This document shows, in pieces, positions 1-64,000 of a DNA stretch of 64,000 nt. Within the stretch, counting starts at the first letter, position 1. Every line of letters starts with the position of its first letter. Both the position numbers and the translations under genes were made by a program. The notes below the pieces were generated by a model. It saw only the letters and a list, made by a program, of their open reading frames with translations, had not been told where the DNA came from and ran no database searches. The DNA is taken from the NCBI GenBank assembly GCA_937139605.1, contig CAKZQG010000026.1:1-64000 (forward strand). The letters run 5' to 3'. This DNA comes from an uncultured bacterium (GTDB lineage Bacteria > DRYD01).

Positions 1-332
1 TTGGCTTCAAAGAGTTCTTTTTGGGTTCAAACTGTTCTTTTTGGGGTCAAATTGTTCTTTTTGGGGTCAAACTGTTCTTTTTGAGTTCAAACTGTTCATT
101 TTGGGTTCAAACTGTTCTCTTTGGACTCAAACTGTTCTCTTTGGACTCAAAGTGTTCTTTTTGGCTTCAAAGAGTTCTCTTTGGCTTCAAAGAGTTCCTT
201 TTGGACTCAAAGAGTTCCCTTTGGCTTCAAAGAGTTCCTTTTGGACTCAAACTGTTCATTTTGGCTTCAAAGAGTTCTTTTTGGGTTCAAACTGTTCTTT
301 TTGGCTTCAAACTATTCTCTTTGGACTCAAAT
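1..332. repeat. Array of a 20-bp tandem repeat (16.5 units, runs off the left edge)
   Basis: The stretch is an unbroken series of 20-bp units in exact register, so each block of 60 bases holds three. The consensus is TTTGG-N-(C/T)TCAAA-(C/G)-(A/T)GTTC-(C/T)(T/C)T. Units differ by a few substitutions but not by length. Many contain an inverted core, CTC-AAA-GAG, flanked by GGA and TCC, which could form a short hairpin. Because 20 is not a multiple of three, the array is open in all three forward frames and gives spurious ORFs. The last unit decays at about 331, directly against the stop codon of the leftward nuclease gene at 333. The array starts before the window. Confidence 0.95.
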
Positions 333-1382
333 CTAATTATTTAAAAAATCCCCTATTATTTTATATAGCTCTTCATACGGAATTTCTTCTTCTAATATCT
401 CCTTTAATTTTATTAATTTATGTTCATCATTAATTCTCTCTATTTTCGTTATAAATTCCAACCATTTTTTTCTTAATTTTACTTTTATTAATGAATTTAC
501 TGTCTCTTTTAATGCTTTTATTTTTAACTCTTTTAATTCTTCTTCCTTTTGTTTCAATTCCTCTTCTTTTTGTTTTGCCTCTATTTCCTTTTGTTTCAAT
601 TTTTCTTGATATTTTTTTAATTCATCTTCAAATATTGTTTCTGCTATATATTGTATTAACGGATTATCTTTATACATCCTTTTTATTTTTTCTTTTTCTT
701 TTTTGTCTATCCTTAACATCCTTAATATCTCCTCCTTTGATACTTTTGATCTCCTTAAATACATTAACCCTATTATTATTTTCAACAATATCTCCTCTTT
801 TTCCTTATATATCCCTCTCTTTGTCCTCTCTTCTACTAACTCTATCAGCTCTTCTAGTTTCCTTACATCATAATCGCTTGTATAACTCTCTATTAACTCT
901 ATCAACCCTAAATAATCTCTTTTCCTTACTATTTCCCTTATCTCTTCATTTAATAAATTTATTACCATCACCTCTACTTTTATAAAATCTATTCCCTTTT
1001 TATTCTCTATTTTCAAGTCTTCCTTTACCTTGTAATAAAATACCCCCCTACTTCTTGAATACCTCTTATCTATACTTAATATCATACTTAATACCGGTAG
1101 CTTATATTCTTGTTTTATTAAAATATTATACATCACTGCTTTTAATACGCTCTCTTTATTAAGTTTAGTTTGAAACTCTATATTTAATAAGTAATATTGA
1201 TTTTCTATTTTGAATTTGATAACAAAATCAGGGATAATTATTTTGGGATGTTGTTCCTTTATTTTTATCACTTTAATATCTGTTATATTTTGTATTTTAA
1301 ATAAATCAGATAAAAGTTTAGCTGGATTATCAGGACGTTCATAAAATATACTCTTTAAATAATAATCTATATCCTGATACAT
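333..1382 (-). CDS. Rpn-family PD-(D/E)XK nuclease / putative transposase-like protein
   Basis: This 349-residue protein has the plan of the Rpn/YhgA-like (PDDEXK_2) family. Near the N-terminus the acid pair sits in a PDFVIKF strand (about residues 51-57), followed after a short hairpin by LLNIEFQTK, which supplies the E-x-Q variant of the second motif. The AVMYNILI helix that usually follows is also present. The rest is helical. Residues about 255-300 form a Lys/Glu/Gln coiled coil with repeats of QKEEEL. Rpn proteins of E. coli are DNA nucleases linked to recombination, but the cellular role is unclear. The gene is bracketed by two direct arrays of the same 20-bp repeat, which suggests a selfish or mobile unit. 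No clear ribosome binding site precedes the start. Confidence 0.75.
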   Translation of the reverse strand: MYQDIDYYLKSIFYERPDNPAKLLSDLFKIQNITDIKVIKIKEQHPKIIIPDFVIKFKIENQYYLLNIEFQTKLNKESVLKAVMYNILIKQEYKLPVLSMILSIDKRYSRSRGVFYYKVKEDLKIENKKGIDFIKVEVMVINLLNEEIREIVRKRDYLGLIELIESYTSDYDVRKLEELIELVEERTKRGIYKEKEEILLKIIIGLMYLRRSKVSKEEILRMLRIDKKEKEKIKRMYKDNPLIQYIAETIFEDELKKYQEKLKQKEIEAKQKEEELKQKEEELKELKIKALKETVNSLIKVKLRKKWLEFITKIERINDEHKLIKLKEILEEEIPYEELYKIIGDFLNN

Positions 1383-1439
1383 ACTTATTTTTATTCTTTT
1401 AATTGTTTTATCTTAAAATTTTTCTTATTTTTTCGTTTT

Positions 1440-1752
1440 CCCTTTTGAAAAACACCTTCCTTTGAATTCAAAAAATCCCTTTTGAACTAAAATAGTTTCC
1501 TTTGAAATTAAAGAGTTTCTTTTGGACTCAAACAGTTTCTTCTGGACTCACTCAAAAGATTTGTTTTGATTTCAAAGAGTTTCTTTTGGTTTCAAAAAGT
1601 TCCCTTTGGACTCAAAGAGTTTATTTTGGACTCAAAAAGTTCCCTTTGGTTTCAAAAAGTTTCCTTTGGTTTCAAACAGTTTCATTGGATCAAAGACTTG
1701 CTTTTGGTTTCAAAGAGTTTCTTTTTGGACTAACTCAAACAGTTCCCTTCTA
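1440..1752. repeat. Second, degenerate array of the 20-bp repeat
   Basis: Units such as TTTGGACTCAAAGAGTTTAT and TTTGGTTTCAAAAAGTTCCC repeat at mostly 20-bp spacing, in the same direction as the array at 1-332. Copies at the left edge are strongly decayed (TTTGAATTCAAAAAATCCC), and a few have short insertions that break the register. The two arrays bracket the Rpn-type gene as direct repeats. The forward ORFs across this block are by-products of the repeat. From 1753 to 1993 there is only AT-rich, low-complexity sequence with no gene or convincing terminator. Confidence 0.85.
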
Positions 1753-1993
1753 TAAATAATGCTATTATTAAACTTAGCAATTTGGATTGAGTTTTATTCT
1801 TTTTAATCATTCATGTTTCCTTCCTTTTAGTTTTATTTTTAAAGAAGATACTTATTAAAAATTTAATTAATAACTTTTAAATTCCTTTTTTAGGCTTTAT
1901 TTATTTTTTTAAAATTTTTTTAAATTTTTATTAATTTTTTATTAATTTTTTTTGGGGTGTTTTGTTTTCTTAATTTTAAATTATTTGTATATT

Positions 1994-2458
1994 TTATCTA
2001 TTTTTAAGTTTAAGGAGTCTTTGGATTTCTCGTTGTTCTTCTTTCTTTTTTATAGCTTGTCTCTTATCATATGAAGTTTTCCCTTTAACTAGTGCTATTT
2101 CTAATTTAATCCATCTATTTTTAGAATAAACTTTTAAAGGAATCAATGTTAAACCTTTTTCTTTAACTTTTCCTATTAATCGTTTTATTTCATTTTTTTT
2201 AAGTAGTAATTTCCTCTCTCTTAAGGGATCAAATCTTTCAAAAAAAGAATTAGGATTAATAGGTGTTATATTCATATTGATTACAAAAACTTCGGAATTT
2301 TTTATTTTACAGTAAGCATCATTTAAAGAGACTCTATTATTCCTAATAGCTTTAACTTCCGGTCCTAATAAAGAAATCCCTGCTTCATAAGTTTCTAAAA
2401 TCTCATAATCATAATAGGCCTTCTTATTTACTGCATATATCTTCATATTATATACCAT
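1994..2458 (-). CDS. smpB: SsrA-binding protein SmpB
   Basis: SmpB binds tmRNA and carries it to stalled ribosomes for trans-translation. The 154-residue protein shows the family signatures: the NKKAYYDYEILETYEAGISL opening, LGPEVKAIR, and LKVYSKNRWIKLEIALVKGK ahead of a basic tail containing YDKRQAIKKKE, the part that enters the decoding centre. Length is normal. The first ATG gives four extra residues; an ATG at 2446 (MKIYAVNKKA) fits the family equally well, and neither has a visible Shine-Dalgarno. The gene lies downstream of the secretin gene in the same direction, separated by the degenerate repeats at 2460-2660. tmRNA itself is not in the window. Confidence 0.96.
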   Translation of the reverse strand: MVYNMKIYAVNKKAYYDYEILETYEAGISLLGPEVKAIRNNRVSLNDAYCKIKNSEVFVINMNITPINPNSFFERFDPLRERKLLLKKNEIKRLIGKVKEKGLTLIPLKVYSKNRWIKLEIALVKGKTSYDKRQAIKKKEEQREIQRLLKLKNR

Positions 2459-2459
2459 T

Positions 2460-2713
2460 TATTTTTGACTATTAATAGTATCTTCAGGTAAATTAATAAT
2501 TTCCAGTTTATTTTCCTACACTTTATTTTACTTTATCATTACTAATATTATCTCCACATAAACCAATAATTATACTTCATTTTCTTACACTTCTTTACTT
2601 TCCACTATTAATACTATCTTTTCTTAAATCAATAATTTCTACTCCATTTTTTTATACTTTCTTTATTTTTGGTTATTAATAGTATCTTCGGGTAAATTAA
2701 TAATTTCTGGTTT
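2460..2713. repeat. Degenerate 62-74 bp tandem copies of the secretin gene 3' end
   Basis: The last about 50 bases of the secretin gene (2661-2713), coding for the end PEIINLPEDTINNQK, are echoed three more times downstream, at about 2593-2660, 2531-2592 and 2460-2530. Each copy contains a recognisable block reading ATTAATA-TATCTTC-TAAAT-AATAATTT-C with substitutions. The copy nearest smpB is closest to the gene, sharing TATTAATAGTATCTTC and GGTAAATTAATAATTTC. The outer copies are not translated. This looks like repeated tandem duplication of the 3' end followed by drift. Confidence 0.7.
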
Positions 2714-4216
2714 AATAACAAAGATTATTTCAGAATTAACTTTTTCATTTCTTTTATATTGGAATAATTTTCCGATAACAGGGATATCACCTAAGAAAGG
2801 TACCTTAATATAAGTTTTTCTTTCCTCATCATTAATAAGTCCTCCAATAACAATAACAGATCCACTTTTAACAACTACCTCAGTTTGAACCTCCCTAGTA
2901 CCTATTAATGGAATAGAAGTTCCTCCTGGACCTGGTAACATCTGCTTTAACGTACTAACTTGAGGATGAATAATTAAATTAATATATCCATCTTTAGTAA
3001 CAAACGGTTGAAATTCTAATTTAGTACCTACATCTTCAAATTGTATATTAAAATTAGAAGTAGTAGAACCTGCAGCAACAGCAGTTTGAAGATTTTGGAT
3101 ATAAGGAATTTTATCTCCAATTAAAATAGAAGCTTTTTTCCCATCAGAAGTTAAAACCTTAGGGTTAGCTAATACCTTAGAAGCTCCTTCCTTTTGTAAG
3201 AAACTTATAGTTAAGTTTAAATTCATAGCAGTTCTAAATGGAAAATTAACTCTTCCTGTTTTAGTAAAAGTTTGTCCTGTAGTGGCGGAAGAGCCTGTAG
3301 AAGTACCCGTACCAGTACCTGTAGTAGCAGTAGTAGGTAAAGCTTCAGTTAAAACAGTAAATACACTACCAGTTGTTTCATTATAAGTTATTCCTAAAGC
3401 TTTAGCTTTATCTCTATTAACTTCAAGTACTTCTACGCTTATTAAAACTTGGGGGAGTTTTTTATCTATTATATCATTTATAACATTTTCTATAGTATTG
3501 AAAGCGAATTTTGGAGCCGTTATAACTAAGCTATTAGTTCTTTCATCAGGGATTATTTTAACTTGAGAAGCAATAAAACTATCCTCAAAATTATAAAGCG
3601 AATTCTTAAGTAAATCTACAATATCTTTTGCTTTAGCATTATTTAATTTAAAAGTCTTTGTAATTAATTCACTATCTTTTCTGTCTAATAATTTAATTAA
3701 TCTTAAATAATAAGGGATTTTTTCAGCATTACCCATTAAAATAATAGAATTAGAGAAACTATCACTATAAATATTAACATAATCTTGCTTAGAATAAATT
3801 ATTTTTTTAACATAATCTGCAGGCACATAAAATAATTTAACAACTAACTCGGATTTAGGTTTATATTTTATAGACTTATCTGAAGTAGTTATAATAAAAG
3901 TATTTTTATCGACTTCAACTTTTTCTAAGTTATAAACGCTAAGCACATAATCTAATGCTTTATTAATATCATAATCTTTTAAATTCAAACTAACTTTAAA
4001 ATCATTATCAATATCTAGGATAAAGTTTCCATCCATTTTAGAAGTAATAAAATAAATTAATTCTTTTAAACTAACATCTTTTAAATTAATACTTATTAAA
4101 TTTTCTTTTTTACTTTCTGTATGAGCCCATTGACTATAAAAAATCCCACAAAAAACGAAGATAATAAATAATACAAAAATATTTTTTCCTATTAATTTTA
4201 TTAATTTTTTACCCAT
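2663..4216 (-). CDS. Type IV pilus / type II secretion secretin (PilQ/GspD family)
   Basis: This is an outer-membrane secretin, the gated channel through which a pilus or type II substrate leaves the cell. An N-terminal hydrophobic segment (residues about 10-28) acts as signal peptide. An STN-like domain (ISINLKDVSLKELIYFI) follows, then two N-domains, including VKIIPDERTNSLVITAP at about 218-235. The C-terminal secretin domain ends in the hallmark VPFLGDIPVIGKLF. A Thr/Gly/Ser tract at about 293-315 sits where secretins have a variable loop. At 517 residues it is short for PilQ and close to a minimal secretin. A PilC-type protein is encoded at 16622-17968, so both probably belong to one pilus or secretion system, though not one operon. 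Confidence 0.9.
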   Translation of the reverse strand: MGKKLIKLIGKNIFVLFIIFVFCGIFYSQWAHTESKKENLISINLKDVSLKELIYFITSKMDGNFILDIDNDFKVSLNLKDYDINKALDYVLSVYNLEKVEVDKNTFIITTSDKSIKYKPKSELVVKLFYVPADYVKKIIYSKQDYVNIYSDSFSNSIILMGNAEKIPYYLRLIKLLDRKDSELITKTFKLNNAKAKDIVDLLKNSLYNFEDSFIASQVKIIPDERTNSLVITAPKFAFNTIENVINDIIDKKLPQVLISVEVLEVNRDKAKALGITYNETTGSVFTVLTEALPTTATTGTGTGTSTGSSATTGQTFTKTGRVNFPFRTAMNLNLTISFLQKEGASKVLANPKVLTSDGKKASILIGDKIPYIQNLQTAVAAGSTTSNFNIQFEDVGTKLEFQPFVTKDGYINLIIHPQVSTLKQMLPGPGGTSIPLIGTREVQTEVVVKSGSVIVIGGLINDEERKTYIKVPFLGDIPVIGKLFQYKRNEKVNSEIIFVIKPEIINLPEDTINNQK

Positions 4217-4531
4217 TAAAATTCACCCTTAGAAAATAATTTATTCTTAGTCAATTATTCTATGCTTAAATTATTATATATTTTACAATTTCAACTTTTA
4301 CTTTTTTACTCCTTTAAATGCTAAACCCAGGTATTTTGCTATAATCTACTTTACACTTTTTCATCATTTTCTTTTTATTAAAATAACTTTTGCTTATAGC
4401 TAGCTACTCAAAAAGTCATCATTTGAGTATATATTTTACACTCCATTCTCACTTTACCGATTGTGCTTATTTGTCCAATACCCATCCTTAACTTATTTTA
4501 AATATAGGTATAATTAATTAATTTTAATATT
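4217..4531. other. Intergenic region between dnaB and the secretin gene, with an inverted repeat
   Basis: No gene is visible in these 315 bases. An exact inverted repeat, TACTCAAA (4405-4412) and TTTGAGTA (4422-4429), with a 9-base loop lies in the middle. It could be a weak terminator for the leftward dnaB transcript or an operator for the secretin gene that starts at 4216. No T-tract follows closely, so its role is open. The remainder is AT-rich. Confidence 0.4.
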
Positions 4532-5905
4532 TTAGAATGTGCCGGTAGTTGGGAAAAACTTAAGGATATCTTTACCAAAGTAAAGGAAAATACTTCCAGT
4601 AGGGCCGTTTCGTTGTTTTGCTATTATAACTTCAGTTATATTAGCTTTCTTAGTATCTTTATTATAGTAATCTTCACGATATAGGAACATAACTAAATCA
4701 GCTTCTTGTTCTATAGCTCCAGATTCTCTTAAATCAGATAACAGTGGTCTTTTATCGTTTCTTTTTTCAACTTCTCGAGATAATTGAGATAAAGCAACTA
4801 CAGGCACATTCAATTCCTTAGCCAAAGCTTTTAAAGATCTTGAAATCTGAGATAATTCTTGAACTCTAGAGTCATAATCATTATCCCCTTTTATTAGTTG
4901 TAAATAATCAATAATAATAGCTCCTAAGATCTTTTTATCTATTTTAAGTTTTCTAGCTTTAGATCTAATATCGATAGTAGTAATATTAGGAGTATCATCT
5001 ATAAACAGTGGTTGTTCACTTAAAAATGAAATAGTTTCTGCTAATTTATCCATATCATTAACACTAAGTGCTCCTGATCTTATTTTAGCTAATGGGATAT
5101 TAGATTCCAAACTTAAAATCCTTTGTGCAATTTGTTCTTTAGACATTTCTATAGAAAATATCAAAACTGGGAGTTTATATTTAGTAGCGATATTATGGGC
5201 GATATTTAAAGCAAAAGCAGTTTTCCCCATACTAGGTCTCGCAGCAATTATAACAAAATCCCCTGGCTGTAATCCAGAAGTCATTTTATCAATATCTTCA
5301 AACCCTGTAGGGATTCCTATATATTGTCTATTTTCAGAAGTTAAAACCTCTAATTGTTCTAAGACTGTTGCTAATACATCTGATATACTTTCATAATCTT
5401 TAGTATTTTTCTTAGTAGATAAATCTATTATTTTACGTTGAGCTCTATCTAATACATGGTTTATATCCTCTTGTTCATTTAAACTATCTTGAATAGTTTC
5501 TAATGATATTTTAATAATTTTTGTTCTTATACTTTTAGATTTTATTATTTCAATGTAATTATAATAAGAATCGAGTAAAGACATTGGTTCAAGTAAAGTA
5601 GCTAAATAAGAAATCCCGCCTTCGTATTCCAATTCACTTTCTAAATTTAATTTCTTAATTTCGTTAGCAACGGTAACTATATCGATGTTAGAATTTTGTT
5701 CATAAAGTGATAAAATAGCTTTAAAGATAGCTTTATGAGCAGGCCAATAAAAATCTTCTAACTCTAACCTATCTACCACATTAGAAACTATATTAGGATT
5801 TAATAAAATAGAAGATAACAGGGCTTTTTCAGCTTCATAATCATTAGGTAAAGTCTTATTTTCTAAAAGATTAACACTAAAATCCGATAAAAAATTCTTT
5901 CTCAT
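4532..5905 (-). CDS. dnaB: Replicative DNA helicase DnaB
   Basis: DnaB is the hexameric helicase that unwinds DNA at the replication fork, moving 5' to 3' on the lagging strand. The 457-residue protein has the N-terminal DnaB fold (PNDYEAEKALLSSILLNP, residues 20-37) and the RecA-like C-terminal domain with Walker A ARPSMGKT (222-229) and Walker B IIDYLQLI (331-338). LSQLSREVEKR and DLRESGAIEQEADLVMFLYR follow, as in bacterial DnaB. There is no intein. It overlaps the end of the upstream ddl gene by 29 bp, so the two are probably co-transcribed. Confidence 0.97.
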   Translation of the reverse strand: MRKNFLSDFSVNLLENKTLPNDYEAEKALLSSILLNPNIVSNVVDRLELEDFYWPAHKAIFKAILSLYEQNSNIDIVTVANEIKKLNLESELEYEGGISYLATLLEPMSLLDSYYNYIEIIKSKSIRTKIIKISLETIQDSLNEQEDINHVLDRAQRKIIDLSTKKNTKDYESISDVLATVLEQLEVLTSENRQYIGIPTGFEDIDKMTSGLQPGDFVIIAARPSMGKTAFALNIAHNIATKYKLPVLIFSIEMSKEQIAQRILSLESNIPLAKIRSGALSVNDMDKLAETISFLSEQPLFIDDTPNITTIDIRSKARKLKIDKKILGAIIIDYLQLIKGDNDYDSRVQELSQISRSLKALAKELNVPVVALSQLSREVEKRNDKRPLLSDLRESGAIEQEADLVMFLYREDYYNKDTKKANITEVIIAKQRNGPTGSIFLYFGKDILKFFPTTGTF

Positions 5906-6899
5906 TTACCTTAAATTTTAAATTTTTACTTGTATTATTATTAATAATGATATCAAGAAGTTCTTCAAACGAGAATCCAGAAACTCTTGCTTGATCAGGT
6001 ACAATAGAAACTGGAGTAAATCCAGGGATTGTATTAACTTCTAGAAAATATAGTTTATTATCATTAGTTAGTCGATAATCAAATCTTACTACATCTTTAG
6101 CATCAAAAACTAAAAATAATTCCCTTGAAATAAATTTAATATAATCTAATAGAGATTCATCAATATTAGGGGGGATTATATGTTTAGTATTAACGATATA
6201 TTTTCTTTCATAATCAAATATATCTTGTACTTCTAATTGACAAACTTCTAAAGGGATTATTTCATTTTGGTTTTGTAAAACACCTACAGATATTTCCAAA
6301 CCTTGAATATATTCCTGAATACATATGAATTTATCATCTTCTTTTAAAGCAATTTCTAAGGCTTTATTTAATGAATTTAAATCATCTGTTTTTACTTTAG
6401 AAACTCCAACACTACTTCCAGAACTATTAGGTTTAACTATAATATAATCTGAAATAAATTCCTCCTTTAATTTCAAAATAACATAATCTATCAAATTATA
6501 TCCTTTTTTGTTAATATAATTTAAATTTAAATATATGCTTTTAGGAATAAAAAGGTTTTTAATATTTTTTTCACTAATAAATTTTTCAACAACTAGATTA
6601 GATAACATTTTATTAAATCCAATAAAACTGGAATAAAAGGAAGGGAAAGAATATTTTATATTAATAGAATCAAGGAATGCTTGAATAACTCCATCTTCTC
6701 CATATTTCCCATGTAAAGCTAAAAATACAAAATCAAAAGAATTATCTAAAATGAATTTATAAAACTCTTTTATATCTTTAAGGATATATTCTATTACGTC
6801 ATATTTTTTAGATAAGGATTTAGCTATTTCTTTACCTGTTTTAATAGAAATCTCAGATTCAGAAGATATACCCCCCATTACAACTAATATTTTTAACAT
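5877..6899 (-). CDS. ddl: D-alanine--D-alanine ligase
   Basis: Ddl joins two D-alanines with ATP to supply the peptidoglycan dipeptide in the cytoplasm. The 340-residue protein opens with MGGISSESEISIKTG, the N-terminal signature. It has LHGKYGEDGVIQAFLD, the ATP-grasp loop VKPNSSGSSVGVSKV (about 158-172) and the metal-binding end EVNTIPGFTPVSIVP. About 25 residues after FSFEELLDIII form a short extra tail that reaches into dnaB, giving a 29-bp overlap. The upstream DUF4340 gene ends 16 bp before the start. Not linked here to the mur genes. Confidence 0.95.
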   Translation of the reverse strand: MLKILVVMGGISSESEISIKTGKEIAKSLSKKYDVIEYILKDIKEFYKFILDNSFDFVFLALHGKYGEDGVIQAFLDSINIKYSFPSFYSSFIGFNKMLSNLVVEKFISEKNIKNLFIPKSIYLNLNYINKKGYNLIDYVILKLKEEFISDYIIVKPNSSGSSVGVSKVKTDDLNSLNKALEIALKEDDKFICIQEYIQGLEISVGVLQNQNEIIPLEVCQLEVQDIFDYERKYIVNTKHIIPPNIDESLLDYIKFISRELFLVFDAKDVVRFDYRLTNDNKLYFLEVNTIPGFTPVSIVPDQARVSGFSFEELLDIIINNNTSKNLKFKVNEKEFFIGF

Positions 6900-6915
6900 A
6901 ATCTATATTTATTTA

Positions 6916-8202
6916 TTAATTTATTTTAATAAGATTTTTAATTTGTTCTTTTAGATTATCAATTTGATATATTTTATTTCCTTTAGCTAAGTTATCTGGG
7001 TTATATAAAAAGAATTTCAAGATTCTATATTTTTTATCATCATTTAATTTTATTTTCAATTCAACAGAATAAAGTTCATATTTATCTTTTAAAGAGTAAT
7101 TAATATTTTTATATTTTAGGGTAGATAAAGTAGATAAAAATATATTAACATCGCTTGTTTTTTCTTTATCTTTATAACTAATATTAAACCATTTATTATC
7201 TTTTTTTTCAAAAGTATAAGAATAATTAGAGGTTTTAAGGATAATTTTTTCAACATTATTAATATTATCTAAGTCATAACTAAATATCTGATCTTCTATT
7301 ATTTTAAAATCTTCTAAGTTTTTAAAGTAGTTATAATCCATAATCATGTAAGGTTTTCGTATGGAATTTTTAACTAAAATTTCACTTGAATTAAGTTTTA
7401 TTAGTTCTATATTAATAGTTTGTTTTTTATAATAAACAGTTATGCTTAAAATAGGTTTCTTTATTATATTAATATTATCCATAAATTTTTTAACTTCATA
7501 ATTATTTAAAAAAGCGAATAAATTTTCTATATATACTCTAGAAGCTAAGTTATCATTATCTAAATACCAAATAAAATTATCCTTATCAATTTCTTTTTTA
7601 TTAATATCATATTGCTTGTTATTATAGTTAATGACAATTTTAGAGATATCTTTAGGATCGATATTAAGTATTTTAGTTAATCTAAGTTCATTAGCACTAG
7701 AATCTAAATAATTATAACTAAAGTAATCCACTAAAAATATTTTATCTACTTTTGGGGTTTTTATATAAACATAATACTCATTAGTAATAGTATTTTTTTG
7801 TCCTATTTCAATGTTATATAAGTAATTATTAACTTTAAAGAAAACTTCCTTTTTAGGATTAAATACTTGATTATATAAATCATTGGAAAATTTTAAGGTT
7901 TCATTAACAGTAGGTTGATATAAATTATCTACAATATCTTGAATTTTATAAGCATAAGCTAAATCATAGAATGGATAAACTATATACCAAAAATCCTTTT
8001 CCTTTTTTATTATAATTTTCTCATTTTGAGAATATATATATATTTCGTTTAAATTTTTTGGATTGAATTTTTTTTCTAAGAAAGTTTTTTCTTTTATATT
8101 TTCTTTAGTTTTAAAATAATCCTTTAGGAAATATATTGCTAATAATAAAGTTAGAACAAGTAATGTAAAAGTTATAAATAAAGTGAATCTACTTTCCTGC
8201 AT
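6916..8202 (-). CDS. DUF4340-like membrane-anchored protein
   Basis: The 428-residue protein has one N-terminal membrane segment (LFITFTLLVLTLLLAIYFL, about 8-26), followed by a soluble, probably exported beta-rich body. Repeated modules of the type I-Y-I/IKIEL and W-Y-phenylalanine-rich strands resemble the DUF4340 family (internal repeats of the form KIVI-x-phenylalanine-x-W). Members of that family often sit beside gliding or ABC-export genes, but here the neighbours are ddl and an unknown protein. Function is not known. The family assignment is by pattern only. Confidence 0.55.
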   Translation of the reverse strand: MQESRFTLFITFTLLVLTLLLAIYFLKDYFKTKENIKEKTFLEKKFNPKNLNEIYIYSQNEKIIIKKEKDFWYIVYPFYDLAYAYKIQDIVDNLYQPTVNETLKFSNDLYNQVFNPKKEVFFKVNNYLYNIEIGQKNTITNEYYVYIKTPKVDKIFLVDYFSYNYLDSSANELRLTKILNIDPKDISKIVINYNNKQYDINKKEIDKDNFIWYLDNDNLASRVYIENLFAFLNNYEVKKFMDNINIIKKPILSITVYYKKQTINIELIKLNSSEILVKNSIRKPYMIMDYNYFKNLEDFKIIEDQIFSYDLDNINNVEKIILKTSNYSYTFEKKDNKWFNISYKDKEKTSDVNIFLSTLSTLKYKNINYSLKDKYELYSVELKIKLNDDKKYRILKFFLYNPDNLAKGNKIYQIDNLKEQIKNLIKIN

Positions 8203-8308
8203 ATACCTTCAATTAATTCCTTCAATATATATAATTTAATATATCAAAATGAATTCCTGTTATATTTTAATTTGATAAATATTTTTGCTAAATACTTATT
8301 AAAAATAA

Positions 8309-8962
8309 TTAAGAGCAGGTTTTAAAAGATTTAGAGTATTTAAGGGCTAAATTAATAGGTAATGCCCCTATTAAGAAATTAGAGTTTTCCCAAGGTTTAG
8401 GATCATTAAATGAATCGGTAATAACTTTATTATTATCCTTATCCTCATAAACAGTTAATACTTGAATATACAAAGGTAATTGTTCAATAAATCCATATTC
8501 TCTTAATTTTTTTAAGTCAATAGTTAAATAAAGGCTTCCATTTTTTTCATCAATTTTATCTACAACTATTGTATCTTTAAGTTCTTCTGTATTATCTAAG
8601 GATATTATAGTTTCTATTTTTTTATTAAAGTTGTTAATTTTAAAAGCGATATCCCACCAGTGATCAGTAGCTCCCTTTATATCAAAAGGCAATAAATATG
8701 AACCATCGTCACTTAGAAAATCCATTAAAAATACTACTGATTCTTTTTGCTCATATAAATTCTTATCATATTTATGAAAATTAATTTTAACGTTAATTTT
8801 AGTAGGATTATTAGGATCATCATATTTTGCTTCTAAAGAAACTAAATCCCTATAACTATCTAAATTATCCCCAATTTTATAAGTATTATTTGGTTTATCT
8901 CTTAAAAGCAATTTATAAGCACTACTATTATTACAAAATATTTTTTCTTTACAATTTAACAT
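8309..8962 (-). CDS. Hypothetical protein, 217 aa, beta-rich
   Basis: I do not recognise this protein. It has no signal peptide or membrane segment. The middle (about 55-175) alternates strand-like stretches (TKINVKINFHKY, VVFLMDFLSDDGSYLLPF, LYLTIDLKKLREYGF) in a way reminiscent of carbohydrate-binding or DOMON-like jelly-roll modules, which is only a guess. A conserved-looking DHWWDIAFKI segment lies near residue 107. Two cysteines near the N-terminus (CKEKIFC) and one at the C-terminus are the only ones. It lies 106 bp upstream of the DUF4340 gene in the same direction. Confidence 0.6.
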   Translation of the reverse strand: MLNCKEKIFCNNSSAYKLLLRDKPNNTYKIGDNLDSYRDLVSLEAKYDDPNNPTKINVKINFHKYDKNLYEQKESVVFLMDFLSDDGSYLLPFDIKGATDHWWDIAFKINNFNKKIETIISLDNTEELKDTIVVDKIDEKNGSLYLTIDLKKLREYGFIEQLPLYIQVLTVYEDKDNNKVITDSFNDPKPWENSNFLIGALPINLALKYSKSFKTCS

Positions 8963-9102
8963 ATTAAATTAACACCTCCATTAATACCCCTTACTAATTC
9001 TAATAATAACGTCTATATTATTCCTTTATAAAATTTAAATTAATAAATAAATAAAATTTTTACTAATTGTTAAATAATTGTTAAAATTTAAATAAAACTG
9101 AA

Positions 9103-9663
9103 TTATGGAATTTTTGATAATTTTGAAATAATAAGATTAATAAAGGAGTTTATATTTCTATGATGATAACCTTCCCAATAAAATTTATCACAATTAACAC
9201 AATAATAAAGATTTTTTTCATTTTCAATAACCTTACTATTACATATTAAACATCTACTTAATTTATTTTGGTTAATAAATTTAATTAAATTAATATAATA
9301 GCTTTTATCTAAATTATAATATCTAAATAAAAACTCAAATATAAACAAAATTAAACTAACAACATTATTTATATCTTTTATATTTTTTATATGAGTTTCA
9401 CTATTAATAAAAATAATTTTATTAAAGTAGTTTTTATATCTGTTAGTATTTAAAATAGTAGATAATAATTTATAAGAGGAAGTAATAATGAATCTTTGTT
9501 GTAGGATAGATTTTTGAATAAAGTAGGGTAATTCGTCAGTATCATACCTTAAATAAGTATCAAAACCTAGAATTCTTAGTTTTTTAGCTAAAAAAGCTAA
9601 CATTTTATCTACAGAAAATATAAAACACTTTTCAAAATCAAACATAAAATTAAACATTATCAT
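9103..9663 (-). CDS. Mut7-C RNase-domain (DUF82) protein
   Basis: The 186-residue protein matches the Mut7-C domain, a PIN-like ribonuclease fold with a zinc ribbon. The N-terminal part has DKMLAFLAKKLRILGFDTYL (about 19-38) followed by an acidic YDTDE and RFIITSSYKLL, the usual positions of the catalytic acids and the ILLTRD strand, although the RD pair is replaced by SY here. The C-terminal zinc ribbon CLICN (about 139-143) and CVNCDKFYWEGYHH with the YW-G-H signature are clear. Such proteins are presumed RNases of unknown target. The following gene, in transcription order, is the SmpB-distal hypothetical cluster at 8309-8962. Confidence 0.8.
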   Translation of the reverse strand: MIMFNFMFDFEKCFIFSVDKMLAFLAKKLRILGFDTYLRYDTDELPYFIQKSILQQRFIITSSYKLLSTILNTNRYKNYFNKIIFINSETHIKNIKDINNVVSLILFIFEFLFRYYNLDKSYYINLIKFINQNKLSRCLICNSKVIENEKNLYYCVNCDKFYWEGYHHRNINSFINLIISKLSKIP

Positions 9664-9672
9664 TAAAAAATT

Positions 9673-11427
9673 TTACCTATATCCCAAAAGGATAATAATT
9701 AACAATAATAAAACAACAAGCGCTATAATAGATGCTACAATGCTAGACGCTAAATCTTTATTAAAAATAAAAATAAATGGCAAAATACAACAAATAAAAA
9801 AAATAGATAAGTAAATTAATAGTAAAATTAAATTATCAAGTATCATTAGTATTCTTATAAATAGTCTTGTAAATATTTTATATTTAGCTGATGATATACT
9901 GATGTTTTTAGATATAAAAATTTTAGCTTCATATGGGTGAAATCCATTAGATTTCCATAATTTTGCTGTATCTAAATCAAATCCCAATGTTTTCCAAATT
10001 CTAATTTCCTTTGGTGTAAAGCCTTCTTTCTTCCATTTTATTATTTCTGATACAGAATAATATCTAGAATATCCAGCTACAAAATACATTCTTTTAATTT
10101 CTCTTGGAAAAACAACAGGACCCTCACACATACGTAAAGAAATCAATTCATTTACTTCGTTAATAGAAAACCCAGCTTGTTTCCAATTTCTCGCTTCCTG
10201 AGAGCTAAGGCTATAACTTGACCATGAACGTGCTTCCTGTGGATCATCAAATCCATAATTTTTCCAATCTATTGCTGTACTTGGAGAAAAACTGTAATTT
10301 CTCCATAATTTTGCTTCTTTAGGAGAAAATCCATAATCTCTCCATTCCTTAGTGGAATCCTCAGGTTTAAAACCTTCCTCTTTCCATTCCTTTGCTTCTT
10401 TTACATCAAATCCTAAATTTCTCCATTGAATAGCTTCATCTAACCTAAAATCATTATTTTTCCATTCGATTGCATTAATTACACTAAATCCAGCGGTTCT
10501 CCATCTTTCTGCTTCTATTAAATTAAATCCTTTATCTTTCCATTCTTTAGCTTCAAAAAATTTAAACCCCTTTTCCTTCCACTTTTTATATTCATCTATA
10601 GAAAAACCAACTTCCTTTAGTTTTTCTAGTTTAGCCTGTTCTAAATTTAGACCCTTATCTATCCATCTTTTAACTTCATACAAATCAGAAAACAAACCAT
10701 CACTTACTTCTTCTTTCCATTTTATCATTTCTTGAATATCCTTTATTCCCAAATCAAGAAACACTATATATTCTCTTAACGGCAAGCTTTTAGTTATTTC
10801 TTCTATATTACTTAAATCAATTCCCATTTTTATATATAATTTTAAATCTTCTAATGGAATTTTCAATATTTTATTATAATAAACTATTCTTTTTACACTT
10901 AACCCGTTATCTTCAAAGAATACAGCATCTACAGGTTTATATCCTGCTTTGTACCATTCAAATGCTAAAAGAGCAGATTTTATTCCCGAATCTATCCATT
11001 CTTTTGCTTCACTTGCACTAAAACCTAAATTTTTATATTCTACAGCTAATTTTATATTATCTGTTATTTTCATCCATTCGATTGCCCCTTTTTCAGTAAA
11101 ACCTTCCTTTAACCAATCCTCTATTGTTAGCTTTTCATCTATATCTCCTACATAATCTATTACTTCTTCATCATTTATCCATTTATTTACCTCCTCATAC
11201 CCCCACCTTTTACTATAATCCCTGTTTAATAAATTTCTTAACAATTTCCTTATCTTTTCATCTATGGTATCACTTATTAAAACTCCCTTTGTAAATATTT
11301 GATTCATTATCACTTGTTGGGATAAGTTTTCAAAAGGATGTCTCTTTTGTATAATTTCTAATAACACTATCCCTAATGACCAGTAATCTATTTCTTTTCC
11401 AAAATAGTTTGAAAAAGTCTCTGGTGC
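9673..11427 (-). pseudogene. Frameshifted C-terminal part: kinase C-lobe, W/GF 13-residue repeats and membrane helices
   Basis: This frame begins with APETFSNYFGKEIDYWSLGI, the activation-loop end and C-lobe of a Ser/Thr kinase whose N-lobe is in the adjacent frame at 11388-12131. After the C-lobe (to about residue 70) comes a long array of 13-residue repeats of the form EA-xx-W-xxx-GF-xxx, for example EAKEWKDKGFNLI, with at least 15 copies of varying quality. The end carries two to three hydrophobic helices (about residues 515-565), so the product would be a membrane-tethered kinase with a repeat domain. Translation as an independent gene would need a GTG at 11367, inside the kinase domain, which is unlikely to be biological. 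Confidence 0.85.
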
Positions 11428-12131
11428 TTATCTATTGTTCCCTTAAAATGCGTCGTTATTATTTTTGATACATCTTCTTCATTTAAACTCGATATTCCAA
11501 AATCCGTTAATACTAACTCTATTGGATTATCTTTCCTTACTAAAATATTTTGCGGCTTTATATCCCTATGTATTATGTTCTTTTTATGTAATACATTTAA
11601 AGCTTCGTTTATATGTTTTAATATTATTTTTAAGTCATTTATTGTTATATCTTTATTTTTATAAAATTCTAATAAATTACCATGTTTTATATATTCTTGA
11701 ATTTCATAATATCTTTGAGTATTTTTATCGTAACCGTAAGATATAATGTTTATAAAGTATTGTGGGAATTCTTGATAGAGTTCTTGGACTCTTTTAAGAA
11801 TTTCTAATTTAGGTTTAAATCCTTTTCTATATAGCTTTAAAAAATATTGATTATTATTTTTATCTGAAATTAAATAATAATCAGCTTCTGCACCTTTTAT
11901 TTCTAACTCTTTTTCTATTTTATATGAATCTAAAAAATAATCCAGTTTTAATGGATTTAAACTAATTAAATTAGCAGTATCTTGATCATATCTTTGGGTT
12001 TTATCTATTTGGGTTTTATCTAGCTCTGTTTTATCTAATTCATCAATATTCTTATTAATTTCAGGGTTAATCTTAGTTTTTTCTATATCGTTAAAATCTT
12101 TATTAAAATTAGAATCATTATTATTACTCAT
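11388..12131 (-). pseudogene. Ser/Thr protein kinase, N-terminal part (frameshifted)
   Basis: The 247-residue frame starts with an Asp/Lys/Thr-rich tail containing repeated DKTE/DKTQ motifs (about 31-45), possible phosphorylation sites. Then come the N-lobe and half the C-lobe of a Hanks-type kinase. The catalytic loop HRDIKPQNIL and the DFGIS metal motif are intact. After FKGTID the frame runs into an unrelated tail and a TAG. Reading two bases further on restores APETFSNYFG, so one base is missing near 11428-11430. A single added base in the GATAAG at that point would join this frame with 9673-11427 into one protein of about 820 residues. This is either a true lesion, a switchable gene or an assembly error. 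Confidence 0.88.
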
Positions 12132-12260
12132 TAATTTTTATTTTTCTTATTATGTACTTTTTATTATATTTTTTAAACAAAAGTTTATTTTAATAAATAA
12201 GCAAATATTTTTTATATTAAATGTATTAAAATTTTATAAGAAAAAAATAGAGTCTTAGGT

Positions 12261-13229
12261 TTAAGGTTTTTGGATATTTTTAAGGATAGTATTAATGATA
12301 TCTTCTGGTGTAATATTTTCAGCTTGAGCTTCATAAGATAAGATAATCCTATGTCGAAGGATATCAAAAGCTAAGAAATCGATATCATCAGGGACAACAA
12401 AGTCTCTATTATCTGTAAAAGCTAAGGCTTTAGAGAGTTTAATAAAAGCTAAGCTAGCTCTGGGGCTCGCTCCATACATAATATATTTCGATAAATTATT
12501 AAATCCATATAAACTAGGTTTCCTTGTTATAAATATTATTTTTAAAATATAATCTTGAATTTTTTCACTTATATTAACTTTTTCTACTTCCATCTGTAAG
12601 TCTATAATTTCAGAAATATCAATAACTTTATTAACATTAGGTAGCTCAAAATTACTATACATTCTTTTAAGGATAATTTTTTCTTCAGCAAAAGTTGGGT
12701 AATCTATTTTGATTTTCATAATAAACCTATCTAGTTGAGCTTCAGGTAGTGGGTAAGTTCCTTCGCTTTCTATAGGGTTCTGTGTAGCCATAACTATAAA
12801 GGGTCTAGGTAATGGGAAGGTTTGGTTTCCAATAGTTACCTGTTTTTCTTGCATAGCTTCTAGGAGTGCGCTTTGGACTTTAGCAGGTGCTCGATTAATT
12901 TCATCTGCTAGTATAAAATTAGCAAATATTGGTCCAAAAACTACTTCAAATTCTAAGGTTTTAGGATTAAAGACTCTAGTGCCTGTGATATCAGCAGGTA
13001 GTAGATCTGGGGTAAATTGAATTCGTTTAAAAGTGCCTTCAGTAGCAGTCGCTAAATTCTTTAAAAGCAAAGTCTTAGCTAACCCCGGAACCCCTTCTAA
13101 CAACACATTCCCATCAACTAATAACGCCAATACAGTTTTTAATATAACATTATACTGACCAACTATTACCTTCTGAACCTCTTGGATTAAATCATTAACT
13201 TTTGTACTTAAACTTAAATTTACTCCCAT
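12261..13229 (-). CDS. MoxR-family AAA+ ATPase
   Basis: MoxR proteins are AAA+ chaperone-like ATPases that usually help metal insertion or complex assembly. The 322-residue protein has VIVGQYNVILKTVLALLVDG, Walker A LEGVPGLAKTLLL (about 40-52), ITGTRVFNPKTLEFEVVFGP, Walker B ILADEINRAP (about 106-115), sensor 1 MATQNPIESEGTYPLPEAQLDRF split as usual, and the lid domain with SPRASLAFIKLSKALAF. Length is typical. MoxR genes normally sit beside DUF58 and von Willebrand genes, but here they are absent; the neighbours are a metallopeptidase and the broken kinase. Confidence 0.93.
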   Translation of the reverse strand: MGVNLSLSTKVNDLIQEVQKVIVGQYNVILKTVLALLVDGNVLLEGVPGLAKTLLLKNLATATEGTFKRIQFTPDLLPADITGTRVFNPKTLEFEVVFGPIFANFILADEINRAPAKVQSALLEAMQEKQVTIGNQTFPLPRPFIVMATQNPIESEGTYPLPEAQLDRFIMKIKIDYPTFAEEKIILKRMYSNFELPNVNKVIDISEIIDLQMEVEKVNISEKIQDYILKIIFITRKPSLYGFNNLSKYIMYGASPRASLAFIKLSKALAFTDNRDFVVPDDIDFLAFDILRHRIILSYEAQAENITPEDIINTILKNIQKP

Positions 13230-13293
13230 ATTTATAAAATTATAAATACCTAAATAAATTCCTTTATTTTTAGAACTCCATATAAATTAACTA

Positions 13294-14379
13294 TTATTTA
13301 TAAGGTAAATTTCTTTTAGAGAATTCATTAATTAATATATTTCTTAATTCTTGGTTAGGAGCGCTTTGAATTAATGATTTTAAATAGGAAGTAATATTTG
13401 GCTCAGTTTTTGTAGCCGCTTGTTTTACAAGAGATTGGATAGTAGAATTAGCATAAGATATTGCTTCATCTTTAGTTTTCCCTTGTTTTATGGAATTTTC
13501 TACTAAATGAGCCCAAACGTGATAAATAGATTCGGTTATTGGTACAGATAAAGAATGTTCTTCAGCATATTTATCTTCTTTTAATTTACTATAATCAGTT
13601 GTAGTATAAAACTTTCTTATTATTCTTTCATTAGTACCCTTTATTTCTCCAAGTACAGAAACAGGGTTATCAGAATACAAGTTATTTAGATTCAATTTTT
13701 CTGTATTAGACTTATCTTTAGCAGAATTTAAAAAAGCTACAGTATCTGCAAAAGATTCATGTATAACGCTAGCATCCAGGGAAAAATTATCCTTAAATTT
13801 TGGATTTAATTGTTCTAAGATAAAGTGCCCCAATTCATGACTAAAAGTATCATCACCCGATGTAAATAATTCTTTATCTTTATAAACTCCACCAACTAAA
13901 AAGGAACTCCCATCCCTATAAGCATGAGCAGCATTATTATCTTGAATCCCCGGGATAATATAAAGCTTAGTATCAAATTTAGGGATATATTCTTTTATAA
14001 TACTTTGAGCTTGATTAGCTAAACTTAATTCTTTATCAGTTAATTCATTTGAAGATAATATATAAATATTATCTTTTTTATAGACATTTATTTTTCCATA
14101 TTTTCCAACTCCAGAATAAAATCTAAAGAAATCATCATTTTTAAAATAACCATTAATCATTCGTTCTTCTATTGCTTTCATATAGAATTCCATTAATTTA
14201 TGCTGTATCTCAATTAATTTTTGTCTTTGAAGAGGATCAGTTGTAGTATTTATGCTATTTAAAATAGAATTTATATCTATCTGATTTAACCTATTGTTAC
14301 CAATTTCAAAATTAGATTCCAAAAAATCAGTAAAATTTTTATATATTTTATAACTATCTACGTTACTAAATCCAAACAT
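13294..14379 (-). CDS. Predicted zinc metallopeptidase (HExxH...HEsfAD)
   Basis: The 361-residue protein has a gluzincin-like active site: HELGH (about residue 181) supplies two zinc ligands and the catalytic Glu. About 25 residues later, in HESFADTVAF, the Glu would be the third ligand, as in thermolysin-type enzymes. Beyond this the sequence resembles nothing I can name. No signal peptide is visible, so it is probably cytoplasmic or exported by an unusual route. The N-terminal 100 residues are helical. It lies upstream of moxR in the same direction with a 64-bp gap, which may mean shared transcription. Confidence 0.72.
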   Translation of the reverse strand: MFGFSNVDSYKIYKNFTDFLESNFEIGNNRLNQIDINSILNSINTTTDPLQRQKLIEIQHKLMEFYMKAIEERMINGYFKNDDFFRFYSGVGKYGKINVYKKDNIYILSSNELTDKELSLANQAQSIIKEYIPKFDTKLYIIPGIQDNNAAHAYRDGSSFLVGGVYKDKELFTSGDDTFSHELGHFILEQLNPKFKDNFSLDASVIHESFADTVAFLNSAKDKSNTEKLNLNNLYSDNPVSVLGEIKGTNERIIRKFYTTTDYSKLKEDKYAEEHSLSVPITESIYHVWAHLVENSIKQGKTKDEAISYANSTIQSLVKQAATKTEPNITSYLKSLIQSAPNQELRNILINEFSKRNLPYK

Positions 14380-14410
14380 AATCCAACCCCTCCCTCCATA
14401 ATTTCTTTAT

Positions 14411-14446
14411 TTAAAAAATTATTATAAATCTTTAATAATTTTTTAA
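14411..14446. terminator. AT-rich perfect inverted repeat, possible terminator
   Basis: TTAAAAAATTATT (14411-14423) and AATAATTTTTTAA (14434-14446) form an exact 13-bp stem with a 10-base loop. It sits between the leftward lipid gene ending at 14491 and the metallopeptidase start at 14379. All stem pairs are A-T, so stability is modest. It could end the upstream transcript, or it may simply reflect base composition. Confidence 0.35.
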
Positions 14447-14490
14447 CAAAATGTAAAAAAATATAAAAAACCAAAATATATAGAACAGAT

Positions 14491-15387
14491 TTAATCTTTT
14501 AGTAATAATTTATAAATATAAAAAATTATAATAAAAATTCTAATAATTAAAAGTAAAATTAAAAGCAAAAATTGAAAAATTACAAAATAAAAAAAATAAA
14601 ATTCCATATTAAAAAGTATTAATAAACTCAAGATAAATAACTGAGTAGATAATCCCATATTAGCTGTAATATGTAAGTAAAATTTACTCCAAAATATTTC
14701 TTTCATTTTCTCCTTAATAATTTCAATATCATTAAAATTTTTCTTATTTTTTCTTAAACTAACTAAATAAAAAACTAAGTTAAACATTTTATTTTCAAGG
14801 GATCTAATAAAATTATCTTGGTATTCCAAAAGTATATTGTATAATTTTTTAAGGAAATTAACTAAAAAAGATGGATTATCCTTAATATTAGGTCTAAATT
14901 GTTCGTTTTTAAAATATCTATATAAATATTCTAAATTAAAATCATAAGAAAGTATAAAAGTAAACAAGAAGAAACAAAAAATGGAAAAAAAAATATAATT
15001 ATATTTTATTCCAATAATAAGAAACAGGATAAAATTTCCGAGGAAATCCATAAGAGTATCTAAGTATCTTCCTAACTCTGATTCCAATTTCTTTATTCTA
15101 CTATATTGTCCATCTAAATTATCTAATATTATTTTTAAATTTATTAAAAAAAATGCAATAATATTAAATAAAGTATTATTAAAAAATATAAAAACAGCAG
15201 AAAGGATTATTAAAATAGTGTGAAAAATAACAATAGTTTCTGGTTTTATATTTTTATTAAGTTTTAATAAAATCAACAAAAATAGAAAAGCTAAAGGTCT
15301 ATATAAATTTATATTAATAAACTCTTCAACAGGCCTTAGCTTTATAGATTCATTAAATAATTTATCCTTCTTAAATAAAAAATACAT
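14491..15387 (-). CDS. CDP-alcohol phosphatidyltransferase family membrane protein
   Basis: Enzymes of this family transfer a phospho-alcohol from a CDP-linked donor to make phospholipids or related lipids in the inner membrane. The signature D-G-x2-A-R-x8-G-x3-D-x3-D is present as DGQYSR followed by GRYLD and LMD (about residues 92-115), with Ala replaced by Ser. Five or six hydrophobic helices surround it. At 298 residues it is longer than PgsA or PssA, with an Asn/Lys-rich cytoplasmic loop near 185-230. It overlaps the phosphatase gene at its start by one base, so the two are co-translated. A nucleotide-activated sugar-alcohol substrate is a possibility, not shown. Confidence 0.8.
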   Translation of the reverse strand: MYFLFKKDKLFNESIKLRPVEEFININLYRPLAFLFLLILLKLNKNIKPETIVIFHTILIILSAVFIFFNNTLFNIIAFFLINLKIILDNLDGQYSRIKKLESELGRYLDTLMDFLGNFILFLIIGIKYNYIFFSIFCFFLFTFILSYDFNLEYLYRYFKNEQFRPNIKDNPSFLVNFLKKLYNILLEYQDNFIRSLENKMFNLVFYLVSLRKNKKNFNDIEIIKEKMKEIFWSKFYLHITANMGLSTQLFILSLLILFNMEFYFFYFVIFQFLLLILLLIIRIFIIIFYIYKLLLKD

Positions 15388-15911
15388 TAGCAGATAATAT
15401 CTTTTAGGTATTTCAGATTTTTTATAATATAATCCGGTTTATAGTGCCAATAATTTATATCTTCTAGTCTAGTTTGTCCACTTAAAACTAAAACAAATTT
15501 TATATTTAAGGATTTAGCGGTAAGTAAATCCCTGTAGCTATCACCAATAAAATAGCTTAAATTAGGATCGATTTTGAATTTTTCCATTGCTTTTTTTAAT
15601 AGTAAATTTTTAGGTTTTCTACAGAAACAGTTATCCTCATCAGTATGTGGACAAAAATATATAGCATCTAAACGTAAATAATAAATCAAATATTTAGACA
15701 TTAAAATAAAATCCTTGTAATTAATTATCCCTTTATTGATCCCAGCTTGATTAGTTATAACAATTAACTTAAATCCCTTATTTTTATAGTATTTTAATAT
15801 CTTAAAAACGTACTTAAATACAAATAATTCATTTAAATTTTTAGTGTAATTATTAGGGATATATTTATTTAGAACCCCATCTCTATCTAAAAATAACGCT
15901 TTATTAATCAT
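15387..15911 (-). CDS. gmhB: D-glycero-D-manno-heptose 1,7-bisphosphate 7-phosphatase (HAD-IIIA)
   Basis: GmhB removes the 7-phosphate from heptose bisphosphate during ADP- or GDP-heptose synthesis. The 174-residue protein has the HAD motif LDRDGVLN (8-15), the motif II strand VITNQAGINKG, the zinc loop CPHTDEDNCFCRKP with C-x-H and C-x-C ligands, and IGDSYRDLLTA as the last acidic motif. Histidinol-phosphate phosphatases share this fold, so the substrate is inferred. The gene overlaps by one base the downstream lipid transferase, suggesting a surface glycolipid pathway. Presence of heptose metabolism fits an outer-membrane bacterium. Confidence 0.85.
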   Translation of the reverse strand: MINKALFLDRDGVLNKYIPNNYTKNLNELFVFKYVFKILKYYKNKGFKLIVITNQAGINKGIINYKDFILMSKYLIYYLRLDAIYFCPHTDEDNCFCRKPKNLLLKKAMEKFKIDPNLSYFIGDSYRDLLTAKSLNIKFVLVLSGQTRLEDINYWHYKPDYIIKNLKYLKDIIC

Positions 15912-15991
15912 AAAAACAACTAAAAATAAGAATACGAAATTACTCTAAAAAGTAAAACTATTAATAGGGATTTTTTTAATTAATATTTTTT

Positions 15992-16612
15992 TTAGATAGT
16001 TCCGAATGTTCTATCGCCGGCATCTCCTAATCCGGGTACAATAAATCCTTTTTCATTTAGTTCATTATCTAATGCTAATACATAAAAATCAACAAAAGGG
16101 TATTCGCTTTCTAGTTCAGTAATAGTTTTATGATAAGCAATAATGGAGCAAACCTTTATTTTAGAAGCTCTATTTTCTATTAAGATATTTAGTGCTTTTC
16201 TTAGAGATCCCCCTGTAGCTACCATGGGCTCAAGGAGTATAATAACATAATCCTCTAAATTCTTAGGGATATTAAGGTAATATTGAGAAGGTAGTAAGGT
16301 ATCTTCATCTCTTTTCAATCCGATCAGTCCTACAGTAGCTGTACTAACTAATTCAGTAAATCCTGGTAATAACCCCAATCCAGCTCTCAATATAGGAACT
16401 ATAAGGAGTTTATTTTTAATTTCATATCCTTTAGTTTTAGTTAATGGAGTTTCTATTTCTATTTGATTTAATTCTAAATCACTTAATGAATTAATAGCTA
16501 AAATATAGGATATTTCTTGCATTGATTTTCTGAATAAACTAAAATGAGTGTCTTTATTTCTTAGTAAAGTTAATTTAACTTTAGCTAATGGATGATCTAT
16601 TATTTTTATCAT
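15992..16612 (-). CDS. upp: Uracil phosphoribosyltransferase
   Basis: Upp converts uracil and PRPP to UMP in pyrimidine salvage. The 206-residue protein contains IIDHPLAKVKLTLLRNKDT at the start, the ILRAGLGLLPGF segment, the PRPP loop LLEPMVATGGSLRKAL (about 125-140) and the uracil-binding end GFIVPGLGDAGDRTFGT, all as in bacterial Upp. Length is standard. It lies 9 bp downstream of the PilC-type gene, in the same direction, so it may be expressed with it. Confidence 0.97.
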   Translation of the reverse strand: MIKIIDHPLAKVKLTLLRNKDTHFSLFRKSMQEISYILAINSLSDLELNQIEIETPLTKTKGYEIKNKLLIVPILRAGLGLLPGFTELVSTATVGLIGLKRDEDTLLPSQYYLNIPKNLEDYVIILLEPMVATGGSLRKALNILIENRASKIKVCSIIAYHKTITELESEYPFVDFYVLALDNELNEKGFIVPGLGDAGDRTFGTI

Positions 16613-16621
16613 AGATTGTTC

Positions 16622-17968
16622 TTACTGTTCTCCACCACCTATAACGCTATATAACGGGACCATAACTGCAAGTAGAATAACAGCAACAAATCCCCCAATA
16701 AATACTATCATTAAAGGTTCTATAACTGAAGATATTGATTCAACAGTTCTATTCAATTGTTCTTCAGTAAAATCTGCGTATTTTTTTAATACTTCTTCTA
16801 TTTTTCCCGTTTCATCCCCTATACTTATCATCTGTCTTGCCATAGGATCAAATAAATCCCTAACTATCGAAATAATTAATTTATCTTCTTCATTAAGAAT
16901 AGTAGTAGCAGGATTATATTGTCCTTTCACAAATTTGAAGAAAATATCACTTAAAGTTTTACCTTCACTTATCTTCACTATTGAATAATCAATAACTCTA
17001 TTAAATATAGAATTATCTATTACTTGTTTAGTTATTTCTAAAGCTCTAAGCATAGGAGTACCTGTAGCTAATAATGAAGATAAAGTATTAAAAAAATTAA
17101 CAATTAAGTAGGATTTAACAATCGGTCCGAAAATAGGGATTTTCATTTTTATAATATCTAAGATTTCTTTTCCTCTTTTAGTTTTTGAGAAATTAGAATA
17201 AAATAAGTATCCACCTATTAATGTTCCAAAAAATAGTATATAAAAATAAGGGGTTCTCATAAAATCTGTTAATGCCATTAAAATGACAGTAATTATCGGT
17301 AAATTAATATTCATATCTTTTAATACAGAAAATATATTAGGTAAAACAAACTGAAATATCCCAAAAGCTAAGAATATAGCGAAAGTAATAACCATAGTTG
17401 GATAGGTAAGTGCTGATTTAACTTTAGCTTGGATTTTTGCCTGCCGTTCTAAAGATGTTGCTAACTGCTTTAAATTTTCAGCTAATAACCCACTTTTTTC
17501 TCCTGCTTCTATTATCCCTATAAAATAGTTCCCTAATTCTTTTTCATAGTCTCTTAGTGCTTTAGATATAGTTCCACCCGCTGATACCACTTTATAAATA
17601 TGATCTACTATCTGTTTTAATCTAATATTTTCAGTTTGAGTAAATAATATAAACAAAGCTTTTTTAAGATCTAATCCTGCTTCCATCATTGTTCCCCATT
17701 GACTTACAAACATTGATAAATCCTTCATACTAATCTTTTGTTTAAAAAATTTCGTTTTATTTGCTAATTCTAATTTCTTTAAATCTTCTAATTGTTTTTT
17801 AGAATCTTTAGATTTTGACGTTTTTAGGCTTTGCTTAGCTATTTCAATTAAATTAACAACTTCTTCCTTAGATAATTTTTCCTCTTTTTTATCTATTTTA
17901 GACTCTATTTTAGTATCTTTAGAGAAACGAGATTTTATTTTACTTTCAGGTTCTTTATCTTTATCCAT
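16622..17968 (-). CDS. pilC: Type IV pilus inner-membrane platform protein PilC/GspF
   Basis: PilC/GspF is the inner-membrane platform of type IV pili and type II secretion systems, coupling the ATPase to pilin assembly. The 448-residue protein has an N-terminal Lys/Glu-rich charged region (1-85) and two T2SF domains. The first includes FVSQWGTMMEAGLDLKKAL and IIEAGEKSGLLAENL. The second includes LATGTPMLRALEI and ISIGDETGKIEEVL. Three membrane helices lie near 195-215, 245-265 and 415-440. The long charged N-terminus exceeds that of most homologues. A partner secretin is at 2663-4216; no pilin or PilB is in the window. Confidence 0.93.
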   Translation of the reverse strand: MDKDKEPESKIKSRFSKDTKIESKIDKKEEKLSKEEVVNLIEIAKQSLKTSKSKDSKKQLEDLKKLELANKTKFFKQKISMKDLSMFVSQWGTMMEAGLDLKKALFILFTQTENIRLKQIVDHIYKVVSAGGTISKALRDYEKELGNYFIGIIEAGEKSGLLAENLKQLATSLERQAKIQAKVKSALTYPTMVITFAIFLAFGIFQFVLPNIFSVLKDMNINLPIITVILMALTDFMRTPYFYILFFGTLIGGYLFYSNFSKTKRGKEILDIIKMKIPIFGPIVKSYLIVNFFNTLSSLLATGTPMLRALEITKQVIDNSIFNRVIDYSIVKISEGKTLSDIFFKFVKGQYNPATTILNEEDKLIISIVRDLFDPMARQMISIGDETGKIEEVLKKYADFTEEQLNRTVESISSVIEPLMIVFIGGFVAVILLAVMVPLYSVIGGGEQ

Positions 17969-18023
17969 AAATATCCCTCTTCATTATAAAATTAATAAAA
18001 TTAATAAAATTTTAAATTATGCA

Positions 18024-19379
18024 CTAAACATTTACAACTTGCTTTAGCATATTATCTACTGTTAAAGTATTATATTTATAATCTATATAATTTTGATCAT
18101 TAATAATTTTTTTAAGGAATTGTATATTAGTTTTGACTCCTTCTATTATGATTTGATCTAAGTATATATTAACTCTTTTAATAGCGTCATTTCTGTTTTT
18201 CCCTTTAACTATTAGCTTAGCAATCATGTTATCATAGAATTGAGTTATATTATATCCATTTATAACTGCAGTATCTACTCTAACGTTAGTAAAATTAGGG
18301 AAATAAGCTTTAGTAATAGTTCCAATAGAAGGAGCCAATTTTATAGAATCTTCTGCATATATTCTTAATTCAATAGCATATCCATCTACTTTTATACTAT
18401 CTAAATTAAACTCATCTAAATTATAGTCATTAGCTACCAAGAGTTGGAGTTTAACTATATCGGTGTTAGTAATCATTTCAGTAGCTGGATGTTCTACTTG
18501 GATTCTTGTATTCATTTCTATAAAGTAATAGTTATTAGTATCTAAGTCGTAAAGGAATTCAATAGTTCCTGCAGAGTAGTAATTAATATATTCTGCTATT
18601 TTAAGAGCATCGTTTAATATAGATTGTCTAATTTTTTCAGGGATCAATGAGTTCGCTTCTTCTATTATTTTTTGTTGTCTTCTTTGAACTGTACAATCTC
18701 TTTCATAAAGATGATATGGTCGCTTTTTATCACCTATTATTTGGACTTCTATATGTTTAGGGTTAGTTATAAGTTTTTCTATATATACATCAGGATTCCC
18801 GAAGAAATTCTTAGCTTCATTAGTAGCTTGTATAAATTTTTGTTCTAATTCATTTAGGTTTTGGATAATTCTCATACCTCTACCGCCGCCGCCACCTGCA
18901 GCTTTTATTATAACAGGTAATCCATATTGTTGGATAAATTTTTTAGCTTCATTTATATCCCTTATAGCATCAGTAGAGGGGATAATAGGGACATTTAATT
19001 TTTTAGCGATTTCTTTTGCTTTAATTTTATCTCCCATATCTCTTATATTTTCACTAGACGGGCCAATAAATATTATATCATGGGATCTACAGATCTCCGC
19101 GAATTTATAATTTTCAGATAAAAACCCATAACCTGGATGTATAGCATCACTTTTAGTTAATAAAGCTGCACTTATTATATTAGGAATATTCAAGTAAGTA
19201 CTTGAAACCTCGTCTTTGCCTACACATACTGCTTCATCCGCAAACTGAACATGTAAAGAATCCTTATCTACTTCAGAATAAATAGCTACTGTCTTTATAT
19301 CCATTTCTTTTAAAGTTCTTATAATCCTTAAAGCTATTTCCCCTCTATTTGCTATTAAAACTTTCTTTATTTTATCCAT
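18024..19379 (-). CDS. accC: Biotin carboxylase subunit of acetyl-CoA carboxylase
   Basis: AccC carboxylates the biotin carried on AccB, using ATP and bicarbonate, in the first step of fatty acid synthesis. The protein shows VLIANRGEIALRIIRT at the N-terminus, HPGYGFLSEN, the glycine-rich ATP loop KAAGGGGGRGMR (about 155-166), RDCTVQRRQQKIIEEANS and MNTRIQVEHPATE, all catalytic signatures. I placed the start at the ATG of 19379; a TTG nine bases upstream is open but less likely. The C-terminus is of normal length. A pyruvate or propionyl carboxylase subunit would look similar, and accB is not adjacent. Confidence 0.93.
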   Translation of the reverse strand: MDKIKKVLIANRGEIALRIIRTLKEMDIKTVAIYSEVDKDSLHVQFADEAVCVGKDEVSSTYLNIPNIISAALLTKSDAIHPGYGFLSENYKFAEICRSHDIIFIGPSSENIRDMGDKIKAKEIAKKLNVPIIPSTDAIRDINEAKKFIQQYGLPVIIKAAGGGGGRGMRIIQNLNELEQKFIQATNEAKNFFGNPDVYIEKLITNPKHIEVQIIGDKKRPYHLYERDCTVQRRQQKIIEEANSLIPEKIRQSILNDALKIAEYINYYSAGTIEFLYDLDTNNYYFIEMNTRIQVEHPATEMITNTDIVKLQLLVANDYNLDEFNLDSIKVDGYAIELRIYAEDSIKLAPSIGTITKAYFPNFTNVRVDTAVINGYNITQFYDNMIAKLIVKGKNRNDAIKRVNIYLDQIIIEGVKTNIQFLKKIINDQNYIDYKYNTLTVDNMLKQVVNV

Positions 19380-19415
19380 CTTTAACAACTTTTTATTTTT
19401 TATCTTTTTTATTTT

Positions 19416-20846
19416 TTAGACTTTAATTTTTATTTTATTATTTTGATTTTCAGCATTTTTATTTTCAGGAGTTTCAATTTCAAGCATAAAATTTTTAGAT
19501 TTAAATTTATTGGTTGTTGTTCCTTTAGCTATATAAAAATTAGTTTTTTGCTCATAAATTCCTTCTATTTTAATATCTTTTAGGATTGGGATATCTGTTT
19601 TGATATCAGTTTTAACTCTGATAAAATTATGAGTATAACCTAAGGAATTAGGTTCTATTAGAATTTTAAAGACTTTGTTTAGATTAGTTTTAATAAATTC
19701 GTAGCTATTATTTAAGCTTTTTTGAGTTAATATTTTTTCCCTCTCCTTTATTTTATCTATATCTAACTTTATATGTCGTAGTTTATTATATGCATAAGTA
19801 TATGGTCTAAAGGAGAAGGGGAAAACGTGGATCCTATGGTATTTTACATAATCTACTACTTGTAAGGTTTCGTTAAAATGGTGATCTTGTTCATTAGGGA
19901 ACCCAACTATTATATCAGTAGTAATTCCTACGTTAGGGATTTGTTTAATTTTGTTTATAGTTTGGATATATTTTTCTACAGTGTAGTTTCTTTTCATTAA
20001 TTTAAGTATTTCATTGCTACCGCTTTGTAAAGGCAAGTGAAAGTATTTGGCAATATTATTACTATTATAAACTACTTCAATCAATTCGTCATCAATAGTT
20101 GCTAAATCTAAGGAACTTAATCTTAGTATAATATTAGTGTCTTTTATAACTTTAGATATTTCTTTTAATAAGTTAGTTAGATTAGTGTTAATATCTAGGC
20201 CATAATCTCCTAAGCATATTCCAACTAAATCTATTTCTACTCCTATTTCCTCGTTATTTAATTCTTTTGAAGCTAAATATAGGTTTCTTTTTATATTTTC
20301 TATTTCATTAATTACTTGTTGGATAGGTTTGCTTCTGCTTCTTCCACGGGTATATGGGATTATACAAAATGTACAGAAATGATCACAACCATCTTGAACC
20401 TTTATATTATATTTAAATCTAAGATTTTTAATATTACCATTTTGACAGTTATGATTAACATATTCCCGAAATTCTTGCTTAACAATATCTATTAATTGGT
20501 GTTTATTTAAGGAAGAAATAATAAAGAGATTATCTTTATAGTTAATTAGGTTTTGGTCTTGATTAATTATTTTATCTTTTACTTGTTCTATTAAAGATTT
20601 ATTAAGTGGTACGATACAGCCGGTTATAAATAATTTCGAATTAGGGTTTTCTTTAAATATTCTTCTTATTAATCTATATGATTCTTTTTCAGCTTTATTG
20701 GTAACTGCACAGGTATTAAATATAATGATATCAGCTTTACCATCTAATGAAGGCTTAAATCCCAGTTCTAAGAGTTTATCTTCAAAAGATTCTATTTCAG
20801 ATTGATTTACTCTACATCCTAAATAATAAACAGAATAATATAACAT
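19416..20846 (-). CDS. mtaB: tRNA threonylcarbamoyladenosine methylthiotransferase MtaB-like
   Basis: MtaB is a radical-SAM enzyme that adds a methylthio group to t6A37 of tRNA. The N-terminal cluster domain has LGCRVNQSE, NTCAVTNKAE and ITGCIVP, the three cysteine positions of the UPF0004 fold. The radical-SAM motif is CDHFCTFCIIPYTRGRSRSK, with C-x3-C-x2-C. LPLQSGSNEILKLMKRNY and a C-terminal TRAM-like region follow. GC-R/K-VN-Q places it nearer MtaB than MiaB or RimO. I prefer the ATG at 20846 because it gives a normal N-terminus; an upstream ATG at 20867 adds seven residues. Divergent from mutS2. Confidence 0.9.
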   Translation of the reverse strand: MLYYSVYYLGCRVNQSEIESFEDKLLELGFKPSLDGKADIIIFNTCAVTNKAEKESYRLIRRIFKENPNSKLFITGCIVPLNKSLIEQVKDKIINQDQNLINYKDNLFIISSLNKHQLIDIVKQEFREYVNHNCQNGNIKNLRFKYNIKVQDGCDHFCTFCIIPYTRGRSRSKPIQQVINEIENIKRNLYLASKELNNEEIGVEIDLVGICLGDYGLDINTNLTNLLKEISKVIKDTNIILRLSSLDLATIDDELIEVVYNSNNIAKYFHLPLQSGSNEILKLMKRNYTVEKYIQTINKIKQIPNVGITTDIIVGFPNEQDHHFNETLQVVDYVKYHRIHVFPFSFRPYTYAYNKLRHIKLDIDKIKEREKILTQKSLNNSYEFIKTNLNKVFKILIEPNSLGYTHNFIRVKTDIKTDIPILKDIKIEGIYEQKTNFYIAKGTTTNKFKSKNFMLEIETPENKNAENQNNKIKIKV

Positions 20847-20972
20847 CCTATTTATTATCTTATACAAAACCTTAAAAATATCCTTTATAATTTATTATTT
20901 TTAATAATTTATTATTTTTAACAATTTATAGAATAATAACAGGAGTAGTAAAGATTTTATTTAAAATAAATA

Positions 20973-23504
20973 TTGAGAAAACCAAAAACTATGAAAAAGA
21001 GATATACTGAGTTTAAAGAATTAAATCTAATAAAAAACAAATTAGAGAATATTTCGAATAAATATTGTATAACTTTTTTAGAAATTATTTATAGGTTAAT
21101 ATTAAATGAGAAGATATTAATAAATTTTAGTGATATTGCTTATGAGTTTTATTTATTTCAAAAAGAGAACAAGAATTTTAGTGTTAGCGTAAATGAAAGT
21201 GGGATATATCATATTTTTTTTATTAGTGATAATTTTAATAGTGATTTTGATAACTATGTAAAGTATGTGGATTTTGACAAACTAGAATTTATTCTTAAGC
21301 CTAAGTATAGTATTTTTAACATAGATTCTTTAGTTAATTTCTTTTATTTTTTAAGAGATTTTTTAGACTTAAAAAGCAAAATAAAAACAAAATTATTAAA
21401 TACTAATGCTTTAAGTACTTTTAAAAATTTAGCTAATTTTATAAGGAGTTCTGATTTTAAGGAGCTTTATTATTTTTTAGATAATTCCATTGATTTAAGA
21501 GGTTATATCAAAGACAGTGCAACCTCTAAATTAAAAGAGATAAGAAATGAAATTAGAAATTTAAATAATCTTATTCCATTAAAACTAAAGGAATTTATAG
21601 ATAAAAATGAACAGTATTTAAATTCAAGGGATATAACATTAAGGAATAACAGGTATGTGATTTTATTAAATAATCAGTATATAAATTTTTTAGATGGGAT
21701 AATTCAGGATTATTCTTCAACTCATAAGACTGCATTTTTTGAGCCTAATTTTATTATCCCTTTTAATAATAGATTAACCATGCTTATATCCTTAGAACAA
21801 GAAGAAATCCAAAAAATTTTAATAAATATTTATAATCAAATTACAAAAGATTTAAATAATTTAAATAAGGCATTCAAGATAGTTAGTGTTTTATCCTTTT
21901 TAGAAAATTATTATAAATTAAGTAATGTTTTTAGTAAGTGTAGTTATGATGATAAGAATAAGGATAATAAGATAGAAATAAAGGGTTTGATAAATCCTAT
22001 AGTAAAGGATTGTGTAGAAGTAGATTTTTATTTAAATAAGAAGGCTATATTAATAACTGCGCCTAATGCTAGTGGGAAAACAACTCTAATGAAATCTTTA
22101 GTTTTAGCAAGTATTTTTAATAATTTAGATTTACTAGTTTTTTGTAAGTATTGTAGGTTCCCTAAATTTGACAAGATATTTTTTGAGTTTAGTGATTTTC
22201 AAGATTTAGAGGCTAATTTAAGTACTTTTTCTTCTCATGTGTCCTATTGGAATGAGATAATAAGTTATTTAGAAAACAAAGCAAAAGATGAGAGAGTTTT
22301 AATAATATTAGATGAGGGGGTAAGTGGAACCAATCCTTTACAAGCTGCTGCTTTAACTATTTCCTTAATTAATGAATTCCTTAAATATGATAACGTTTAT
22401 ATTATTTTTTCTACCCATTATGATGAAGTAAAGGAGCATATATTAAATAATAGTTTAGAAATAGAGTATGCCTCTATTGATTTTGATTACCAGAATTTAC
22501 AAAGTAGGTATAAGTTAATTTATAATACTTTTGCTAATAGCTTAGGGATTGAGATAGCTGCTAAATTAGGCTTAAAAAATCAGATTATAACCAATGCTTA
22601 TGAGATTTTAAATAAATTAATCCAAAATAATTTTAAAGATTCTGCTTACGCCTTCTCAGAGTATATCAAAAAAATAAATGAATATAATATTACTATTAGT
22701 AATTTAAAGAAAAAAGAAGAAGAATTAAATAATGAATTTAAAAAAATAGAGGATTTAAAAGCTACTATAATTAAAGATGCTTATAAAAATGCATATTTTA
22801 AAGCTTATAACGAGATAAAGGAAGTATTCACTAATAAAGTAAAAGAGTTAGTAGATTCTTGGGAAAAAGAATTAAATTCTTTAAAATCTAAGAATAAACT
22901 CGACAAAATTGAAAGTAAATTAAAATCTATAAAGAATTATGATTTAGCTTATATTAATGATGCTGAAAATATAATTGACAATATTAATAATAAGGATATT
23001 AATAAGGTTATTAACGAGGGGATAAATATAGGGGATGTTGTTTTTGTAAATTCTTTAAATTTAGAGGCAGAAGTTATTGATATATTAAAAAACAAAGTAT
23101 TAGTTAAATCAGATGGGATAAATTATCAAGTAGATAAAAGTGATATTAAGATTTTAAGGAAAAAAGATAAACTTAGTAATGAAATTAATAAAAATTTAAG
23201 CAAAAGTTATAAAAATATAGATAAAAATAAGGATTATTATGAAGATTATAGTGTTTATGAGATAAGTATAAGAGGTGATAGTTATTTAGAGGCTAAAAAG
23301 AAGGTGGATGAATTTATTAGAACTTCGTTTTTAGCAAAGTTAAGAAGGGTTAAGATAATTCACGGTAAAGGTCAGGTTCTATCTAAGATGGTTTGGGATT
23401 ATTTAAGGGATTTAAAGAGAAAGAATTTAATGGTTAAGGATTTCTATTTTGCTGATGAAAGAGAAGGTAGTTTTGGGGTAACCATTGTTAAGCTGTTAGA
23501 TTAA
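20973..23504 (+). CDS. mutS2: Endonuclease MutS2 with Smr domain
   Basis: MutS2 binds branched DNA or colliding ribosomes and lacks the mismatch-recognition domain of MutS. The 843-residue protein has a helical core (about 1-330), an ABC ATPase with Walker A TAPNASGKTTLMKS (about 361-374), ILDEGVSGTNP and FSTHYDEVK. A coiled-coil region (about 560-660) is followed by a KOW-like section and a C-terminal Smr nuclease domain containing EISIRGDSYLEA and IIHGKGQVLSKMVWDYL. The classic DLRG is changed to SIRG. The start is uncertain: TTG at 20973 or ATG at 20991; an AGGAG at 20941 is too far for either. Divergently transcribed from mtaB. Confidence 0.93.
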   Translation: MRKPKTMKKRYTEFKELNLIKNKLENISNKYCITFLEIIYRLILNEKILINFSDIAYEFYLFQKENKNFSVSVNESGIYHIFFISDNFNSDFDNYVKYVDFDKLEFILKPKYSIFNIDSLVNFFYFLRDFLDLKSKIKTKLLNTNALSTFKNLANFIRSSDFKELYYFLDNSIDLRGYIKDSATSKLKEIRNEIRNLNNLIPLKLKEFIDKNEQYLNSRDITLRNNRYVILLNNQYINFLDGIIQDYSSTHKTAFFEPNFIIPFNNRLTMLISLEQEEIQKILINIYNQITKDLNNLNKAFKIVSVLSFLENYYKLSNVFSKCSYDDKNKDNKIEIKGLINPIVKDCVEVDFYLNKKAILITAPNASGKTTLMKSLVLASIFNNLDLLVFCKYCRFPKFDKIFFEFSDFQDLEANLSTFSSHVSYWNEIISYLENKAKDERVLIILDEGVSGTNPLQAAALTISLINEFLKYDNVYIIFSTHYDEVKEHILNNSLEIEYASIDFDYQNLQSRYKLIYNTFANSLGIEIAAKLGLKNQIITNAYEILNKLIQNNFKDSAYAFSEYIKKINEYNITISNLKKKEEELNNEFKKIEDLKATIIKDAYKNAYFKAYNEIKEVFTNKVKELVDSWEKELNSLKSKNKLDKIESKLKSIKNYDLAYINDAENIIDNINNKDINKVINEGINIGDVVFVNSLNLEAEVIDILKNKVLVKSDGINYQVDKSDIKILRKKDKLSNEINKNLSKSYKNIDKNKDYYEDYSVYEISIRGDSYLEAKKKVDEFIRTSFLAKLRRVKIIHGKGQVLSKMVWDYLRDLKRKNLMVKDFYFADEREGSFGVTIVKLLD

Positions 23505-23634
23505 ATTTAATTTTATTAAAAAATTTTTAACAATCTTTTAATATTTTTTTAACTTTTTAGGAGTATAAATTAGATAGTGAAATTAATGGTAGTTTAATTA
23601 AGATATTTTAATTAATAGGAGGGGTGTTTTTGGT

Positions 23635-23994
23635 ATGGATCAGAATATAAACAGGGATCAGTTATTGAATTTATATAGTCAGCAATTAACGAGAGTTCCA
23701 GGGTATAAGCCTGATGCTGTTAGTGATACTGAGGAGATTGAGGAGTTAGATCCATTAACATTAGCGCAGCTGAAAGCAGCTGAGAAGTCTCCATTATCTA
23801 AGGATATGGTTATTTTGTCTCCTTCTGCGCAGCGATTTTTGGAGTTTTTAAGGGTTCATTTTCCTATTGACCCTTATATATTTTTACATAATAATTTTAT
23901 AAAGAATGTTAATTTTGGGAAGGCTGTAGGTGTTGTTTTGGATAAGACTACAAAGGGTTATAGAATGGTTTTTGCTATGCTTATGAAAAAGTAA
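23635..23994 (+). CDS. Hypothetical protein, 119 aa, with strong ribosome binding site
   Basis: I do not recognise this small acidic protein. It is clearly a gene: AGGAGGGG at 23617-23624 sits ten bases before the ATG, the best Shine-Dalgarno in the window. A likely terminator follows. Codon use differs from most neighbours, with many GAG, CAG, GTT and GCG codons, as expected for a highly expressed or recently acquired gene. The N-terminal half has EEIEELDPLTLAQLKAAEKS, a probable helix. The C-terminal half (about 70-119) alternates aromatic strands and ends in basic residues. No signal peptide or membrane segment. It marks the border between core genes and the decayed CRISPR region. Confidence 0.75.
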   Translation: MDQNINRDQLLNLYSQQLTRVPGYKPDAVSDTEEIEELDPLTLAQLKAAEKSPLSKDMVILSPSAQRFLEFLRVHFPIDPYIFLHNNFIKNVNFGKAVGVVLDKTTKGYRMVFAMLMKK

Positions 23995-24008
23995 TTTTTA
24001 AAAATTTT

Positions 24009-24053
24009 AGGGGTTTTGTGTGAGGTAGGGGTTTCAACACTCCTGTTTTTTTT
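24009..24053 (+). terminator. Probable Rho-independent terminator after the 119-aa gene
   Basis: AGGGGTTTTG (24009-24018) can pair with CAACACTCCT (24035-24044), nine of ten positions including one G-T pair, and a run of eight T follows. It begins 15 bases after the stop of the 119-residue gene. The 16-base loop is G-rich. Confidence 0.55.
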
Positions 24054-24109
24054 CATTTTTCATTTTTTATTTTTTATTTTTTTATTTCAATTTCATCTTC
24101 TTTTCAATT

Positions 24110-24191
24110 ACTTCAATTCCTTAATAGGTAGGCTAAAACATCATATAACAAACGTAATCTTTGTTTCAATTTTTTATAGGTAGGCTAAAAT
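24110..24191 (-). CRISPR. Fossil CRISPR fragment A (two repeats)
   Basis: Two near-complete copies of the repeat used in the active array lie here. The first (24110-24139) has one inserted A and reads TTCAATTCCTTAATAGG then TAGGCTAAAAC. The second (24163-24191) differs by a few bases, with TTTTTTATAGG in the middle. Only 23 bp separate them, shorter than the 33-51 bp spacers of the active array, so the spacer has probably been trimmed. Orientation is the same as in the active array. Confidence 0.8.
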
Positions 24192-24242
24192 TTTTTTAAC
24201 TTTATACCCATTTTAACATTTTTTGACAAATAGTTATTAATT

Positions 24243-24365
24243 TTAGGTTTGTTTAATATCTAAAGTATTAGGTAATTTAGCAAAAGCAAAGATAGAACCT
24301 AAATAAGAGATACCAATCAAAAGTGTTCCTATAAGAATAACAATTGTAAATACTCCCCATTTCAT
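24243..24365 (-). CDS. Putative small membrane protein, 40 aa
   Basis: A short ORF opens with MKWGVFTIVILIGTLL and has one hydrophobic helix (about 4-27) followed by a polar tail ending KLPNTLDIKQT. It is the last of three tiny leftward hydrophobic ORFs between the fossil CRISPR pieces. No homologue is recognised. It could be a real peptide or the remnant of a larger gene, since open but stop-interrupted sequence precedes it. Confidence 0.35.
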   Translation of the reverse strand: MKWGVFTIVILIGTLLIGISYLGSIFAFAKLPNTLDIKQT

Positions 24366-24456
24366 AAATCTTCCACACGCTTCAAATAATTTTATAGAGG
24401 TATGCTGGTATTAAGTATTCTCCCATAAAATAAAAAGAAATCATGTATAAAATTAT

Positions 24457-24594
24457 TCATAAAATAGCTAATAATCCTCCAAAAAGGATTAAAAGGTAAA
24501 AAACTCCTCCCAAAGTAGCTAAAGCAATTCCCAAGAATCCAGAAAATACAAATAAAAAACCAATTAATCTAAGAATGTCAAAAAATAACGACAT
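24457..24594 (-). CDS. Putative small hydrophobic protein, 45 aa
   Basis: The ORF starts at an ATG overlapping the end of the 67-residue ORF by 17 bp and encodes MSLFFDILRLIGFLFV and GFLGIALATLGGVFYLLILF, that is, one or two membrane helices. It ends at TGA, after which the same frame stays open with similar hydrophobic character (MISFYFMGEYLIPAYLYK) to a second TGA. That suggests an interrupted longer membrane protein. No family recognised. Confidence 0.4.
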   Translation of the reverse strand: MSLFFDILRLIGFLFVFSGFLGIALATLGGVFYLLILFGGLLAIL

Positions 24595-24781
24595 TAGTTT
24601 TCATTTTTGTGTCATTTACTTTTATAGAAAATTTATAAACTCCATAAATATGCATAACAATGTCTAAAATACCTAATAAAAATAGAGATAAAAAAACGAT
24701 AGTATCCCCTTCAAATTTTATTTTTTCCAAAGCTCTGGCAACTCCACCAGTTAAAAATTCAATAATTATTCCCCATAACAT
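24578..24781 (-). CDS. Putative small membrane protein, 67 aa
   Basis: The 67-residue ORF has an amphipathic start (MLWGIIIEFLTGGVARALEK) and one strong hydrophobic helix (VFLSLFLLGILDIVMHIYGV, about 29-48). It heads a set of overlapping leftward hydrophobic ORFs (24457-24594, 24243-24365). The arrangement looks like a small translationally coupled operon, but I know no match, and the area is otherwise decayed. Confidence 0.45.
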   Translation of the reverse strand: MLWGIIIEFLTGGVARALEKIKFEGDTIVFLSLFLLGILDIVMHIYGVYKFSIKVNDTKMKTNVVIF

Positions 24782-24922
24782 TAACTTTTTTCTGAGCTTA
24801 TATCTATAGGTTCTTTTTGGTTAATAACATCCATCTAGTTTTTCCCCCTTTTTAAATCTATTAATTTAATTGATTTATCAGTTATTTACCTAGCTAATCA
24901 AAATATCCTACGTGAACTCTTT

Positions 24923-25203
24923 TTTTTAATCCCATTATAAGTAACCTAAAATCGTAAAAATAAATTTTTTTACTTTTTATAATTGAAATTAAATAAAAAA
25001 TAAAAAAACACTTCTTAAAAAATGATAAAGCATTAAAAAATTATAAAAATTTTCTGTAAAAATGACATACCCCAAACCCCCTAAGGAATTAACAAAACCA
25101 GTAATACCAAGTCAAAAACATCCATACATAAAAAAACCATTGAAAAACAAGAAACTAAATAAACATAATAACTTAACAGAGTACTTTTATTGTCTTTTGT
25201 TAA
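24923..25203 (-). CRISPR. Fossil CRISPR leader with a decayed first repeat
   Basis: 24923-24952 is a worn repeat (AATCCCATTATAAGTAACC then TAAAAT). From 24953 to about 25175 the sequence is alignable throughout to the active leader at 35544-35750: GTAAA-TAAATTTTTTTAC, CTTCTTAAAAAAT, CAGTAATACCAAG, AAAAACATC-ATACATAAA and ACCATTGAAAAA-AAGAAACTA are shared. The GC-rich inverted repeat of the active leader is lost here. Near 25189-25203 TTATTGTCTTTTGTTAA is a decayed form of the palindrome at 35844. This is a duplicated, dead leader. Confidence 0.85.
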
Positions 25204-25205
25204 AG

Positions 25206-25395
25206 GTTCAAACTCCTCATAGCTAAGCTAAAACATATACTCTATAAGTTAATATTGGAATTTTAAAAATATTATTTCACTATAGCTCAAAAAAATCGGT
25301 TAAATTACTTATAGGTAAGCTAAAAACTAGAGTTGGAAATTATTGAACAAAAAAATTACTTAAAATTTCAATTCCTTATAGTTATTTTGAAAAAC
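25206..25395 (-). CRISPR. Fossil CRISPR fragment B (three decayed repeats)
   Basis: Three degraded copies of the repeat lie at 25206-25234 (23 of 29 bases match), 25299-25327 and 25365-25395. They are separated by 64 and 37 bp. The best-preserved blocks are TTATAGGTAAGCTAAAAAC in the second and TTTCAATTCCTTATAG in the third. Orientation is as in the active array. No intact leader follows on the right. Confidence 0.7.
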
Positions 25396-26646
25396 TTATT
25401 TAAAACTAATAATAATCTCTTTTTTCAATTTTATAAAGAACCCTTTACTTAAATTAGATTTTATTTCCAACCAGTAGATCTATCAAGTAAAATCTATCTA
25501 TCTAACTTTGATATTTTTACATTATTAAACTGTGCATTATTAAACATATACAGATCTCATAAAAATCATTTTCAAAATTATTTATTACTTGCCTAAGGTT
25601 CAAATAAATTTTCATATTTTCCCTTTGTCTATACTTAAAATCTCGCATAAACTATAAAATCCTATATAGAATTCTAAACCCCATTTAAATATTTTCTGTA
25701 ATATTTATGGTTGATATTCTTATATATCAATAATTGGCTATAAGATATATATATTCAAAGTTTTGTACTTTTAATAGGCAATTAATGTTTTAGCAAAATT
25801 TAATTGGAATTCCAAATTTCTTATGCTGTACTTTCTTAAAAGACAAAAAGAAATGTATAAAAGTCCCCTAATTCACATTAAAAAATCTAACTATAAATGT
25901 TTAAAGAGTTTAAATATCAAATTAAAGAGAAAAAAGTTCACGAAAGGATGTTGACAAAGTGTATAAAACAATTACACTCTTTATTGTTTAAAAATAAACT
26001 TCCCCTTATTGATAATTCCAAATTCTAAATGGTTTATTGTTAGTATCTAATTCATATTCAGCTAAACCATAATAAGTTAACCTTTTGATTTTACGTTCGA
26101 ATTCACTTAATAACCTATAAAATTCTTTACCTATAATACGTTTTTCAGATTTAGCTATAAGTATTTCTATTTTTTTTGGCTCTTCCCTTAAGGAAATAAA
26201 AAAGCAGTGGTAAAATTATGGGATTTTTAAATCCCTATGAATACAATAAACCTCACCATTTAGTTAAGCCTACAAAAAGCATTATAACCACATAAGCTTT
26301 AAAACCAGCCATGGGAATTAAAATAAACCTTATCCCCCTCATTTTCCCTTTTCTAGTAACTTTTATAAATTGATCCAATATCTAAAATACCTTTAATAAA
26401 AGTTTTTTTCTCTTTCTTTTTCATAAAATAACCAAGAACCTATTTCCTTCATAATTTTTTCAAGATATCTCATATATATTTAATTATGAGAATTTTTTGT
26501 TCCTACAAAATAGATATCTATTTGGTTATTAGATTCTTCAGGTTTTGTAAGAAAGTTTTTTAGCTCAACAGATCTTTCTCTTATTCTTTCTTTAAAAATT
26601 GGTTATTATATTTATAATATAAAACTCTTTCATAGTTACCTACTTT
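25396..26646. other. Decayed region without an intact gene
   Basis: No ORF of reasonable length survives. The left half (to about 25980) is AT-rich and featureless to me. The right half reads on the minus strand as short coding-like pieces cut by stops. One contains KPEESNNQIDIYFVGTKN (about 26500-26600), one MRYLEKIMKEIGSWLFYEKE, one with RGIRFILIPMAGFKAY, and the piece listed at 26006-26212. These probably come from one or more dead genes that once preceded or followed the Cmr operon. Confidence 0.5.
26006..26212 (-). pseudogene. Remnant of an unidentified coding sequence
   Basis: A stop-free minus-strand stretch of 68 codons lacks a start codon but has ordinary protein character: EEPKKIEILIAKSEKRIIG, then FYRLLSEFERKIKRLTYYGL and an end KPFRIWNYQ. 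The frame is closed upstream by TAA, and coding-like text continues in other frames, so it is the tail of a broken gene. Family not recognised. Confidence 0.4.
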
Positions 26647-27525
26647 TTAAACGGCAAAAACTCCATATCCAAGAGATGTTTTTGCACCAATACCATAATT
26701 TTTTAGAGCTTCTTTTAATAACCTCTCAGCAATATTTAGTAAACCTTGATCTTCTCTTTTGGATGCTAAGTAAAAAGAAAACATAGTTCTTTCAACAGTA
26801 AGAAATTTTATCGGCTTTGGACTTTGCCAGTCTGCAGGAGGAGAATTTTCACTATAATAATTAGGATAGTGCGGGTTTATGATATCAATTTCTAATTTTA
26901 TCTCATCTATAGGAAATGCATCAAAAAAAATTATTTTTCCCTTCTGTTTTTGAGTACCAAAGATTTCAATTAAATTTTTAAAAGTAACACCATCTAAATT
27001 AATATCATCTATAGAAAAATAAACTTTTTCATCTCCATTGTCTAATTTTTCTGAAACTTTTTCAATTGCTTCTTGTATTTTCATGTTATTACTCTTAGCC
27101 CATATATCGGCAAATATTAAAACTGCCCAGTGCCTCGTTACACCTTTTACTGCACTCCCAGGAATATAAGGTACTCCATATATGTGATGAAGAGTCATTG
27201 ATGTTTCCTGGGGATGAGAAGCACCAAGTCCAATAATCATCCGCCAGCAAAGTTTTGCTGAAAAATATTTTATTTTCAACCCAGAATTTTTTAATACTGT
27301 TATTTTTCTTTGTTCTAAACTTTTAATAAGATCAGCGTTCCATTTAAATTTTTTAATTTCCTGATTAATTCTAATTTTTGATAGCTGTCCATTTTGCTCA
27401 ATGATATCTGACATGTTAAAAAAGTAGAAAAAGTTTTCTGAAATTTTGCAAGCCCTAAAGATTTCATAAGTATCCCTAGGAAAGTATCTATTTCTTTCTA
27501 TTGGTAACTTAATAAGGTGATTCAT
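26647..27525 (-). CDS. cmr6: Type III-B CRISPR RAMP protein Cmr6
   Basis: Cmr6 caps the backbone of the Cmr effector complex near the 3' end of the crRNA. The 292-residue protein has the RAMP signatures: GLGASHPQETSMTLHHIYGV followed by YIPGSAVKGVTRHW (about 108-140), a GSxxKG-type element. It ends in the glycine-rich loop KNYGIGAKTSLGYGVF. It overlaps cmr5 by 4 bp and ends the operon. Composition has fewer Asn and Ile than the I-B Cas proteins, as in the whole Cmr block. Confidence 0.93.
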   Translation of the reverse strand: MNHLIKLPIERNRYFPRDTYEIFRACKISENFFYFFNMSDIIEQNGQLSKIRINQEIKKFKWNADLIKSLEQRKITVLKNSGLKIKYFSAKLCWRMIIGLGASHPQETSMTLHHIYGVPYIPGSAVKGVTRHWAVLIFADIWAKSNNMKIQEAIEKVSEKLDNGDEKVYFSIDDINLDGVTFKNLIEIFGTQKQKGKIIFFDAFPIDEIKLEIDIINPHYPNYYSENSPPADWQSPKPIKFLTVERTMFSFYLASKREDQGLLNIAERLLKEALKNYGIGAKTSLGYGVFAV

Positions 27526-27935
27526 TCTTCTTCCTCCTCTATCATTCCTTCAGCAAACCTTTTAAGCCAGTTCAAAAAGGCAAGCAATTCCTGAGTTATC
27601 CAGCGGTATTCCCTGCTATCACAACTTATAACCCATTCAATAAGCTCGTTTTTATCAGGAGGCATTTGAATTCTTATTGTTGAGTTGCTCTTCATATATT
27701 CGGTTATCTGATTATACAATAATTTATAAGCATTTCCATCTTTTGCTTTAGCCTTCACAAAGGCAAGGGTCTGTCCAAGACCATTTAAAAGAATCATAGT
27801 AGGAATTTTTTTTACATAGGACCGATATTCTCTTTTTCCTTTTTCATTTAACTTATACGTTACCTGTTCTACACACCTATAAGCATATTCAGCTCTACCT
27901 TGTTCAAGTTTTTTTATTTCACTTTCCTTGCTCAT
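27522..27935 (-). CDS. cmr5: Type III-B CRISPR small subunit Cmr5
   Basis: Cmr5 is the small helical subunit that forms the minor filament of the Cmr complex and contacts target RNA. The 137-residue protein is all helix, with the family opening LEQGRAEYAYRCVEQV and PTMILLNGLGQTLAFVKAKA (about 46-66), and ends in a run of Glu. It overlaps cmr4 by 17 bp and cmr6 by 4 bp, as expected in a tightly coupled operon. Length is usual. Confidence 0.92.
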   Translation of the reverse strand: MSKESEIKKLEQGRAEYAYRCVEQVTYKLNEKGKREYRSYVKKIPTMILLNGLGQTLAFVKAKAKDGNAYKLLYNQITEYMKSNSTIRIQMPPDKNELIEWVISCDSREYRWITQELLAFLNWLKRFAEGMIEEEEE

Positions 27936-28935
27936 TTTTAACCTCCTCCAAAAATCCGATTCTTACAAGACCTTTCCCAATGGTTCGATTTCCTCCTATT
28001 TGAAGAACCTCGGGACAGCCTTTTTTAAAAAACTCTATCACATTTTCCGCTTCCCTAACAGAATCACTTCCAGCAAGTAGTCCTTTCATTTCTTTCTTTT
28101 CCACTCTTATAGAAGAGGCCATTACAAGAGAGTAAAGAATAGTATCGGTTGGAAGATATTCTTCTGTCCACAATGCACTAGATTGGACTGTACCAGTTTT
28201 TGCATCAATCTTTGTTCTTGTAATAATTTCTGTAGATGATTTTACAAATTCTTTGAAATCATCATTTGAAAGAATAACAAGGTCTTTTTCAAGTTTTTCT
28301 CTCCAGTATTTATATGGATCATTATTCCCTTTTTTAGGGAATATTTTTTCAGAAAGCCATTTAGCAAGTTTTGCGGTTTTTTCATTCGGCTTTACCTGAA
28401 ATGTGTATTCTTCAAAAACGACTTTTGAAGAGATTATCAGATTCGAGTTTTGCGAATATGTATTCTCAAGACCCGAAAATCCATCTATAAGAAGTTGAAT
28501 TCCAGCTAATTTTAAATCTTCTTTAAGTCTTTCAAGGATATCGGGACAAGTTATCCAACCAAAAACTCCTTTTAGAGATTTAAGGGGGAAAAGTAGAATT
28601 CTTGCATCTGTAAATACGATAGCTCCTGCATGAGTTTCTCCTTCTTCTGGACCAAATACAAGGGAAAGATAATCTCCTGCTTCTTTTTCTTTACCGTCTT
28701 CTTTATATTTTATTTTTTCTCTTGCCTTTATTTTATTTGAATTAATTTCTATTTCTGGATTATTTTCTTCAAATGCTTCCCTTATGGATCCTTTTAATCC
28801 CGAGGCTTCAATTTTTGGATATCCAGTATGTCTTTCTCTCTGAATTGGTAAATCAACAATTCCCAATTCGGAACCGCTTCCTGCATGAAGAGGTGTTTCT
28901 ACAATTATGAAAAATGGCTGGACCTTTTTAAACAT
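27919..28935 (-). CDS. cmr4: Type III-B CRISPR RAMP nuclease subunit Cmr4
   Basis: Cmr4 forms the repeated backbone of the complex and cuts target RNA every six nucleotides. The 338-residue protein starts with FFIIVETPLHAGSGSELGIV and has DLPIQRERHTGYPKIEASGL, where the conserved His of the thumb and the catalytic-loop Asp region occur (about 24-45). It then has GSIREAFEEN and a C-terminal glycine loop IGGNRTIGKGLVRI. It overlaps the CARF gene by 8 bp. All features agree with an active Cmr4. Confidence 0.93.
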   Translation of the reverse strand: MFKKVQPFFIIVETPLHAGSGSELGIVDLPIQRERHTGYPKIEASGLKGSIREAFEENNPEIEINSNKIKAREKIKYKEDGKEKEAGDYLSLVFGPEEGETHAGAIVFTDARILLFPLKSLKGVFGWITCPDILERLKEDLKLAGIQLLIDGFSGLENTYSQNSNLIISSKVVFEEYTFQVKPNEKTAKLAKWLSEKIFPKKGNNDPYKYWREKLEKDLVILSNDDFKEFVKSSTEIITRTKIDAKTGTVQSSALWTEEYLPTDTILYSLVMASSIRVEKKEMKGLLAGSDSVREAENVIEFFKKGCPEVLQIGGNRTIGKGLVRIGFLEEVKNEQGK

Positions 28936-30052
28936 CGTCTTCCTCCTCCTTAATTAGGATTTCTTTAAATTTGTGCTTGTTTAATATTTCTTCACTATAC
29001 GGTTGCTTTAAATATAATTCATATTCTTTGTGGTCATCAAAAACTGCATATACATACAACCTATCTTTTTTTCTATAAAATATTCTCAATTGATTATCCC
29101 CGTCATCATATACAAAATGTCCATTTTTATTTTCCGTTTTGCTTTCTCTTATCTCTTTTTTCCAGAATTTATCTTTAAATAACCTTTTTAAATCTTTGTT
29201 TTTTTGTATTTTTTCATGCACTTCTTCAGTTACTAATATAGTATAACTTTTACATTTTTCAAAGATAATTTTACCGATAGGGTTAAGTTCTGCTAAAGTT
29301 TCTTCAGCTTCCCAGATAAGATAACTATATTTTGTATAAAAATCACTTTGTTTTAGCTTCTCGTAATCGCTTTTATTATCAATTCCTTTTTCAAGTTTTT
29401 GGAATTCTTGAAAATAACTTTTGATTTCATCGCAATTTATCCAACTTACAGAAAAAGGAATATTTGGTATTTTAATCAAAGCATTTGTATCTTCAAAAAT
29501 ATAATATATTGGACATTGATTTAACTGAGCTAATATCGTAAGATAAGGAATTGTAGCTTTGTATCCTCCAGTTATATTAATTATGATATTTTCCCAATAA
29601 TACCCAGAAATTCTATAAATTTCATATATAAGATTACTCATCCCTTTATTAAAATCTTTTCTATCCCAAATTTGAAGATTTTCAATTATTTTCAACTGCT
29701 CAATATTACATGCAGGTATAATTTCAGGTATACATTCTTTTAATATTTCTCCTGCCAATTTACTCAATACTGTATCAGATGCTAAAAGATAGACTTCTAA
29801 ATCTTCATTGAGTTCTTCTGATATTTTTTTTAAACTTTTAACTTCTGCTGATATCTTATAAGCTTCATTTGCTTTTTGCTTAATCCATTTTTGAATTGCA
29901 TCTTTTATTTTATCAATTCTTTCTTTATTTCTTTCGTATTCATTTGCTCTTTTATCTTTTAAGTCCTCGTAATATTGTTTAATAGTTGTATTATCATTAT
30001 CCTTAAAGTAATTTTCAAAAAGAGATGTTCCAAGCATCGTTATTATTTTCAT
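28928..30052 (-). CDS. CARF-domain CRISPR ancillary protein with RelE-like C-terminus (Cami1-like)
   Basis: The 374-residue protein begins MKIITMLGTSLFENYF and carries the CARF core IINITGGYKATIPYLTIL (about 157-174) followed by PIYYIFEDTNALIKIPNIPF, the ligand pocket of Csx1/Csm6-like sensors of cyclic oligoadenylate. There is no HEPN R-x4-6-H motif. Instead, residues about 270-355 read like a RelE/ParE toxin: YTILVTEEVHEKIQKNKDLK then a strand-rich section LRIFYRKKDRLYVYAVFDDH and EYELYL. A CARF-RelE fusion is the layout of Cami1, which cleaves mRNA at ribosomes when activated. The RelE call is pattern-based. It sits inside the Cmr operon between cmr3 and cmr4. Confidence 0.78.
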   Translation of the reverse strand: MKIITMLGTSLFENYFKDNDNTTIKQYYEDLKDKRANEYERNKERIDKIKDAIQKWIKQKANEAYKISAEVKSLKKISEELNEDLEVYLLASDTVLSKLAGEILKECIPEIIPACNIEQLKIIENLQIWDRKDFNKGMSNLIYEIYRISGYYWENIIINITGGYKATIPYLTILAQLNQCPIYYIFEDTNALIKIPNIPFSVSWINCDEIKSYFQEFQKLEKGIDNKSDYEKLKQSDFYTKYSYLIWEAEETLAELNPIGKIIFEKCKSYTILVTEEVHEKIQKNKDLKRLFKDKFWKKEIRESKTENKNGHFVYDDGDNQLRIFYRKKDRLYVYAVFDDHKEYELYLKQPYSEEILNKHKFKEILIKEEEDDV

Positions 30053-30054
30053 AT

Positions 30055-31164
30055 TTACACCACTCCTATTAAAGCCAAACCAAAGCCTTCTTCTGGAAAT
30101 ATATCGGAAATGTTCTTAAAATGAAACGCCTCCATAATTTTCTCTATATTGATATTATCAAGTATCCTAAAATAATATACACTACCAGCTGGAATAGCTT
30201 TTCGCATCGGCTTTGGGTTGTTATTAGCAATATCCCAACCACCAATAAGCTTATATTCTCCAATACAAGCACCTATAAGTTGTAGATTTATTCCTTTATA
30301 TTCTCCTTTAAAAGTTTTTGTGTCTATCCATTTTGGTAACCATCCGTTTTCAAAAATAGAAGGTGTAGCAAAATATATTTTGAACATTCCATTACTTATA
30401 TCAATATCAATATTTTCTATTCCCATTGTATTTTCTATTCCCATTGTAAGATCAATAATTTTTTGAATTTTTGCGGTTTTACCTTCTCCTCCTAATTGTA
30501 TTATTCCCTCTTGAGGAATATTCTTTACACCTTCAATTTTTATTAAAATAGAAACTTCATTTTTTAGTCTTATCATTGGAACTCTATAAAGATGAGCTTC
30601 CTTTGCAGTACAAGTTAATTTTTCTCTTGCAATTCCAATTTTAGGTTCATGAATAAAAAATTCCTTTTGCCTTAAAATTCTAATGCTATCTTCTCCTTTT
30701 AGATAAGTTTTCAAATAAATAAGAGTCATATAACCCTCTGCTTCTTCTACTTGTTCTCTTTTTTGCCATATTAAAATATTTTCTAAAGGATAGTCAGAAA
30801 TAAAAATTTCTGGTTTGTTTAGTAGATATAGGGGATATAATTTATCTTTATCTTTAGTATTTTCTTTATCTTTGATTATAACTAAATCAAGAGGAGGCAC
30901 AAAATTTAATTCGTCTGTCATTAAGAAAGGCCCTTTAATAGAAAGTGCTCCTTTTTTATTCTTTGTCCCAAGATCTTCTTCAAATTTACCATCAAGAAAA
31001 TCTTTTAAACTTCCTCTTTCAAAAATTAGCCAACTTCTTACTGCTCCATAAACTGTAGATGGATAAGGTGGGAAAATAGTTTCTCCCCAGGTTTCTGAAC
31101 CCATAGTAAAGGGTTTTCCATCTCTAAAAAATAAAGTATCCTTAGGAATAATTTTATACCACAT
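30055..31164 (-). CDS. cmr3: Type III-B CRISPR RAMP protein Cmr3
   Basis: Cmr3 binds the 5' handle of the crRNA and docks Cmr2. The protein has the family start MWYKIIPKDTLFFRDGKPF and SETWGETIFPPYPSTVYGAV (about 23-42), and RIAREKLT-like text as IGIAREKLTCTAKEAHLYRV. The C-terminal loop reads FPEEGFGLALIGVV. I chose the ATG at 31164, one base after the cmr2 stop, because the family starts exactly there and GGGAGA lies just upstream. A longer frame to 31221 would overlap cmr2 by 56 bp. The length is then 369 residues, normal for Cmr3. Confidence 0.92.
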   Translation of the reverse strand: MWYKIIPKDTLFFRDGKPFTMGSETWGETIFPPYPSTVYGAVRSWLIFERGSLKDFLDGKFEEDLGTKNKKGALSIKGPFLMTDELNFVPPLDLVIIKDKENTKDKDKLYPLYLLNKPEIFISDYPLENILIWQKREQVEEAEGYMTLIYLKTYLKGEDSIRILRQKEFFIHEPKIGIAREKLTCTAKEAHLYRVPMIRLKNEVSILIKIEGVKNIPQEGIIQLGGEGKTAKIQKIIDLTMGIENTMGIENIDIDISNGMFKIYFATPSIFENGWLPKWIDTKTFKGEYKGINLQLIGACIGEYKLIGGWDIANNNPKPMRKAIPAGSVYYFRILDNINIEKIMEAFHFKNISDIFPEEGFGLALIGVV

Positions 31165-31165
31165 A

Positions 31166-33931
31166 TTAATCTCCCTTATTGATAAAAGATAAAATTTCAA
31201 TGATATTAGAAAAATTGTCAATATTCATACCTGATGCAACAAATAGCTTCCATACTTTATCGTGAAACTCAATACAAAATTCTTTCTTTTTCTTTTTTTC
31301 TCCATTGTATGCTCTAATAGCAAGTCTTTTAAGTTCTGTTTTAGCAATTTGTTCATTACACAATAAATATCCTAATGAATCTTCTGTATTATTTTTGAGT
31401 TTTATAAATTCCATTTTAAATTTCTGTACAAATCCATGTGAAATATATTGTTTAGTATCTGGGTTCATCATTTCTTTTATCCCTTTCATTAAATCTGTTA
31501 TTAACTCAAATTTTCCATTTGTTTTAATTATCCATTCAAATACAGAAACTCTTTCTTCCCCAGATTTCTTTATTAATGAAATTGCGAATCTATTTTTTCC
31601 TTGGGATTTGGCTTTTTTCTTCATTTTATAAACTTTATCAATTACAAGTTTTAATGGTTCCTTATAGTGAGCAATTACAATCCCCATTGAACAAGTTGCA
31701 TTTTTACCCATTGTTAAATAATAAATATCTTCCTTTAGAACAAAACCACTTGTTTGATTAATATCTACGTTAATTTTATTATTTTTAACTTTAATATGTC
31801 CTGAAAAAGCCCACCTTAGTTTTTCTATCACATCCATCAAGTCTTTCAAATTAACAAAAGCGAAGACATCATCACCACCTGCATAGACTAGCTTTCCTAG
31901 ATGCTCTTCTTCTACAATTTTTCTTACAAACTCTATGGCATAATTTTTCAAGGCCCTTGAAATAGCTGAATGAATAGCAGGAGTTAGAAACTTTTTGCCT
32001 ATTTTTTGTTGCAAGTCTTTTTTAAAGGCTTCAGGTAGTTTTACCCATGTATTGCTATTATAAGCATATTCAATATTTGGTAAAAGTTCCCCTGAAAGCC
32101 AACGTCCCATGTTATCTCCATCCAGATAAATAACAGCATAGTATGGATTTGGGTTGCCAATCTTATCTTTTATAGACTTCAAACATCTTTTTAGTTTCTC
32201 TATTTCTTCATCACTTATTTCTAATCCCAATTCTTTTTTGATAAATTCTTTCTTTAAATTCTCTTCAAAAAAGTATTCTCCTTCAAGGTTTTTAGTCAAA
32301 CTTTCTTTTAATTTAGGCAAGGGAGTTCCTTCAGGGAGTTTTTTATTTAACATCTCTTTTATGTAGCTTTCCATATCTTCTTTAGCTTCTTTTAATGCTC
32401 TTTCTTTAAAATCAGAAGCAGCAATCTCAGCTGTTGAAGGAAAACCAAAATCTTTAAATTTCTCGTTCATTTTCCCAGCTAAAGTATTTAAATAAGCGTC
32501 AAAAGTTCTTTTGAAAAAGCACAATCCACATAATCCTTCTCCATCAGATAGATATTTCCTTGGAAACTCTTTAATATCCTTTAGATTGATAGCTATGGGA
32601 TTATATCTTGAAAATCTTTGAGGGTTTTTCTCTTCCCTATAAAATAAGACATTTCTTTCTCCACAGAGTGAACATTTTCTTCCTTTTTCTTCAAAATAAT
32701 TAAATTCTCTTAAATTTTTTCTTGCACCAATAAATTTTTCAAGAACTGTATAAAAAAGCTGATATAATATTCCAATATTAGGAGGATTTTCTCCTGTTTC
32801 TTGTGCAAATTTAAATATTTCCTTCCATTTATCTATTTCGTTTTTTTCAATAAAATTTGTTAAGTCATCAATAGCTAAATCTCTGTTTTTAATCTTCCAG
32901 GGTACAGAAACCCAATAGATCTGAGGAAAATCACTCAAATGGTTATCAAATATATTCTTTTGGTATTCTGTTAAAGTTAAATTTAACTCATTTAAAATCC
33001 TTTCTTTTGCAGCTTTTATTTCACTTTGAATTTTTTCTTTCATTTTTTGAGCAATTTCCTTTAATTTACTTTCATCAGTTAAAGGAATAATTGCCACAAA
33101 TCTGTTTGGAATGGTTGGTAGATCAACAAAAGGAGAATATGAATTTCTTAATGGTATTTTTTGTTCTTTTTCATCTTCTTCAAGAAGCCAGTCTATAAGT
33201 GGCTGTTTATATAAATCAGGGTAAATTATAGATGTTGGTCCAAAGTGATTTATAATTTCTTTGATTGCAACAAAAGTTAAATATGATAGGATAAAACTCC
33301 CCATATAAAAATCTTGAGTTTTTCTTGCTTGAGAAATAAAAGATTGGACAGGTCCTATAGTAAAAAGAAAAAGAGAATTGTTTTGATATAAGATTTTATC
33401 TTTTTCATTCCAGAAAGCGTTTAGTGTTGAAGTGATTTTTAGATGTTCCCAGATAGAATGGTCTGGGATCCTTGTGTCAGCTGGTAATATAGGGAGATAT
33501 TTTAGCCATATTTTGTGATTTTCTTTATCTTTTAAAACTGAAAAAATTTCATCTTCAAGATTTCGCCACATATAAAAGAACTTACGTTTATCGTCATAAT
33601 TTAACAAATCAAGGTTTAAAAAAACCTCTTCTATAGAACTAAAAATTTCATCTTTATCAATAGATAGTGTAAATTCTAACTTTCCTTCAGATAAAGGATG
33701 TCTTATTTCATTAAACTTTTGATATATCTTTTTTTCTTTTGGAAGCAAACTTCTCTCCATACAAGAAGCAATCAAGTCTGAACCTTTTGATTCTTTTAAA
33801 TTACTTATCCCAATTTTTTCAGCATATTGCTCAGCCCTTTTTTCATGAGTTACAATCTCAAAACATTTATCAACTGGGTCATGAAGGATCGATTTAAGCT
33901 TTTCTAAAAAATTATTATTATTGCTATTCAT
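31166..33931 (-). CDS. cmr2: Type III-B CRISPR large subunit Cmr2 (Cas10)
   Basis: Cmr2 is the Cas10 subunit: it makes cyclic oligoadenylate, and in some systems cuts DNA, when target RNA is bound. An N-terminal HD-like remnant reads KLKSILHDPVDK (about 10-21). A zinc-binding region has CSLCGERNVLF and CGLCFFKRTF. The first Palm has AVIYLDGDNMGRWLSG (about residue 600), and the second keeps the cyclase motif YAGGDDVFAF (about residue 683), so synthesis should be active. I start at the ATG of 33931 (MNSNNNNF), preceded by GGAG and overlapping cmr1 by 8 bp. A longer frame begins at 33964. Size is typical. Confidence 0.95.
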   Translation of the reverse strand: MNSNNNNFLEKLKSILHDPVDKCFEIVTHEKRAEQYAEKIGISNLKESKGSDLIASCMERSLLPKEKKIYQKFNEIRHPLSEGKLEFTLSIDKDEIFSSIEEVFLNLDLLNYDDKRKFFYMWRNLEDEIFSVLKDKENHKIWLKYLPILPADTRIPDHSIWEHLKITSTLNAFWNEKDKILYQNNSLFLFTIGPVQSFISQARKTQDFYMGSFILSYLTFVAIKEIINHFGPTSIIYPDLYKQPLIDWLLEEDEKEQKIPLRNSYSPFVDLPTIPNRFVAIIPLTDESKLKEIAQKMKEKIQSEIKAAKERILNELNLTLTEYQKNIFDNHLSDFPQIYWVSVPWKIKNRDLAIDDLTNFIEKNEIDKWKEIFKFAQETGENPPNIGILYQLFYTVLEKFIGARKNLREFNYFEEKGRKCSLCGERNVLFYREEKNPQRFSRYNPIAINLKDIKEFPRKYLSDGEGLCGLCFFKRTFDAYLNTLAGKMNEKFKDFGFPSTAEIAASDFKERALKEAKEDMESYIKEMLNKKLPEGTPLPKLKESLTKNLEGEYFFEENLKKEFIKKELGLEISDEEIEKLKRCLKSIKDKIGNPNPYYAVIYLDGDNMGRWLSGELLPNIEYAYNSNTWVKLPEAFKKDLQQKIGKKFLTPAIHSAISRALKNYAIEFVRKIVEEEHLGKLVYAGGDDVFAFVNLKDLMDVIEKLRWAFSGHIKVKNNKINVDINQTSGFVLKEDIYYLTMGKNATCSMGIVIAHYKEPLKLVIDKVYKMKKKAKSQGKNRFAISLIKKSGEERVSVFEWIIKTNGKFELITDLMKGIKEMMNPDTKQYISHGFVQKFKMEFIKLKNNTEDSLGYLLCNEQIAKTELKRLAIRAYNGEKKKKKEFCIEFHDKVWKLFVASGMNIDNFSNIIEILSFINKGD

Positions 33932-34823
33932 TGACCAACTCCTTAATAAAATTTTTTTGTTCATTAAAATTACATTCTGGGTAATTTTTAGGGAATACAG
34001 GGTTTAATATAGTGATTATGGGTTTTAATTTCCCTTTTGTAATAACTCCAGAGACATAAACTGGGGAAGCCATTCGTGGGTTTGCGTTGCCTAATGAAGG
34101 ATCCTTATATTTATGAGATACATTCCCGATAAATTCTAAAAATTCATTATAATTCCTAAATTCTCTGTTACTTAGTATAATTTCTTGTATCCATGGGTAT
34201 TGTAACTGATGTATTTTTTTATTTATAATTGCTTGAACATTATTTATAATTTTTGAATTCGCAATTTCATATCTTCCGTTATTTATTCCATTTAATAAAA
34301 TAAGGATATCATTTAAACTTTTTATTTCCTTTTTGGGGTAAATTATTTCAAAACTTCCAAAACCTCTTCTTGAGCGTTTTCCAAAACCACCCAAAATAAA
34401 TGCTAAGTAAATTAAATTTTCTATCCAATAAAGATTTTCTTGAGTAACAAAAAAAACAATTTGTATTTCTTTTTCTGGTTTTACTGCTTTTCTCTCAAAT
34501 GCTTTCTTACAATTTATTTTTTCGTCGATTGTACAATAATTCCTTTTATGATGTGGCAAAAGTTGATAGTCTATTTTATCGGATTCATTTAATTCAGTTA
34601 AAATTCTTATGTATAATTTACTCTTACCTTCTTTTTCTATACTACCGAAAATTTCTGCTTCTTCTTTTTTTAATTTTTGGATATTATCCTCAGCTTTTAT
34701 TGCTCTCCACCACCACCGCATCATCCCTTTAAATTCTGTAGGTCTTAGTTCTGTGGTCTCTTTATCTGAGCCAGCCATAAACATTGGGGTTATTAGCTTA
34801 CATCTTAAATTCAATTCCTTCAT
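33924..34823 (-). CDS. cmr1: Type III-B CRISPR RAMP protein Cmr1
   Basis: Cmr1 lies at the 3' end of the crRNA in the Cmr complex. The protein opens with LRCKLITPMFMAGSDKETTE and LRPTEFKGMMRWWWRAIKA (about 28-46), the strongest Cmr1 signature, and has the glycine-rich LGGFGKRSRRGFGSFE. I placed the start at the ATG of 34823, after GGAGAGAAG. The frame is also open through ATGs at 34838 and 34850, the last one inside the terminal CRISPR repeat. Only about 20 bp lie between the array and this gene, so it probably has no promoter of its own. First gene of the operon. Confidence 0.94.
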   Translation of the reverse strand: MKELNLRCKLITPMFMAGSDKETTELRPTEFKGMMRWWWRAIKAEDNIQKLKKEEAEIFGSIEKEGKSKLYIRILTELNESDKIDYQLLPHHKRNYCTIDEKINCKKAFERKAVKPEKEIQIVFFVTQENLYWIENLIYLAFILGGFGKRSRRGFGSFEIIYPKKEIKSLNDILILLNGINNGRYEIANSKIINNVQAIINKKIHQLQYPWIQEIILSNREFRNYNEFLEFIGNVSHKYKDPSLGNANPRMASPVYVSGVITKGKLKPIITILNPVFPKNYPECNFNEQKNFIKELVNE

Positions 34824-34843
34824 ATCTCTTCTCTCCATTAACT

Positions 34844-35543
34844 GTTTCAATTCCTTATAGGTAGGCTAAAACTCAGTGTTTTTATGCCATTAAATACAGT
34901 TATAGTTCGTTTCAATTCCTTATAGGTAGGCTAAAACTATTAGCAACAAAAACAAAACTTAAAAGAGAATATTTGTTTCAATTCCTTATAGGTAGGCTAA
35001 AACTTTCTTTGGTAGGGGTTTTGCAACCCCTACCTTGTTTCAATTCCTTATAGGTAGGCTAAAACATTCGTATCTTATCTCTAATCTCTTCCTTATACTT
35101 ACGTTTCAATTCCTTATAGGTAGGCTAAAACGAATAGAGATAGTATAGGGATGGAATAGGGATAGAGAGTTTCAATTCCTTATAGGTAGGCTAAAACGAG
35201 ATCTTCCTTTTTGAGGAAGATCTCGTTGACTGGAGTTTCAATTCCTTATAGGTAGGCTAAAACCTCCTTGGATTGGGATTTTTTCCTAGTTGAGCTTATG
35301 TTTCAATTCCTTATAGGTAGGCTAAAACGGAGTAAGGAGGAAAGTATGAGTTTATTGAAATTAGGTTTCAATTCCTTATAGGTAGGCTAAAACATAAAAA
35401 ATAAAAAAATTCTCTCCCTGCAGGCAGGGGAAAAGTTTCAATTCCTTATAGGTAGGCTAAAACAATAACTTCTACTATGAGTTATGAGTATAGTAATAGA
35501 TTATAGCACAATAAGTTTCAATTCCTTATAGGTAGGCTAAAAC
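34844..35543 (-). CRISPR. CRISPR array, 11 repeats of 29 bp and 10 spacers
   Basis: Repeats start at 34844, 34909, 34975, 35037, 35103, 35169, 35235, 35300, 35365, 35435 and 35515 and are identical. On the plus strand each begins GTTTCAATTCC and ends GGTAGGCTAAAAC. On the transcribed minus strand the 3' end is therefore ATTGAAAC, the form typical of I-B and III-B crRNA tags. Spacers, left to right, are 36, 37, 33, 37, 37, 37, 36, 36, 41 and 51 bp. The leader is on the right, so the 51-bp spacer is the newest. Spacers 3 and 6 are perfect hairpins, and 9 and 10 contain shorter inverted repeats. Confidence 0.99.
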
Positions 35544-35860
35544 CCGTAAAGTAAATTTTTTACTTTCTATAATAAAATTAAATAAGAAATAAAAAAATCC
35601 TTCTTAAAAAATAATAAAAAATTTCCGTCGATCGGAGATACCCCCAAAACTCCTAAGGGATCGACGAAACAAGTAATACCAAGATAAAAACATCAATACA
35701 TAAAGAAAACCATTGAAAAATAAGAAACTACATAAGCATAATCAATCCCTTGAAAATAAAAGAATAAACAATTGTAAAAATTTAATTAACAATTTTGTAA
35801 TATTTTTTTAACAAATAAAAATCGATCGACGGAAACATTTTTATTGACTTTTGTCAATAT
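35544..35860 (-). promoter_or_regulatory. CRISPR leader
   Basis: AT-rich sequence adjoining the leader-proximal repeat. It holds a GC-containing inverted repeat, CGTCGATC (35626-35633) and GATCGACG (35659-35666), and a further GATCGACGG at 35824-35832, all unusual in this base composition. The palindrome TTGACTTTTGTCAA lies at 35844-35857. Read on the minus strand it begins TTGACA, a -35-like element, but no matching -10 is clear. The same leader, decayed, occurs at 24953-25203. It probably drives the array and guides Cas1-Cas2 integration. Confidence 0.85.
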
Positions 35861-35898
35861 TTTTAACACATCTTCTAAAAAATTACTATTCATCCTCT

Positions 35899-35953
35899 AA
35901 TACACTTCCCTAAATACACTTCCTTAAATACACTTCCTTAAATACACTTCTCA
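35899..35953. repeat. Four tandem copies of a 14-bp unit
   Basis: The unit AAATACACTTCCTT is repeated four times with small changes in the outer copies. It lies between the leader and the end of cas1. From here to 36083 the sequence is AT-rich with several ATCA/ATCC patches and no gene. Confidence 0.8.
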
Positions 35954-36083
35954 TACATCTCCTATATCAAAAATCAATTTCCTTATTATAAAAAATCATC
36001 ATTATCAAAAATCATCCACATTGTTTTATCTACAATTCCCTTGTTTTATCACAATTCTATTATTTCTATTATTATCAATTTCA

Positions 36084-37201
36084 CTACCAATCACTAACAA
36101 AAGGCTCAAAATCCTCCTCACCTATCAAATGTTTCTCTAACTTATATAACTCCATCCTAATTACCCTCCTATAACTAACTTTATTTATTTTTTTTAAATT
36201 TATAGTAGTATTTAACCTTTCTTCAAGATATTTTATAAACTTCTTTTTTCCATCCTCATTCAAATAAGTAATACCTAAATCCTCATTAAAATCATCTGCT
36301 GATATAATCTTCTTATTAACTAAAGTAAAAATAGTTCTATCAACAATAACAGGCTTAAATATTTCAGAAATATCCAGATTCAAAGAAAATTTTCTATAGG
36401 TAGCCGAATGTAAAAAACCTATCCTAGGATCTAAATGAGTCCTATATATTTCACTCAAACAAATACTATACAAATAAGAATTACCAAAACTAATCAAAGC
36501 GTTAATTTTATCAGCAGGCGGGCGTTTTGAACGCTTATCAAAATAAAAATCCTCATTCCTCATAATTTTATTGAAAGCTCTATAATAAATAGCCTTACTA
36601 TTCCCTTCATAAGCCATTAACTCCTCTATATTCTTACATCCATTAACTTTCTCTAAAAAAATCGATATAGAAGATATCTCATAATCTAAATCATATCCCC
36701 TATTTTTGTAATAATTCAAAATCCGTAAGCTATTAAGAATAGCTCCAATAGTAATCGCCTTGGCTAAAAAAACCCTTTTATTAGTATCTAAATAATGCTC
36801 AACCTGCTTTAAAAGAATAAAACCAGAATTATAAAATTCCCTTGGATAATACGTACCCTCATAATAACCATAATAATTATAAAAATGAACCAAAATATTA
36901 TGCTTAGAAACAAAATCCAAAAACTTTTTAGTTATATAAAAACTATTAGAAAATATATGTATCTCGTTAATAGCATTAAATGGAATATATTTTTTATTAA
37001 TATTCTTAGAAGATCTTTGATTCTGATTATTTAAATCCTTACTATCTGTATCTTATCTTCACAATTATCTAGATGATTATCATCAAATTTTTCAATATTA
37101 TCAAGCTCTTCAATATTACGTTGAGTACTTTCTTGAAAATATATAGTATTTTGTTTTCTTTTTAAATAACCATCCTTAAAAATAAAAAGTGGTTTCCTCA
37201 T
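36084..37201 (-). pseudogene. cas1: CRISPR integrase Cas1, interrupted by a frameshift
   Basis: Cas1 with Cas2 inserts new spacers. The C-terminal frame (from 37053 leftward, including an ATG at 36920) has HNILVHFYNYYGYYEG, the RAFNKIMRNEDFYF and RPPADKINALISFGNSYLYS block, HLDPRIGFLHSATYRKFSLNLDISE and the metal ligands typical of Cas1. The N-terminal 50 residues are in another frame starting at an ATG at 37201 (MRKPLFIFKDGYLKRKQNT, a classic Cas1 start). The frames meet at GATAAG, about 37052-37057, where one base is missing. The join falls in an Asn/Asp-rich insert of about 45 residues between beta strands that most Cas1 proteins lack. Restoring one base would give a protein of about 373 residues. 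A real lesion would stop adaptation. Confidence 0.85.
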
Positions 37202-37229
37202 TTCCCATTATCTTTATTTTTAACTTTAA

Positions 37230-37493
37230 CTAAATTATATTAAAATCAGAATTCTTCAATACCCCCATATTATCTCTAATTAAATTTTTTTTATTAGGTA
37301 ATATATAAAAAATAACAGAATCATAATTTTCATCAATAACTTCCTTCAATTCTTTTTTTAATTTTAACAGGTTAGCATCAGTTATCTCACCTTCCAAAAC
37401 AGAATTCTGAATCCAGTTAAGATACTTTCTAGCAACTTTTAAAACCTTAGATACTCTTTCCTCAGACACATCATAAACCATAACTAAATACAT
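37230..37493 (-). CDS. cas2: CRISPR-associated protein Cas2
   Basis: Cas2 is the small dimeric scaffold of the Cas1-Cas2 integrase. The 87-residue protein has the ferredoxin-fold start MYLVMVYDVSEERVSKVLKV with the conserved Asp, then YLNWIQNSVLEGEITDANL and a C-terminal strand VIFYILPNKKNL. Length is normal. Transcription runs from cas2 into cas1 with a 28-bp gap, the reverse of the usual cas1-cas2 order. Confidence 0.95.
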   Translation of the reverse strand: MYLVMVYDVSEERVSKVLKVARKYLNWIQNSVLEGEITDANLLKLKKELKEVIDENYDSVIFYILPNKKNLIRDNMGVLKNSDFNII

Positions 37494-37542
37494 AAACCTA
37501 CCCCATTAATTTAAAGTCCAATTAATTCAAAGTTTTTTAGTA

Positions 37543-38304
37543 TTAAAGGATATCAAACATACCAAATCCTTGAGAATTCTTAGCTCCTAAACCTACATCG
37601 TAAGCAAACTTTATAATATCTCTATCCCCACTAATAAAAAAATTACCATAAAACCCCTTTATCACATAATCACCTTTATACATTATAACCCTACAATGCC
37701 TCTTATAATCAAAAGAACCTAATTCTAAATTAAAATTAAAATTATCTTCATTCAAATTAGCTAAATAAAAAGAATTATACTTCTTTAATAAATTAAGTTT
37801 TATAAGCCTATAAAATTCCTTCTCCAAAGGAGAATAATAATAAGTTTTCTTCAAACTTCCTCCATTACTTAAAGTACTATAAACAGTTATAGGAGACAAT
37901 AACCTTATAGATACCCCTTTTATACATGAATCATTAAAAACAGTAGGATACTTAATAACTTCAATAGATTTAAGATAAATAACATTTTTAAATAATATAA
38001 ATTTTTCATTTAGTACAAAAGATTTAGCTAAATTAGCTAACAAATCATCTAAAACAGAAGAAATATAAAAATAAAACTCCTTATTTATATTAATCATTTT
38101 GTTTTGAATAATGCCTTTAGGAAATATTTTAGAAAAAACAAAAAGCTTAAACTTTCTTTTATTATATGAATAAGCATTGTTATGAATAAATTCAGATAAA
38201 TTTGGATCAATTATATTCTTATAAATAAAGCTTTGTAAAACATAATTGTAATGAACCGGTAAAATGATATTTCTATCAGAATAAAACGTTAATTTTATCC
38301 TCAT
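37543..38304 (-). CDS. cas6: CRISPR pre-crRNA endoribonuclease Cas6
   Basis: Cas6 cuts pre-crRNA within the repeat to leave the 8-nt 5' tag. The 253-residue protein has two RAMP-like folds: it opens MRIKLTFYSDRNIILPVHYN, with a His in the catalytic helix region, and closes with the glycine-rich loop GLGAKNSQGFGMFDIL. Size is standard for Cas6b. It is the only Cas6 in the window, so it probably serves both the I-B and III-B complexes. Placed between cas4 and cas2, which is unusual, since cas6 often leads I-B operons. Confidence 0.92.
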   Translation of the reverse strand: MRIKLTFYSDRNIILPVHYNYVLQSFIYKNIIDPNLSEFIHNNAYSYNKRKFKLFVFSKIFPKGIIQNKMININKEFYFYISSVLDDLLANLAKSFVLNEKFILFKNVIYLKSIEVIKYPTVFNDSCIKGVSIRLLSPITVYSTLSNGGSLKKTYYYSPLEKEFYRLIKLNLLKKYNSFYLANLNEDNFNFNLELGSFDYKRHCRVIMYKGDYVIKGFYGNFFISGDRDIIKFAYDVGLGAKNSQGFGMFDIL

Positions 38305-38327
38305 ATATAAAGTAATTTAAATAATAA

Positions 38328-38882
38328 TTAGCTAAAGCAATAGAATCTATAAGCACATTTTTCACAAAAAACTATTTTCTTAAATTTAGGTGGCTTTTCA
38401 TTTTTTATAATATTAGTTATAGAATCTATACATTCCTTTAATTCCTTTTCTAGCTCAGGAGTTAATTCCACTTTTATATTTTTTTTCTCTAACGGTATCA
38501 ATAAATTAGCAGTTAAGGTAGGTATAATATTTTTTAGAGTATATAAATAAAAAGCTACCTGCATGATTGCCGGCTTTATAAACTTCGAACTTTTTTTTAT
38601 TTCCCCAATTATTACTGTATTCTCTTCTGATAATCTTATAATATCTATCTTTATATTCTCAAATATAAACTCTTTTTTTTCGTTAGTGTAAAATATTTCA
38701 TGAATTGTTCGACCAACCTCTAAATAAGGGTCTTCTTGATCAGAATTGATATTTCTACTTATAAACCAAACTTGTCTATGACAAACATAATAATACCAAA
38801 CTAAAACCCCCATTATCCTTATCTCCTCATTATTACTATAAAAATCCAAATCCTCTTTTAAATAGTCTTTAAATATATCCAT
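38328..38882 (-). CDS. cas4: CRISPR-associated exonuclease Cas4
   Basis: Cas4 trims and PAM-selects prespacers for Cas1-Cas2. The 184-residue protein has one Cys in YYYVCHRQVWF (about 34), the RecB-like nuclease residues in EVGRTIHEIF and IIGEIKKSSKFIKPAIMQVAFYLY split by a short loop (E-x-K and Q-x3-Y), and the C-terminal iron-sulfur cysteines in CEKCAYRFYCF. All four cluster cysteines are therefore present. It is free-standing, not fused to Cas1. Confidence 0.94.
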   Translation of the reverse strand: MDIFKDYLKEDLDFYSNNEEIRIMGVLVWYYYVCHRQVWFISRNINSDQEDPYLEVGRTIHEIFYTNEKKEFIFENIKIDIIRLSEENTVIIGEIKKSSKFIKPAIMQVAFYLYTLKNIIPTLTANLLIPLEKKNIKVELTPELEKELKECIDSITNIIKNEKPPKFKKIVFCEKCAYRFYCFS

Positions 38883-38946
38883 AATGAAATTATATAACCC
38901 AAAACGCTACAGATAATTAAAAATAAACAAATTAAAATAAAAATAA

Positions 38947-41451
38947 TCAAAATAATAATAAATCTTCATTTTTAGGTATAAAACCTGTTTCTTTATCATA
39001 ATAATTTTCAAGCATAGAATTACACACATATAAAAAGCCATTATTTTCTACAGGTAAATTTTCTTTAGCATATGTATAAGAAACATTTATAACATATGAA
39101 TAGAATTCTGATTTTATTTTTAAAAACCTTTCTCTTTGCTTATAATAATCTTTTCCCTTTTTTAAATTAGAAATGATATCACAATATTCTTGCCAGATAT
39201 TTACGGCATTTTCATCAATCTCAATAAAAATAGGATATTCTATATACTTCCGCTCGATTAAATTAAATAAACTAATATTACTGAAATTCAATTCCTTTAC
39301 ATAATTAATTAGTTCATAACTAACATCTTTAGAAACCTTGTTTATTAGTAAATTATTATAAATTTCGTATATATTATAAAAATCTTTTTCATATATTTCG
39401 TTGGAATTAATTTCTAATATCATATTTATAGTATTTTCAGTTAAAATCTTATCGTAAATATATGAATAAAAATACCTTTGATTTTTTTCATCTAATATTT
39501 TGTATATATCAATATTACATGGTTGTAGGTTATTATAATTTCTATTAGTTCTACCAGCAACTTGTATTATACTATCTAAAGGGCCAAAATCTCTTATAGC
39601 GTAATCAAAATCAAGATCAACCCCAGCTTCTATCAACTGAGTAGAAACCACTATCTGCTTGTAATTATCATACATTCTATTCTTTATATCCTTTATTATC
39701 TGTAATCTTTGTTTAGGGATTATATGAGAACTTAAAAAGTAGATCTTTATTTGATTATCTATTATTTCTTGTTTTAATAATTTATAAAATTCTTTTGCAG
39801 ACCTTATTGTATTCAAAATTACCAGTATATTTCTATAATATTTAAAAACATCTAAGAGTTTATTTTTTAAATCCTGTAAAGTTAAATCTTCGTAGATATT
39901 AAAGTTTATTTTTACTCTATTTAGATTTATATAAAGCTCTTTGTAAGCAAGTGTTTTATTAGTTTGTAAAATTATAGGTTTTGTAGCAGTAGATAAAATA
40001 AAATAATTGTTAAAATAATAAGATAAAGCCTTAAAAATTGTATTTAAAAAAGAATAATATTTATAGGGGATATTTTGAACCTCATCTAAAATTACAATAG
40101 AACTAATCAAATTATAGAATCTCATTAAAGTCGAGACTTTATTTTTAGTAATAGTTTCAAATAATTTAACAAAAGTAGTTAAAACTATGTGGGAATCCCA
40201 ATTTTCAATCATTAACTCTCCCTTTAGTAAATCCAAGTATTCTATATTTTCATCACTATTATCAATCTTATACTCAAATTTACTAAGATAATGATGAGAT
40301 ATATATAAATTACTTGTTAAATTAATTTTTTTAAAATTAAAAGCCTTTTTTATTAATTCATCTACCTGGTCTATTATACTTAAAAAAGGTAAAGAATATA
40401 TTACTTTAGGATGATAATTAAAATTTGATTTTATTTTTTCTTTAATTTTTAATGCTAAATTTAAATTAATAAGAGTTTTCCCTATACCTGTTGGTAAATT
40501 TACCCCTATAATATTATCAAATAAATCATTTAAAATTTCTTGCTTTATTTTATTATAAGTTTCTTGCCTTAACTTTAAAAATTGATTACTATTATTTTCA
40601 ACATCTTGATTTAAAGTATTTTTATTTAAGTTATTTACATAATCATCGAAAATATCATAATCTATAAAATCTTGATTAAAATAAAACAATTGAATATTAG
40701 CTGCGTCTCTTCTATCAGCAAATAAAAGTATAGACATAATTAAAAAAGTAAATATATATTTACCTGCAAGCTCATATAAACTATTTTCATTATCCAACAC
40801 TAAAATCTTTTCATTTAAATTAACTATTTCTTTATAAATTTTACAAAAACTTACTTTATTGAAGTATTTATGGAATTCATTATAATTATATAATAAATTT
40901 TTCGTATTATTTAAAGATTTTTCTAAATAAGGGATTTCATTAAAAAAACTATTATCTAAATTCTCTTCAATTGAATTTAACTGTTCTTTCAATATGTCTA
41001 TATTATTTTTATCAATAGATATATTATCATATAGATTTTCTAAATAACTATGATGTTTTTTTATAACTATAAAACCTATATATGGAATAATATATCTTAA
41101 TTCTTCTGAAATATTTTTTGGGATTAAGTATTCTTTTAAAGCAAAGAAAGCTAATATAGCAGATATTAATGAATGTTTAGTTAAAGGAGATACTTTTAAC
41201 TTATTTTTTTTATTATTATTAGTTTCAAATAAATATTCTTGGAAATATTTTGTAGCTTTGCCAAGATCATGATAATACGCTATTATTAAAGATATATCTA
41301 TTAATTCATCTTTATTTAAGCCCATTATATTATTTTTTACAAAAATATTAGAATAAAGCTTTTTAGAAATATTAGCAGTATTTCTTAGATGATCTATCAA
41401 ATACTTATCAGGATGAGAATATAACATAATCTTAGTTTCTAAAATATTCAT
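38947..41451 (-). CDS. cas3: CRISPR helicase-nuclease Cas3 (type I-B)
   Basis: Cas3 is recruited by the I-B Cascade to nick and unwind target DNA. The 834-residue protein has an N-terminal HD nuclease domain with IIAYYHDLGKATKYFQEYL (about 53-71) and KHSLISAILAFFAL. It then has an SF2 helicase with Walker A LPTGIGKTLINLNLAL (about 318-333), the Walker B variant ILDEVQNIPYKYY, STATKP, and motif VI IQVAGRTNRNY. DEVQ replaces DECH/DEAH. HD and helicase are in one chain, as usual for I-B. It starts immediately after cas5 stops. Confidence 0.95.
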   Translation of the reverse strand: MNILETKIMLYSHPDKYLIDHLRNTANISKKLYSNIFVKNNIMGLNKDELIDISLIIAYYHDLGKATKYFQEYLFETNNNKKNKLKVSPLTKHSLISAILAFFALKEYLIPKNISEELRYIIPYIGFIVIKKHHSYLENLYDNISIDKNNIDILKEQLNSIEENLDNSFFNEIPYLEKSLNNTKNLLYNYNEFHKYFNKVSFCKIYKEIVNLNEKILVLDNENSLYELAGKYIFTFLIMSILLFADRRDAANIQLFYFNQDFIDYDIFDDYVNNLNKNTLNQDVENNSNQFLKLRQETYNKIKQEILNDLFDNIIGVNLPTGIGKTLINLNLALKIKEKIKSNFNYHPKVIYSLPFLSIIDQVDELIKKAFNFKKINLTSNLYISHHYLSKFEYKIDNSDENIEYLDLLKGELMIENWDSHIVLTTFVKLFETITKNKVSTLMRFYNLISSIVILDEVQNIPYKYYSFLNTIFKALSYYFNNYFILSTATKPIILQTNKTLAYKELYINLNRVKINFNIYEDLTLQDLKNKLLDVFKYYRNILVILNTIRSAKEFYKLLKQEIIDNQIKIYFLSSHIIPKQRLQIIKDIKNRMYDNYKQIVVSTQLIEAGVDLDFDYAIRDFGPLDSIIQVAGRTNRNYNNLQPCNIDIYKILDEKNQRYFYSYIYDKILTENTINMILEINSNEIYEKDFYNIYEIYNNLLINKVSKDVSYELINYVKELNFSNISLFNLIERKYIEYPIFIEIDENAVNIWQEYCDIISNLKKGKDYYKQRERFLKIKSEFYSYVINVSYTYAKENLPVENNGFLYVCNSMLENYYDKETGFIPKNEDLLLF

Positions 41452-42303
41452 CTAAAATATACTTATACTTAATTTAGAGTTAGTATTATCTTTTAATATT
41501 AGTGTTTTTTTTAATGTAGCTTTTATAGTTTTTGCATTATTCTCAAATAAAAAAACTTTATATTTTATAGTTTGTCTATTAGGATCCATTAAATAAGCTA
41601 CCTTTTCTTTCATATAAAACTTATTCTCTAAGCCTAAATTTAATTCTAAATTTTCTAAATTATCTATATCTATTATGGTATTGAAATCAGAATTATAGTT
41701 TTCTTTTATGTCTATTATTTCATATTCATTTATATATTGATAATTCAATAAACAAAAACTTAAACCCATATATGGAGTAAATACAGCCAATCTATTTAAT
41801 AAATTATATTTTAATTTTTGGTATATATTTTGATCTTCAATAGAAACATATATTCTATAGCTAGGGTTCTTTAAGAATTCAATATTAACTTGAGTCCTAT
41901 AGATCTTAATAGGTTCTTTGAGTTTAGAAATATCTTGAAATATTTTTGTTCTTTGGCCATCTGATTTACAATCAACTAAATTTAAACCTAATCTTATTTT
42001 ATTCACTGGATTTAACAAACTTAAAGCTATTATAGTATTATCTGGTTTCATTAATTCAAAATATTCGCTATTATTATTGCCATAAATATCCTTAGGTATG
42101 CCAACTATAGCAGCTATTATACCTATTATCGCTGTTCTTGGAATAATAGAGAATGTCAAAGGAGAAGATGTAGTATAGTACTTCCTAAAATGCCCATAAT
42201 CAGAATATATATCAAATACCAAAAATTTATTATTACTTTTCTTTAAAACTAACTCATAAATATTCTCATTGATCTCATTTATATTTTTGTTTGCATTCAT
42301 CAC
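41452..42303 (-). CDS. cas5b: Type I-B Cascade subunit Cas5
   Basis: Cas5 holds the 5' tag of the crRNA in Cascade. The 283-residue protein has FDIYSDYGHFRKYYTTSSPLT-type text (about 30-50), then SIIPRTAIIGIIAAIVGIPK (about 52-71), the signature of Cas5 in I-B systems (Csh-type). The rest is a weakly conserved RAMP fold, with a TYMGLS-like AVFTPYMGLSFCL segment. It abuts cas3 exactly and follows cas7. Confidence 0.92.
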   Translation of the reverse strand: MMNANKNINEINENIYELVLKKSNNKFLVFDIYSDYGHFRKYYTTSSPLTFSIIPRTAIIGIIAAIVGIPKDIYGNNNSEYFELMKPDNTIIALSLLNPVNKIRLGLNLVDCKSDGQRTKIFQDISKLKEPIKIYRTQVNIEFLKNPSYRIYVSIEDQNIYQKLKYNLLNRLAVFTPYMGLSFCLLNYQYINEYEIIDIKENYNSDFNTIIDIDNLENLELNLGLENKFYMKEKVAYLMDPNRQTIKYKVFLFENNAKTIKATLKKTLILKDNTNSKLSISIF

Positions 42304-42357
42304 CTTTTATCACCTTGTGTATATATTATTTTAAGTATATATTATTTTAAGTATATA

Positions 42358-43254
42358 TCATTTTAGATTTCTCAACTCTTCTAAATTAATATTATTTTTT
42401 AATTCATCTATATAAGGCTTATATATTAGATTTGGATTTATAATATACCTTATTTTTTCTATTTTATCTTTGTTATTTATTAGCGTATCATATAGCTCAG
42501 TTAAATCCAATTCATAATCCTTATAAGATCTTATATATTCATCTTTTTCGACTTTAAGATTTAATTTAATTTTTTTATCTAAATCTCCAATATGAAAATT
42601 ATTTTGCTTATATACTATTTGTAGTAATAATCTACTTTGTTGAGAAGGTTTAGATCTTGTTATTAAATTATTAGTGCCGTAATAGATAGCTTCTAAAAGG
42701 AGCTCAACATCTTCTTCCGTTAATTGAGTTTCCTTAGCAGCATTCTCGTTAATTATTCCATAAAAACAAATTAATGAATAAGGTAATAAATAAGTTTCCC
42801 AGAATGTTCCTTGCTGTCTTTCACTAGCTGATGGTAAAACTGTTGTACCCTTTATATAATTTATATCCACTTTATGTAAAGATCTTCCAAATTTAAATTG
42901 TACAGGCCCTGTTAAAGCATAATTATTGTTTTTTATTGAAAAAGTCCCTCCAAATAATCTTATATCTATACACCTATTTATTACCTCATTTAATTCTTTA
43001 TATGCTTGAAAAATTTCGTCCCTTGTTTTTAGGTTATTATTTTCATCTCTTTCTTTTCTAATAAATATCTCCCTACCTTTAAAATCCTGTAAATAATCTC
43101 TTATTGTTCTTTTTAATCTGACATCAGTTACTATATTATAATTAGTTAATTCATCTATTCTTGGTTTATTATCTAAAGCATCCCCATTAGGATTACCATT
43201 TTCTATATCATATATAAATAAAATCTCACTTCTATTTTTTATAATATTACTCAT
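42358..43254 (-). CDS. cas7b: Type I-B Cascade backbone Cas7 (Csh2)
   Basis: Cas7 polymerises along the crRNA to form the Cascade backbone. The 298-residue protein opens with RSEILFIYDIENGNPNGD and ALDNKPRIDEL, the diagnostic Csh2 start. RLKRTIRDYLQDF, DIRLFGGTFSIKN and TGPVQFKFGRSLHKV follow. The end is short and Asn-rich. Length and order (cas8b, cas7, cas5) are standard for I-B. Confidence 0.95.
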   Translation of the reverse strand: MSNIIKNRSEILFIYDIENGNPNGDALDNKPRIDELTNYNIVTDVRLKRTIRDYLQDFKGREIFIRKERDENNNLKTRDEIFQAYKELNEVINRCIDIRLFGGTFSIKNNNYALTGPVQFKFGRSLHKVDINYIKGTTVLPSASERQQGTFWETYLLPYSLICFYGIINENAAKETQLTEEDVELLLEAIYYGTNNLITRSKPSQQSRLLLQIVYKQNNFHIGDLDKKIKLNLKVEKDEYIRSYKDYELDLTELYDTLINNKDKIEKIRYIINPNLIYKPYIDELKNNINLEELRNLK

Positions 43255-43315
43255 TTAACTTTCACCTCCAATTTCTCTTTTAAATTTTTATTTTTTAAAT
43301 TTTTAATTTTTAAAA

Positions 43316-45127
43316 TTAATTACTTTTAAATGTATTTTCAAAATAATTACTAAAGCTCATACCTAAAGCAAAATAGAAGTTAATTTCATCTAAGGAAATA
43401 TTTTTATAATTTTCTTTCCAATCTGTCCCAACTTTCAAATAATAATAAGAAACTAACTCCTTTAGTATTGTAAAAATTTTATAATTAATATCGTATTCCA
43501 TGATTTTATTTACAAGTTCTTTATAAAGTATTTTAAAATCATTTTCATTCATTTTTAAGTTTTTAATATTTTTAATGAAGGGTGAAGATCCTCGTCGTCT
43601 TTGTTGTTCTTTTATAAAAAGCTGCGTCAATACCCCTTCTAAAAATATAAATTTAAATAAATCATTTATAAAAGCTTTAGAAAAATTATTAAAAAAATTC
43701 TCTGCTAACTCTATATTTGTTTGGTTAATATTTTCGATTTTCTCGGGTTTTATTGCATCTTCTGGCATACCTATCACCTCCTGAATTAAATTTAATTCAA
43801 GTAAAAATAAATAAAACTTAAACACATAGATAGTAGTTTCAAGAATCGAACCACTTTTAAAAGCTGAATTTAGTTTATCTGATACCTGTTTAAATAAAGT
43901 GCTTTTTGAAATAGGTATCATTTTAAATATATTTTCTATTGCCTTTAAAAACAATTTTTCATTACCATTAAATACTTTATCCTTAGCTGAATCCAATTTG
44001 AACTCTTCCCCTAAAATCTTATTAAGATTTTTATCTGTAATTTTACTTAGCAAAATATCTCCTTTAAATACCCGATCTATATATTCTTTTACAGAAAATA
44101 TTTTAGAAATCGTTGTAGGTAAAGTATTTTCTATAAATAACTTTATTCTAAATGCATTATTTTCTTTTTCATAAAATAAAAAATTGTATAATATATAAAT
44201 ATTATTAAGCCTTAAGTAATCTAATATTTCATTTTCATCTTCTGTTATCTTTCTTAAATTACTTAAAGTATTTTTTCTATTATAGTAATCTTTTATTAAA
44301 TATTTCAAAGTATCAACAAAATCTGAATTATTATTTATAACAAAATCTGGAATAAGATAATAATCAATTCTTGCTAATTTAAAGCTTAAATAATTATCTA
44401 TAAAATAATATCCATTGATTATTTTATAAATACAATCTATACATAATGGAAAATTTTTATACATTTCTTTTTCTTTAAATCCATTGGATATGTAGTTAAT
44501 TTTATCAAAGGTATAGAATTTTAGGGGGAAGCCTTTAGCCACTACAGTTTTAAAACTATCACAACTATAACATTTTCCTTGCCCTTTTACTTCAGAATTA
44601 TCTTCCTCAAAACTATTTAATATTATTTCTTTAAATTTAGATAATTCAGAATCATCTTGTATTATATCTTTTAAATAATAAATTTCTTTATTTGAATCTA
44701 TAAATCCTATTGTTATTAAATATTTTTCTTTATCTGAAAAAAGAGTTTTTAATTTTTTTAGTATGTTTTCCTTATTTTCTTTTAGTTGTAAATATATTTT
44801 ATCTATTACGAGATATTTTTGCCTATATTTATTATTACTAAAATATTTAAATATTTTATTTTCAAAAGTTCTTTCAATCTTTGTTATTTTAGCTGTTGGG
44901 GTATAATTTGTACCAGCCGATGAACCTGAAATAAGTACGTACTTTTTACCTTCTTCTTTAGTTTCTTCTAAATGGATATCCTTATACTCAAAAGTATCTT
45001 TATCAAACAATATTACAAGAGCATATTTATAATTTTGATCAACTTTTTCAGAAAGGATTTCTATTTTATCTTCATAACTTAATGAATCACTTTTATAATC
45101 ACTTAACATTATAAAATTACTAATCAT
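43316..45127 (-). CDS. cas8b: Type I-B Cascade large subunit Cas8b (Csh1 family)
   Basis: Cas8b recognises the PAM and recruits Cas3. The 603-residue protein belongs to the Csh1/TM1802 group: a zinc site is formed by CYSCDSFKTVVAKGFPLKFY and PLCIDCIYKIINGYYFID (about 184-240), the most conserved stretch of this family. The remaining sequence is helical and Asn/Lys-rich. It is the first gene of the operon; ribosome binding is by GGGAG about ten bases upstream of the ATG at 45127. A possible promoter with TTGACA lies at 45234-45247. Confidence 0.88.
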   Translation of the reverse strand: MISNFIMLSDYKSDSLSYEDKIEILSEKVDQNYKYALVILFDKDTFEYKDIHLEETKEEGKKYVLISGSSAGTNYTPTAKITKIERTFENKIFKYFSNNKYRQKYLVIDKIYLQLKENKENILKKLKTLFSDKEKYLITIGFIDSNKEIYYLKDIIQDDSELSKFKEIILNSFEEDNSEVKGQGKCYSCDSFKTVVAKGFPLKFYTFDKINYISNGFKEKEMYKNFPLCIDCIYKIINGYYFIDNYLSFKLARIDYYLIPDFVINNNSDFVDTLKYLIKDYYNRKNTLSNLRKITEDENEILDYLRLNNIYILYNFLFYEKENNAFRIKLFIENTLPTTISKIFSVKEYIDRVFKGDILLSKITDKNLNKILGEEFKLDSAKDKVFNGNEKLFLKAIENIFKMIPISKSTLFKQVSDKLNSAFKSGSILETTIYVFKFYLFLLELNLIQEVIGMPEDAIKPEKIENINQTNIELAENFFNNFSKAFINDLFKFIFLEGVLTQLFIKEQQRRRGSSPFIKNIKNLKMNENDFKILYKELVNKIMEYDINYKIFTILKELVSYYYLKVGTDWKENYKNISLDEINFYFALGMSFSNYFENTFKSN

Positions 45128-45233
45128 TTTTTTACTCCCTTATTTTTTAGTTTTTTTTCTCCTTAGGATAATTTAATTATATTTTTAATTTAGAAAATCC
45201 TTTTTTATTACTATTAAAAAAATTTAAATTTAA

Positions 45234-45247
45234 TTGACTTTTGTCAA
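45234..45247. promoter_or_regulatory. Palindrome TTGACTTTTGTCAA upstream of the I-B cas operon
   Basis: A perfect inverted repeat, TTGAC-TTTT-GTCAA, lies about 107 bp upstream of cas8b. On the minus strand it begins TTGACA, which could be a -35 box with a weak TAAATT 15 bases on. The same 14-mer is found at the CRISPR leader and repeatedly in the origin block (50653-51908). Confidence 0.55.
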
Positions 45248-45285
45248 TTTTATATGAAAATTTTATATGAAATATTAATTAATAA

Positions 45286-47982
45286 TTATTGATTAATAAT
45301 AGAGATAGTACCGGAAAATGCGTCAAGTTCTACGATATCGTTATCTTTAAGGATAGAGCAAGCGTTTTTAACCCCAACGATAGTAGGGATCCCCATCTCC
45401 CTTGCTACTATAGCAGTATGAGATAAAATACTCCCTTTTTCTATAATTAATCCAGAAATAGAAGGGAATAACAGAGTCCAACCAGGATCAGTAAATTTAG
45501 CTACCAATATCTCCCCATTTAAACTATTTAAAAGCTTATCCAATTGTTCCAAGTTATCTACTACCTTAACTTTAGCTTTTACTTTTCCACTACAAGCCAC
45601 AACCCCCCTTAAAACATTACCCTCCACTTTTAAACTACTAGGCTTTATAGATAAATAAACCTCACTAAAAGTTTCAAACCTATCTGGTAATTCAATATCC
45701 TTATATTTATCAAATTCTATCTTCCTTAATTTAATTAATTCATTTAAGTTAAATATAGTAGATTTACCAAAAGCATAATCCCAAATTTCATCCCATTCCA
45801 AAAAGAATATATCATCTTTATTACTTAAAATCCCTTTCTTAACCCATCTGTTAGAAATAACATTTAAAATATCCTTAACAATAGAATAAGCATAAGTTCT
45901 TGCTAATCTTTGTTCTTCTCTGTTTTTCATGGTGTTTATAGCTATTTTTAAAAAAAATAAATAAATCCCATACTTAAAAACCCCCAACTTCTTTCTTAAT
46001 AATTTAAGTTCATTATCAATACCTATAGTTTCTTTAGAATCATTATTTTTATTTTCATTCTGATTTTGGTTTAGTTTATCATCTTGAATCAAATAGTTTT
46101 TAATTAAAGAGAAAAGGTAAGTAGGATCTTCTTGTAAAGTTTTAGTTTCTAATTTTAATTCTCCTATTACTCTTGAACCATATTCGTTAATATAATCATC
46201 TATTTTATCAAAAATATCTTTTAAATCTGGGGATAACTCTAAATTATCTTTATTTTTATATAATTGTATAATATTTTTAGTATCAATAAAAGTTTGGGTT
46301 AAATTTTTAGTAATTATCTGTTTAGTTATTTCTAATAATTTTTTAATAGGTAAAGTAGTTTTAATAGCTCCTGTTTTAGAGAGTAATTTAATATGAGTAT
46401 TAGGATCTATTTTAAAGATGTTATTAATTTTTTTGAGAATTCCAAAAGAAATCATTACATATAAATCATTAATAATAGGAGCTTTCCAATTAAATAATAT
46501 TTTTTCCTCTAATTCTTTATAAATTTCAAATAATTCAAAAGTATTCATTTTATTTAATTTATTAGTTTTTTTTAGGTTTAAGTACTTATTATAAACATCA
46601 TAAAAATTATCTAGAAATTTTTTTATTTTTTGTTTTAAAGTGATGAAATTAATAAACATTTTAAAATAAAGTTTTAATGAATTTAATATACCATAAAAAT
46701 TTTTTTTATGGTTAATGTTAAGTCGTTGTTTAACTCCCATCATATCTTCCATAAACTCTTTATTTTGATTAAATAATGGTAATAAACTAAGTAATTCATA
46801 CCAACTAAGGAGATTATAATATACTCTATAATAAATAAAGCCTAGCATACTATCAAATAGATATCTATTTTTAAAAATAGTTTTCCTATCAAGGCCCATT
46901 AACTCACAAAACTGTTGATAAACAGAACTATAAGCTTTTCTGATAAAAGAGAAAGTCATAGGAGTAGTTATCCCTGGATAACTTTCAACTATATTAGAAT
47001 TATCCCAAATCCTATAATTGCTTATTTCAATATTAGTAATATACCGTGTTTGAAGGATATAAATCTTATTATCTTTTATACAAAATTCTATATCCATAAA
47101 ATTATTATAAAATTCTTCTATTTTTAGGGATATTTCAGCTAACTTTAAAAGTTGCTCATCACTAAGAGTAGGTTTATTATCATCTTCATAAGTTTTAAAT
47201 AAAATCTCTTTTTGTTTAGATACAATATAATTATCAGAGTTTAATTTTCCAGAAACCAATCCTTCTCCTAACCCAAAAACAGAATTGATAACAATATTAT
47301 TAGTATTATTAACAGGATCAAAGGTAAAAATAACTCCGGATATATCAGGCTCTATCATCTCTTGAACAATCACAGCAATAGAATCCTCAAAGGGATCCCT
47401 GTTAGACTGTAATTTATAATTAATTGATTTAGGCGAAAAAATAGATACTATACAATTAAAAACAGAATTAAAATAATCTTGATAATTTTTAATATTTAGG
47501 AATGTTTCCATTTGCCCTGCATAAGATTTTTCTAAACTATCTTCAGAAATAGCAGAAGATCTAATAGCTAAAATTTTATTCTCTATATAAGCTTTATCTA
47601 TTATCTCTTTTATTTCCTTATTATCAAAAAAAATCTGTTTAATATAATTTCTTAGATATTCTGCTTTCTCTAAAATTTCAGATAAATCCTTAGGTTCTAA
47701 TTTAGAAAACTCTCTAAGGTTTTGGATCTTAAATTCTTTTATAATTTCTTTTATATGATTATAGATAAAATCATAAAAGAAATTAGTAGTTATTATCTTA
47801 AAATACGGAACTTCAATATTATCAAGATTTTTTAAATTTGATTCTTTTAATAATTTAGTAATTTTAATTAATCCTAATCCCTTTCCTCCTACTAATTTAA
47901 CCAATTGAATATCATTTGATAAAAGATTATCTATCTTAATAATATCATTTTGATCTAAAATATACATTTTAAAAATATCCAT
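45286..47982 (-). CDS. PEP synthase / rifampin phosphotransferase-like dikinase
   Basis: These enzymes split ATP to AMP, pass phosphate to a swivelling His and then to a substrate. The 898-residue protein has the N-terminal ATP-grasp domain with LVGGKGLGLIKI and ILAIRSSAISEDSLEKSYAG. A long helical middle (about 340-760) follows, then the His domain at the end, GSILSHTAIVAREMGIPTIV. It lacks the PEP/pyruvate TIM barrel of true PEP synthase. This three-part layout resembles rifampin phosphotransferase, so the substrate is some other molecule. The UbiA and polyprenol-kinase-like genes directly upstream suggest an isoprenoid or lipid substrate, which is inference. Confidence 0.82.
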   Translation of the reverse strand: MDIFKMYILDQNDIIKIDNLLSNDIQLVKLVGGKGLGLIKITKLLKESNLKNLDNIEVPYFKIITTNFFYDFIYNHIKEIIKEFKIQNLREFSKLEPKDLSEILEKAEYLRNYIKQIFFDNKEIKEIIDKAYIENKILAIRSSAISEDSLEKSYAGQMETFLNIKNYQDYFNSVFNCIVSIFSPKSINYKLQSNRDPFEDSIAVIVQEMIEPDISGVIFTFDPVNNTNNIVINSVFGLGEGLVSGKLNSDNYIVSKQKEILFKTYEDDNKPTLSDEQLLKLAEISLKIEEFYNNFMDIEFCIKDNKIYILQTRYITNIEISNYRIWDNSNIVESYPGITTPMTFSFIRKAYSSVYQQFCELMGLDRKTIFKNRYLFDSMLGFIYYRVYYNLLSWYELLSLLPLFNQNKEFMEDMMGVKQRLNINHKKNFYGILNSLKLYFKMFINFITLKQKIKKFLDNFYDVYNKYLNLKKTNKLNKMNTFELFEIYKELEEKILFNWKAPIINDLYVMISFGILKKINNIFKIDPNTHIKLLSKTGAIKTTLPIKKLLEITKQIITKNLTQTFIDTKNIIQLYKNKDNLELSPDLKDIFDKIDDYINEYGSRVIGELKLETKTLQEDPTYLFSLIKNYLIQDDKLNQNQNENKNNDSKETIGIDNELKLLRKKLGVFKYGIYLFFLKIAINTMKNREEQRLARTYAYSIVKDILNVISNRWVKKGILSNKDDIFFLEWDEIWDYAFGKSTIFNLNELIKLRKIEFDKYKDIELPDRFETFSEVYLSIKPSSLKVEGNVLRGVVACSGKVKAKVKVVDNLEQLDKLLNSLNGEILVAKFTDPGWTLLFPSISGLIIEKGSILSHTAIVAREMGIPTIVGVKNACSILKDNDIVELDAFSGTISIINQ

Positions 47983-48026
47983 AATTACCGCCCCTTTAAT
48001 TATTTAATTATTTATTTTAATAATCA

Positions 48027-49001
48027 CTACTTTTTAAGTAAAATACCCGTTAAGGAAACTAAAATTGTAACTAAATAAAACAAAAATATTAATAAATATC
48101 CAATATTTTTTGATATTTTAATAACTTTATGGTTAATAGAAACATTTTTTTTACTTAAAAAAGAAAACAATATAGTAAAATAAGAAATAATTAATATACT
48201 AAAAGAAAAAAGATTTATTAATACAGGAGAAATTAAATAAAGTAGGAAAAAAATTAAAATAAAGATAATAGAGTAATGTAGAATAAGGGTTTTAGTATAT
48301 CCTAAGTTGTTTATGTAGGAATCTTGGAAGCCTTCTTGATTAGGTAATAACATTTTTCTGGAAAATTCAAATATATTAGAAACAACCCAGTTAAAAGCTG
48401 CAAAAATAAAATAATCAAATTTTATCTGATAAAAATTAGCAAAAGAAATATATATAGGAATTAAAATCATAATAACAGCATGTAAAAAAGCATATAACAC
48501 CATTTTTTTCCTTAGCCATTCTCTTAAAAAAAACTCCTTATACATTAAAAATGAATAAAAAATAACAATAGATAAAATAAAAACAGTTTTAAAATTTAAG
48601 AACAAATTAATAAATAATTCAAAAAAAATAACTAAAATAGCTAAGTTTTTAGCTTGATTTATTGTAATTAATCCCCTAACTAAAGGCCTATTAGGATGAA
48701 TTAATTTATCTGTTTGATAATCTTTTATTTCATCAAAAATTCTTAAATGAAAGAAAACTAAAACAACCGTTAAAAAACTAATAACTAAATTAAATAAAAA
48801 ATTAAAATTATAAAAATGAGATAAATTAGTATGTTGGTAAATAGATTTAAAAGCGAATAAAAAGCAAGCTAAAAAGAAAATAATTATAAAAGGTAAATGT
48901 TCATTTAAAGGGAATCTTTCTTTTATAAAGATCCCCCACTTTTTTAAATGTTCCCTAAAAGAATTATTAAAAGATTTTTTTAAATTATTATTGTTATCCA
49001 T
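48027..49001 (-). CDS. UbiA-family prenyltransferase
   Basis: UbiA enzymes join a polyprenyl chain to an aromatic or glycerol-phosphate acceptor in the membrane. The 324-residue protein has eight or nine hydrophobic helices. The first Asp-rich motif appears as DEIKDYQTDKLIHPNRPLVR (about 92-111), a normal spelling for the family. The second motif is less clear (about 218-230, NQEGFQDSYINNLGYTK). It has an extended, charged N-terminal 35 residues. The gene is 4 bp downstream of the kinase-like gene and 44 bp upstream of the dikinase gene, so the three form one operon. Confidence 0.82.
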   Translation of the reverse strand: MDNNNNLKKSFNNSFREHLKKWGIFIKERFPLNEHLPFIIIFFLACFLFAFKSIYQHTNLSHFYNFNFLFNLVISFLTVVLVFFHLRIFDEIKDYQTDKLIHPNRPLVRGLITINQAKNLAILVIFFELFINLFLNFKTVFILSIVIFYSFLMYKEFFLREWLRKKMVLYAFLHAVIMILIPIYISFANFYQIKFDYFIFAAFNWVVSNIFEFSRKMLLPNQEGFQDSYINNLGYTKTLILHYSIIFILIFFLLYLISPVLINLFSFSILIISYFTILFSFLSKKNVSINHKVIKISKNIGYLLIFLFYLVTILVSLTGILLKK

Positions 49002-49005
49002 AAAG

Positions 49006-50313
49006 TTATAGTTTTAGATTAATAAATAAGTAGTATAAAATAACGCCAAAAAATATTAGAATATTTCTAATAAAAAATCGGTGCTTTTCTAAATTAATTT
49101 TTCTAAACTCTATAAAAGAATCTAACATAATTAAAAATAAAGTTATAATTAAAAACAAATGTAAATAATTCAACAGATTAGATACCATAAATACAGGAAA
49201 AATAACAATAGTAAAAAATCCCAATAAATTTAGAATTCTTTTTAAGATATGAAGTTTTTTAGAATAATTAAATAAATAATTAAAGATGAAAATAGCTTGC
49301 CAAGAAATAACAGATAAAAATATAAAAAATATCTCGTTAATTAAACTATAATTAAAATGTATAAAAAAAGAAATGATAATACTAAAAAAAGTAGTAAATA
49401 TAACAGAATTTACATCATATTTATAATTTAACTTACTTACAAAAGCAATTAAAAAAAATATAATTTCAAAATAAAAAAGGGTAAAAAAGTAATAAATATT
49501 AGTTAAAGCAAAACAAGTATAATTAACAATAATCATAACAATTATTCCACTAATTGTAATAATCTTTGTATTATAAAACAAAATAAATGTAATAAAAATA
49601 ATGATAAATAAAGATAGAATTAAATAGATTAGATAATTTACATCTAAATTGGATAATCGTTGTAGTAAAAATAAAACCCCTAAGGGAATAAATATATTAT
49701 CAGTCCCATATATTGATATTAGCTCTAACATAGTTATTAAAATAGCTATAATAAAGGAAATAAGGATAATATTTAATAAATGGAAATTAGAGAATAAAAT
49801 CAAAGGGATTTTAATGGATAAAAAAGTCATAATAAAAAAAATAAGAGAGCCTTCTAAGGTTTTAAAATCCTGTTCAATAGGTATTTTAATTTTCCCATAT
49901 TTTTTTCCGATTATTGCAGCTAAAGCATCCGATAACGCTAACACTAATAAAGATATCAAATAAAAATAATATTCTTTGCTAAATATAAAAACTAAATATA
50001 TACTCATAGGAAATAAGATTTCTCCAATAGTTTTCCTATCTATATCAACTACACTTTTTAATAAACTATCTTTATTTTTATAAAATTTAAATATAAAAAT
50101 AAATATACTAAAAAAAATAGATAAAAATAGTAAAGTTAAATGGTTAGAAATAATAAAAGGGAAGCTTAAAGCAAAAAGAGAAGAAAAAATATGTACAAAT
50201 TTCCGAGATAACTCAACATCAAACCTCTTATATATTATCTTACCTATAAAAAATATAATAAATAGTACAGAAAAAATTAAGACAATTGCTAATAAATCAT
50301 TTTTTATTAACAT
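49006..50313 (-). CDS. Dolichol/phytol kinase-like membrane protein
   Basis: The N-terminal half matches phytol/dolichol kinases and CTP-dependent polyprenol kinases: ELSRKFVHIFSS (about 34-45), VDIDRKTIGEILFPMSIYL and ALSDALAAIIGKKYGK (about 124-139), then DFKTLEGSLIFF, which are the substrate and CTP-binding motifs. Seven or so helices lie here. The C-terminal half (about 225-435) adds another seven hydrophobic helices without motifs, making the protein about twice the usual length; it may be a fused membrane domain. It starts the dikinase operon beside the origin-like region. Confidence 0.78.
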   Translation of the reverse strand: MLIKNDLLAIVLIFSVLFIIFFIGKIIYKRFDVELSRKFVHIFSSLFALSFPFIISNHLTLLFLSIFFSIFIFIFKFYKNKDSLLKSVVDIDRKTIGEILFPMSIYLVFIFSKEYYFYLISLLVLALSDALAAIIGKKYGKIKIPIEQDFKTLEGSLIFFIMTFLSIKIPLILFSNFHLLNIILISFIIAILITMLELISIYGTDNIFIPLGVLFLLQRLSNLDVNYLIYLILSLFIIIFITFILFYNTKIITISGIIVMIIVNYTCFALTNIYYFFTLFYFEIIFFLIAFVSKLNYKYDVNSVIFTTFFSIIISFFIHFNYSLINEIFFIFLSVISWQAIFIFNYLFNYSKKLHILKRILNLLGFFTIVIFPVFMVSNLLNYLHLFLIITLFLIMLDSFIEFRKINLEKHRFFIRNILIFFGVILYYLFINLKL

Positions 50314-50436
50314 ATTTACATATTAGTTATCTATTTTATATATTTTTTATATTTTTATCATAAACCTTTAACAATTTTTTTTGGCATTTTTTGCTATTTT
50401 TTTATTTTTTTATTTTTTTCAACTTTAAGGTAGGTA

Positions 50437-50574
50437 TTTAAGTCCAAAAAGAGCTCTTTAAATCACAAGAAAGCGTTTAAATTCAATAAAAATATTAAAA
50501 CCCAAAAACTATTAAAACAAAAAAATATTAAAACAAAAAGAAATTATTTAAATTTAAAAGGAACTATTTAAACC
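50437..50574. repeat. Degenerate relatives of the 20-bp repeat
   Basis: On the minus strand units such as TTTAAAGAGCTCTTTTTGGA, GTTTTAATAGTTTTTGG and TTTAAATAGTTCCTTTTA recur every 17-21 bases. They resemble the repeat of 1-332 but run in the opposite direction. The match is loose, and low complexity could explain part of it. Confidence 0.4.
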
Positions 50575-50587
50575 ATTTTAGTTTTTT

Positions 50588-51908
50588 TAAATTTATTTGT
50601 TAAAAATTTGTAAATTTATTCATTAAAAGTATTTTTTAAGTGTGTTTTTTTATTGACTTTTGTCAATTTTTTTTGACATATTTTTAGAATTTTTTTTAAA
50701 ATTTCATAGATTGTAAAATTTGTAAAAAATATATTACAAAATTGTAAAAAACTTGTTAATAAAATCAACTTTATTGACTTTTGTCAATATCGATTTTTCC
50801 ACATTGACTTTTGTCAATTTTTTTTGGCATTTTTTTACAAAAAATTTTACAAAAATGATTCTCTTTAGGAATTTCCCTTGTTAAAAATTTGTTAACTAAT
50901 TTGTTAAAAATTTGTAAAATACCCTTTTTTATTGACTTTTATCAATTTTTTTTGATATTTACTTTTTCCATCTCTAAATGTAAAATTTGTAAAAATTATT
51001 TTACAAAATTATTAAAATTTTGTTAATAAAAATCAATTTTATTATCTTTTTTAAAAATTTAAAAAAATATTGACTTTTGTCAATTTTTTTCAATATTTTT
51101 TAATATTTTTTAAAAAATTTACTTTTTTCTTAAAAAAAATATTATTTTTTATTGACTTTTATCAACTTTTTTGTATATTTTTTTATCATTTTTTCAAAAA
51201 AATTTTTTCAAAATTTTTCAAAAAAAAATTTTGTTAAAAATTTGTTAACTAATTTGTTAAAAAATTGTTAAATGATTTTTTTATTGACTTTTGTCAACTT
51301 TTTTGACTATTATTTTTTTATATTTCTAAATGTAAAATTTGTAAAAAATATATTGCAAAATTGTTAAAAACTTGTTAATAAAATCAACTTTATTGACTTT
51401 TGTCAACTTTTTTGATATTTTTTATTTTTTTTAACAAAAAATAAAATTCCAAAAAATTTTTTAAAAAATTTTTTTTGTTAAAAATTTGTAAACTGATTTG
51501 TAAAAAAATTGTTAACACCTATTTTTATTGACTTTTGTCAATTTTTTTTGACATATTTTTAATAAATTTTTATATATTTCCTAATGTAAAATTTGTAAAA
51601 AATATATTACAAAATTGTAAAAATTTTGTTAATAAAAACCAATTTTATTTATTTTTTTTAAAATATTGACTTTTATCAACTTTTTTTATATTTTTTTATT
51701 TTTTTCAATATCTCAATAAAAAAAATATTATTTTTTTCAAAAAAAATGCCCTTTTTTATTGACTTTTATCAATTTTTTTTGATATTTTTTAAGTCTTCTT
51801 TTTTATATAAATTTTTTTCAAAATTTTTAAAAAAAATTATTTGTTAAAAATTTGTTAACTAATTTGTTAAAAAATTGTTAAATACCCTTTTTTGTTGACT
51901 TTTATCAA
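50588..51908. repeat. Compound long repeats with TTGACTTTTGTCAA palindromes
   Basis: Four to five copies of a block of roughly 245-365 bp follow each other. Each contains a TTTGTTAACTAATTTGTTAAA-type element (near 50588, 50879, 51231, 51475, 51838) and a TGTAAAATTTGTAAAAAATA element (50710, 50978, 51329, 51580). One or more copies of TTGAC-TTTT-(G/A)TCAA are also present. Palindromes start at 50653, 50774, 50804, 50932, 51070, 51152, 51284, 51393, 51528, 51666, 51759 and 51895. No gene is present. The block leads directly into the DnaA-box cluster and looks like an iteron array. Confidence 0.85.
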
Positions 51909-51969
51909 TTTTTTTATATATTTTTTTAAATTTTTCCCAATTTTTTTATTTTTTTTACAAAAAATAAAG

Positions 51970-52292
51970 TTATCCACATACCCATATAAAGTTATCCACA
52001 TTTATCCCCAAAGTTATCCACATTTTATCCACATGTGGATAAATTATATTAATTTTGTGGAAAAATTCCATTTTTTTGTGGATAACTATGTGGAAAAATT
52101 GTGGATAACTCCCAAAGGTTAAAAAAATTATCCACATATTTTTTAAGTTATCCACATCTTATCCACATACCCCCATCCTTATAAACCCTTGATAATACTA
52201 ATTCTAAAAAAGTTTTCCACAAATGTGGATAAATATACTACTACTAAATAATATATTTATATAATATTATAGTAGTAAATGAACTACTACTA
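51970..52292. other. oriC: Putative chromosomal origin (DnaA-box cluster, DnaA-trio, AT-rich unwinding element)
   Basis: Eleven perfect DnaA boxes occur: forward TTATCCACA at 51970, 51992, 52014, 52025, 52128, 52148 and 52159, and reverse TGTGGATAA at 52034, 52077, 52100 and 52224. Three one-mismatch boxes lie at 52056, 52089 and 52213. Right after the last box, ACTACTACTA (52237-52246) matches a DnaA-trio in the orientation seen in Bacillus subtilis. An AT-only tract (52247-52269) follows, then TAGTAGTA and a second CTACTACTA (52284-52292). Nearly all genes for 50 kb to the left point leftward, as leading-strand genes would. dnaA is not adjacent; dnaB is 46 kb away. Confidence 0.9.
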
Positions 52293-52558
52293 AAAATAAA
52301 AATTTTTCAATTTTAGAAAAAATAACAATTAAGGAGAAAATATAAACACTAATAGGACTTTTTATAACTATATGGGGTTATTAAAGTAATTTAATTTTTT
52401 TTGGAAGTTAAATATAAAAACTAAGCCGGGGTTTAGGAGTTATTTAAATTTTAGATAGTGTATCTAATGTTATGGGTATATGCTCTTTTGTTGTGAGTTT
52501 ATAGTTTTTTAAATTTAAAAGTGGGTTTATGGGGGTGGAGCCCATTTTTAGGGGGGGG

Positions 52559-52664
52559 TTATTTTAACTTCCTAATGGGGTATGGGGCGAAGCCACATTG
52601 TTAGGGGGGTTTTAGGGGGTTATTTTAACCCCCTAATGGGGTATGGGGCGAAGCCCCATTGTTA
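52559..52664. repeat. Duplicated GC-rich hairpin element
   Basis: Two 45-bp copies (52559-52602 and 52620-52664) share CTAATGGGGTATGGGGCGAAGCC and a TTATTTTAAC start. Each holds GGGGCGAAGCCCC (an 'a' replaces one C in the first copy), a tight hairpin with a GAAG loop, and the pair TTAGGGGGTTA/TAACCCCCTAA spans the junction as an 11-bp stem. A third partial relative is at 52521-52550. The right copy overlaps the stop of the Rieske gene, so it may act as terminator. Its base composition stands out sharply. Confidence 0.8.
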
Positions 52665-52994
52665 AAAAAGTATATAAATTTTATTATTTTCGATTTTAGT
52701 TTTAAATATATTAATGGGTGTAACTGCAGGCATTCTAAGGGCTTTACCTGTTTCTAAATCAAATATTGCTCCATGATGAGAACATTCTATTGTTTTTTTA
52801 GATTCATTAATGTTTCCATCTTCTAAACTTTTTTCATCATGACTGCATTTATTTTCTATACAGAATATAGCGTTCCCTATTTTTATAATTAATATTTCTA
52901 AGTTATCTGCTAGTTTTTTCTTGATTTTATTAGTATTTTTTAGTTCATCTATAGTTGCTATTTCTATCCAGGTATTGGATGTATTTAAACTCAT
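52662..52994 (-). CDS. Rieske [2Fe-2S] ferredoxin-like protein
   Basis: A small Rieske-type electron carrier, as in ring-hydroxylating dioxygenase ferredoxins or nitrite reductase small subunits. The 110-residue protein has the cluster ligands in CSH (50-52) and CSHHGAIFDL (71-80), that is, C-x-H and C-x2-H. There are no extra disulfide cysteines. No oxygenase or nitrite reductase partner is nearby, so the partner is unknown. It lies just right of the origin-like region and ends in the GC-rich hairpin repeat. Confidence 0.9.
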   Translation of the reverse strand: MSLNTSNTWIEIATIDELKNTNKIKKKLADNLEILIIKIGNAIFCIENKCSHDEKSLEDGNINESKKTIECSHHGAIFDLETGKALRMPAVTPINIFKTKIENNKIYILF

Positions 52995-53042
52995 TATAAT
53001 CTCCCTCCTCCTTTATTTTTAATATTTTTATTTTTAATATTT

Positions 53043-54038
53043 TTATATTAGCATATATTTAATAACGGTTTCAGAGGGTAGGAATTTTTTTAAGTAATTT
53101 TCTAATTTTGTTAAGATAATATTATTTTCTGGCATTCTAAAATATAATGACGGAGTTTCTTCTGTTAAGCTTAATATAAAACTAGTTATAGTATCAAGGT
53201 AATTATTTGAATTAGAATTAGATATATTTTCTATTCTTAAGATTGAATTAGATTTTAAAATATTATAAAAATTAATGGAATTAAAAGAAAATGGATTAAA
53301 ATAAAAAGTATTAACTTTAAGATCTGTATAGTTTATTTCTAGGTAAGCTGTTCTGTTTTGATAGGGTAGGTTATATAGATATTTATCTAAATTAATTTCT
53401 AAGTTTTGTTGTTCTATATATTTATAATAATTTTCTTGTTGGTTTTTTATTAAACCTATTACTCTTTCTGAGTTGATTGTTTTTATTATATTTTTTAATT
53501 TTAAGATATTACCGTCTGATATTATAAAAGAGTTATTATTAAATTTATAATGAAATAGAGAGTAAATATAGAATGATTCTAAGGAAAGCATTAGGTAGGT
53601 AGTATAATTTTCTAAGTATTCATTTATAGGCCAAGTAAAATCTGAATTTATCTCAAAAAAAACTATGAACATATTAGTTCTATTTAAATCAATATTTTTT
53701 AATATTGTATTTAAGTTTTCAACACTTTTTAAAATATCTATATTTTCTATTAATATATATTCTTTAATATAGTTTTTTAAGAGTTTTGGAAGATTTTGGC
53801 GATAATACGAACTTAAACAATAAAAAATAAAAGGATTCCCAAATTGCAACCTTTCTTTTACTATTGATACATATCCAATAACTGTTAAAAATACAAATTT
53901 ATCTATATCATAAAAAAAACTTTTTTTTACCCCATCTACTATGTAATAATTAAATTCTTTGTAATTAATGTTTTTATTGATTTTATAATAGCTTAGGTTT
54001 TCTAATAAATTTACTTTTATATTAGGTTTTATTGTCAT
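53043..54038 (-). CDS. Hypothetical protein, 331 aa, coupled to csaB
   Basis: I do not recognise this family with confidence. The protein is soluble. A block near residue 170-205, SFIISDGNILKLKNIIKTI followed by RVIGLIKNQ, is faintly like the nuclease NurA (Asp-Gly then a later hydrophobic VIG-K), and TAYLEINYTDLKVNTFYFN could be a following strand. This is suggestive only. The gene overlaps the upstream pyruvyltransferase gene by 17 bp and so is translationally coupled to it. Confidence 0.6.
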   Translation of the reverse strand: MTIKPNIKVNLLENLSYYKINKNINYKEFNYYIVDGVKKSFFYDIDKFVFLTVIGYVSIVKERLQFGNPFIFYCLSSYYRQNLPKLLKNYIKEYILIENIDILKSVENLNTILKNIDLNRTNMFIVFFEINSDFTWPINEYLENYTTYLMLSLESFYIYSLFHYKFNNNSFIISDGNILKLKNIIKTINSERVIGLIKNQQENYYKYIEQQNLEINLDKYLYNLPYQNRTAYLEINYTDLKVNTFYFNPFSFNSINFYNILKSNSILRIENISNSNSNNYLDTITSFILSLTEETPSLYFRMPENNIILTKLENYLKKFLPSETVIKYMLI

Positions 54039-55164
54039 AGCTTGTATTTTTATTGAGGGTTTCTTTTATGAAGTTTATTATTTGGTTATTTAAATTTTCT
54101 GCATTTAAATTAATGTATGGTATATTATAATCTCTAGATATTCCTTCTATTTTTATAGAATTGGAGATAGCTAAAACTGGGATATTAAAAACCTTTGCTA
54201 AAAGTACTCCATGTAATCTATTTGATATTATTATTAAAGATTCTTTTATATATTTTAAAGTAGCTATTATATTTCCATAACCTGGATAATATAAATTAAA
54301 GTTTTTGTAGGTTAATAAAATAGAGTTATATAAATCTTGTTTTTCTTTAAAATTTTCATTAAAATCTTCGTTATTTTCTAAGTAATTAAATATATCACTT
54401 AGTTTTTCTAAATCTTGTTCCATAAATACAATAATAGATATTTCAAAATCTTTATAATCTTTTATAAGTGATACTATTAGTTTTTTTAGATTAAAAATAT
54501 TTGGATGCTCTATGATTTTATTGTCTTTTTTAATATAAGATGGTCTTAGAATAAATAATAATCTCTGTTTTTTTTCATTTGAATATACTTTGTCTTTTAT
54601 ATCAAAAAAAGGGGATAGGACAAAATCTTCTCGTTTATAAAATTTATTAACGAAATTTGGATAATTATTTATTAAATATTCATAAGATATACTATCTCTT
54701 ACAGATATGGAGTATGCCCAATTTATTATGTAATTAAATAGATATTTAGATAATTTTGAATTAATTGGTCCAATACTGTTTCTATCTATAATTAAATGTC
54801 TTTTATTAAATTTGGATAAAAAACAACTGAAAAAGTAATAAAAGAAGCTTTTAAAACTTGTTTCATCTTGAAAAATTCCGCCTCCTCCAAAAACTAATCC
54901 ATCTGAATACCTAATAGCTTGAGCTATTGAGTTTATATCCCATCTATTATATATTGGGATACTTTTAAATTCAAAATCTTTTAGCATTTTTTCTAAATAC
55001 GGATGTTTATTTGCTATTATTCTAATATCTAATGAATATCCTTTATGATATTCATTTAAAGCAGAAAGTAATAACAAATCATCCCCTAAATTCCCAAAAC
55101 CATAATATCCAGTTAAAGCTATTGAATTCAAATTTTCCGGAAAATTCTTTGGTAATATACTCAT
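54022..55164 (-). CDS. csaB: CsaB-like polysaccharide pyruvyl transferase
   Basis: CsaB adds pyruvate to a cell-wall polysaccharide so that S-layer proteins can attach. The 380-residue protein has the glycosyltransferase-B-like start ALTGYYGFGNLGDDLLLLSA (about 13-32), DGLVFGGGGIFQDETSF (about 90-106), and RDSISYEYL. The C-terminal ISNRLHGVLLAKVFNIPVLA holds the conserved SxRLHG motif. Length is normal. Pyruvylated surface polymers fit an envelope with an S-layer, although no SLH protein is seen here. The 331-residue gene follows with a 17-bp overlap. Confidence 0.9.
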   Translation of the reverse strand: MSILPKNFPENLNSIALTGYYGFGNLGDDLLLLSALNEYHKGYSLDIRIIANKHPYLEKMLKDFEFKSIPIYNRWDINSIAQAIRYSDGLVFGGGGIFQDETSFKSFFYYFFSCFLSKFNKRHLIIDRNSIGPINSKLSKYLFNYIINWAYSISVRDSISYEYLINNYPNFVNKFYKREDFVLSPFFDIKDKVYSNEKKQRLLFILRPSYIKKDNKIIEHPNIFNLKKLIVSLIKDYKDFEISIIVFMEQDLEKLSDIFNYLENNEDFNENFKEKQDLYNSILLTYKNFNLYYPGYGNIIATLKYIKESLIIISNRLHGVLLAKVFNIPVLAISNSIKIEGISRDYNIPYINLNAENLNNQIINFIKETLNKNTSYDNKT

Positions 55165-55289
55165 ATATTATATAATTTTATAAACTTTTTATATTAACCT
55201 TTGTTTTTATAAATAGTATTTAATAAAGGATTAATATTTAAAGGATAGAAAATAAAAAATAGGAAGTTATTTCTAAAGGAGGATAAACT

Positions 55290-55547
55290 ATGTTAAGAAT
55301 AAGACTATCAAGGTATGGGCATAAACATAACCCGCATTATAAAATAGTAGTAGCAGATGCCAAAAGTCCAAGAGATGGAAAATATATTGAAAAAATAGGA
55401 TATTATAATCCCAGAATGAATCCAAAACTCTTAGAAATAAACTTAGAAAAATTTAAATATTGGGTAGAAAAAGGAGCTCAACCAACTGAAACCGTTAAAA
55501 AACTAATCCAACGATATCAAGATAAACTACTAAATAAAACTAAATAA
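55290..55547 (+). CDS. rpsP: 30S ribosomal protein S16
   Basis: S16 is a small-subunit assembly protein. The 85-residue protein is full length, with MLRIRLSRYGHKHNPHYKIV, VADAKSPRDGKYIEKIGYYNP and the WVEKGAQPTETVKKLI end, all universal. AAAGGAGGA lies eight bases before the ATG. It starts a rightward cluster with the KH-like gene, trmFO and the TsaC gene; rimM and trmD, common neighbours, are missing. Confidence 0.98.
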   Translation: MLRIRLSRYGHKHNPHYKIVVADAKSPRDGKYIEKIGYYNPRMNPKLLEINLEKFKYWVEKGAQPTETVKKLIQRYQDKLLNKTK

Positions 55548-55707
55548 TTATTTATTTTTTGTTTATACTTTTTATTTTTAATTTCATAAAACTAGATATT
55601 GATAATAATTTTTTTATAATAGTATAGTAAAGTGTAATTTTAGTATCAATTTATCAATTTTAAAATTTAGAATTTTAATTTTTTAAATTATTATTTGGGG
55701 GGATATT

Positions 55708-56034
55708 ATGGAAAATAAAACTAATCCAGTAAATTCTCAAAATCAAAATTATACTAAAAATTCACAAAATTTACAAAATAATGATAATACCCAAAATCCA
55801 AGTGCTAAAAATATTTTAGCTTATTTATTGTCTAATATTTCATCTAATTATGAAATCATAGAAAATAATACTAATAAAATTATAAAATTAAAGGTTTTAT
55901 TAAATAAGAATGATTATAATTTTTTATTAAAGAATAAGGTGTTGTTAGCGAGTATAAAAACAATTACAATGAGCTATGGCGCTAAATTAAATAAAAAAAT
56001 CCTAATAGATTTAGTCCTTAAAAAAAATAAATAA
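55708..56034 (+). CDS. KhpA-like KH-domain protein with a degenerate GxxG loop
   Basis: KhpA is a small RNA-binding protein that usually follows rpsP. The first 35 residues are an Asn/Gln-rich tail absent from ordinary KhpA. Residues about 38-108 follow the KhpA pattern: AKNILAYLLSNI, then IIKLKVLLNKNDYNFLLKNK, then LASIKTITMSYGAKLNKK and ILIDLVL. The GxxG loop that grips RNA appears as LKNK, without glycine. A GGGGGG Shine-Dalgarno precedes the ATG. Position after rpsP supports the call; RNA binding may be altered. Confidence 0.65.
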   Translation: MENKTNPVNSQNQNYTKNSQNLQNNDNTQNPSAKNILAYLLSNISSNYEIIENNTNKIIKLKVLLNKNDYNFLLKNKVLLASIKTITMSYGAKLNKKILIDLVLKKNK

Positions 56035-56074
56035 AAAATTAAAAAAATAAATAGTTAAAAATTGTTAGTAATTT

Positions 56075-57385
56075 ATGGAAGTAGTAGTAGTTGGTGCAGG
56101 GTTAGCTGGTTCTGAAGCAGCATATTATTTACTTAAAAAAGGAATTGATGTTATACTTTATGAAATGAAACCTGTTAAATTTTCCCCAGCTCATAAAAAC
56201 CCTAATTTTGCAGAATTAGTTTGTAGCAATACTTTTGGTAGTATGGAATTAACTAATGCATCTGGATTACTTAAAAAAGAAATGGAATTACTTGATTCAA
56301 TTGTAATGAAAGCTGCTAAAGAGTCTTATGTACCTGCTGGTAAAGCCTTAGCTGTTGATAGAAACCTGTTTTCTAAAATTATTACTGATACCTTGAAATC
56401 TTTTAAAAATTTAAAAGTAATAAATGAAGAATTTTATAATATAGAGGAGTTTGTAAATAATAAAAAACCAATAATAATAGCTACAGGACCATTAACATCT
56501 GAAAAGTTATTCCAAAATCTTAAAAAAATAATAAAAAAAGATTATCTATATTTTTTTGATGCTATTTCCCCTATAGTTGATGCTAATAGTATAGATTATA
56601 CTAAAGGTTTTTGGGGAGCTCGATATCAACCAGATTCTAATGACTACTTTAATTGTACCCTCTCTAAAGAAGAATATGATTTATTTTATAATGAATTGAT
56701 TAAGGCTCAAACAGTTGAGTTTAAAGAATTTGAAAAAGATATATACTTTGAAGGTTGCTTACCTATTGAAGAAATGGCTAAAAGAGGATATAAAACTTTA
56801 CTTTATGGTCCAATGAAACCTGTTGGATTAAAAAATAATAATATAAAACCATATGCAGTCGTTCAACTGAGAAAAGAAAATAAAGAAGGAACAATGTTAT
56901 CTTTAGTTGGATTTCAAACTAAAATGAAGTATCCAGAACAAGATAGGGTTTTTAGATTAATCCCTGCTTTAAAAAATGCAGAATTCCTAAGGTATGGTTC
57001 TATTCATAAGAATATTTTTATTCAATCTAATTATGTTTTAAGTAAATATTTAAATTTAAGGGGATATGATAATATATTTTTAGCGGGACAATTAATAGGG
57101 GTAGAAGGGTATTTAATATCTGCAGCTACAGGGATAGTCGCCGCTATTAACGCATTTAATTTTATTAATAATAAAAAATTTATTGAATTCCCTACAAATA
57201 CAATTATTGGAGCAATTATTAACTATATTACTACTAAAGAAGGAGAACTCCAACCCATTAACCCTGTTTGGAATATCATCCCAGATTATAATAACATTCA
57301 AAACTTACCAAAAGAACAAAAAAGAACAATAATAGCTAATAAATCATTGGAATCAATTAAAAATGATTTACTAAAATATATATAA
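56075..57385 (+). CDS. trmFO: FAD/folate-dependent tRNA (uracil-54-C5)-methyltransferase TrmFO
   Basis: TrmFO makes ribothymidine at position 54 of tRNA, using methylene-THF and FADH2. The 436-residue protein has the Rossmann start VVVVGAGLAGSEAAYYLL, YEMKPVKFSPAHKN, AELVCSNTFGSMELTNASG with the catalytic Cys, GKALAVDRNLF, and RYGSIHKNIFIQSN toward the end. Length is standard. It is 40 bp downstream of the KH-like gene and 16 bp upstream of the TsaC gene. Confidence 0.97.
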   Translation: MEVVVVGAGLAGSEAAYYLLKKGIDVILYEMKPVKFSPAHKNPNFAELVCSNTFGSMELTNASGLLKKEMELLDSIVMKAAKESYVPAGKALAVDRNLFSKIITDTLKSFKNLKVINEEFYNIEEFVNNKKPIIIATGPLTSEKLFQNLKKIIKKDYLYFFDAISPIVDANSIDYTKGFWGARYQPDSNDYFNCTLSKEEYDLFYNELIKAQTVEFKEFEKDIYFEGCLPIEEMAKRGYKTLLYGPMKPVGLKNNNIKPYAVVQLRKENKEGTMLSLVGFQTKMKYPEQDRVFRLIPALKNAEFLRYGSIHKNIFIQSNYVLSKYLNLRGYDNIFLAGQLIGVEGYLISAATGIVAAINAFNFINNKKFIEFPTNTIIGAIINYITTKEGELQPINPVWNIIPDYNNIQNLPKEQKRTIIANKSLESIKNDLLKYI

Positions 57386-57401
57386 TAGATATTTTTTATT
57401 T

Positions 57402-58439
57402 ATGGCATTATATTTAAATGGATTTAAAGAAGAAAATATAATATTAGCTTCAAAGTATATAAGGGATGGTAAGTTAGTTGCGTTTCCTACCGAAACTGTT
57501 TATGGGTTAGGTGCTAATGCTTTAGACAAAATTGCTGTTGCTAAGATATTTGAAGTTAAAAATAGACCTAATTTTGATCCCCTAATAGTTCATATATCTA
57601 ATAAAGAAGATATTTATAAGTATGTGGAATCTGTTAATGATGATGTATATAAATTAATTCAAGTTTTCTGGCCAGGACCTTTAACTTTAGTTTTAAAAAA
57701 GAAAAACATTATCCCTGATATAGTTACTGCAGGTTTAGATACTGTAGCAATAAGGATGCCAAGTAATCCTATTGCTTTAAAATTAATAAAATATAGTGAA
57801 TTACCTATAGCTGCGCCGAGTGCTAATCCATTTAATTATTTATCCCCCACTACTGCTAATGCAGTACTTGAATCAATCGGTGATAAAATAGATGTAATTT
57901 TAGATGGTGGGAAAACTCAATTCGGATTAGAATCTACTATTATAACAATTAATGAAGAAAATCAAATAATATTACTTCGACCTGGCGCCTTAGAAATCGA
58001 AAAAATTGAGAAACTACTTAATAAAAAAGTTATGCTCTATTCTAATGATAAAATCCTAAGTCCTGGCCAAACTAAACACCATTATCAACCTCATAAAAAA
58101 CTTTTTATCATTAAAAACTACAAACAATCTAATGCTAATAAACTAATAAAAAAAATTGAGAAACAATTTGATATAAATAAAATTTATTTTCTCCTAACCT
58201 TTAAAAACATAGAATTAGAACAATATAAGGATATCCATAAACTGAATTTTACTATAGATTACTTATCTAAGGATGATAATTATTATGAGATAGCGTCTAA
58301 TTTATTTGAAAAATTATATATAGCAGATAAAAGTGATAAAGAAATAATTTTGGTAAATGAAGTAGCTAAGGAATCCTTAGGGTTAGCTATAATGAATAGA
58401 TTAGAAAAAGCAGCAACTGATTACATATTTTTAGATTAA
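57402..58439 (+). CDS. sua5: Threonylcarbamoyl-AMP synthase (TsaC/Sua5 family)
   Basis: Sua5 makes threonylcarbamoyl-AMP for the t6A37 tRNA modification, the base that MtaB (19416-20846) then methylthiolates. The 345-residue protein has the YrdC domain: FPTETVYGLGANAL, KNRPNFDPLIVHIS, WPGPLTLVLKKK and VAIRMPSNPIALKLI. A C-terminal Sua5 domain of about 140 residues follows, after the linker SPGQTKHHYQPHKK. The extra domain distinguishes Sua5 from short TsaC. Last gene of the rightward cluster. Confidence 0.95.
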   Translation: MALYLNGFKEENIILASKYIRDGKLVAFPTETVYGLGANALDKIAVAKIFEVKNRPNFDPLIVHISNKEDIYKYVESVNDDVYKLIQVFWPGPLTLVLKKKNIIPDIVTAGLDTVAIRMPSNPIALKLIKYSELPIAAPSANPFNYLSPTTANAVLESIGDKIDVILDGGKTQFGLESTIITINEENQIILLRPGALEIEKIEKLLNKKVMLYSNDKILSPGQTKHHYQPHKKLFIIKNYKQSNANKLIKKIEKQFDINKIYFLLTFKNIELEQYKDIHKLNFTIDYLSKDDNYYEIASNLFEKLYIADKSDKEIILVNEVAKESLGLAIMNRLEKAATDYIFLD

Positions 58440-58469
58440 TTTTTATTTTTTATATAAATAAGTTTTTAA

Positions 58470-60623
58470 TTAACTAACTAAATTAGATAAGAGATATATT
58501 AATTGGTTTAAAGGCATTGGTTTAGCAAAAAGGAAACCCTGTACATAATCACAATTAATTGATTTTAGGAATTCCAATTGTTTTAAAGTTTCTACTCCTT
58601 CCCCTAAAACTTTTAATCCCAAAGAATGTGAAATATCTACTATTATTTTTATTAATTGCTCATCTTTATAATTTATCCCTATATTTTTAATAAATGATCT
58701 ATCTATTTTTACTATATTAACATTTAGATTAACTAAATAACTTAAAGAAGAGTATCCGCTACCAAAGTCATCTATGCAAATTAAAACCCCTTTGCTATTT
58801 AATTCTGATAAAATCTCATTGTACTTTTCAAAGTTCTTTATTAATAGATTCTCAGTTATTTCAATGGCAATATTATTAAAATTAAAATTATAAGAATTAA
58901 CTATATTAAGTAAGTCTTCTTTAAAATAAGGATTTTCAAATTCCTTAGGTGATATATTAAAAAATATCCTAAAATTATTATTACTAAAAATTTCTTTTAT
59001 TTTGATAAAATCATTTATCCCGTTTTTTAATACGATTTTCCCTATTTCAATTATTAAATTAGTTTCTTCAGCTAATGGGATAAAATCTAAAGGTGGAATA
59101 AATTTATTATCTTTATCTATCCATCTAATTAAAGATTCAAAACCTACTACTGAATCAAACGGAATATTTATTAAATCTTTAGTAATATCTAATTCATTAA
59201 TATTAATTTTATTTAAATTAATAATTGGCTGGTAATAATTAATAAACTCATTATTTTTAATAGCTTCGTTTATTTTTTTTAACATTGATAATCGTTTTTC
59301 TAATTTATTGGTTATTTCTTGGGAATAGAAACTAAAGGTGTTTTTACCTAATTCTTTGGATTTATACAGCGCCATATCTGCAAATTTTATAAGTTCATCT
59401 AATTTTGTACTATCATCAGGATAAATGGATATCCCCATACTAAATGACACTTTTATAATATCTATCCCTAATTTATTTTTTATATAGCTTGGGATAGTTT
59501 CTATAGCTTTATTTAATTTATTTATTATTATATTTATATCTTCCAATTTAGCTATATCATCTAATATTATAATGAACTCATCTCCACCTATTCTTCCAAC
59601 AATATCACCTGGCCTTAAGGAATACTTTATACTCTCTGCTATTGCCAATAATACATTATCTCCAACTTCATGCCCATAACTATCATTTATATCTTTGAAG
59701 TTATCTACATCTAAAAAAATAATAGCTACTTTTCTGTTGTGTCTGCTCGCTTGGATTAATAGCTGATGTAACTGCTCAAAAAGATATTTCCTATTAGGTA
59801 ATCCCGTTAGTACATCATGTAATGCCAAAAACCTTAATTTCTCTTCATTTTCTTTCTTATTCGTTATATCATCTATAACTATTAAAACTTGATTATTATC
59901 AACTTTTGAGAAAGCAAATACAAAATATTTGGTTTTATTTAATATATTTAATTTTAACTCCAATTCTTCTATAGTTCCTAATTGCTTAGTTCTATCAATA
60001 AAGTAAAAAATCTTATTAAGTATTTCTTGTGGAAAAATCTCTTTTAAAGATTTATTGACTTCTACACCTAAGTATGAACAAATTTCTTTTTCTGTTATTG
60101 CCGTAGGTTTATATTCTATTATTTTATAATTATTAGTATCAATTAATAAGATCCCTTGGGGAATTGATTGATATATATTGTTTATAAGCTTAGTACATTC
60201 TAATATTTTTTCTTCTTGTTCTTTTTCTTCAGTTATGTTAAATAGTAAAGAAAATATATATTCATTATAGTATGTGTTATAGTCCCTTACCCATAAATAT
60301 TTACCGTTTTTATGACGTATTCTGTAAGTTAAAATATTATTTAAATTTAATATATTTGAAGTTCTATATTCTTCTATAATTTTTGCTCTATCATTAATAT
60401 GGATATTTCTTATAAACCAGTTGGTATCTTCTAATACTTCTTGTGGAGTATACCCCAAAATATCTTCTACTTTATTAGATATAGATATTACTTTGTAAGT
60501 ATCTTTTTCAAATTGTATGAAAACAGCATTTATTGAACTTATAAAACAAACTAAATTTTTATATAAAACATTTTCTTCTTTAGGAAAAATGCATTTATCT
60601 ATAATATTTTCATTATTATCCAT
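58470..60623 (-). CDS. PAS-PAS-GGDEF-EAL cyclic-di-GMP signalling protein
   Basis: The 717-residue protein has a PAS domain (about 25-140, with DILGYTPQEVLEDTNWF and GKYLWVRDY), a second weaker PAS (about 145-255), GGDEF (about 265-430) and EAL (about 455-717). The diguanylate cyclase motif GRIGGDEFIIIL (343-354) is intact, and RPGD (337-340) is a proper inhibitory I-site. The phosphodiesterase domain has ESL (496-498) instead of EAL, but NISPKEF, EITENLL, CIDDFGSGYSSLSYL and KIDRSFI keep the metal and catalytic residues, so it may be active. No membrane segment. Both activities in one chain usually means regulation by the sensor. Confidence 0.95.
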   Translation of the reverse strand: MDNNENIIDKCIFPKEENVLYKNLVCFISSINAVFIQFEKDTYKVISISNKVEDILGYTPQEVLEDTNWFIRNIHINDRAKIIEEYRTSNILNLNNILTYRIRHKNGKYLWVRDYNTYYNEYIFSLLFNITEEKEQEEKILECTKLINNIYQSIPQGILLIDTNNYKIIEYKPTAITEKEICSYLGVEVNKSLKEIFPQEILNKIFYFIDRTKQLGTIEELELKLNILNKTKYFVFAFSKVDNNQVLIVIDDITNKKENEEKLRFLALHDVLTGLPNRKYLFEQLHQLLIQASRHNRKVAIIFLDVDNFKDINDSYGHEVGDNVLLAIAESIKYSLRPGDIVGRIGGDEFIIILDDIAKLEDINIIINKLNKAIETIPSYIKNKLGIDIIKVSFSMGISIYPDDSTKLDELIKFADMALYKSKELGKNTFSFYSQEITNKLEKRLSMLKKINEAIKNNEFINYYQPIINLNKININELDITKDLINIPFDSVVGFESLIRWIDKDNKFIPPLDFIPLAEETNLIIEIGKIVLKNGINDFIKIKEIFSNNNFRIFFNISPKEFENPYFKEDLLNIVNSYNFNFNNIAIEITENLLIKNFEKYNEILSELNSKGVLICIDDFGSGYSSLSYLVNLNVNIVKIDRSFIKNIGINYKDEQLIKIIVDISHSLGLKVLGEGVETLKQLEFLKSINCDYVQGFLFAKPMPLNQLIYLLSNLVS

Positions 60624-60668
60624 AATAAAAATCCTTTTATTGAATTAATTATTTATTAAGTTAAAAAA

Positions 60669-61415
60669 TTAAGAATAATAGAATAAGCTATCCCAGGTTC
60701 TTAAGCGCTTGTTTTTTTCTAATAAAAATTTAGGCATATCATATCTTCTGGTTTTAGAAACTTCTTTATTTTTCATAAATAAAGCTCCTGTAGGACATAC
60801 CATTACACATTTCCCACAGTTAATACAAGTCTTAGATTCTCCCCAATTATCATTTAAATCTATGGTTATTCTTAAATTATTTGAACGGTTCCTTATATCT
60901 AAGGTGTGAGGACCTGCATATTCGTGACATATCCTAACACACCTGAAACATAATATACATCTATTATGATCTAATACATATAATTTATGACTATAATCTA
61001 CTTCCATATCTTGATAATAATAATCAATGTAATTATTAGGGATTTCAAAGATTTTGTATTTCCAGTTTTGTAAATCACAGTAGTTATTAGCGACACAGAC
61101 ATTACAAGGGTGTGGGCGCTCCCCAAATAAAAACTCCGTTAAATATTTCCTATAAACCCTTAACTTTTCATTATCTGTTGTTATTTCCATCCCATCTGAT
61201 ACTTTAGTTATACAAGAGGAAACAGGCCTAGAATAACCTTTAACTTCTACAATACACATCCTACATGCACCTATCGGAGTTAATCCATCTAAATGACAAG
61301 CAGTAGGAATATATTTATTATTTTCTTTTGCTATTTCATATATAGTTTTGTTTTTATCATTTTCAGATAATATGATTTCCTTGTTATCTAAAATTATTTT
61401 CATATAAAACAACAC
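60669..61415 (-). CDS. hoxU: HoxU-like diaphorase subunit (NAD-linked [NiFe] hydrogenase / NuoG-like)
   Basis: HoxU links a hydrogenase to the NAD-reducing module through iron-sulfur clusters. The 248-residue protein has an N-terminal [2Fe-2S] domain (CHLDGLTPIGACRMC then CITK), the NuoG-type region FGERPHPCNVCVANNYCDLQ, and two [4Fe-4S] motifs, CILCFRCVRICHEY and CINCGKCVMVCPTGA. Length matches HoxU exactly. No hoxE, F, Y or H is in the window, so the gene is either separated from partners or serves another electron-transfer complex. A second start two residues in (MKIIL) is possible. A structured 5' element lies at 61420-61504. Confidence 0.88.
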   Translation of the reverse strand: MLFYMKIILDNKEIILSENDKNKTIYEIAKENNKYIPTACHLDGLTPIGACRMCIVEVKGYSRPVSSCITKVSDGMEITTDNEKLRVYRKYLTEFLFGERPHPCNVCVANNYCDLQNWKYKIFEIPNNYIDYYYQDMEVDYSHKLYVLDHNRCILCFRCVRICHEYAGPHTLDIRNRSNNLRITIDLNDNWGESKTCINCGKCVMVCPTGALFMKNKEVSKTRRYDMPKFLLEKNKRLRTWDSLFYYS

Positions 61416-61419
61416 TAGC

Positions 61420-61504
61420 GCAGACCTATTTGTATTCCGCCATGCTATATTAGGTTAGCCTTATAGTCTGCAGGCGGTTATTAGGCTAACCTTTTACCAA
61501 GCAT
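61420..61504 (-). ncRNA. Structured element upstream of hoxU, candidate leader RNA
   Basis: In an AT-rich gap, AGGTTAGCCT (61452-61461) and AGGCTAACCT (61483-61492) form a 10-bp stem, enclosed by ATGCT/AGCAT (61442-61446, 61500-61504). The loop carries GTCTGC (61466-61471) and GGCGG (61473-61477), complementary to GCAGAC (61420-61425) and CCGCC (61437-61441) outside the stem. That points to a pseudoknot or alternative pairing, as in riboswitch-type leaders. It ends five bases before the hoxU start codon. No known class was recognised. The rest of the gap to 61722 is AT-rich and empty. Confidence 0.45.
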
Positions 61505-61722
61505 AAAAATTAATCTATTCTCATTCAAAAAAATACCTTAACAACTATTTAAAAGTATCTTATCTTTAAAAAGTATATTAACTACTCTTTGTTAATTTTT
61601 ATTATTTATTTTTTATAGTTTTTTTTTATATTGGTATAGTTATTCTTTATATTTTTTTTTATAGTTTTCGTTAATTGTTTTAACTCTCCTTATTATTCTA
61701 TTATAAAAAATAATTAAATATC

Positions 61723-62268
61723 CTATTGTTTTAAAAGTTTAAAAAATTTTTTTTGGAATTTTTCTATTTTAGGGGAGATAACAAATATACAATATGGATT
61801 TTGGGGATTATTTTTGTAATAATTATGATGATAATCTTCTGCTGGATAAAACTCTGTAAATTGTTTTAATTCTGTTGTTATTTCTTTATTTTCATAATTT
61901 TTATAAAACTCTTTACTTGGTAAGCTTTTAATATAGTTTGTTATAATTTCTTTTTGATTTTCGTTATGATAGAGGATTATCGAGCGATATTGAGAACCTA
62001 CGTCATTACCTTGTCTATTTAAGGTAGTAGGATCATGAATAAAAAAGAATATATCTAATATAGTTTCTAAAGAAATAATGTTTGAATCATAGTGTATATC
62101 AACGACTTCTGCATGGCCTGTGGTATCAGAGCATACTTGTTCATAAGTAGGGTTTTTAGTATATCCGCCAGCATAACCGGGAACAACTTTAATAATCCCA
62201 TTAATATTAGAAAAAACAGCTTCTAAGCACCAAAAGCAACCGCCACCTAACGTTATCCTCTCTATCAT
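61723..62268 (-). CDS. msrA: Peptide-methionine (S)-S-oxide reductase MsrA
   Basis: MsrA repairs oxidised methionine. The 181-residue protein has the catalytic [11 protein letters not shown] (about 8-18), [20 protein letters not shown] with [28 protein letters not shown] split by the usual loop, and [13 protein letters not shown]. Only one active-site Cys context is present, and the C-terminal resolving cysteines are not obvious. No MsrB domain is fused. Length is normal. Confidence 0.97.
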
Positions 62269-62292
62269 AAATTAACCACCACATTACTTTAC

Positions 62293-63321
62293 TTAAAAAT
62301 TTAATTGCTTTTTAAAAAAATATAAATCAATTTTTGTTTTGTTTAAAGTTAGTTTATAACTTTTAAAATCTATTAAAGAATTATCTATGTAAAAATTATT
62401 AAAGATGTTATTAGAGTTAGCTAAACTCGTGTTTTTATAGTTTATATTTACGAAAATTGAAGTAATATAATATCCTGAAATGTTATCTATAAAATCTACT
62501 TTTAGTAAAACATTATCAATTGAATTTTTGATTATGGATAAATCTGTAATTTTATTAGGGAATCTTAAAACAAAATATTTTGAGATTTTTAGATTATCAT
62601 CTATGAAAGTTACTAATATGCTATTAGAGTTATACATTTTAAAATCAAAATTTAATTTAGTATCTAAGAAATCTCTATAATTGTTTTTATCTATTATACT
62701 TAGAACTATAAATCCATTGAAATTAGGATCGGAATATTTAGCAAAATAAAATGGGTAATCAAGACTAGAAGTCCCAAAAATAATAGAATTTTTTATATCC
62801 TCTTTATCAAATATCCCTAAAAATAAATCAGTATTAAAAAAATAATTAATTATTCCAATTAATCCAAACTCTTTTTCTAGTTCATTATAAAATGAAATAA
62901 CATCAATTAAAAAATAACTATAAAATGATTTAAAATAAAAAGAATCTGTTATATCTATTTTATCTCTTTTATCTTCAAAATAATTAACTAACACAGAGTA
63001 ATTATTGGAAAAGTCAAAAATATTAGAAAATAAAATATAGTTATTATCTATAGAATCTATATATACTCCTTGTGAATAGTTAAAATTATTAGTTGTAAAA
63101 AGAATTGGATTATCTGTAAATAGATTTTTAGATATAAAAAGTTTATTTTCTATTGAACCTGTATAAAAAGATTCAAAAGTATAAGTTATATTAATTTTTC
63201 TATAGATATTTTCTAGGTAATTATTGGCTTTAATTTTTATAAAAAATAAATTCAAAATTATAATAAAAATAAAGATTTTTATTATAATTTGTTTTTTTTG
63301 TTTTTTTATTAGTTTTTTCAT
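62293..63321 (-). CDS. Hypothetical exported or membrane-anchored protein, 342 aa
   Basis: I do not recognise this protein. The N-terminus is basic and then hydrophobic (KKQKKQIIIKIFIFIIILNL, about 6-25), a signal peptide or anchor. The rest is rich in Asn, Phe, Tyr and Ile with alternating strands, for example NKLFISKNLFTDNPILFTTN, which suggests an extracytoplasmic beta-rich protein. No cysteine pair or lipobox stands out. It lies between msrA and kup in the same direction. Confidence 0.6.
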   Translation of the reverse strand: MKKLIKKQKKQIIIKIFIFIIILNLFFIKIKANNYLENIYRKINITYTFESFYTGSIENKLFISKNLFTDNPILFTTNNFNYSQGVYIDSIDNNYILFSNIFDFSNNYSVLVNYFEDKRDKIDITDSFYFKSFYSYFLIDVISFYNELEKEFGLIGIINYFFNTDLFLGIFDKEDIKNSIIFGTSSLDYPFYFAKYSDPNFNGFIVLSIIDKNNYRDFLDTKLNFDFKMYNSNSILVTFIDDNLKISKYFVLRFPNKITDLSIIKNSIDNVLLKVDFIDNISGYYITSIFVNINYKNTSLANSNNIFNNFYIDNSLIDFKSYKLTLNKTKIDLYFFKKQLNF

Positions 63322-63355
63322 TATTTTTGTTTTTGATTATTTTTATATATTGTTT

Positions 63356-64000
63356 TTATAGGTATATGTTGCTAACTATGCCGATGGTTTTATGTAAGGG
63401 AAAATTATAGAAATCTACAATCGTAGGAGAAATTTTTCTCATAAATGAATAAATTTTCATATGTAATTTATTGGTATTTATATTTTCTTGGCCATAAAAA
63501 ACAATAGTAGGACTTATATTTAATTTTTTAAATATCTCATTTAAATCTATTATTTCTAAATATCCAGCTCTTATTTTTATAAAACTTATACTATTGGTTT
63601 TATCTTCCTCTATTTTAATATGATTATACTCTATATTATAAGGGTTTTGAGTTATTTCTATTGATAGAAATATATTTTTTTCGTATAAAATTTTAAAATC
63701 AAATATTGTTTTTATAATATAAGGGGATATCATTTTGATATCTCTTAACATAAATACAGCTACTCCTTTTATTTTATTTTCACTTGAATATAATAATTCA
63801 TAATTTTTTATAAATTCTGAAAATTTTTCATAATTCAAAGATCTCCCTAATTTTTTATTACCGTTAGTATATATAATAACAAGGGAGAAAATAATAATAG
63901 CTATAAAGAACGGGAAATATCCACCTTCTTCTAACTTATGTAAATTTGAAACTAAAACTACTAGATTAACAGGAAGTAATAATAAAATTAAAATTAAAGC
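63356..64000 (-). CDS. kup: Kup-type potassium uptake protein, C-terminal part (runs off the right edge)
   Basis: Kup imports potassium with protons. Only the last 214 residues are here; the frame stays open to the window end although no start codon appears before 63838. A membrane helix (LILILLLLPVNLVVLV) leads into NLHKLEEGGYFPFFIAIIIF, the Kup GGW-P-L motif with Tyr for Trp, and another helix ending TNGNKKLGR. The cytoplasmic C-terminal domain has GVAVFMLRDIKMISPYII, as in Kup. A gene starting at 63838 would miss all membrane helices, so I treat it as partial. Confidence 0.82.
   Translation of the reverse strand, partial: ALILILLLLPVNLVVLVSNLHKLEEGGYFPFFIAIIIFSLVIIYTNGNKKLGRSLNYEKFSEFIKNYELLYSSENKIKGVAVFMLRDIKMISPYIIKTIFDFKILYEKNIFLSIEITQNPYNIEYNHIKIEEDKTNSISFIKIRAGYLEIIDLNEIFKKLNISPTIVFYGQENINTNKLHMKIYSFMRKISPTIVDFYNFPLHKTIGIVSNIYL

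Follow-up and report, generated by a model that had tools for sequence, protein, structure and literature searches.

The window, by which we mean the whole stretch of 64,000 nucleotides that was analysed, contains at positions 34844-35543 a CRISPR array of 11 identical 29-nt repeats and 10 different spacers, read on the minus strand, whose spacers measure, from 1 to 10, 36, 37, 33, 37, 37, 37, 36, 36, 41 and 51 nt. The cas and cmr genes that flank it on both sides are all read on the minus strand as well. On the high-coordinate side lie cas1 (36084-37201), cas2 (37230-37493), cas6 (37543-38304) and cas4 (38328-38882), followed by a type I-B effector set (cas3, cas5b, cas7/csh2 and a cas8b-type gene of the TM1802/Csh1 kind, 38947-45127), and on the low-coordinate side lies a type III-B operon (cmr1, cas10/cmr2, cmr3, a ring-nuclease-like gene, cmr4, cmr5 and cmr6, 26647-34823), with the likely ATG of cmr1 at 34823, only 20 nt beyond the last repeat of the array. 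The cas1 gene is split into two open reading frames: a profile search places the first (37031-37201) at positions 2-36 of the Cas1b profile and the second (36084-36920), in another frame, at positions 51-324, which reflects either a frame change or an assembly error. A second cas1 is present elsewhere in the same genome (contig C6, 140368-141204).

Between cas1 and the array there are 540 A+T-rich bases (35544-36083, minus strand) that form the leader side. Three other contigs of the genome (C4, C16 and C22) end in a sequence 98% identical to the first 46-48 nt of this leader, in each case just beyond an array built on the repeat of the window array. Since the leader is at the high-coordinate side, the crRNA sense is the minus strand, toward cmr1; in this sense the repeat reads GTTTTAGCCTACCTATAAGGAATTGAAAC, and we take ATTGAAAC to be the probable 8-nt handle of the crRNA, as for type I-B/III repeats. 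The repeats, the adjoining cas and effector genes and the shared leader are all those of an array shared by type I-B and type III-B systems. The window array is thus a working-type array serving both modules and, as such, an ordinary one: it is like other GTTTCAATTCCTTATAGGTA-type arrays that serve I-B and III-B modules in its repeat family, its spacer length, its A+T-rich leader, its cas1/cas2/cas4/cas6 genes and the presence of both effector sets next to it.

Two other regions of the window carry related sequences. Downstream of cmr6, at 24080-25400, there is a decayed CRISPR locus, with degenerate repeats at about 24112-24191 and 25298-25392 and, at 24957-25169, a decayed copy of the first ~200 nt of the leader, 77% identical to the live one. 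Further along, at 50300-52100, A+T-rich repeats of the TTTGTTAAAAATTTGTTAA type stand beside TTATCCACA-like boxes in what is possibly an origin region, and parts of these repeats look like the CRISPR leader and like some A+T-rich spacers.

Two spacers of the window array are perfect hairpins, exactly as an earlier note on this DNA had described them. Spacer 3 (35004-35036) contains at 35011-35034 a perfect 10-bp stem with a 4-nt loop, GGTAGGGGTT-TTGC-AACCCCTACC, and spacer 6 (35198-35234) a perfect 11-bp stem with a 5-nt loop at 35198-35224, GAGATCTTCCT-TTTTG-AGGAAGATCTC, which becomes a stem of 14 bp (35195-35227) when it is allowed to run into the final AAC of the repeat before it. Their folding energies are -19.3 and -16.0 kcal/mol, respectively, and none of 100 shuffles of either spacer was equally stable. 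The same note had mentioned shorter inverted repeats in spacers 9 and 10. These do exist, as a perfect CCCTG/CAGGG stem of 5 bp in spacer 9 (35394-35434, 41 nt) and a 6-bp stem in spacer 10 (35464-35514, 51 nt, adjoining the leader), and they are marginal or ordinary: spacer 9 folds at -11.1 kcal/mol, with 2 of 100 shuffles as stable, and the fold of spacer 10 is weak (-4.2 kcal/mol with the handle). We have therefore left both out of the count of hairpin spacers.

The genome itself (a draft assembly of 45 contigs) contains 58 matches to the repeat with at most 3 mismatches, one of them an isolated degenerate match at 24163 outside any array, and four arrays with this same repeat, of 6, 25, 12 and 10 spacers, that is 53 spacers in total. 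Taking for each spacer its best perfect stem with a loop of 3-12 nt, stems of at least 8, 9, 10 and 11 bp are found in 7, 5, 5 and 4 of the 53; in 200 dinucleotide shuffles of the same spacers the means were 0.76, 0.26, 0.095 and 0.035, and the maximum at 9 bp or more was 2, as against the 5 observed. As comparators we used one scan of genome contigs (at least 118 stretches), in which 2040 spacers came from loci of three or more repeats, and 1949 of them were kept after dropping duplicates and loci with an unresolved repeat end. Stems of at least 8, 9, 10 and 11 bp occur in 19, 7, 5 and 2 of these 1949 (at 9 bp or more, 5/53 against 7/1949; Fisher one-sided p = 7e-6). At that threshold the comparator spacers (0.36%) do not differ from ordinary DNA, represented by 11168 37-mers from their flanks (0.38%); in a sample of our own genome outside the arrays the corresponding figure is 41 of 8546 37-mers. 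When at least four GC per arm are demanded in a stem of at least 9 bp, 4 of the 53 spacers still qualify, against 2 of the 8546 37-mers of the genome, and in the comparators 5 of 1949 spacers and 18 of 11168 flank 37-mers. This is also where the present arrays depart from other GTTTCAATTCCTTATAGGTA-type arrays: 13% of their spacers (7/53) have stems of at least 8 bp, against 4.2% at most in any comparator repeat group of at least 20 spacers. Across the 53 spacers the folding z-score has a median of 0.0, and therefore a few true palindromes stand out without any general shift. The statement of the earlier note that random prespacers rarely do this is thus upheld; the note had itself raised the objection that shuffled or other spacers might be equally rich in hairpins, and the excess survives both the shuffles and the comparison with about 2000 other spacers. 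It is likely real, and it is made up of few cases.

Where do these hairpins come from? The earlier note had suggested the hairpin DNA of a mobile element, and had proposed a search of viral and plasmid databases. We think that such DNA is indeed the likeliest source; the search brought no protospacer for any hairpin spacer, either in exact scans of viral sequences for the stems, in blastn (against phages for two of the four arrays, for one of which plasmids were covered as well) or in the host genome and its relatives. Searches of the whole genome with patterns for spacer 3, spacer 6 and the 13-bp stem shared by spacers 12 and 25 of contig C16 (described below) matched only the spacers themselves, so that self-targeting, or an origin from a host repeat, can be rejected. 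A local comparison of the 53 spacers with 321,156 of the 1,881,279 bases of the genome gave, among the matches listed, only short or A+T-rich ones. The stem core of spacer 3 is found in three viral stretches. In one of them (L160) the same 22 nt, loop included, lie between an anti-restriction-like reading frame and the next one; the flanks differ, and we rejected this contig as the source, so that all the match tells us is that viral intergenic DNA can contain such hairpins. In a second (L161) the palindrome is inside a reading frame whose only relative found was itself, and we dropped the similar reading frames that run through the spacer 3 palindrome in viral stretches, as they follow from the palindrome itself. 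The stem core of the C16 pair is likewise present in three viral stretches, with other loops and flanks, and these were rejected as a source too; the exact C16 stem was not found in the scan of the viral collection. An origin of the hairpin spacers in foreign palindromes nevertheless appears likely.

Foreign palindromes need not be those of phages. The spacers could instead be directed at REP- or MITE-like palindromes dispersed through related bacteria or their plasmids, and there is a precedent, in what PMC4814470 relates of a Flavobacterium spacer that matches a dispersed 125-bp imperfect palindrome. Our hairpin spacers resemble that one in being drawn from palindromic DNA, and small-hairpin repeats adjoin the arrays of two related genomes, G002 and G003. 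The Flavobacterium element, as described there, is repeated in host-related genomes, whereas our searches outside the array brought up no copy: in eight genomes, our own and seven others (five of them of its own family or order), the C16 stem occurs with up to 3 mismatches in two spacers only, and spacers 3 and 6 match only themselves in our own genome. We regard dispersed elements as a possible, if doubtful, source.

It could also be argued that nothing needs to be explained, two hairpins having been noticed by chance among ten spacers and the rest being due to small numbers and to AT-rich sequences of low complexity. The independent cases are indeed few (four hairpin spacers with stems of at least 9 bp, if the C16 pair is counted once), the comparator arrays have no excess over their own flanking DNA, and an array from the same genus has no stem of 9 bp or more in 31 spacers. 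As the finding had been selected on the window array, we set apart the 43 spacers that lie outside the window. Of these, 5 have stems of at least 8 bp (p = 1e-4) and 3 of at least 9 bp (p = 0.001); with the C16 palindrome counted once, the numbers become 4 (p = 0.001) and 2 (p = 0.014) out of 42, so that the excess recurs there, although more weakly than in all 53. Two of the four held-out hairpins of at least 8 bp (spacer 17 of C16 and spacer 11 of C22) are AT-rich and resemble the A+T-rich repeats of the host, with partial matches to those at 50-52 kb of the window. Base composition does not seem to be the answer, in that AT-matched comparators have no higher rate (5/964 at 9 bp or more), and the GC-containing stems are, as we have seen, rare in the host genome. 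Chance combined with selective noticing is therefore, in our opinion, unlikely.

If the excess is real, one may ask whether, in capturing prespacers, the adaptation machinery of the strain favours hairpin or cruciform DNA. Among its four arrays, which have a common repeat and leader, three do contain stems of at least 8 bp, and a review, in its passage on the matter (PMC9180970), has Cas1-Cas2 integrating, in the absence of a CRISPR locus, near inverted repeats capable of forming cruciforms; that passage concerns the integration site and not the choice of prespacers. Against such a preference, the comparator spacers contain hairpins at the rate of ordinary DNA, and stems located at spacer ends are no commoner than in flank DNA (14/54 versus 58/243). 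The relatives point the same way. The earlier note had proposed counting inverted repeats in related arrays, and the excess that holds for the four arrays of our genome does not extend to them: in the same-genus genome G001, the array of 31 spacers mentioned above (L206) has a single 8-bp stem and adjoins a cas1 whose product is 63% identical to the window Cas1; two other arrays of this genome have 3 spacers, two of them identical (L207), and 7 spacers, with one 9-bp A+T stem (L208); and the array of G002 has no stem above 6 bp in 18 spacers. On the arrays L206 and that of G002, which are small samples, we rejected the idea that the excess is a property of the lineage, and their lack of it argues against an inherited preference of the machinery. 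Since the comparator spacers behave like ordinary DNA and L206 is devoid of GC-rich hairpins, the excess is particular to this one genome, without a basis in CRISPR adaptation in general or in the lineage. A capture preference thus strikes us as very unlikely.

Some further observations were made in these relatives. In four loci (L197, L198 and L199 of G002, L203 of G003) degenerate repeats follow one another every ~89 bp, and the 56-60-nt "spacers" between them are near-copies of each other that often hold two small hairpins, GATTGCgaaGCAATC and TATCCAACgaaGTTGGATA; these degenerate repeats join the leader-distal side of true arrays and recur at several contig ends. Spacers from two species of one genus, spacer 3 of our contig C4 and one in L206, have in common the sequence GTGGGGGGGGGAGAT, which includes a run of nine G.

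The part of these data that is most worth following is, in our view, a pair of spacers on contig C16. Spacer 12 reads G-AGTTCAGGGAAGG-AATTGAA-CCTTCCCTGAACT-AA and spacer 25 reads GG-AGTTCAGGGAAGG-TTCAATT-CCTTCCCTGAACT-AA: the 13-bp stem, the flanks and the leader-nearest end are common to both, and the 7-base loop is reverse-complemented. Aligned directly, they match at 29 of 36 positions, and all 7 differences make up the loop, as its exact reverse complement. Because the contig ends in the leader start of the window array and spacer 25 adjoins this leader, spacer 25 is the younger of the two, and because the leader-nearest end is common, one boundary was used twice. A more familiar explanation would be that the two are an oppositely oriented pair taken from one protospacer, with no inversion of the loop. 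Such pairs amount to 1-3% of spacers in one study, where earlier examples are also named (PMC4814470), and the reverse complement of spacer 12 does match spacer 25 at 33 of 36 positions. The C16 pair is like the "pair-mated" spacers of that paper (where Shmakov et al. 2014 is also named) in that both members lie in one array and span a common 33-nt core, and differs from them, as they are described there, in that the flanks agree when the two are read in the same direction, the inversion being limited to the loop. In the opposite-strand alignment all three comparable flank bases disagree (TT vs GG, C vs A); under loop inversion the three agree and the ends coincide. The spacers are therefore not reverse complements of each other once the flanks are included, and to explain them as an oppositely oriented pair seems to us as improbable as a capture preference. 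A single loop inversion with unchanged flanks is the simpler account of the two sequences. Fold-back synthesis of the arms during acquisition is disfavoured, both flanks being in common, and the reading frames that can be followed by eye through hairpin spacers (e.g. EFREGIEPSLN in spacer 12 and EFREGSIPSLN in spacer 25, each ending at a stop) are not evidence.

Small inversions of hairpin loops are known in chloroplast DNA, according to the relevant part of PMC12371153 and to Kelchner and Wendel 1996 cited there. The C16 pair is like them in that the loop is reversed between inverted repeats while stem and flanks are kept, and differs from the cases reported there in that the inversion is seen here in two stored spacers alone. 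Among the results listed in our literature searches on palindromic or self-complementary spacers, none described a pair of spacers with an inverted loop, although one may still be in print. Other pairs of spacers deserve mention in their own right. In Caldicoprobacter algeriensis, spacers 20 and 65 of one array (L107) have the same 21-nt hairpin sequence at their ends, in opposite orientation, and this sequence occurs at only those two places in that genome. In our own genome, spacer 20 of C16 and spacer 7 of C22, and likewise spacers 4 and 12 of C22, share cores of 15-17 nt (CGCTACTGAATGGGAA and GACGGGNAGTACGAAAT) in different surroundings, as if related invaders had been sampled repeatedly.

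Finally, the earlier note had raised the idea that, in a read-through transcript, the hairpins attenuate expression of the cmr genes that follow, and this we consider extremely improbable, as a scan of 1.6 kb (34600-36200) detected no terminator-like site, that is no stable stem with a run of U, on the minus strand, and the sole such site (against 0.8 expected) is spacer 3 on the plus strand, antisense to the pre-crRNA and to the direction of cmr. The adjacency that inspired the idea is real, since cmr1 begins so close to the last repeat that read-through is plausible, and on the minus strand spacer 6 is followed by GTTTTAGCC; the minus-strand tail of spacer 3 is AAAGAAAG. In E. coli, in the portion of PMC4499155 that bears on this, transcription can end at a palindromic repeat that has a T-tract behind it, and so a different spacer could in principle do so here.

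What has been observed is that the hairpins exist, that they exceed expectation, that they do not turn up elsewhere in the genome where it was searched, and that they are limited to a few spacers, the others being ordinary. We think it somewhat probable that they are ordinary spacers cut from true palindromes in foreign DNA, one of which was stored twice with its loop inverted. The source would be viral or plasmid DNA absent from the databases. In the case of C16, the loop would have been inverted in the target by the kind of exchange that inverted repeats allow, and the host would have stored the site twice, first in its older form (spacer 12) and later in its inverted form (spacer 25). The hairpins would have no function for the host and would, if anything, be weak guides: folded with the 8-nt handle, spacer 3 reaches -19.3, spacer 6 -16.3 and the two C16 spacers -22.7 and -22.2 kcal/mol, and a guide that folds on itself is expected to be poor, so that the hairpin spacers are probably poor guides, judging from these folds. 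It is a conjecture that the inversion let an invader escape; such an inversion would give the guide a central run of 7 mismatches. One could go further and imagine that the machinery, or the invaders themselves, make palindromes preferred sites of memory, and that the array has recorded a loop-flip escaper which was stored again at the same site; we would give this broader scenario only a small chance, if a slightly better one than the capture preference discussed above.

What can be said more generally is that the 1949 comparator spacers with this repeat family contain perfect hairpins as often as ordinary DNA does, and that, with this as a baseline, a simple scan is enough to pick out an array that departs from it. 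If the hairpin spacers come from palindromes of invaders, they mark sites whose loops can invert while the stem is kept, and loop inversion at palindromes would be a route of escape from guides that is not usually considered. Over its stem, a palindromic guide would match either strand, and this could be of consequence for the type III module, which needs a match to the transcript. And if the broader scenario were true, the array would read out loop inversion, a type of mutation that is overlooked by studies of escape through point mutations.

Follow-up and report, generated by a model that had tools for sequence, protein, structure and literature searches.

A 14-bp palindrome at CRISPR leaders, rRNA genes and oriC of an uncultured bacterial lineage: a predicted CRP/FNR-type operator

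Palindrome copies at the CRISPR locus and the origin region

The window, a 64-kb stretch of a 1.88-Mb draft genome (G000, 88.5% complete), carries a CRISPR array with its leader, a cas operon and an origin region. A relative from the same genus (G001) and a sister genus (G002) were used for comparison, and G005 and G006 were also compared. The features are as follows.

25190 to 25203, + strand: possible decayed operator TTGTCTTTTGTTAA at the end of a fossil leader; weak, two mismatches
34844 to 35543, − strand: CRISPR array, 11 repeats of GTTTCAATTCCTTATAGGTAGGCTAAAAC (+ strand spelling)
35544 to 35860, − strand: CRISPR leader, containing the operator besides elements of two kinds, GTCGATC/GATCGAC and TTWACAA
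35844 to 35857, − strand: predicted leader operator, 300 bp from the first repeat; the array is transcribed on the − strand
36084 to 45127, − strand: cas1 and I-B cas operon (cas6, cas4, cas3, cas5b, cas7/csh2, cas8b)
45234 to 45247, − strand: predicted cas-operon operator, 106 bp upstream of cas8b, the first gene of the operon
50653 to 51908, + strand: predicted oriC operator array, 12 copies of TTGACTTTTRTCAA in a single orientation, starting at 50653, 50774, 50804, 50932, 51070, 51152, 51284, 51393, 51528, 51666, 51759 and 51895
51970 to 52232, unstranded: DnaA-box cluster marking oriC, 11 exact TTATCCACA

A pattern search for TTGACTTTTRTCAA gave 14 matches in the window, 12 between 50653 and 51908 (seven exact and five TTGACTTTTATCAA) and one each at 35844 and 45234, which were all the positions given in the initial annotation. 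With up to two mismatches to TTGACTTTTGTCAA, 15 matches were obtained versus 1.5 expected from dinucleotide shuffles (shuffle maximum 5). All 14 copies were intergenic and shared one orientation. The sole other relaxed match in the window (TTGAYNNNNRTCAA), at 59889, lies within coding DNA, and one copy elsewhere in the genome sits within an lptF/G gene. The decayed copy proposed for the fossil leader is weak because chance alone should yield about 1.5 two-mismatch matches in each window, although the body of this leader aligns at 73%.

The oriC array lies on A-tracts recurring every ~10.5 bp, with TTWACAA repeats between the sites; the site-to-site distances showed no helical phasing. No exact TTATCCACA was found in the 64 kb outside the adjacent DnaA-box cluster, and the GC skew switches across the region from negative on the left to positive on the right. 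DnaA-box cluster, AT-rich DNA and skew switch coincide here, and the designation of this region as an origin block was borne out by the confinement of the boxes and the change in skew. No dnaA gene signature was found within the contig's first 104 kb. G001 keeps the operator array (C122 8715–9620) next to a homologous DnaA-box cluster (C122 8402–8664). The array was seen only in these two species, both of one genus; DnaA-box searches for oriC in G002 to G006 yielded just two single matches that resembled coding DNA.

Comparing leaders in relatives, as the initial annotation had proposed, we found the site in all CRISPR leaders with sequence to hand, namely two in G000 (the second copy at C2:36), six in G001 and four in G002, the latter with two sites apiece of the form TTGAT-N4-ATCAA. 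The leaders of the three species carry the site despite differing repeats, and its position is shifted relative to the GTCGATC leader element. The site upstream of cas8b was not conserved in G001. Of the suggested sharing between origin, leader and cas operon, the leader part recurs in relatives, but the copy at 45234 is not kept in G001.

Distribution in the genome and conservation between genera

The 1.88-Mb draft contains 22 copies of TTGACTTTTRTCAA, against none for the reversed-pattern control. This count, also proposed earlier, placed the copies at few loci and ruled out a scatter through intergenic DNA, the distribution named at the outset as speaking against a specific role. Eight copies lie outside the window, in the second CRISPR leader, upstream of 16S rRNA, 5S rRNA, HU, SLH/S-layer and prepilin genes, and at two other places, as read from the genome stretches surrounding the motif matches; one out-of-window copy, at C2:70123, is intergenic with unknown genes nearby. 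A mobile repeat was rejected, as outside the paralogous leader copies and the oriC units the loci have only the 14-mer and A-rich flanks in common. Because sites also precede 16S and 5S rRNA, HU, S-layer and pilin genes, the 14-mer is, as judged from sequence, the mark of a small regulon and is neither private to CRISPR and origin nor intergenic-wide.

By Rfam, sites in both G000 and G005 adjoin 16S and 5S rRNA, and one in G002 adjoins 5S rRNA; the G002 16S site was located through a sequence match. Distances between site and gene are conserved, with 166/171 bp for 16S rRNA (G000/G002), 183/185/169 bp for the S-layer gene, 232/231 bp for HU and 83/83 bp for the pilin. TTGAY-N4-RTCAA exceeded its composition-matched reversed control in G000 to G005 (46/14, 43/14, 42/6, 29/10, 12/2 and 26/6, respectively); no excess was found in G006 (4/9).

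Between genera, the 5S site changes from TTGACAAAAGTCAA to TTGATAAAAATCAA, with both half-sites altered together, and the S-layer site from TTGACAAAAGTCAA to TTGATAAATATCAA, with C/G replaced by T/A on both sides. This paired shift in the sister genus is what a reader acting as a dimer would lead one to expect, and does not suit a plain −35 box. The exception is the HU site of the sister genus, in which the right half is broken (TTGATAAAGAGCAA). In this genus the conserved sites have AAAA at their centre, and the TTTT/AAAA centre can be inverted, as in the G001 S-layer site TTGACTTTTATCAA. At loci other than oriC the A-strand points almost always toward the gene.

Candidate reader and competing explanations

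That one DNA-binding protein is common to these sites is well supported, and CRP/FNR can be proposed as the family of this putative reader. The palindrome has the FNR-class form TTGA-N6-TCAA with two equivalent half-sites; the canonical CRP site is TGTGA-N6-TCACA. A candidate CRP/FNR-like gene was found at C6:125414–126595 in G000, with orthologs in G001, G002 and G005 that are syntenic across genera. It is the single match to a CRP-type HTH in the G000 genome; its HTH_Crp_2 score is 20.9 bits, where the curated cut-off is 27. The recognition helix reads S-Y-E-x-x-I-R in G000 and G001 and S-H-E-x-x-V-R in G002 and G005; R180 is replaced, while position 181 is still Glu and position 185 still Arg, residues that fit the site. 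The classic CRP of G006 retains R-E-x-x-x-R, in parallel with the lack of motif enrichment in that genome. For the G002 ortholog, an AlphaFold model (pLDDT 75) gave only CRP/FNR proteins as top matches (GlxR with E 2.6e-8, HcpR, FNR), whereas the model of the G000 protein itself was poor (pLDDT 54), with FNR as best fold match at E ~0.01.

The closest known operators are those of HcpR, a CRP/FNR protein with R180 replaced, whose motif in delta-proteobacteria is TTGACnnnnGTCAA and whose operators in Geobacter/Desulfuromonas read wyTTGACnnnnGTCAArw (Rodionov et al. 2005, PMC1274295). By motif identity, on which this comparison of operators relies, half-sites and spacing are the same, and the candidate shares the CRP/FNR-type HTH with replaced R180. 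However, HcpR governs the nitrosative-stress genes hcp and frdX, whereas the sites here lie at rRNA, HU, S-layer, leader and oriC loci, the candidate is far diverged, and the conserved sites here have their AAAA centre. We estimate at about 0.6 the probability that a dimeric regulator of the CRP/FNR family has the palindrome as its operator, this regulator being a divergent lineage-specific protein that would link rRNA genes, leaders and oriC.

It is unlikely, though this is the strongest competitor, that the site is a strong sigma-70 promoter element, with TTGAYA as −35 box, the rest as favoured spacer and no dedicated reader. The consensus −35 is TTGACA, the genes concerned have a high output (rRNA, HU, S-layer, pilin), and the prevailing direction of the A-strand agrees with this. 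A −10 sits 16–18 bp downstream at the 16S gene of G002 and G005 and the 5S gene of G002; the left half of these G002/G005 rRNA sites is −35-like (TTGATA-N16..18-TATAAA/T), and part of the conservation could therefore be promoter function. To this extent the earlier alternative of a common promoter-like element persists. But a good −10 at 15–19 bp is missing at the leaders, the 5S and pilin genes of G000 and cas8b, the half-sites alter together, the centre can flip, and the 12 oriC copies face no gene inside the array. A plain −35 box as the whole explanation is disfavoured by the symmetric changes, the many loci lacking a −10 and the oriC array.

A less probable reader is some other dimeric regulator, such as an unrelated winged-helix protein or response regulator. 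In its favour, the regulators considered were short of a full list, the draft is 88.5% complete, and the search for autoregulation gave no site upstream of the G000 CRP-like gene. Against such a reader stand the match in spacing and sequence to a published CRP/FNR-family motif, the lone CRP-type HTH with fitting recognition residues, and G006, which is without enrichment and has a CRP keeping R180.

IHF is one DNA-bending protein that acts at both oriC and the CRISPR leader (E. coli type I-E; I-F; enterobacteria), as the site here is at both. An IHF/HU-type bending site, read by an HU-like protein whose own gene bears a conserved site, would also suit the TATCAA followed by T-rich DNA in five oriC copies, but it is very improbable, since no site matches the asymmetric IHF consensus WATCAANNNNTTR (1–4 site-anchored mismatches, mostly 2), the best match near each site barely beats random oriC 38-mers, the TTGA left half is invariant without IHF requiring this, and the match is a two-fold CRP/FNR-type palindrome ~155–300 bp from the array.

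Proposed role and link to replication

The CRP/FNR-type reading predicts an operator with consensus ATTGAY-N4-RTCAAT and core TTGA-N6-TCAA amid A-tracts about one helical turn apart, probably read by the divergent protein encoded at C6:125414–126595 and its orthologs. This reader would control a few high-output loci (16S and 5S rRNA, HU, S-layer, pilin) and bind CRISPR array leaders; in this genus it would also fill the 12-site array beside the DnaA boxes. At promoters it may contact or block RNA polymerase near the −35 region; at oriC it may bend or wrap the AT-rich unwinding region, or the array may titrate the regulator. Its nutritional or redox state would then jointly set the output of rRNA, the transcription of CRISPR arrays or the uptake of spacers, and the activity of the origin. 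What was observed are the sites, their loci and conservation, the paired change between genera and a CRP/FNR-type protein whose recognition residues are suitable; binding by this candidate, the direction of regulation, the signal and any effects on replication and CRISPR are what we infer.

The initial annotation had suggested a protein tying CRISPR activity to replication. The leader–oriC link is real in sequence and its leader part recurs in relatives, but rRNA, HU, S-layer and pilin genes share the site. As the regulon takes in these genes too, a global regulator of growth or physiology is the simpler reading, and a dedicated CRISPR–replication tie is plausible but unproven. A more far-reaching version, in which leaders are origin-like, having operator and TTWACAA in common with oriC, and one nucleoprotein gates both replication initiation and spacer acquisition or array expression, is doubtful; if true, immunity would depend on replication state.

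A CRP-family regulator, here predicted, also acts on CRISPR-Cas in Pectobacterium I-F, where CRP controls the cas operon (PMC4499141; review PMC10013973); here, in contrast, the array leader rather than the cas promoter is the conserved location, and there is an oriC array. Among the papers searched, none was found linking CRISPR leaders and oriC via one CRP/FNR regulator.

Regulation of CRISPR arrays is known in few hosts, chiefly at cas promoters. The concrete site and the candidate protein suggest that leaders, rRNA synthesis and oriC, with its 12-site array, share a CRP/FNR-type regulator in this uncultured lineage. If confirmed, this would offer a testable way for growth state to determine replication and CRISPR immunity alike.

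Placement of the palindrome

A mismatch search of the window for the palindrome TTGAC-TTTT-GTCAA returned 15 matches with at most two mismatches, against 1.5 expected from dinucleotide-preserving shuffles. The positions in the initial annotation were all recovered, with 12 good copies at 50653-51908 and one each at 35844 and 45234; all 14 are intergenic and share one orientation. The decayed copy claimed for the fossil (degraded) CRISPR leader is present as a two-mismatch match, which chance suffices to explain. In the whole draft genome (1.88 Mb, 45 contigs) TTGACTTTTRTCAA occurred 22 times and the reversed control pattern 0 times. Intergenic DNA at large is therefore not scattered with copies, and the even intergenic spread named beforehand as evidence against a special role was not seen. 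Placement outside the window is non-random.

Copies of the palindrome in the source genome outside the twelve-copy block (C, contig)
35844, window: within a CRISPR leader; the array has 11 copies of the repeat GTTTCAATTCCTTATAGGTAGGCTAAAAC, read leftwards, the first of them 300 bp from the site
45234, window: 106 bp upstream of the I-B cas operon, whose first gene is cas8b
C2:36: second CRISPR leader, sharing its flanks with the window leader site
C7:65126: 166 bp upstream of 16S rRNA
C28:35072: 85 bp upstream of 5S rRNA
C15:26486: upstream of an HU-type gene
C8:1976: upstream of an SLH (S-layer) gene
C39:32232: upstream of a prepilin gene
C38:2845: within lptF/G
C2:70123: intergenic, near genes of no known function

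Three further arrays (C4, C16, C22) stop at contig edges, their leaders lying outside the available sequence. The 16S and 5S genes are on separate contigs (C7, C28; L005, L025), each with its own operator, which suggests that the 5S gene is unlinked from 16S. The Cmr operon contains a putative CRISPR ring-nuclease/CARF-type protein (28928-30052, TIGR02619), and 20-bp tandem repeats (TTGGGTTCAAACTGTTCTTT and relatives) are found at 1-340 and 1440-1730.

The array at the replication origin

Eleven exact DnaA boxes lie at 51970-52232, about 60 bp past the end of the twelve-copy block, with no further exact box elsewhere in the 64-kb window, and GC skew is clearly negative to the left of this region of the contig and positive to its right; on these grounds the assignment of block and boxes to oriC is convincing. 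The block has about 13% G+C, and its repeat units are degenerate but the 14-mers are retained. The counterpart array in G001, of the same genus, holds nine TTGAY-AAAA-RTCAA sites (C122, 8715-9620) adjoining DnaA boxes at 8402-8664. An extra half-site, TTGAYAT, stands 6-8 bp beyond several oriC sites (50653-51908) and suggests cooperative binding. The small gene at 23635-23994 directly adjoins oriC in G001 (L154:9929-10288). In one of these two genomes, then, insertion or rearrangement has placed the 24-50 kb region, CRISPR-Cas loci included, next to the origin.

On one strand of the window sites, A-tracts begin near -17, -7, +5 and +15, a spacing of about 10.5 bp, and most other sites also have A-rich flanks; this arrangement would account for the constant AAAA centre in the array and the directional look of the palindrome. 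TTWACAA occurs 34 times in the oriC block (50600-51960) against 5.9 expected, often repeated about 11 bp apart. By shuffle test it is also present in leaders of the source genome (p ~0.008) and of the sister-genus genome G002 (p <0.002; L171:200-390); it was not found in G001 leaders or in any tested rRNA, HU, S-layer or pilin promoter. As a second element common to oriC and leaders it counts as a lead rather than an established result.

Conservation in relatives

Conservation near leaders, proposed as a check in the initial annotation, is seen in six G001 and four G002 leaders. In G001, TTGACTTTTGTCAA is present in 6/6 leaders found, all located via the site itself and paralogous, hence one lineage and not six events; the repeat there is CTTTCAATTCCCCTATGGGTAAGCTAAAC, unlike that of the source genome, and two of the six arrays are decayed. 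Relative to the outer GTCGATC element of the leader, the site has switched sides between G001 and the source genome, which suggests that selection, and not a lack of divergence, has preserved it. The G002 leaders, at contig starts, carry two sites each (TTGATAACAATCAA and TTGATTTATATCAA). The site upstream of cas8b is missing in G001. Inverted GTCGATC ... GATCGAC elements are common to the CRISPR leaders (35544-35860; L034-L039, L171); one pair can form a hairpin, and a possible role is as an adaptation or leader-RNA element.

Distances from site to gene in G001 (HU 231 bp, S-layer 185 bp, prepilin 83 bp) are nearly those of the source genome. In G002, TTGATAAAAATCAA precedes both 16S and 5S and TTGATAAATATCAA the S-layer gene; the 16S and 5S sites of G005, a further relative, agree with G002. 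The relaxed form TTGAY-N4-RTCAA is commoner than its reversed control in G000 (the source genome) to G005 and not above it in the more distant G006.

The candidate reader and its rivals

The core TTGA-N6-TCAA has the spacing of the FNR class, and the site matches TTGACnnnnGTCAA, the published operator of the delta-proteobacterial CRP/FNR regulator HcpR, in which recognition-helix Arg180 is replaced (PMC1274295). Whole-genome HMM searches found a single CRP-type HTH in the source genome (C6:125414-126595) and a single one in G001; the two proteins are orthologous (59% identity), and G002 and G005 have more divergent syntenic orthologs. The recognition helix of all four reads Tyr-Glu...Arg or His-Glu...Arg; the classic CRP of G006 retains Arg-Glu...Arg. 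The model of the G002 ortholog (pLDDT 75) has only CRP/FNR proteins as best structural matches. That of the source-genome protein is poor, its best matches being FNR with E only ~0.01. Half-sites change symmetrically between the two genera, alongside the Tyr/His in the helix, as would be predicted for a dimeric reader; this is a correlation over two genera, not proof.

An unrelated dimeric regulator may instead read the site, and stays a candidate because the draft is 88.5% complete. A plain -35 box would fit the sister genus, where the operator overlaps the apparent -35 of rRNA promoters (TTGATA-N16..18-TATAAA/T), but as the whole account of the motif it leaves unexplained the symmetric evolution of the palindrome, its presence in CRISPR leaders and the oriC array. 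IHF was rejected, since the sites do not match it.

With a CRP/FNR-type reader, a dimer bound over the apparent -35 could repress the rRNA promoters of the sister genus. The best -10 of the source-genome 16S sits about one turn farther from the site, and there the regulator could activate from the more distant position. The initial proposal, that a protein reading this site could tie CRISPR activity to replication control, is supported in part: one common reader is likely, but rRNA and surface genes appear to be served too, so its reach would not be CRISPR and replication alone, and a coupling of the two is no more than plausible. Control of cas genes by the CRP family is already known (PMC4499141, PMC10013973); no precedent was found in the literature searched for a combination of conserved leader operators of CRP/FNR type with an array of 12 operator copies at oriC. 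We favour a CRP/FNR-type global regulator whose targets would be a small high-output regulon, the CRISPR leaders and oriC.

Follow-up and report, generated by a model that had tools for sequence, protein, structure and literature searches.

A locus in which clustered DnaA boxes, DnaA-trios and AT-rich DNA are preceded by a long array of compound repeats is almost certainly the chromosomal replication origin (oriC) of this uncultured, AT-rich bacterium. Sequence comparison supplies the grounds: conserved box positions, a nearly invariant inverted pair of boxes (the dyad) and turns in the GC skew together argue for a chromosomal oriC with a basal unwinding system (BUS). The best explanation overall, and a fairly probable one, is that BUS anatomy is combined here with an array that serves as a regulatory platform. 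What is new relative to known trio-bearing origins is the phased regulator-type array together with a mirrored trio. The window, that is the whole stretch of DNA analysed, comprises nucleotides 1-64,000 of a 107-kb contig (C26) from a 1.88-Mb draft genome (G000) of 45 contigs that is 88.5% complete. The comparison set consisted of seven genomes from one order, G000-G006, where G001 belongs to the same genus as G000, G002-G005 belong to a sister genus and G006 belongs to another family.

DnaA boxes and the presumed unwinding region

The dense cluster of eleven DnaA boxes reported in the preliminary description was recovered in full. Exact TTATCCACA/TGTGGATAA boxes start at 51970, 51992, 52014, 52025, 52034, 52077, 52100, 52128, 52148, 52159 and 52224, and no exact box was found elsewhere in the 64-kb window. 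The whole 1.88-Mb genome contains 31 exact boxes, 11 of which sit in these 263 bp, where approximately 0.003 are expected. Three TTTTCCACA-type boxes at 52056, 52089 and 52213 raise the in-register total to 14, with successive spacings of 22, 22, 11, 9, 22, 21, 12, 11, 28, 20, 11, 54 and 11 bp. The boxes are laid out as two convergent arms followed by a third, and the spacing falls mostly in helical turns. Coordinates of all features are given in Table 1.

Table 1. Sequence features of the origin locus and palindrome copies outside it (window coordinates unless a locus is named)
Feature	Position	Strand	Description
Compound-repeat array	50580..51965	.	87% A+T; modules A, B and C, in rough order A-B-C-B repeated
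Module A, copy 1	50879..50918	+	TGTTAA-N5-TGTTAA-N6-TGTTAA-N5-TGTAAA (steps of 11, 12 and 11 bp)
Module A, further copies	51232-51271, 51476-51515, 51842-51881		half copy at 50598-50614
Module C, copy 1	50712..50759	+	TGTAAAATTTGTAAAAAATATATTACAAAATTGTAAAAAACTTGTTAA
Module C, further copies	50979-51026, 51331-51378, 51585-51632		
B palindrome, 1 of 12	50653..50666	+	TTGACTTTTRTCAA, 14 bp
B palindrome, other starts	50774, 50804, 50932, 51070, 51152, 51284, 51393, 51528, 51666, 51759, 51895	+	14 bp, same orientation
DnaA-box cluster	51970..52232	.	11 exact and 3 TTTTCCACA-type boxes
Inverted DnaA-box pair (dyad)	52212..52232	.	GTTTTCCACAAATGTGGATAA, beside trio; nearly invariant in six species
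DnaA-trio tract	52238..52246	-	(CTA)3 on +, read as 3'-GATGATGAT-5' on -
AT-only stretch	52247..52269	.	23 bp of pure A/T; presumed duplex-unwinding element
Inverted trio	52270..52277	+	TAGTAGTA, opposite strand; (TAG) tract here in 6/6 genomes
Third trio tract	52284..52292	-	CTACTACTA; degenerate in relatives
Palindrome outside origin	L007		167 bp upstream of 16S gene
Palindrome outside origin	L247		86 bp upstream of 5S gene
Palindrome outside origin	L249		84 bp upstream of pilin-like gene
Palindrome outside origin	L010		233 bp upstream of HU gene
Palindrome outside origin	45,234		TTGACTTTTGTCAA motif; 107 bp upstream of cas-region gene
Palindrome outside origin	35,844		TTGACTTTTGTCAA motif; ~300 bp from CRISPR repeats
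Palindrome outside origin	L248		inside open frame

The BUS of the Bacillus subtilis oriC consists of DnaA-boxes, a short spacer, at least three 3'-GAT-5' trios and then AT-rich DNA, and is recognized by a DnaA-box, a spacer of up to 16 bp and at least three trios with a middle A (PMC8287927). The last box of the cluster (52224-52232) is separated by a 5-bp spacer from (CTA)3 at 52238, and the same box-spacer-trio-AT-rich order as in B. subtilis follows and is kept in relatives. The trio tract and the AT-rich DNA had thus been placed in the right order by the preliminary description, but the inverted trio at 52270-52277 had been overlooked. The origin differs from that of B. subtilis in that its two final boxes are inverted relative to each other and separated by 2 bp, dnaA is not adjacent, and the far side of the AT-rich stretch carries another trio, inverted and on the opposite strand. 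The 107-kb contig contains just two copies of CTACTACTA, those at 52238 and 52284 in the origin. CTACTA followed by TAGTAG within 60 bp is found at the origin and one other place on C26, and at the origin only on the corresponding contigs of G002, G003 and G005. A hairpin formed by the mirrored trios was considered and is not preferred, as folding is weak in most species (-2.8 to -11.6 kcal/mol).

By inference from work on B. subtilis, DnaA-ATP would spread from the dyad onto the trio strand and melt the AT-only stretch. Beyond a few model species, the way in which the second strand of an origin receives its helicase is an open question; in B. subtilis, DnaD binding opposite the trios has been proposed to place the second helicase. 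By analogy, the mirrored trio may aid loading of the second helicase here: the inverted trio could let DnaA itself mark the opposite strand, a proposal weakened by the finding that no DnaA box lies on the outer flank of this trio.

Conservation and chromosomal setting

The same layout was sought in relatives and is present in five, G001-G005, and this cross-species comparison strongly supports the identification of the locus as oriC. Contig C122 of G001 carries the same succession of array modules, DnaA boxes and trios as G000. A Rieske gene is on the side of the trios in the window and on that of the array in G001; therefore, the origin has stayed intact through rearrangement. The Rieske gene of the window adjoins a gene for a 331-aa protein (53,043-54,038) without a Pfam match, which has 65% identity to its counterpart in G001 and approximately 33% in G002, G003 and G005, there off the origin contig. 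In G002-G005, a cluster of TTTTCCACA boxes occupies the same place relative to the trio, and in G002 and G003, the two in which the flanking genes were read, the origin is flanked by alaS and an ABC-permease-like gene. With the dyad as reference point, boxes within each genus occupy the same positions to a base or two, barring gained or lost boxes, and the mid-cluster offset between the genera is 11 bp, which is one helical turn. Sequence identity among the six species is 92-100% inside boxes but mostly 46-62% between them (80% in the closest pair). In this little-known lineage, box spacing has been held nearly base-exact while the sequence between boxes changed.

The left TTTTCCACA box of the dyad is present in all six species and the right TGTGGATAA box in five, with TGTGGAAAA in its place in G004. 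The dyad GTTTTCCACAAATGTGGATAA is kept in the sister genus too, where all remaining boxes are TTTTCCACA. Because the dyad is near-invariant while the bulk box type differs between the genera, this pattern suggests that the trio-adjacent box pair is under separate constraint. The seventh genome, G006, has at least 11 TTTTCCACA-type boxes in a single orientation at one contig end (L198, G006:C58:1-190), where the contig start cuts the cluster and the trio side falls outside the contig.

Cumulative GC skew, proposed earlier as a check on the origin and calculated here on contigs, gave a divided result. In G002, G003 and G005 the minimum is 4-7 kb away from the cluster, but on C26 the curve falls to 52.5 kb, is nearly flat to approximately 74 kb, where the minimum lies, and then rises. 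As described previously, dnaA is not next to the cluster: it lies on contig C2 in G000, and likewise on a non-origin contig in G001, G002, G003, G005 and G006, and was not found in G004. A better, dnaA-linked origin was sought and rejected, since a scan of C2:1-20,000 revealed no box cluster within about 9-11 kb of dnaA. An oriC without linkage to dnaA is real here but ordinary; trio-bearing origins away from dnaA are already known. No match to canonical parS (TGTTNCACGTGNAACA) was found in the window with up to two mismatches allowed.

An integrated plasmid or phage origin with iterons is extremely improbable. Like plasmid iterons, the long repeats adjoin DnaA boxes and AT-rich DNA, and a resemblance to iterons had been noted on first inspection. 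That resemblance did not hold: a uniform repeat of approximately 20 bp is absent, and the locus instead contains long compound modules that recur at distances of approximately 100-370 bp, two types of site and a chromosomal context. The locus is conserved in six species, its neighbours are housekeeping genes (rpsP and trmFO in G000; tsf, pyrH, rpsL and alaS in relatives), and a plasmid search returned a single match, a 90-bp stretch with 79% identity.

Phased words in the compound-repeat array

The approximately 1.3 kb of compound repeats described as preceding the boxes is real. Module A contains four TGTTAA words, module B is TTGACTTTTRTCAA and module C contains TGTAAA words; all three module types are also found in G001, and G002-G005 share the TGTWAA part. 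The array holds 41 TGTWAH words, compared to 15.6 in shuffles, and 12 pairs at 11 bp (TGTWAH-N5-TGTWAH), compared to 0.1 in dinucleotide shuffles, although the modules are copies of each other, so that the spacing counts are inflated and not independent. Such 11-bp pairs number 15 on the 107-kb contig, with 12 inside the array. Within the 7-35 bp range, same-strand distances between the words in G000 are only 9, 11, 12, 22, 23, 31, 33 and 34 bp. Phased words are nevertheless present in all six species, thus in two genera that differ in their spacing, the distances in the sister genus being mainly 9, 11, 20 and 22 bp.

These words are probably sites for a response regulator of the OmpR/WalR/CtrA type, as their form is that expected for the family. 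They fit both the published CtrA site, TTAA-N7-TTAA (PMC4285127), and the published WalR site, TGTHH-N6-WGTNDD (PMC10746227). A strong PF00486 regulator is encoded once in each of the seven genomes, with a second, weak match in two. The best NCBIfam models for the G000 response regulator are YycF/WalR, RpaB, MtrA and PhoB, all below cut-offs, and its gene, on contig C24, adjoins a WalK/PnpS-like kinase gene. No 11-bp TGTWAH pair was found in the 7 kb surrounding the response-regulator gene.

Response-regulator-type sites are also found at other origins, including the Caulobacter Cori, where CtrA sites likewise form 11-bp direct repeats (PMC4285127), the Helicobacter pylori oriC with HP1021 and the Mycobacterium tuberculosis oriC with MtrA. 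Unlike these, the present origin carries its putative words, approximately 40 of them, away from the box cluster in an array of 1.3 kb. In Staphylococcus aureus, WalKR similarly has a WalR-type motif with an 11-bp period and links envelope state to initiation genes, but there the link is reported via dnaA and hup expression, whereas here the words lie at the origin itself (PMC10746227).

A structural role at an oriC, with phased AT-rich words making the DNA curved, easily melted or prone to HU-type binding, is unlikely, although it would accommodate the A+T content of 87% and a phase near the helical repeat (for pooled pair distances, R is 0.82 at a period of 10.5 bp in the genus of G000 and G001, and 0.57 at 10-10.25 bp in the sister genus). 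What is phased is a word in which one G is fixed (TGTWA), and A-tracts are much less phased than this word in this genus; curvature also needs no fixed 14-mer palindrome repeated 12 times. It is less likely again that the words are degenerate, low-affinity DnaA boxes through which the array loads or titrates DnaA. TTATTAACA and TTATNCACA differ at one position, and the helical spacing is like that of the box cluster, but position 7 of the word is mostly A in this genus and T in its DnaA boxes, and neither the TTGAC palindromes nor the 9- and 20-bp steps of the sister genus are explained.

Palindromes and a proposed regulatory platform

The TTGACTTTTRTCAA palindrome occurs 12 times in the array, and TTGACNNNNRTCAA matches 11 further places in the rest of the genome. 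TTGACTTTTRTCAA totals 22 copies in G000, 15 in G001 and no more than one in any other genome listed. All 21 origin copies from the two species keep both palindrome arms and the TTTT spacer. A looser palindrome, TTGAYNNNNRTCAA, failed as a marker of the genus, as it is enriched also in the sister genus, in relatives without the CRP-like protein described below; only the TTGACTTTTRTCAA form is genus-specific.

A CRP-like helix-turn-helix protein is encoded in G000 (on contig C6) and G001 and was not found in G002-G005; G006 has a different one. Its best solved relative is the CRP/FNR protein CprK (E 0.007), and the G000 protein scores below the Pfam cut-off and has no NCBIfam hit. A CRP/FNR site array would call for TTGAY-N4-RTCAA palindromes alongside a CRP/FNR protein; clusters of TTGACTTTTRTCAA and this protein coincide in G000 and G001 only, with weak family scores for the protein. 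Because palindromes also lie upstream of rRNA, HU, pilin-like and cas-region genes, a growth-linked regulator acting through them is plausible.

A promoter role for the array at an adjacent gene, or a role of the palindromes as -35 elements or terminators, in either case with no relation to replication, is very unlikely. TTGACT resembles a -35 hexamer, and several copies elsewhere precede genes by 84-233 bp. The neighbouring genes vary by species, however, but the position of the array next to the DnaA boxes does not; the nearest array-side gene in G001 reads towards the array, and both palindrome arms are kept. Terminators were rejected separately: a T-tract follows the palindromes, but the stem has only 5-6 AT-rich pairs, and the copies outside the origin are not downstream of genes in the right orientation.

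Two palindromes in the window outside the origin lie near CRISPR-associated sequence. Genes resembling Cmr-type and type I cas clusters (26,647-45,127) surround CRISPR repeats at 34,844-35,543, which comprise 11 matches to CRISPR-DR2. The motif-bearing segment at 35,760-35,900 is repeated almost identically at the start of C2 (L005, C2:1-150) and carries TTAACA/TGTAAT words like those of origin module C.

A regulator platform made up of putative sites is the somewhat favoured reading of the 1.3-kb array. The route by which growth state reaches oriC is an open question outside a few model species. Under the platform model, the TGTWAA direct repeats, with their 11- and 12-bp steps, would bind the single strong OmpR-family regulator of the genome, of WalR/RpaB/MtrA type, and the TTGAYTTTTRTCAA palindromes would bind the genus-specific CRP/FNR-like protein, which possibly also acts upstream of the rRNA, HU, pilin-like and cas-region genes. 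When loaded, the array would help or block assembly of the DnaA complex, so that initiation tracks envelope or growth state; the array probably tunes DnaA assembly. A fuller scheme, which we regard as doubtful, would have DnaA mark both strands for helicase loading through trios that border the unwinding element on either strand, approximately 40 response-regulator words and 12 CRP-like sites read envelope and growth signals at oriC, and CRP-like sites upstream of rRNA genes tie ribosome production and replication to one regulator. The conserved inverted trio and the array of putative regulator sites are sharp targets for in vitro work with purified proteins.

Two further repeats were observed in the window. 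A G-rich 61-bp tandem repeat (ccccctaatggggtatggggcgaagcccca) occupies 52,557-52,676. Similar sequence accompanies further sites on C2 and C24, and the repeat may therefore be interspersed across the genome. At the contig start (2-433), an open frame with a repeated LFGLK/FWLQ-like motif contains a short tandem repeat, coding or not.
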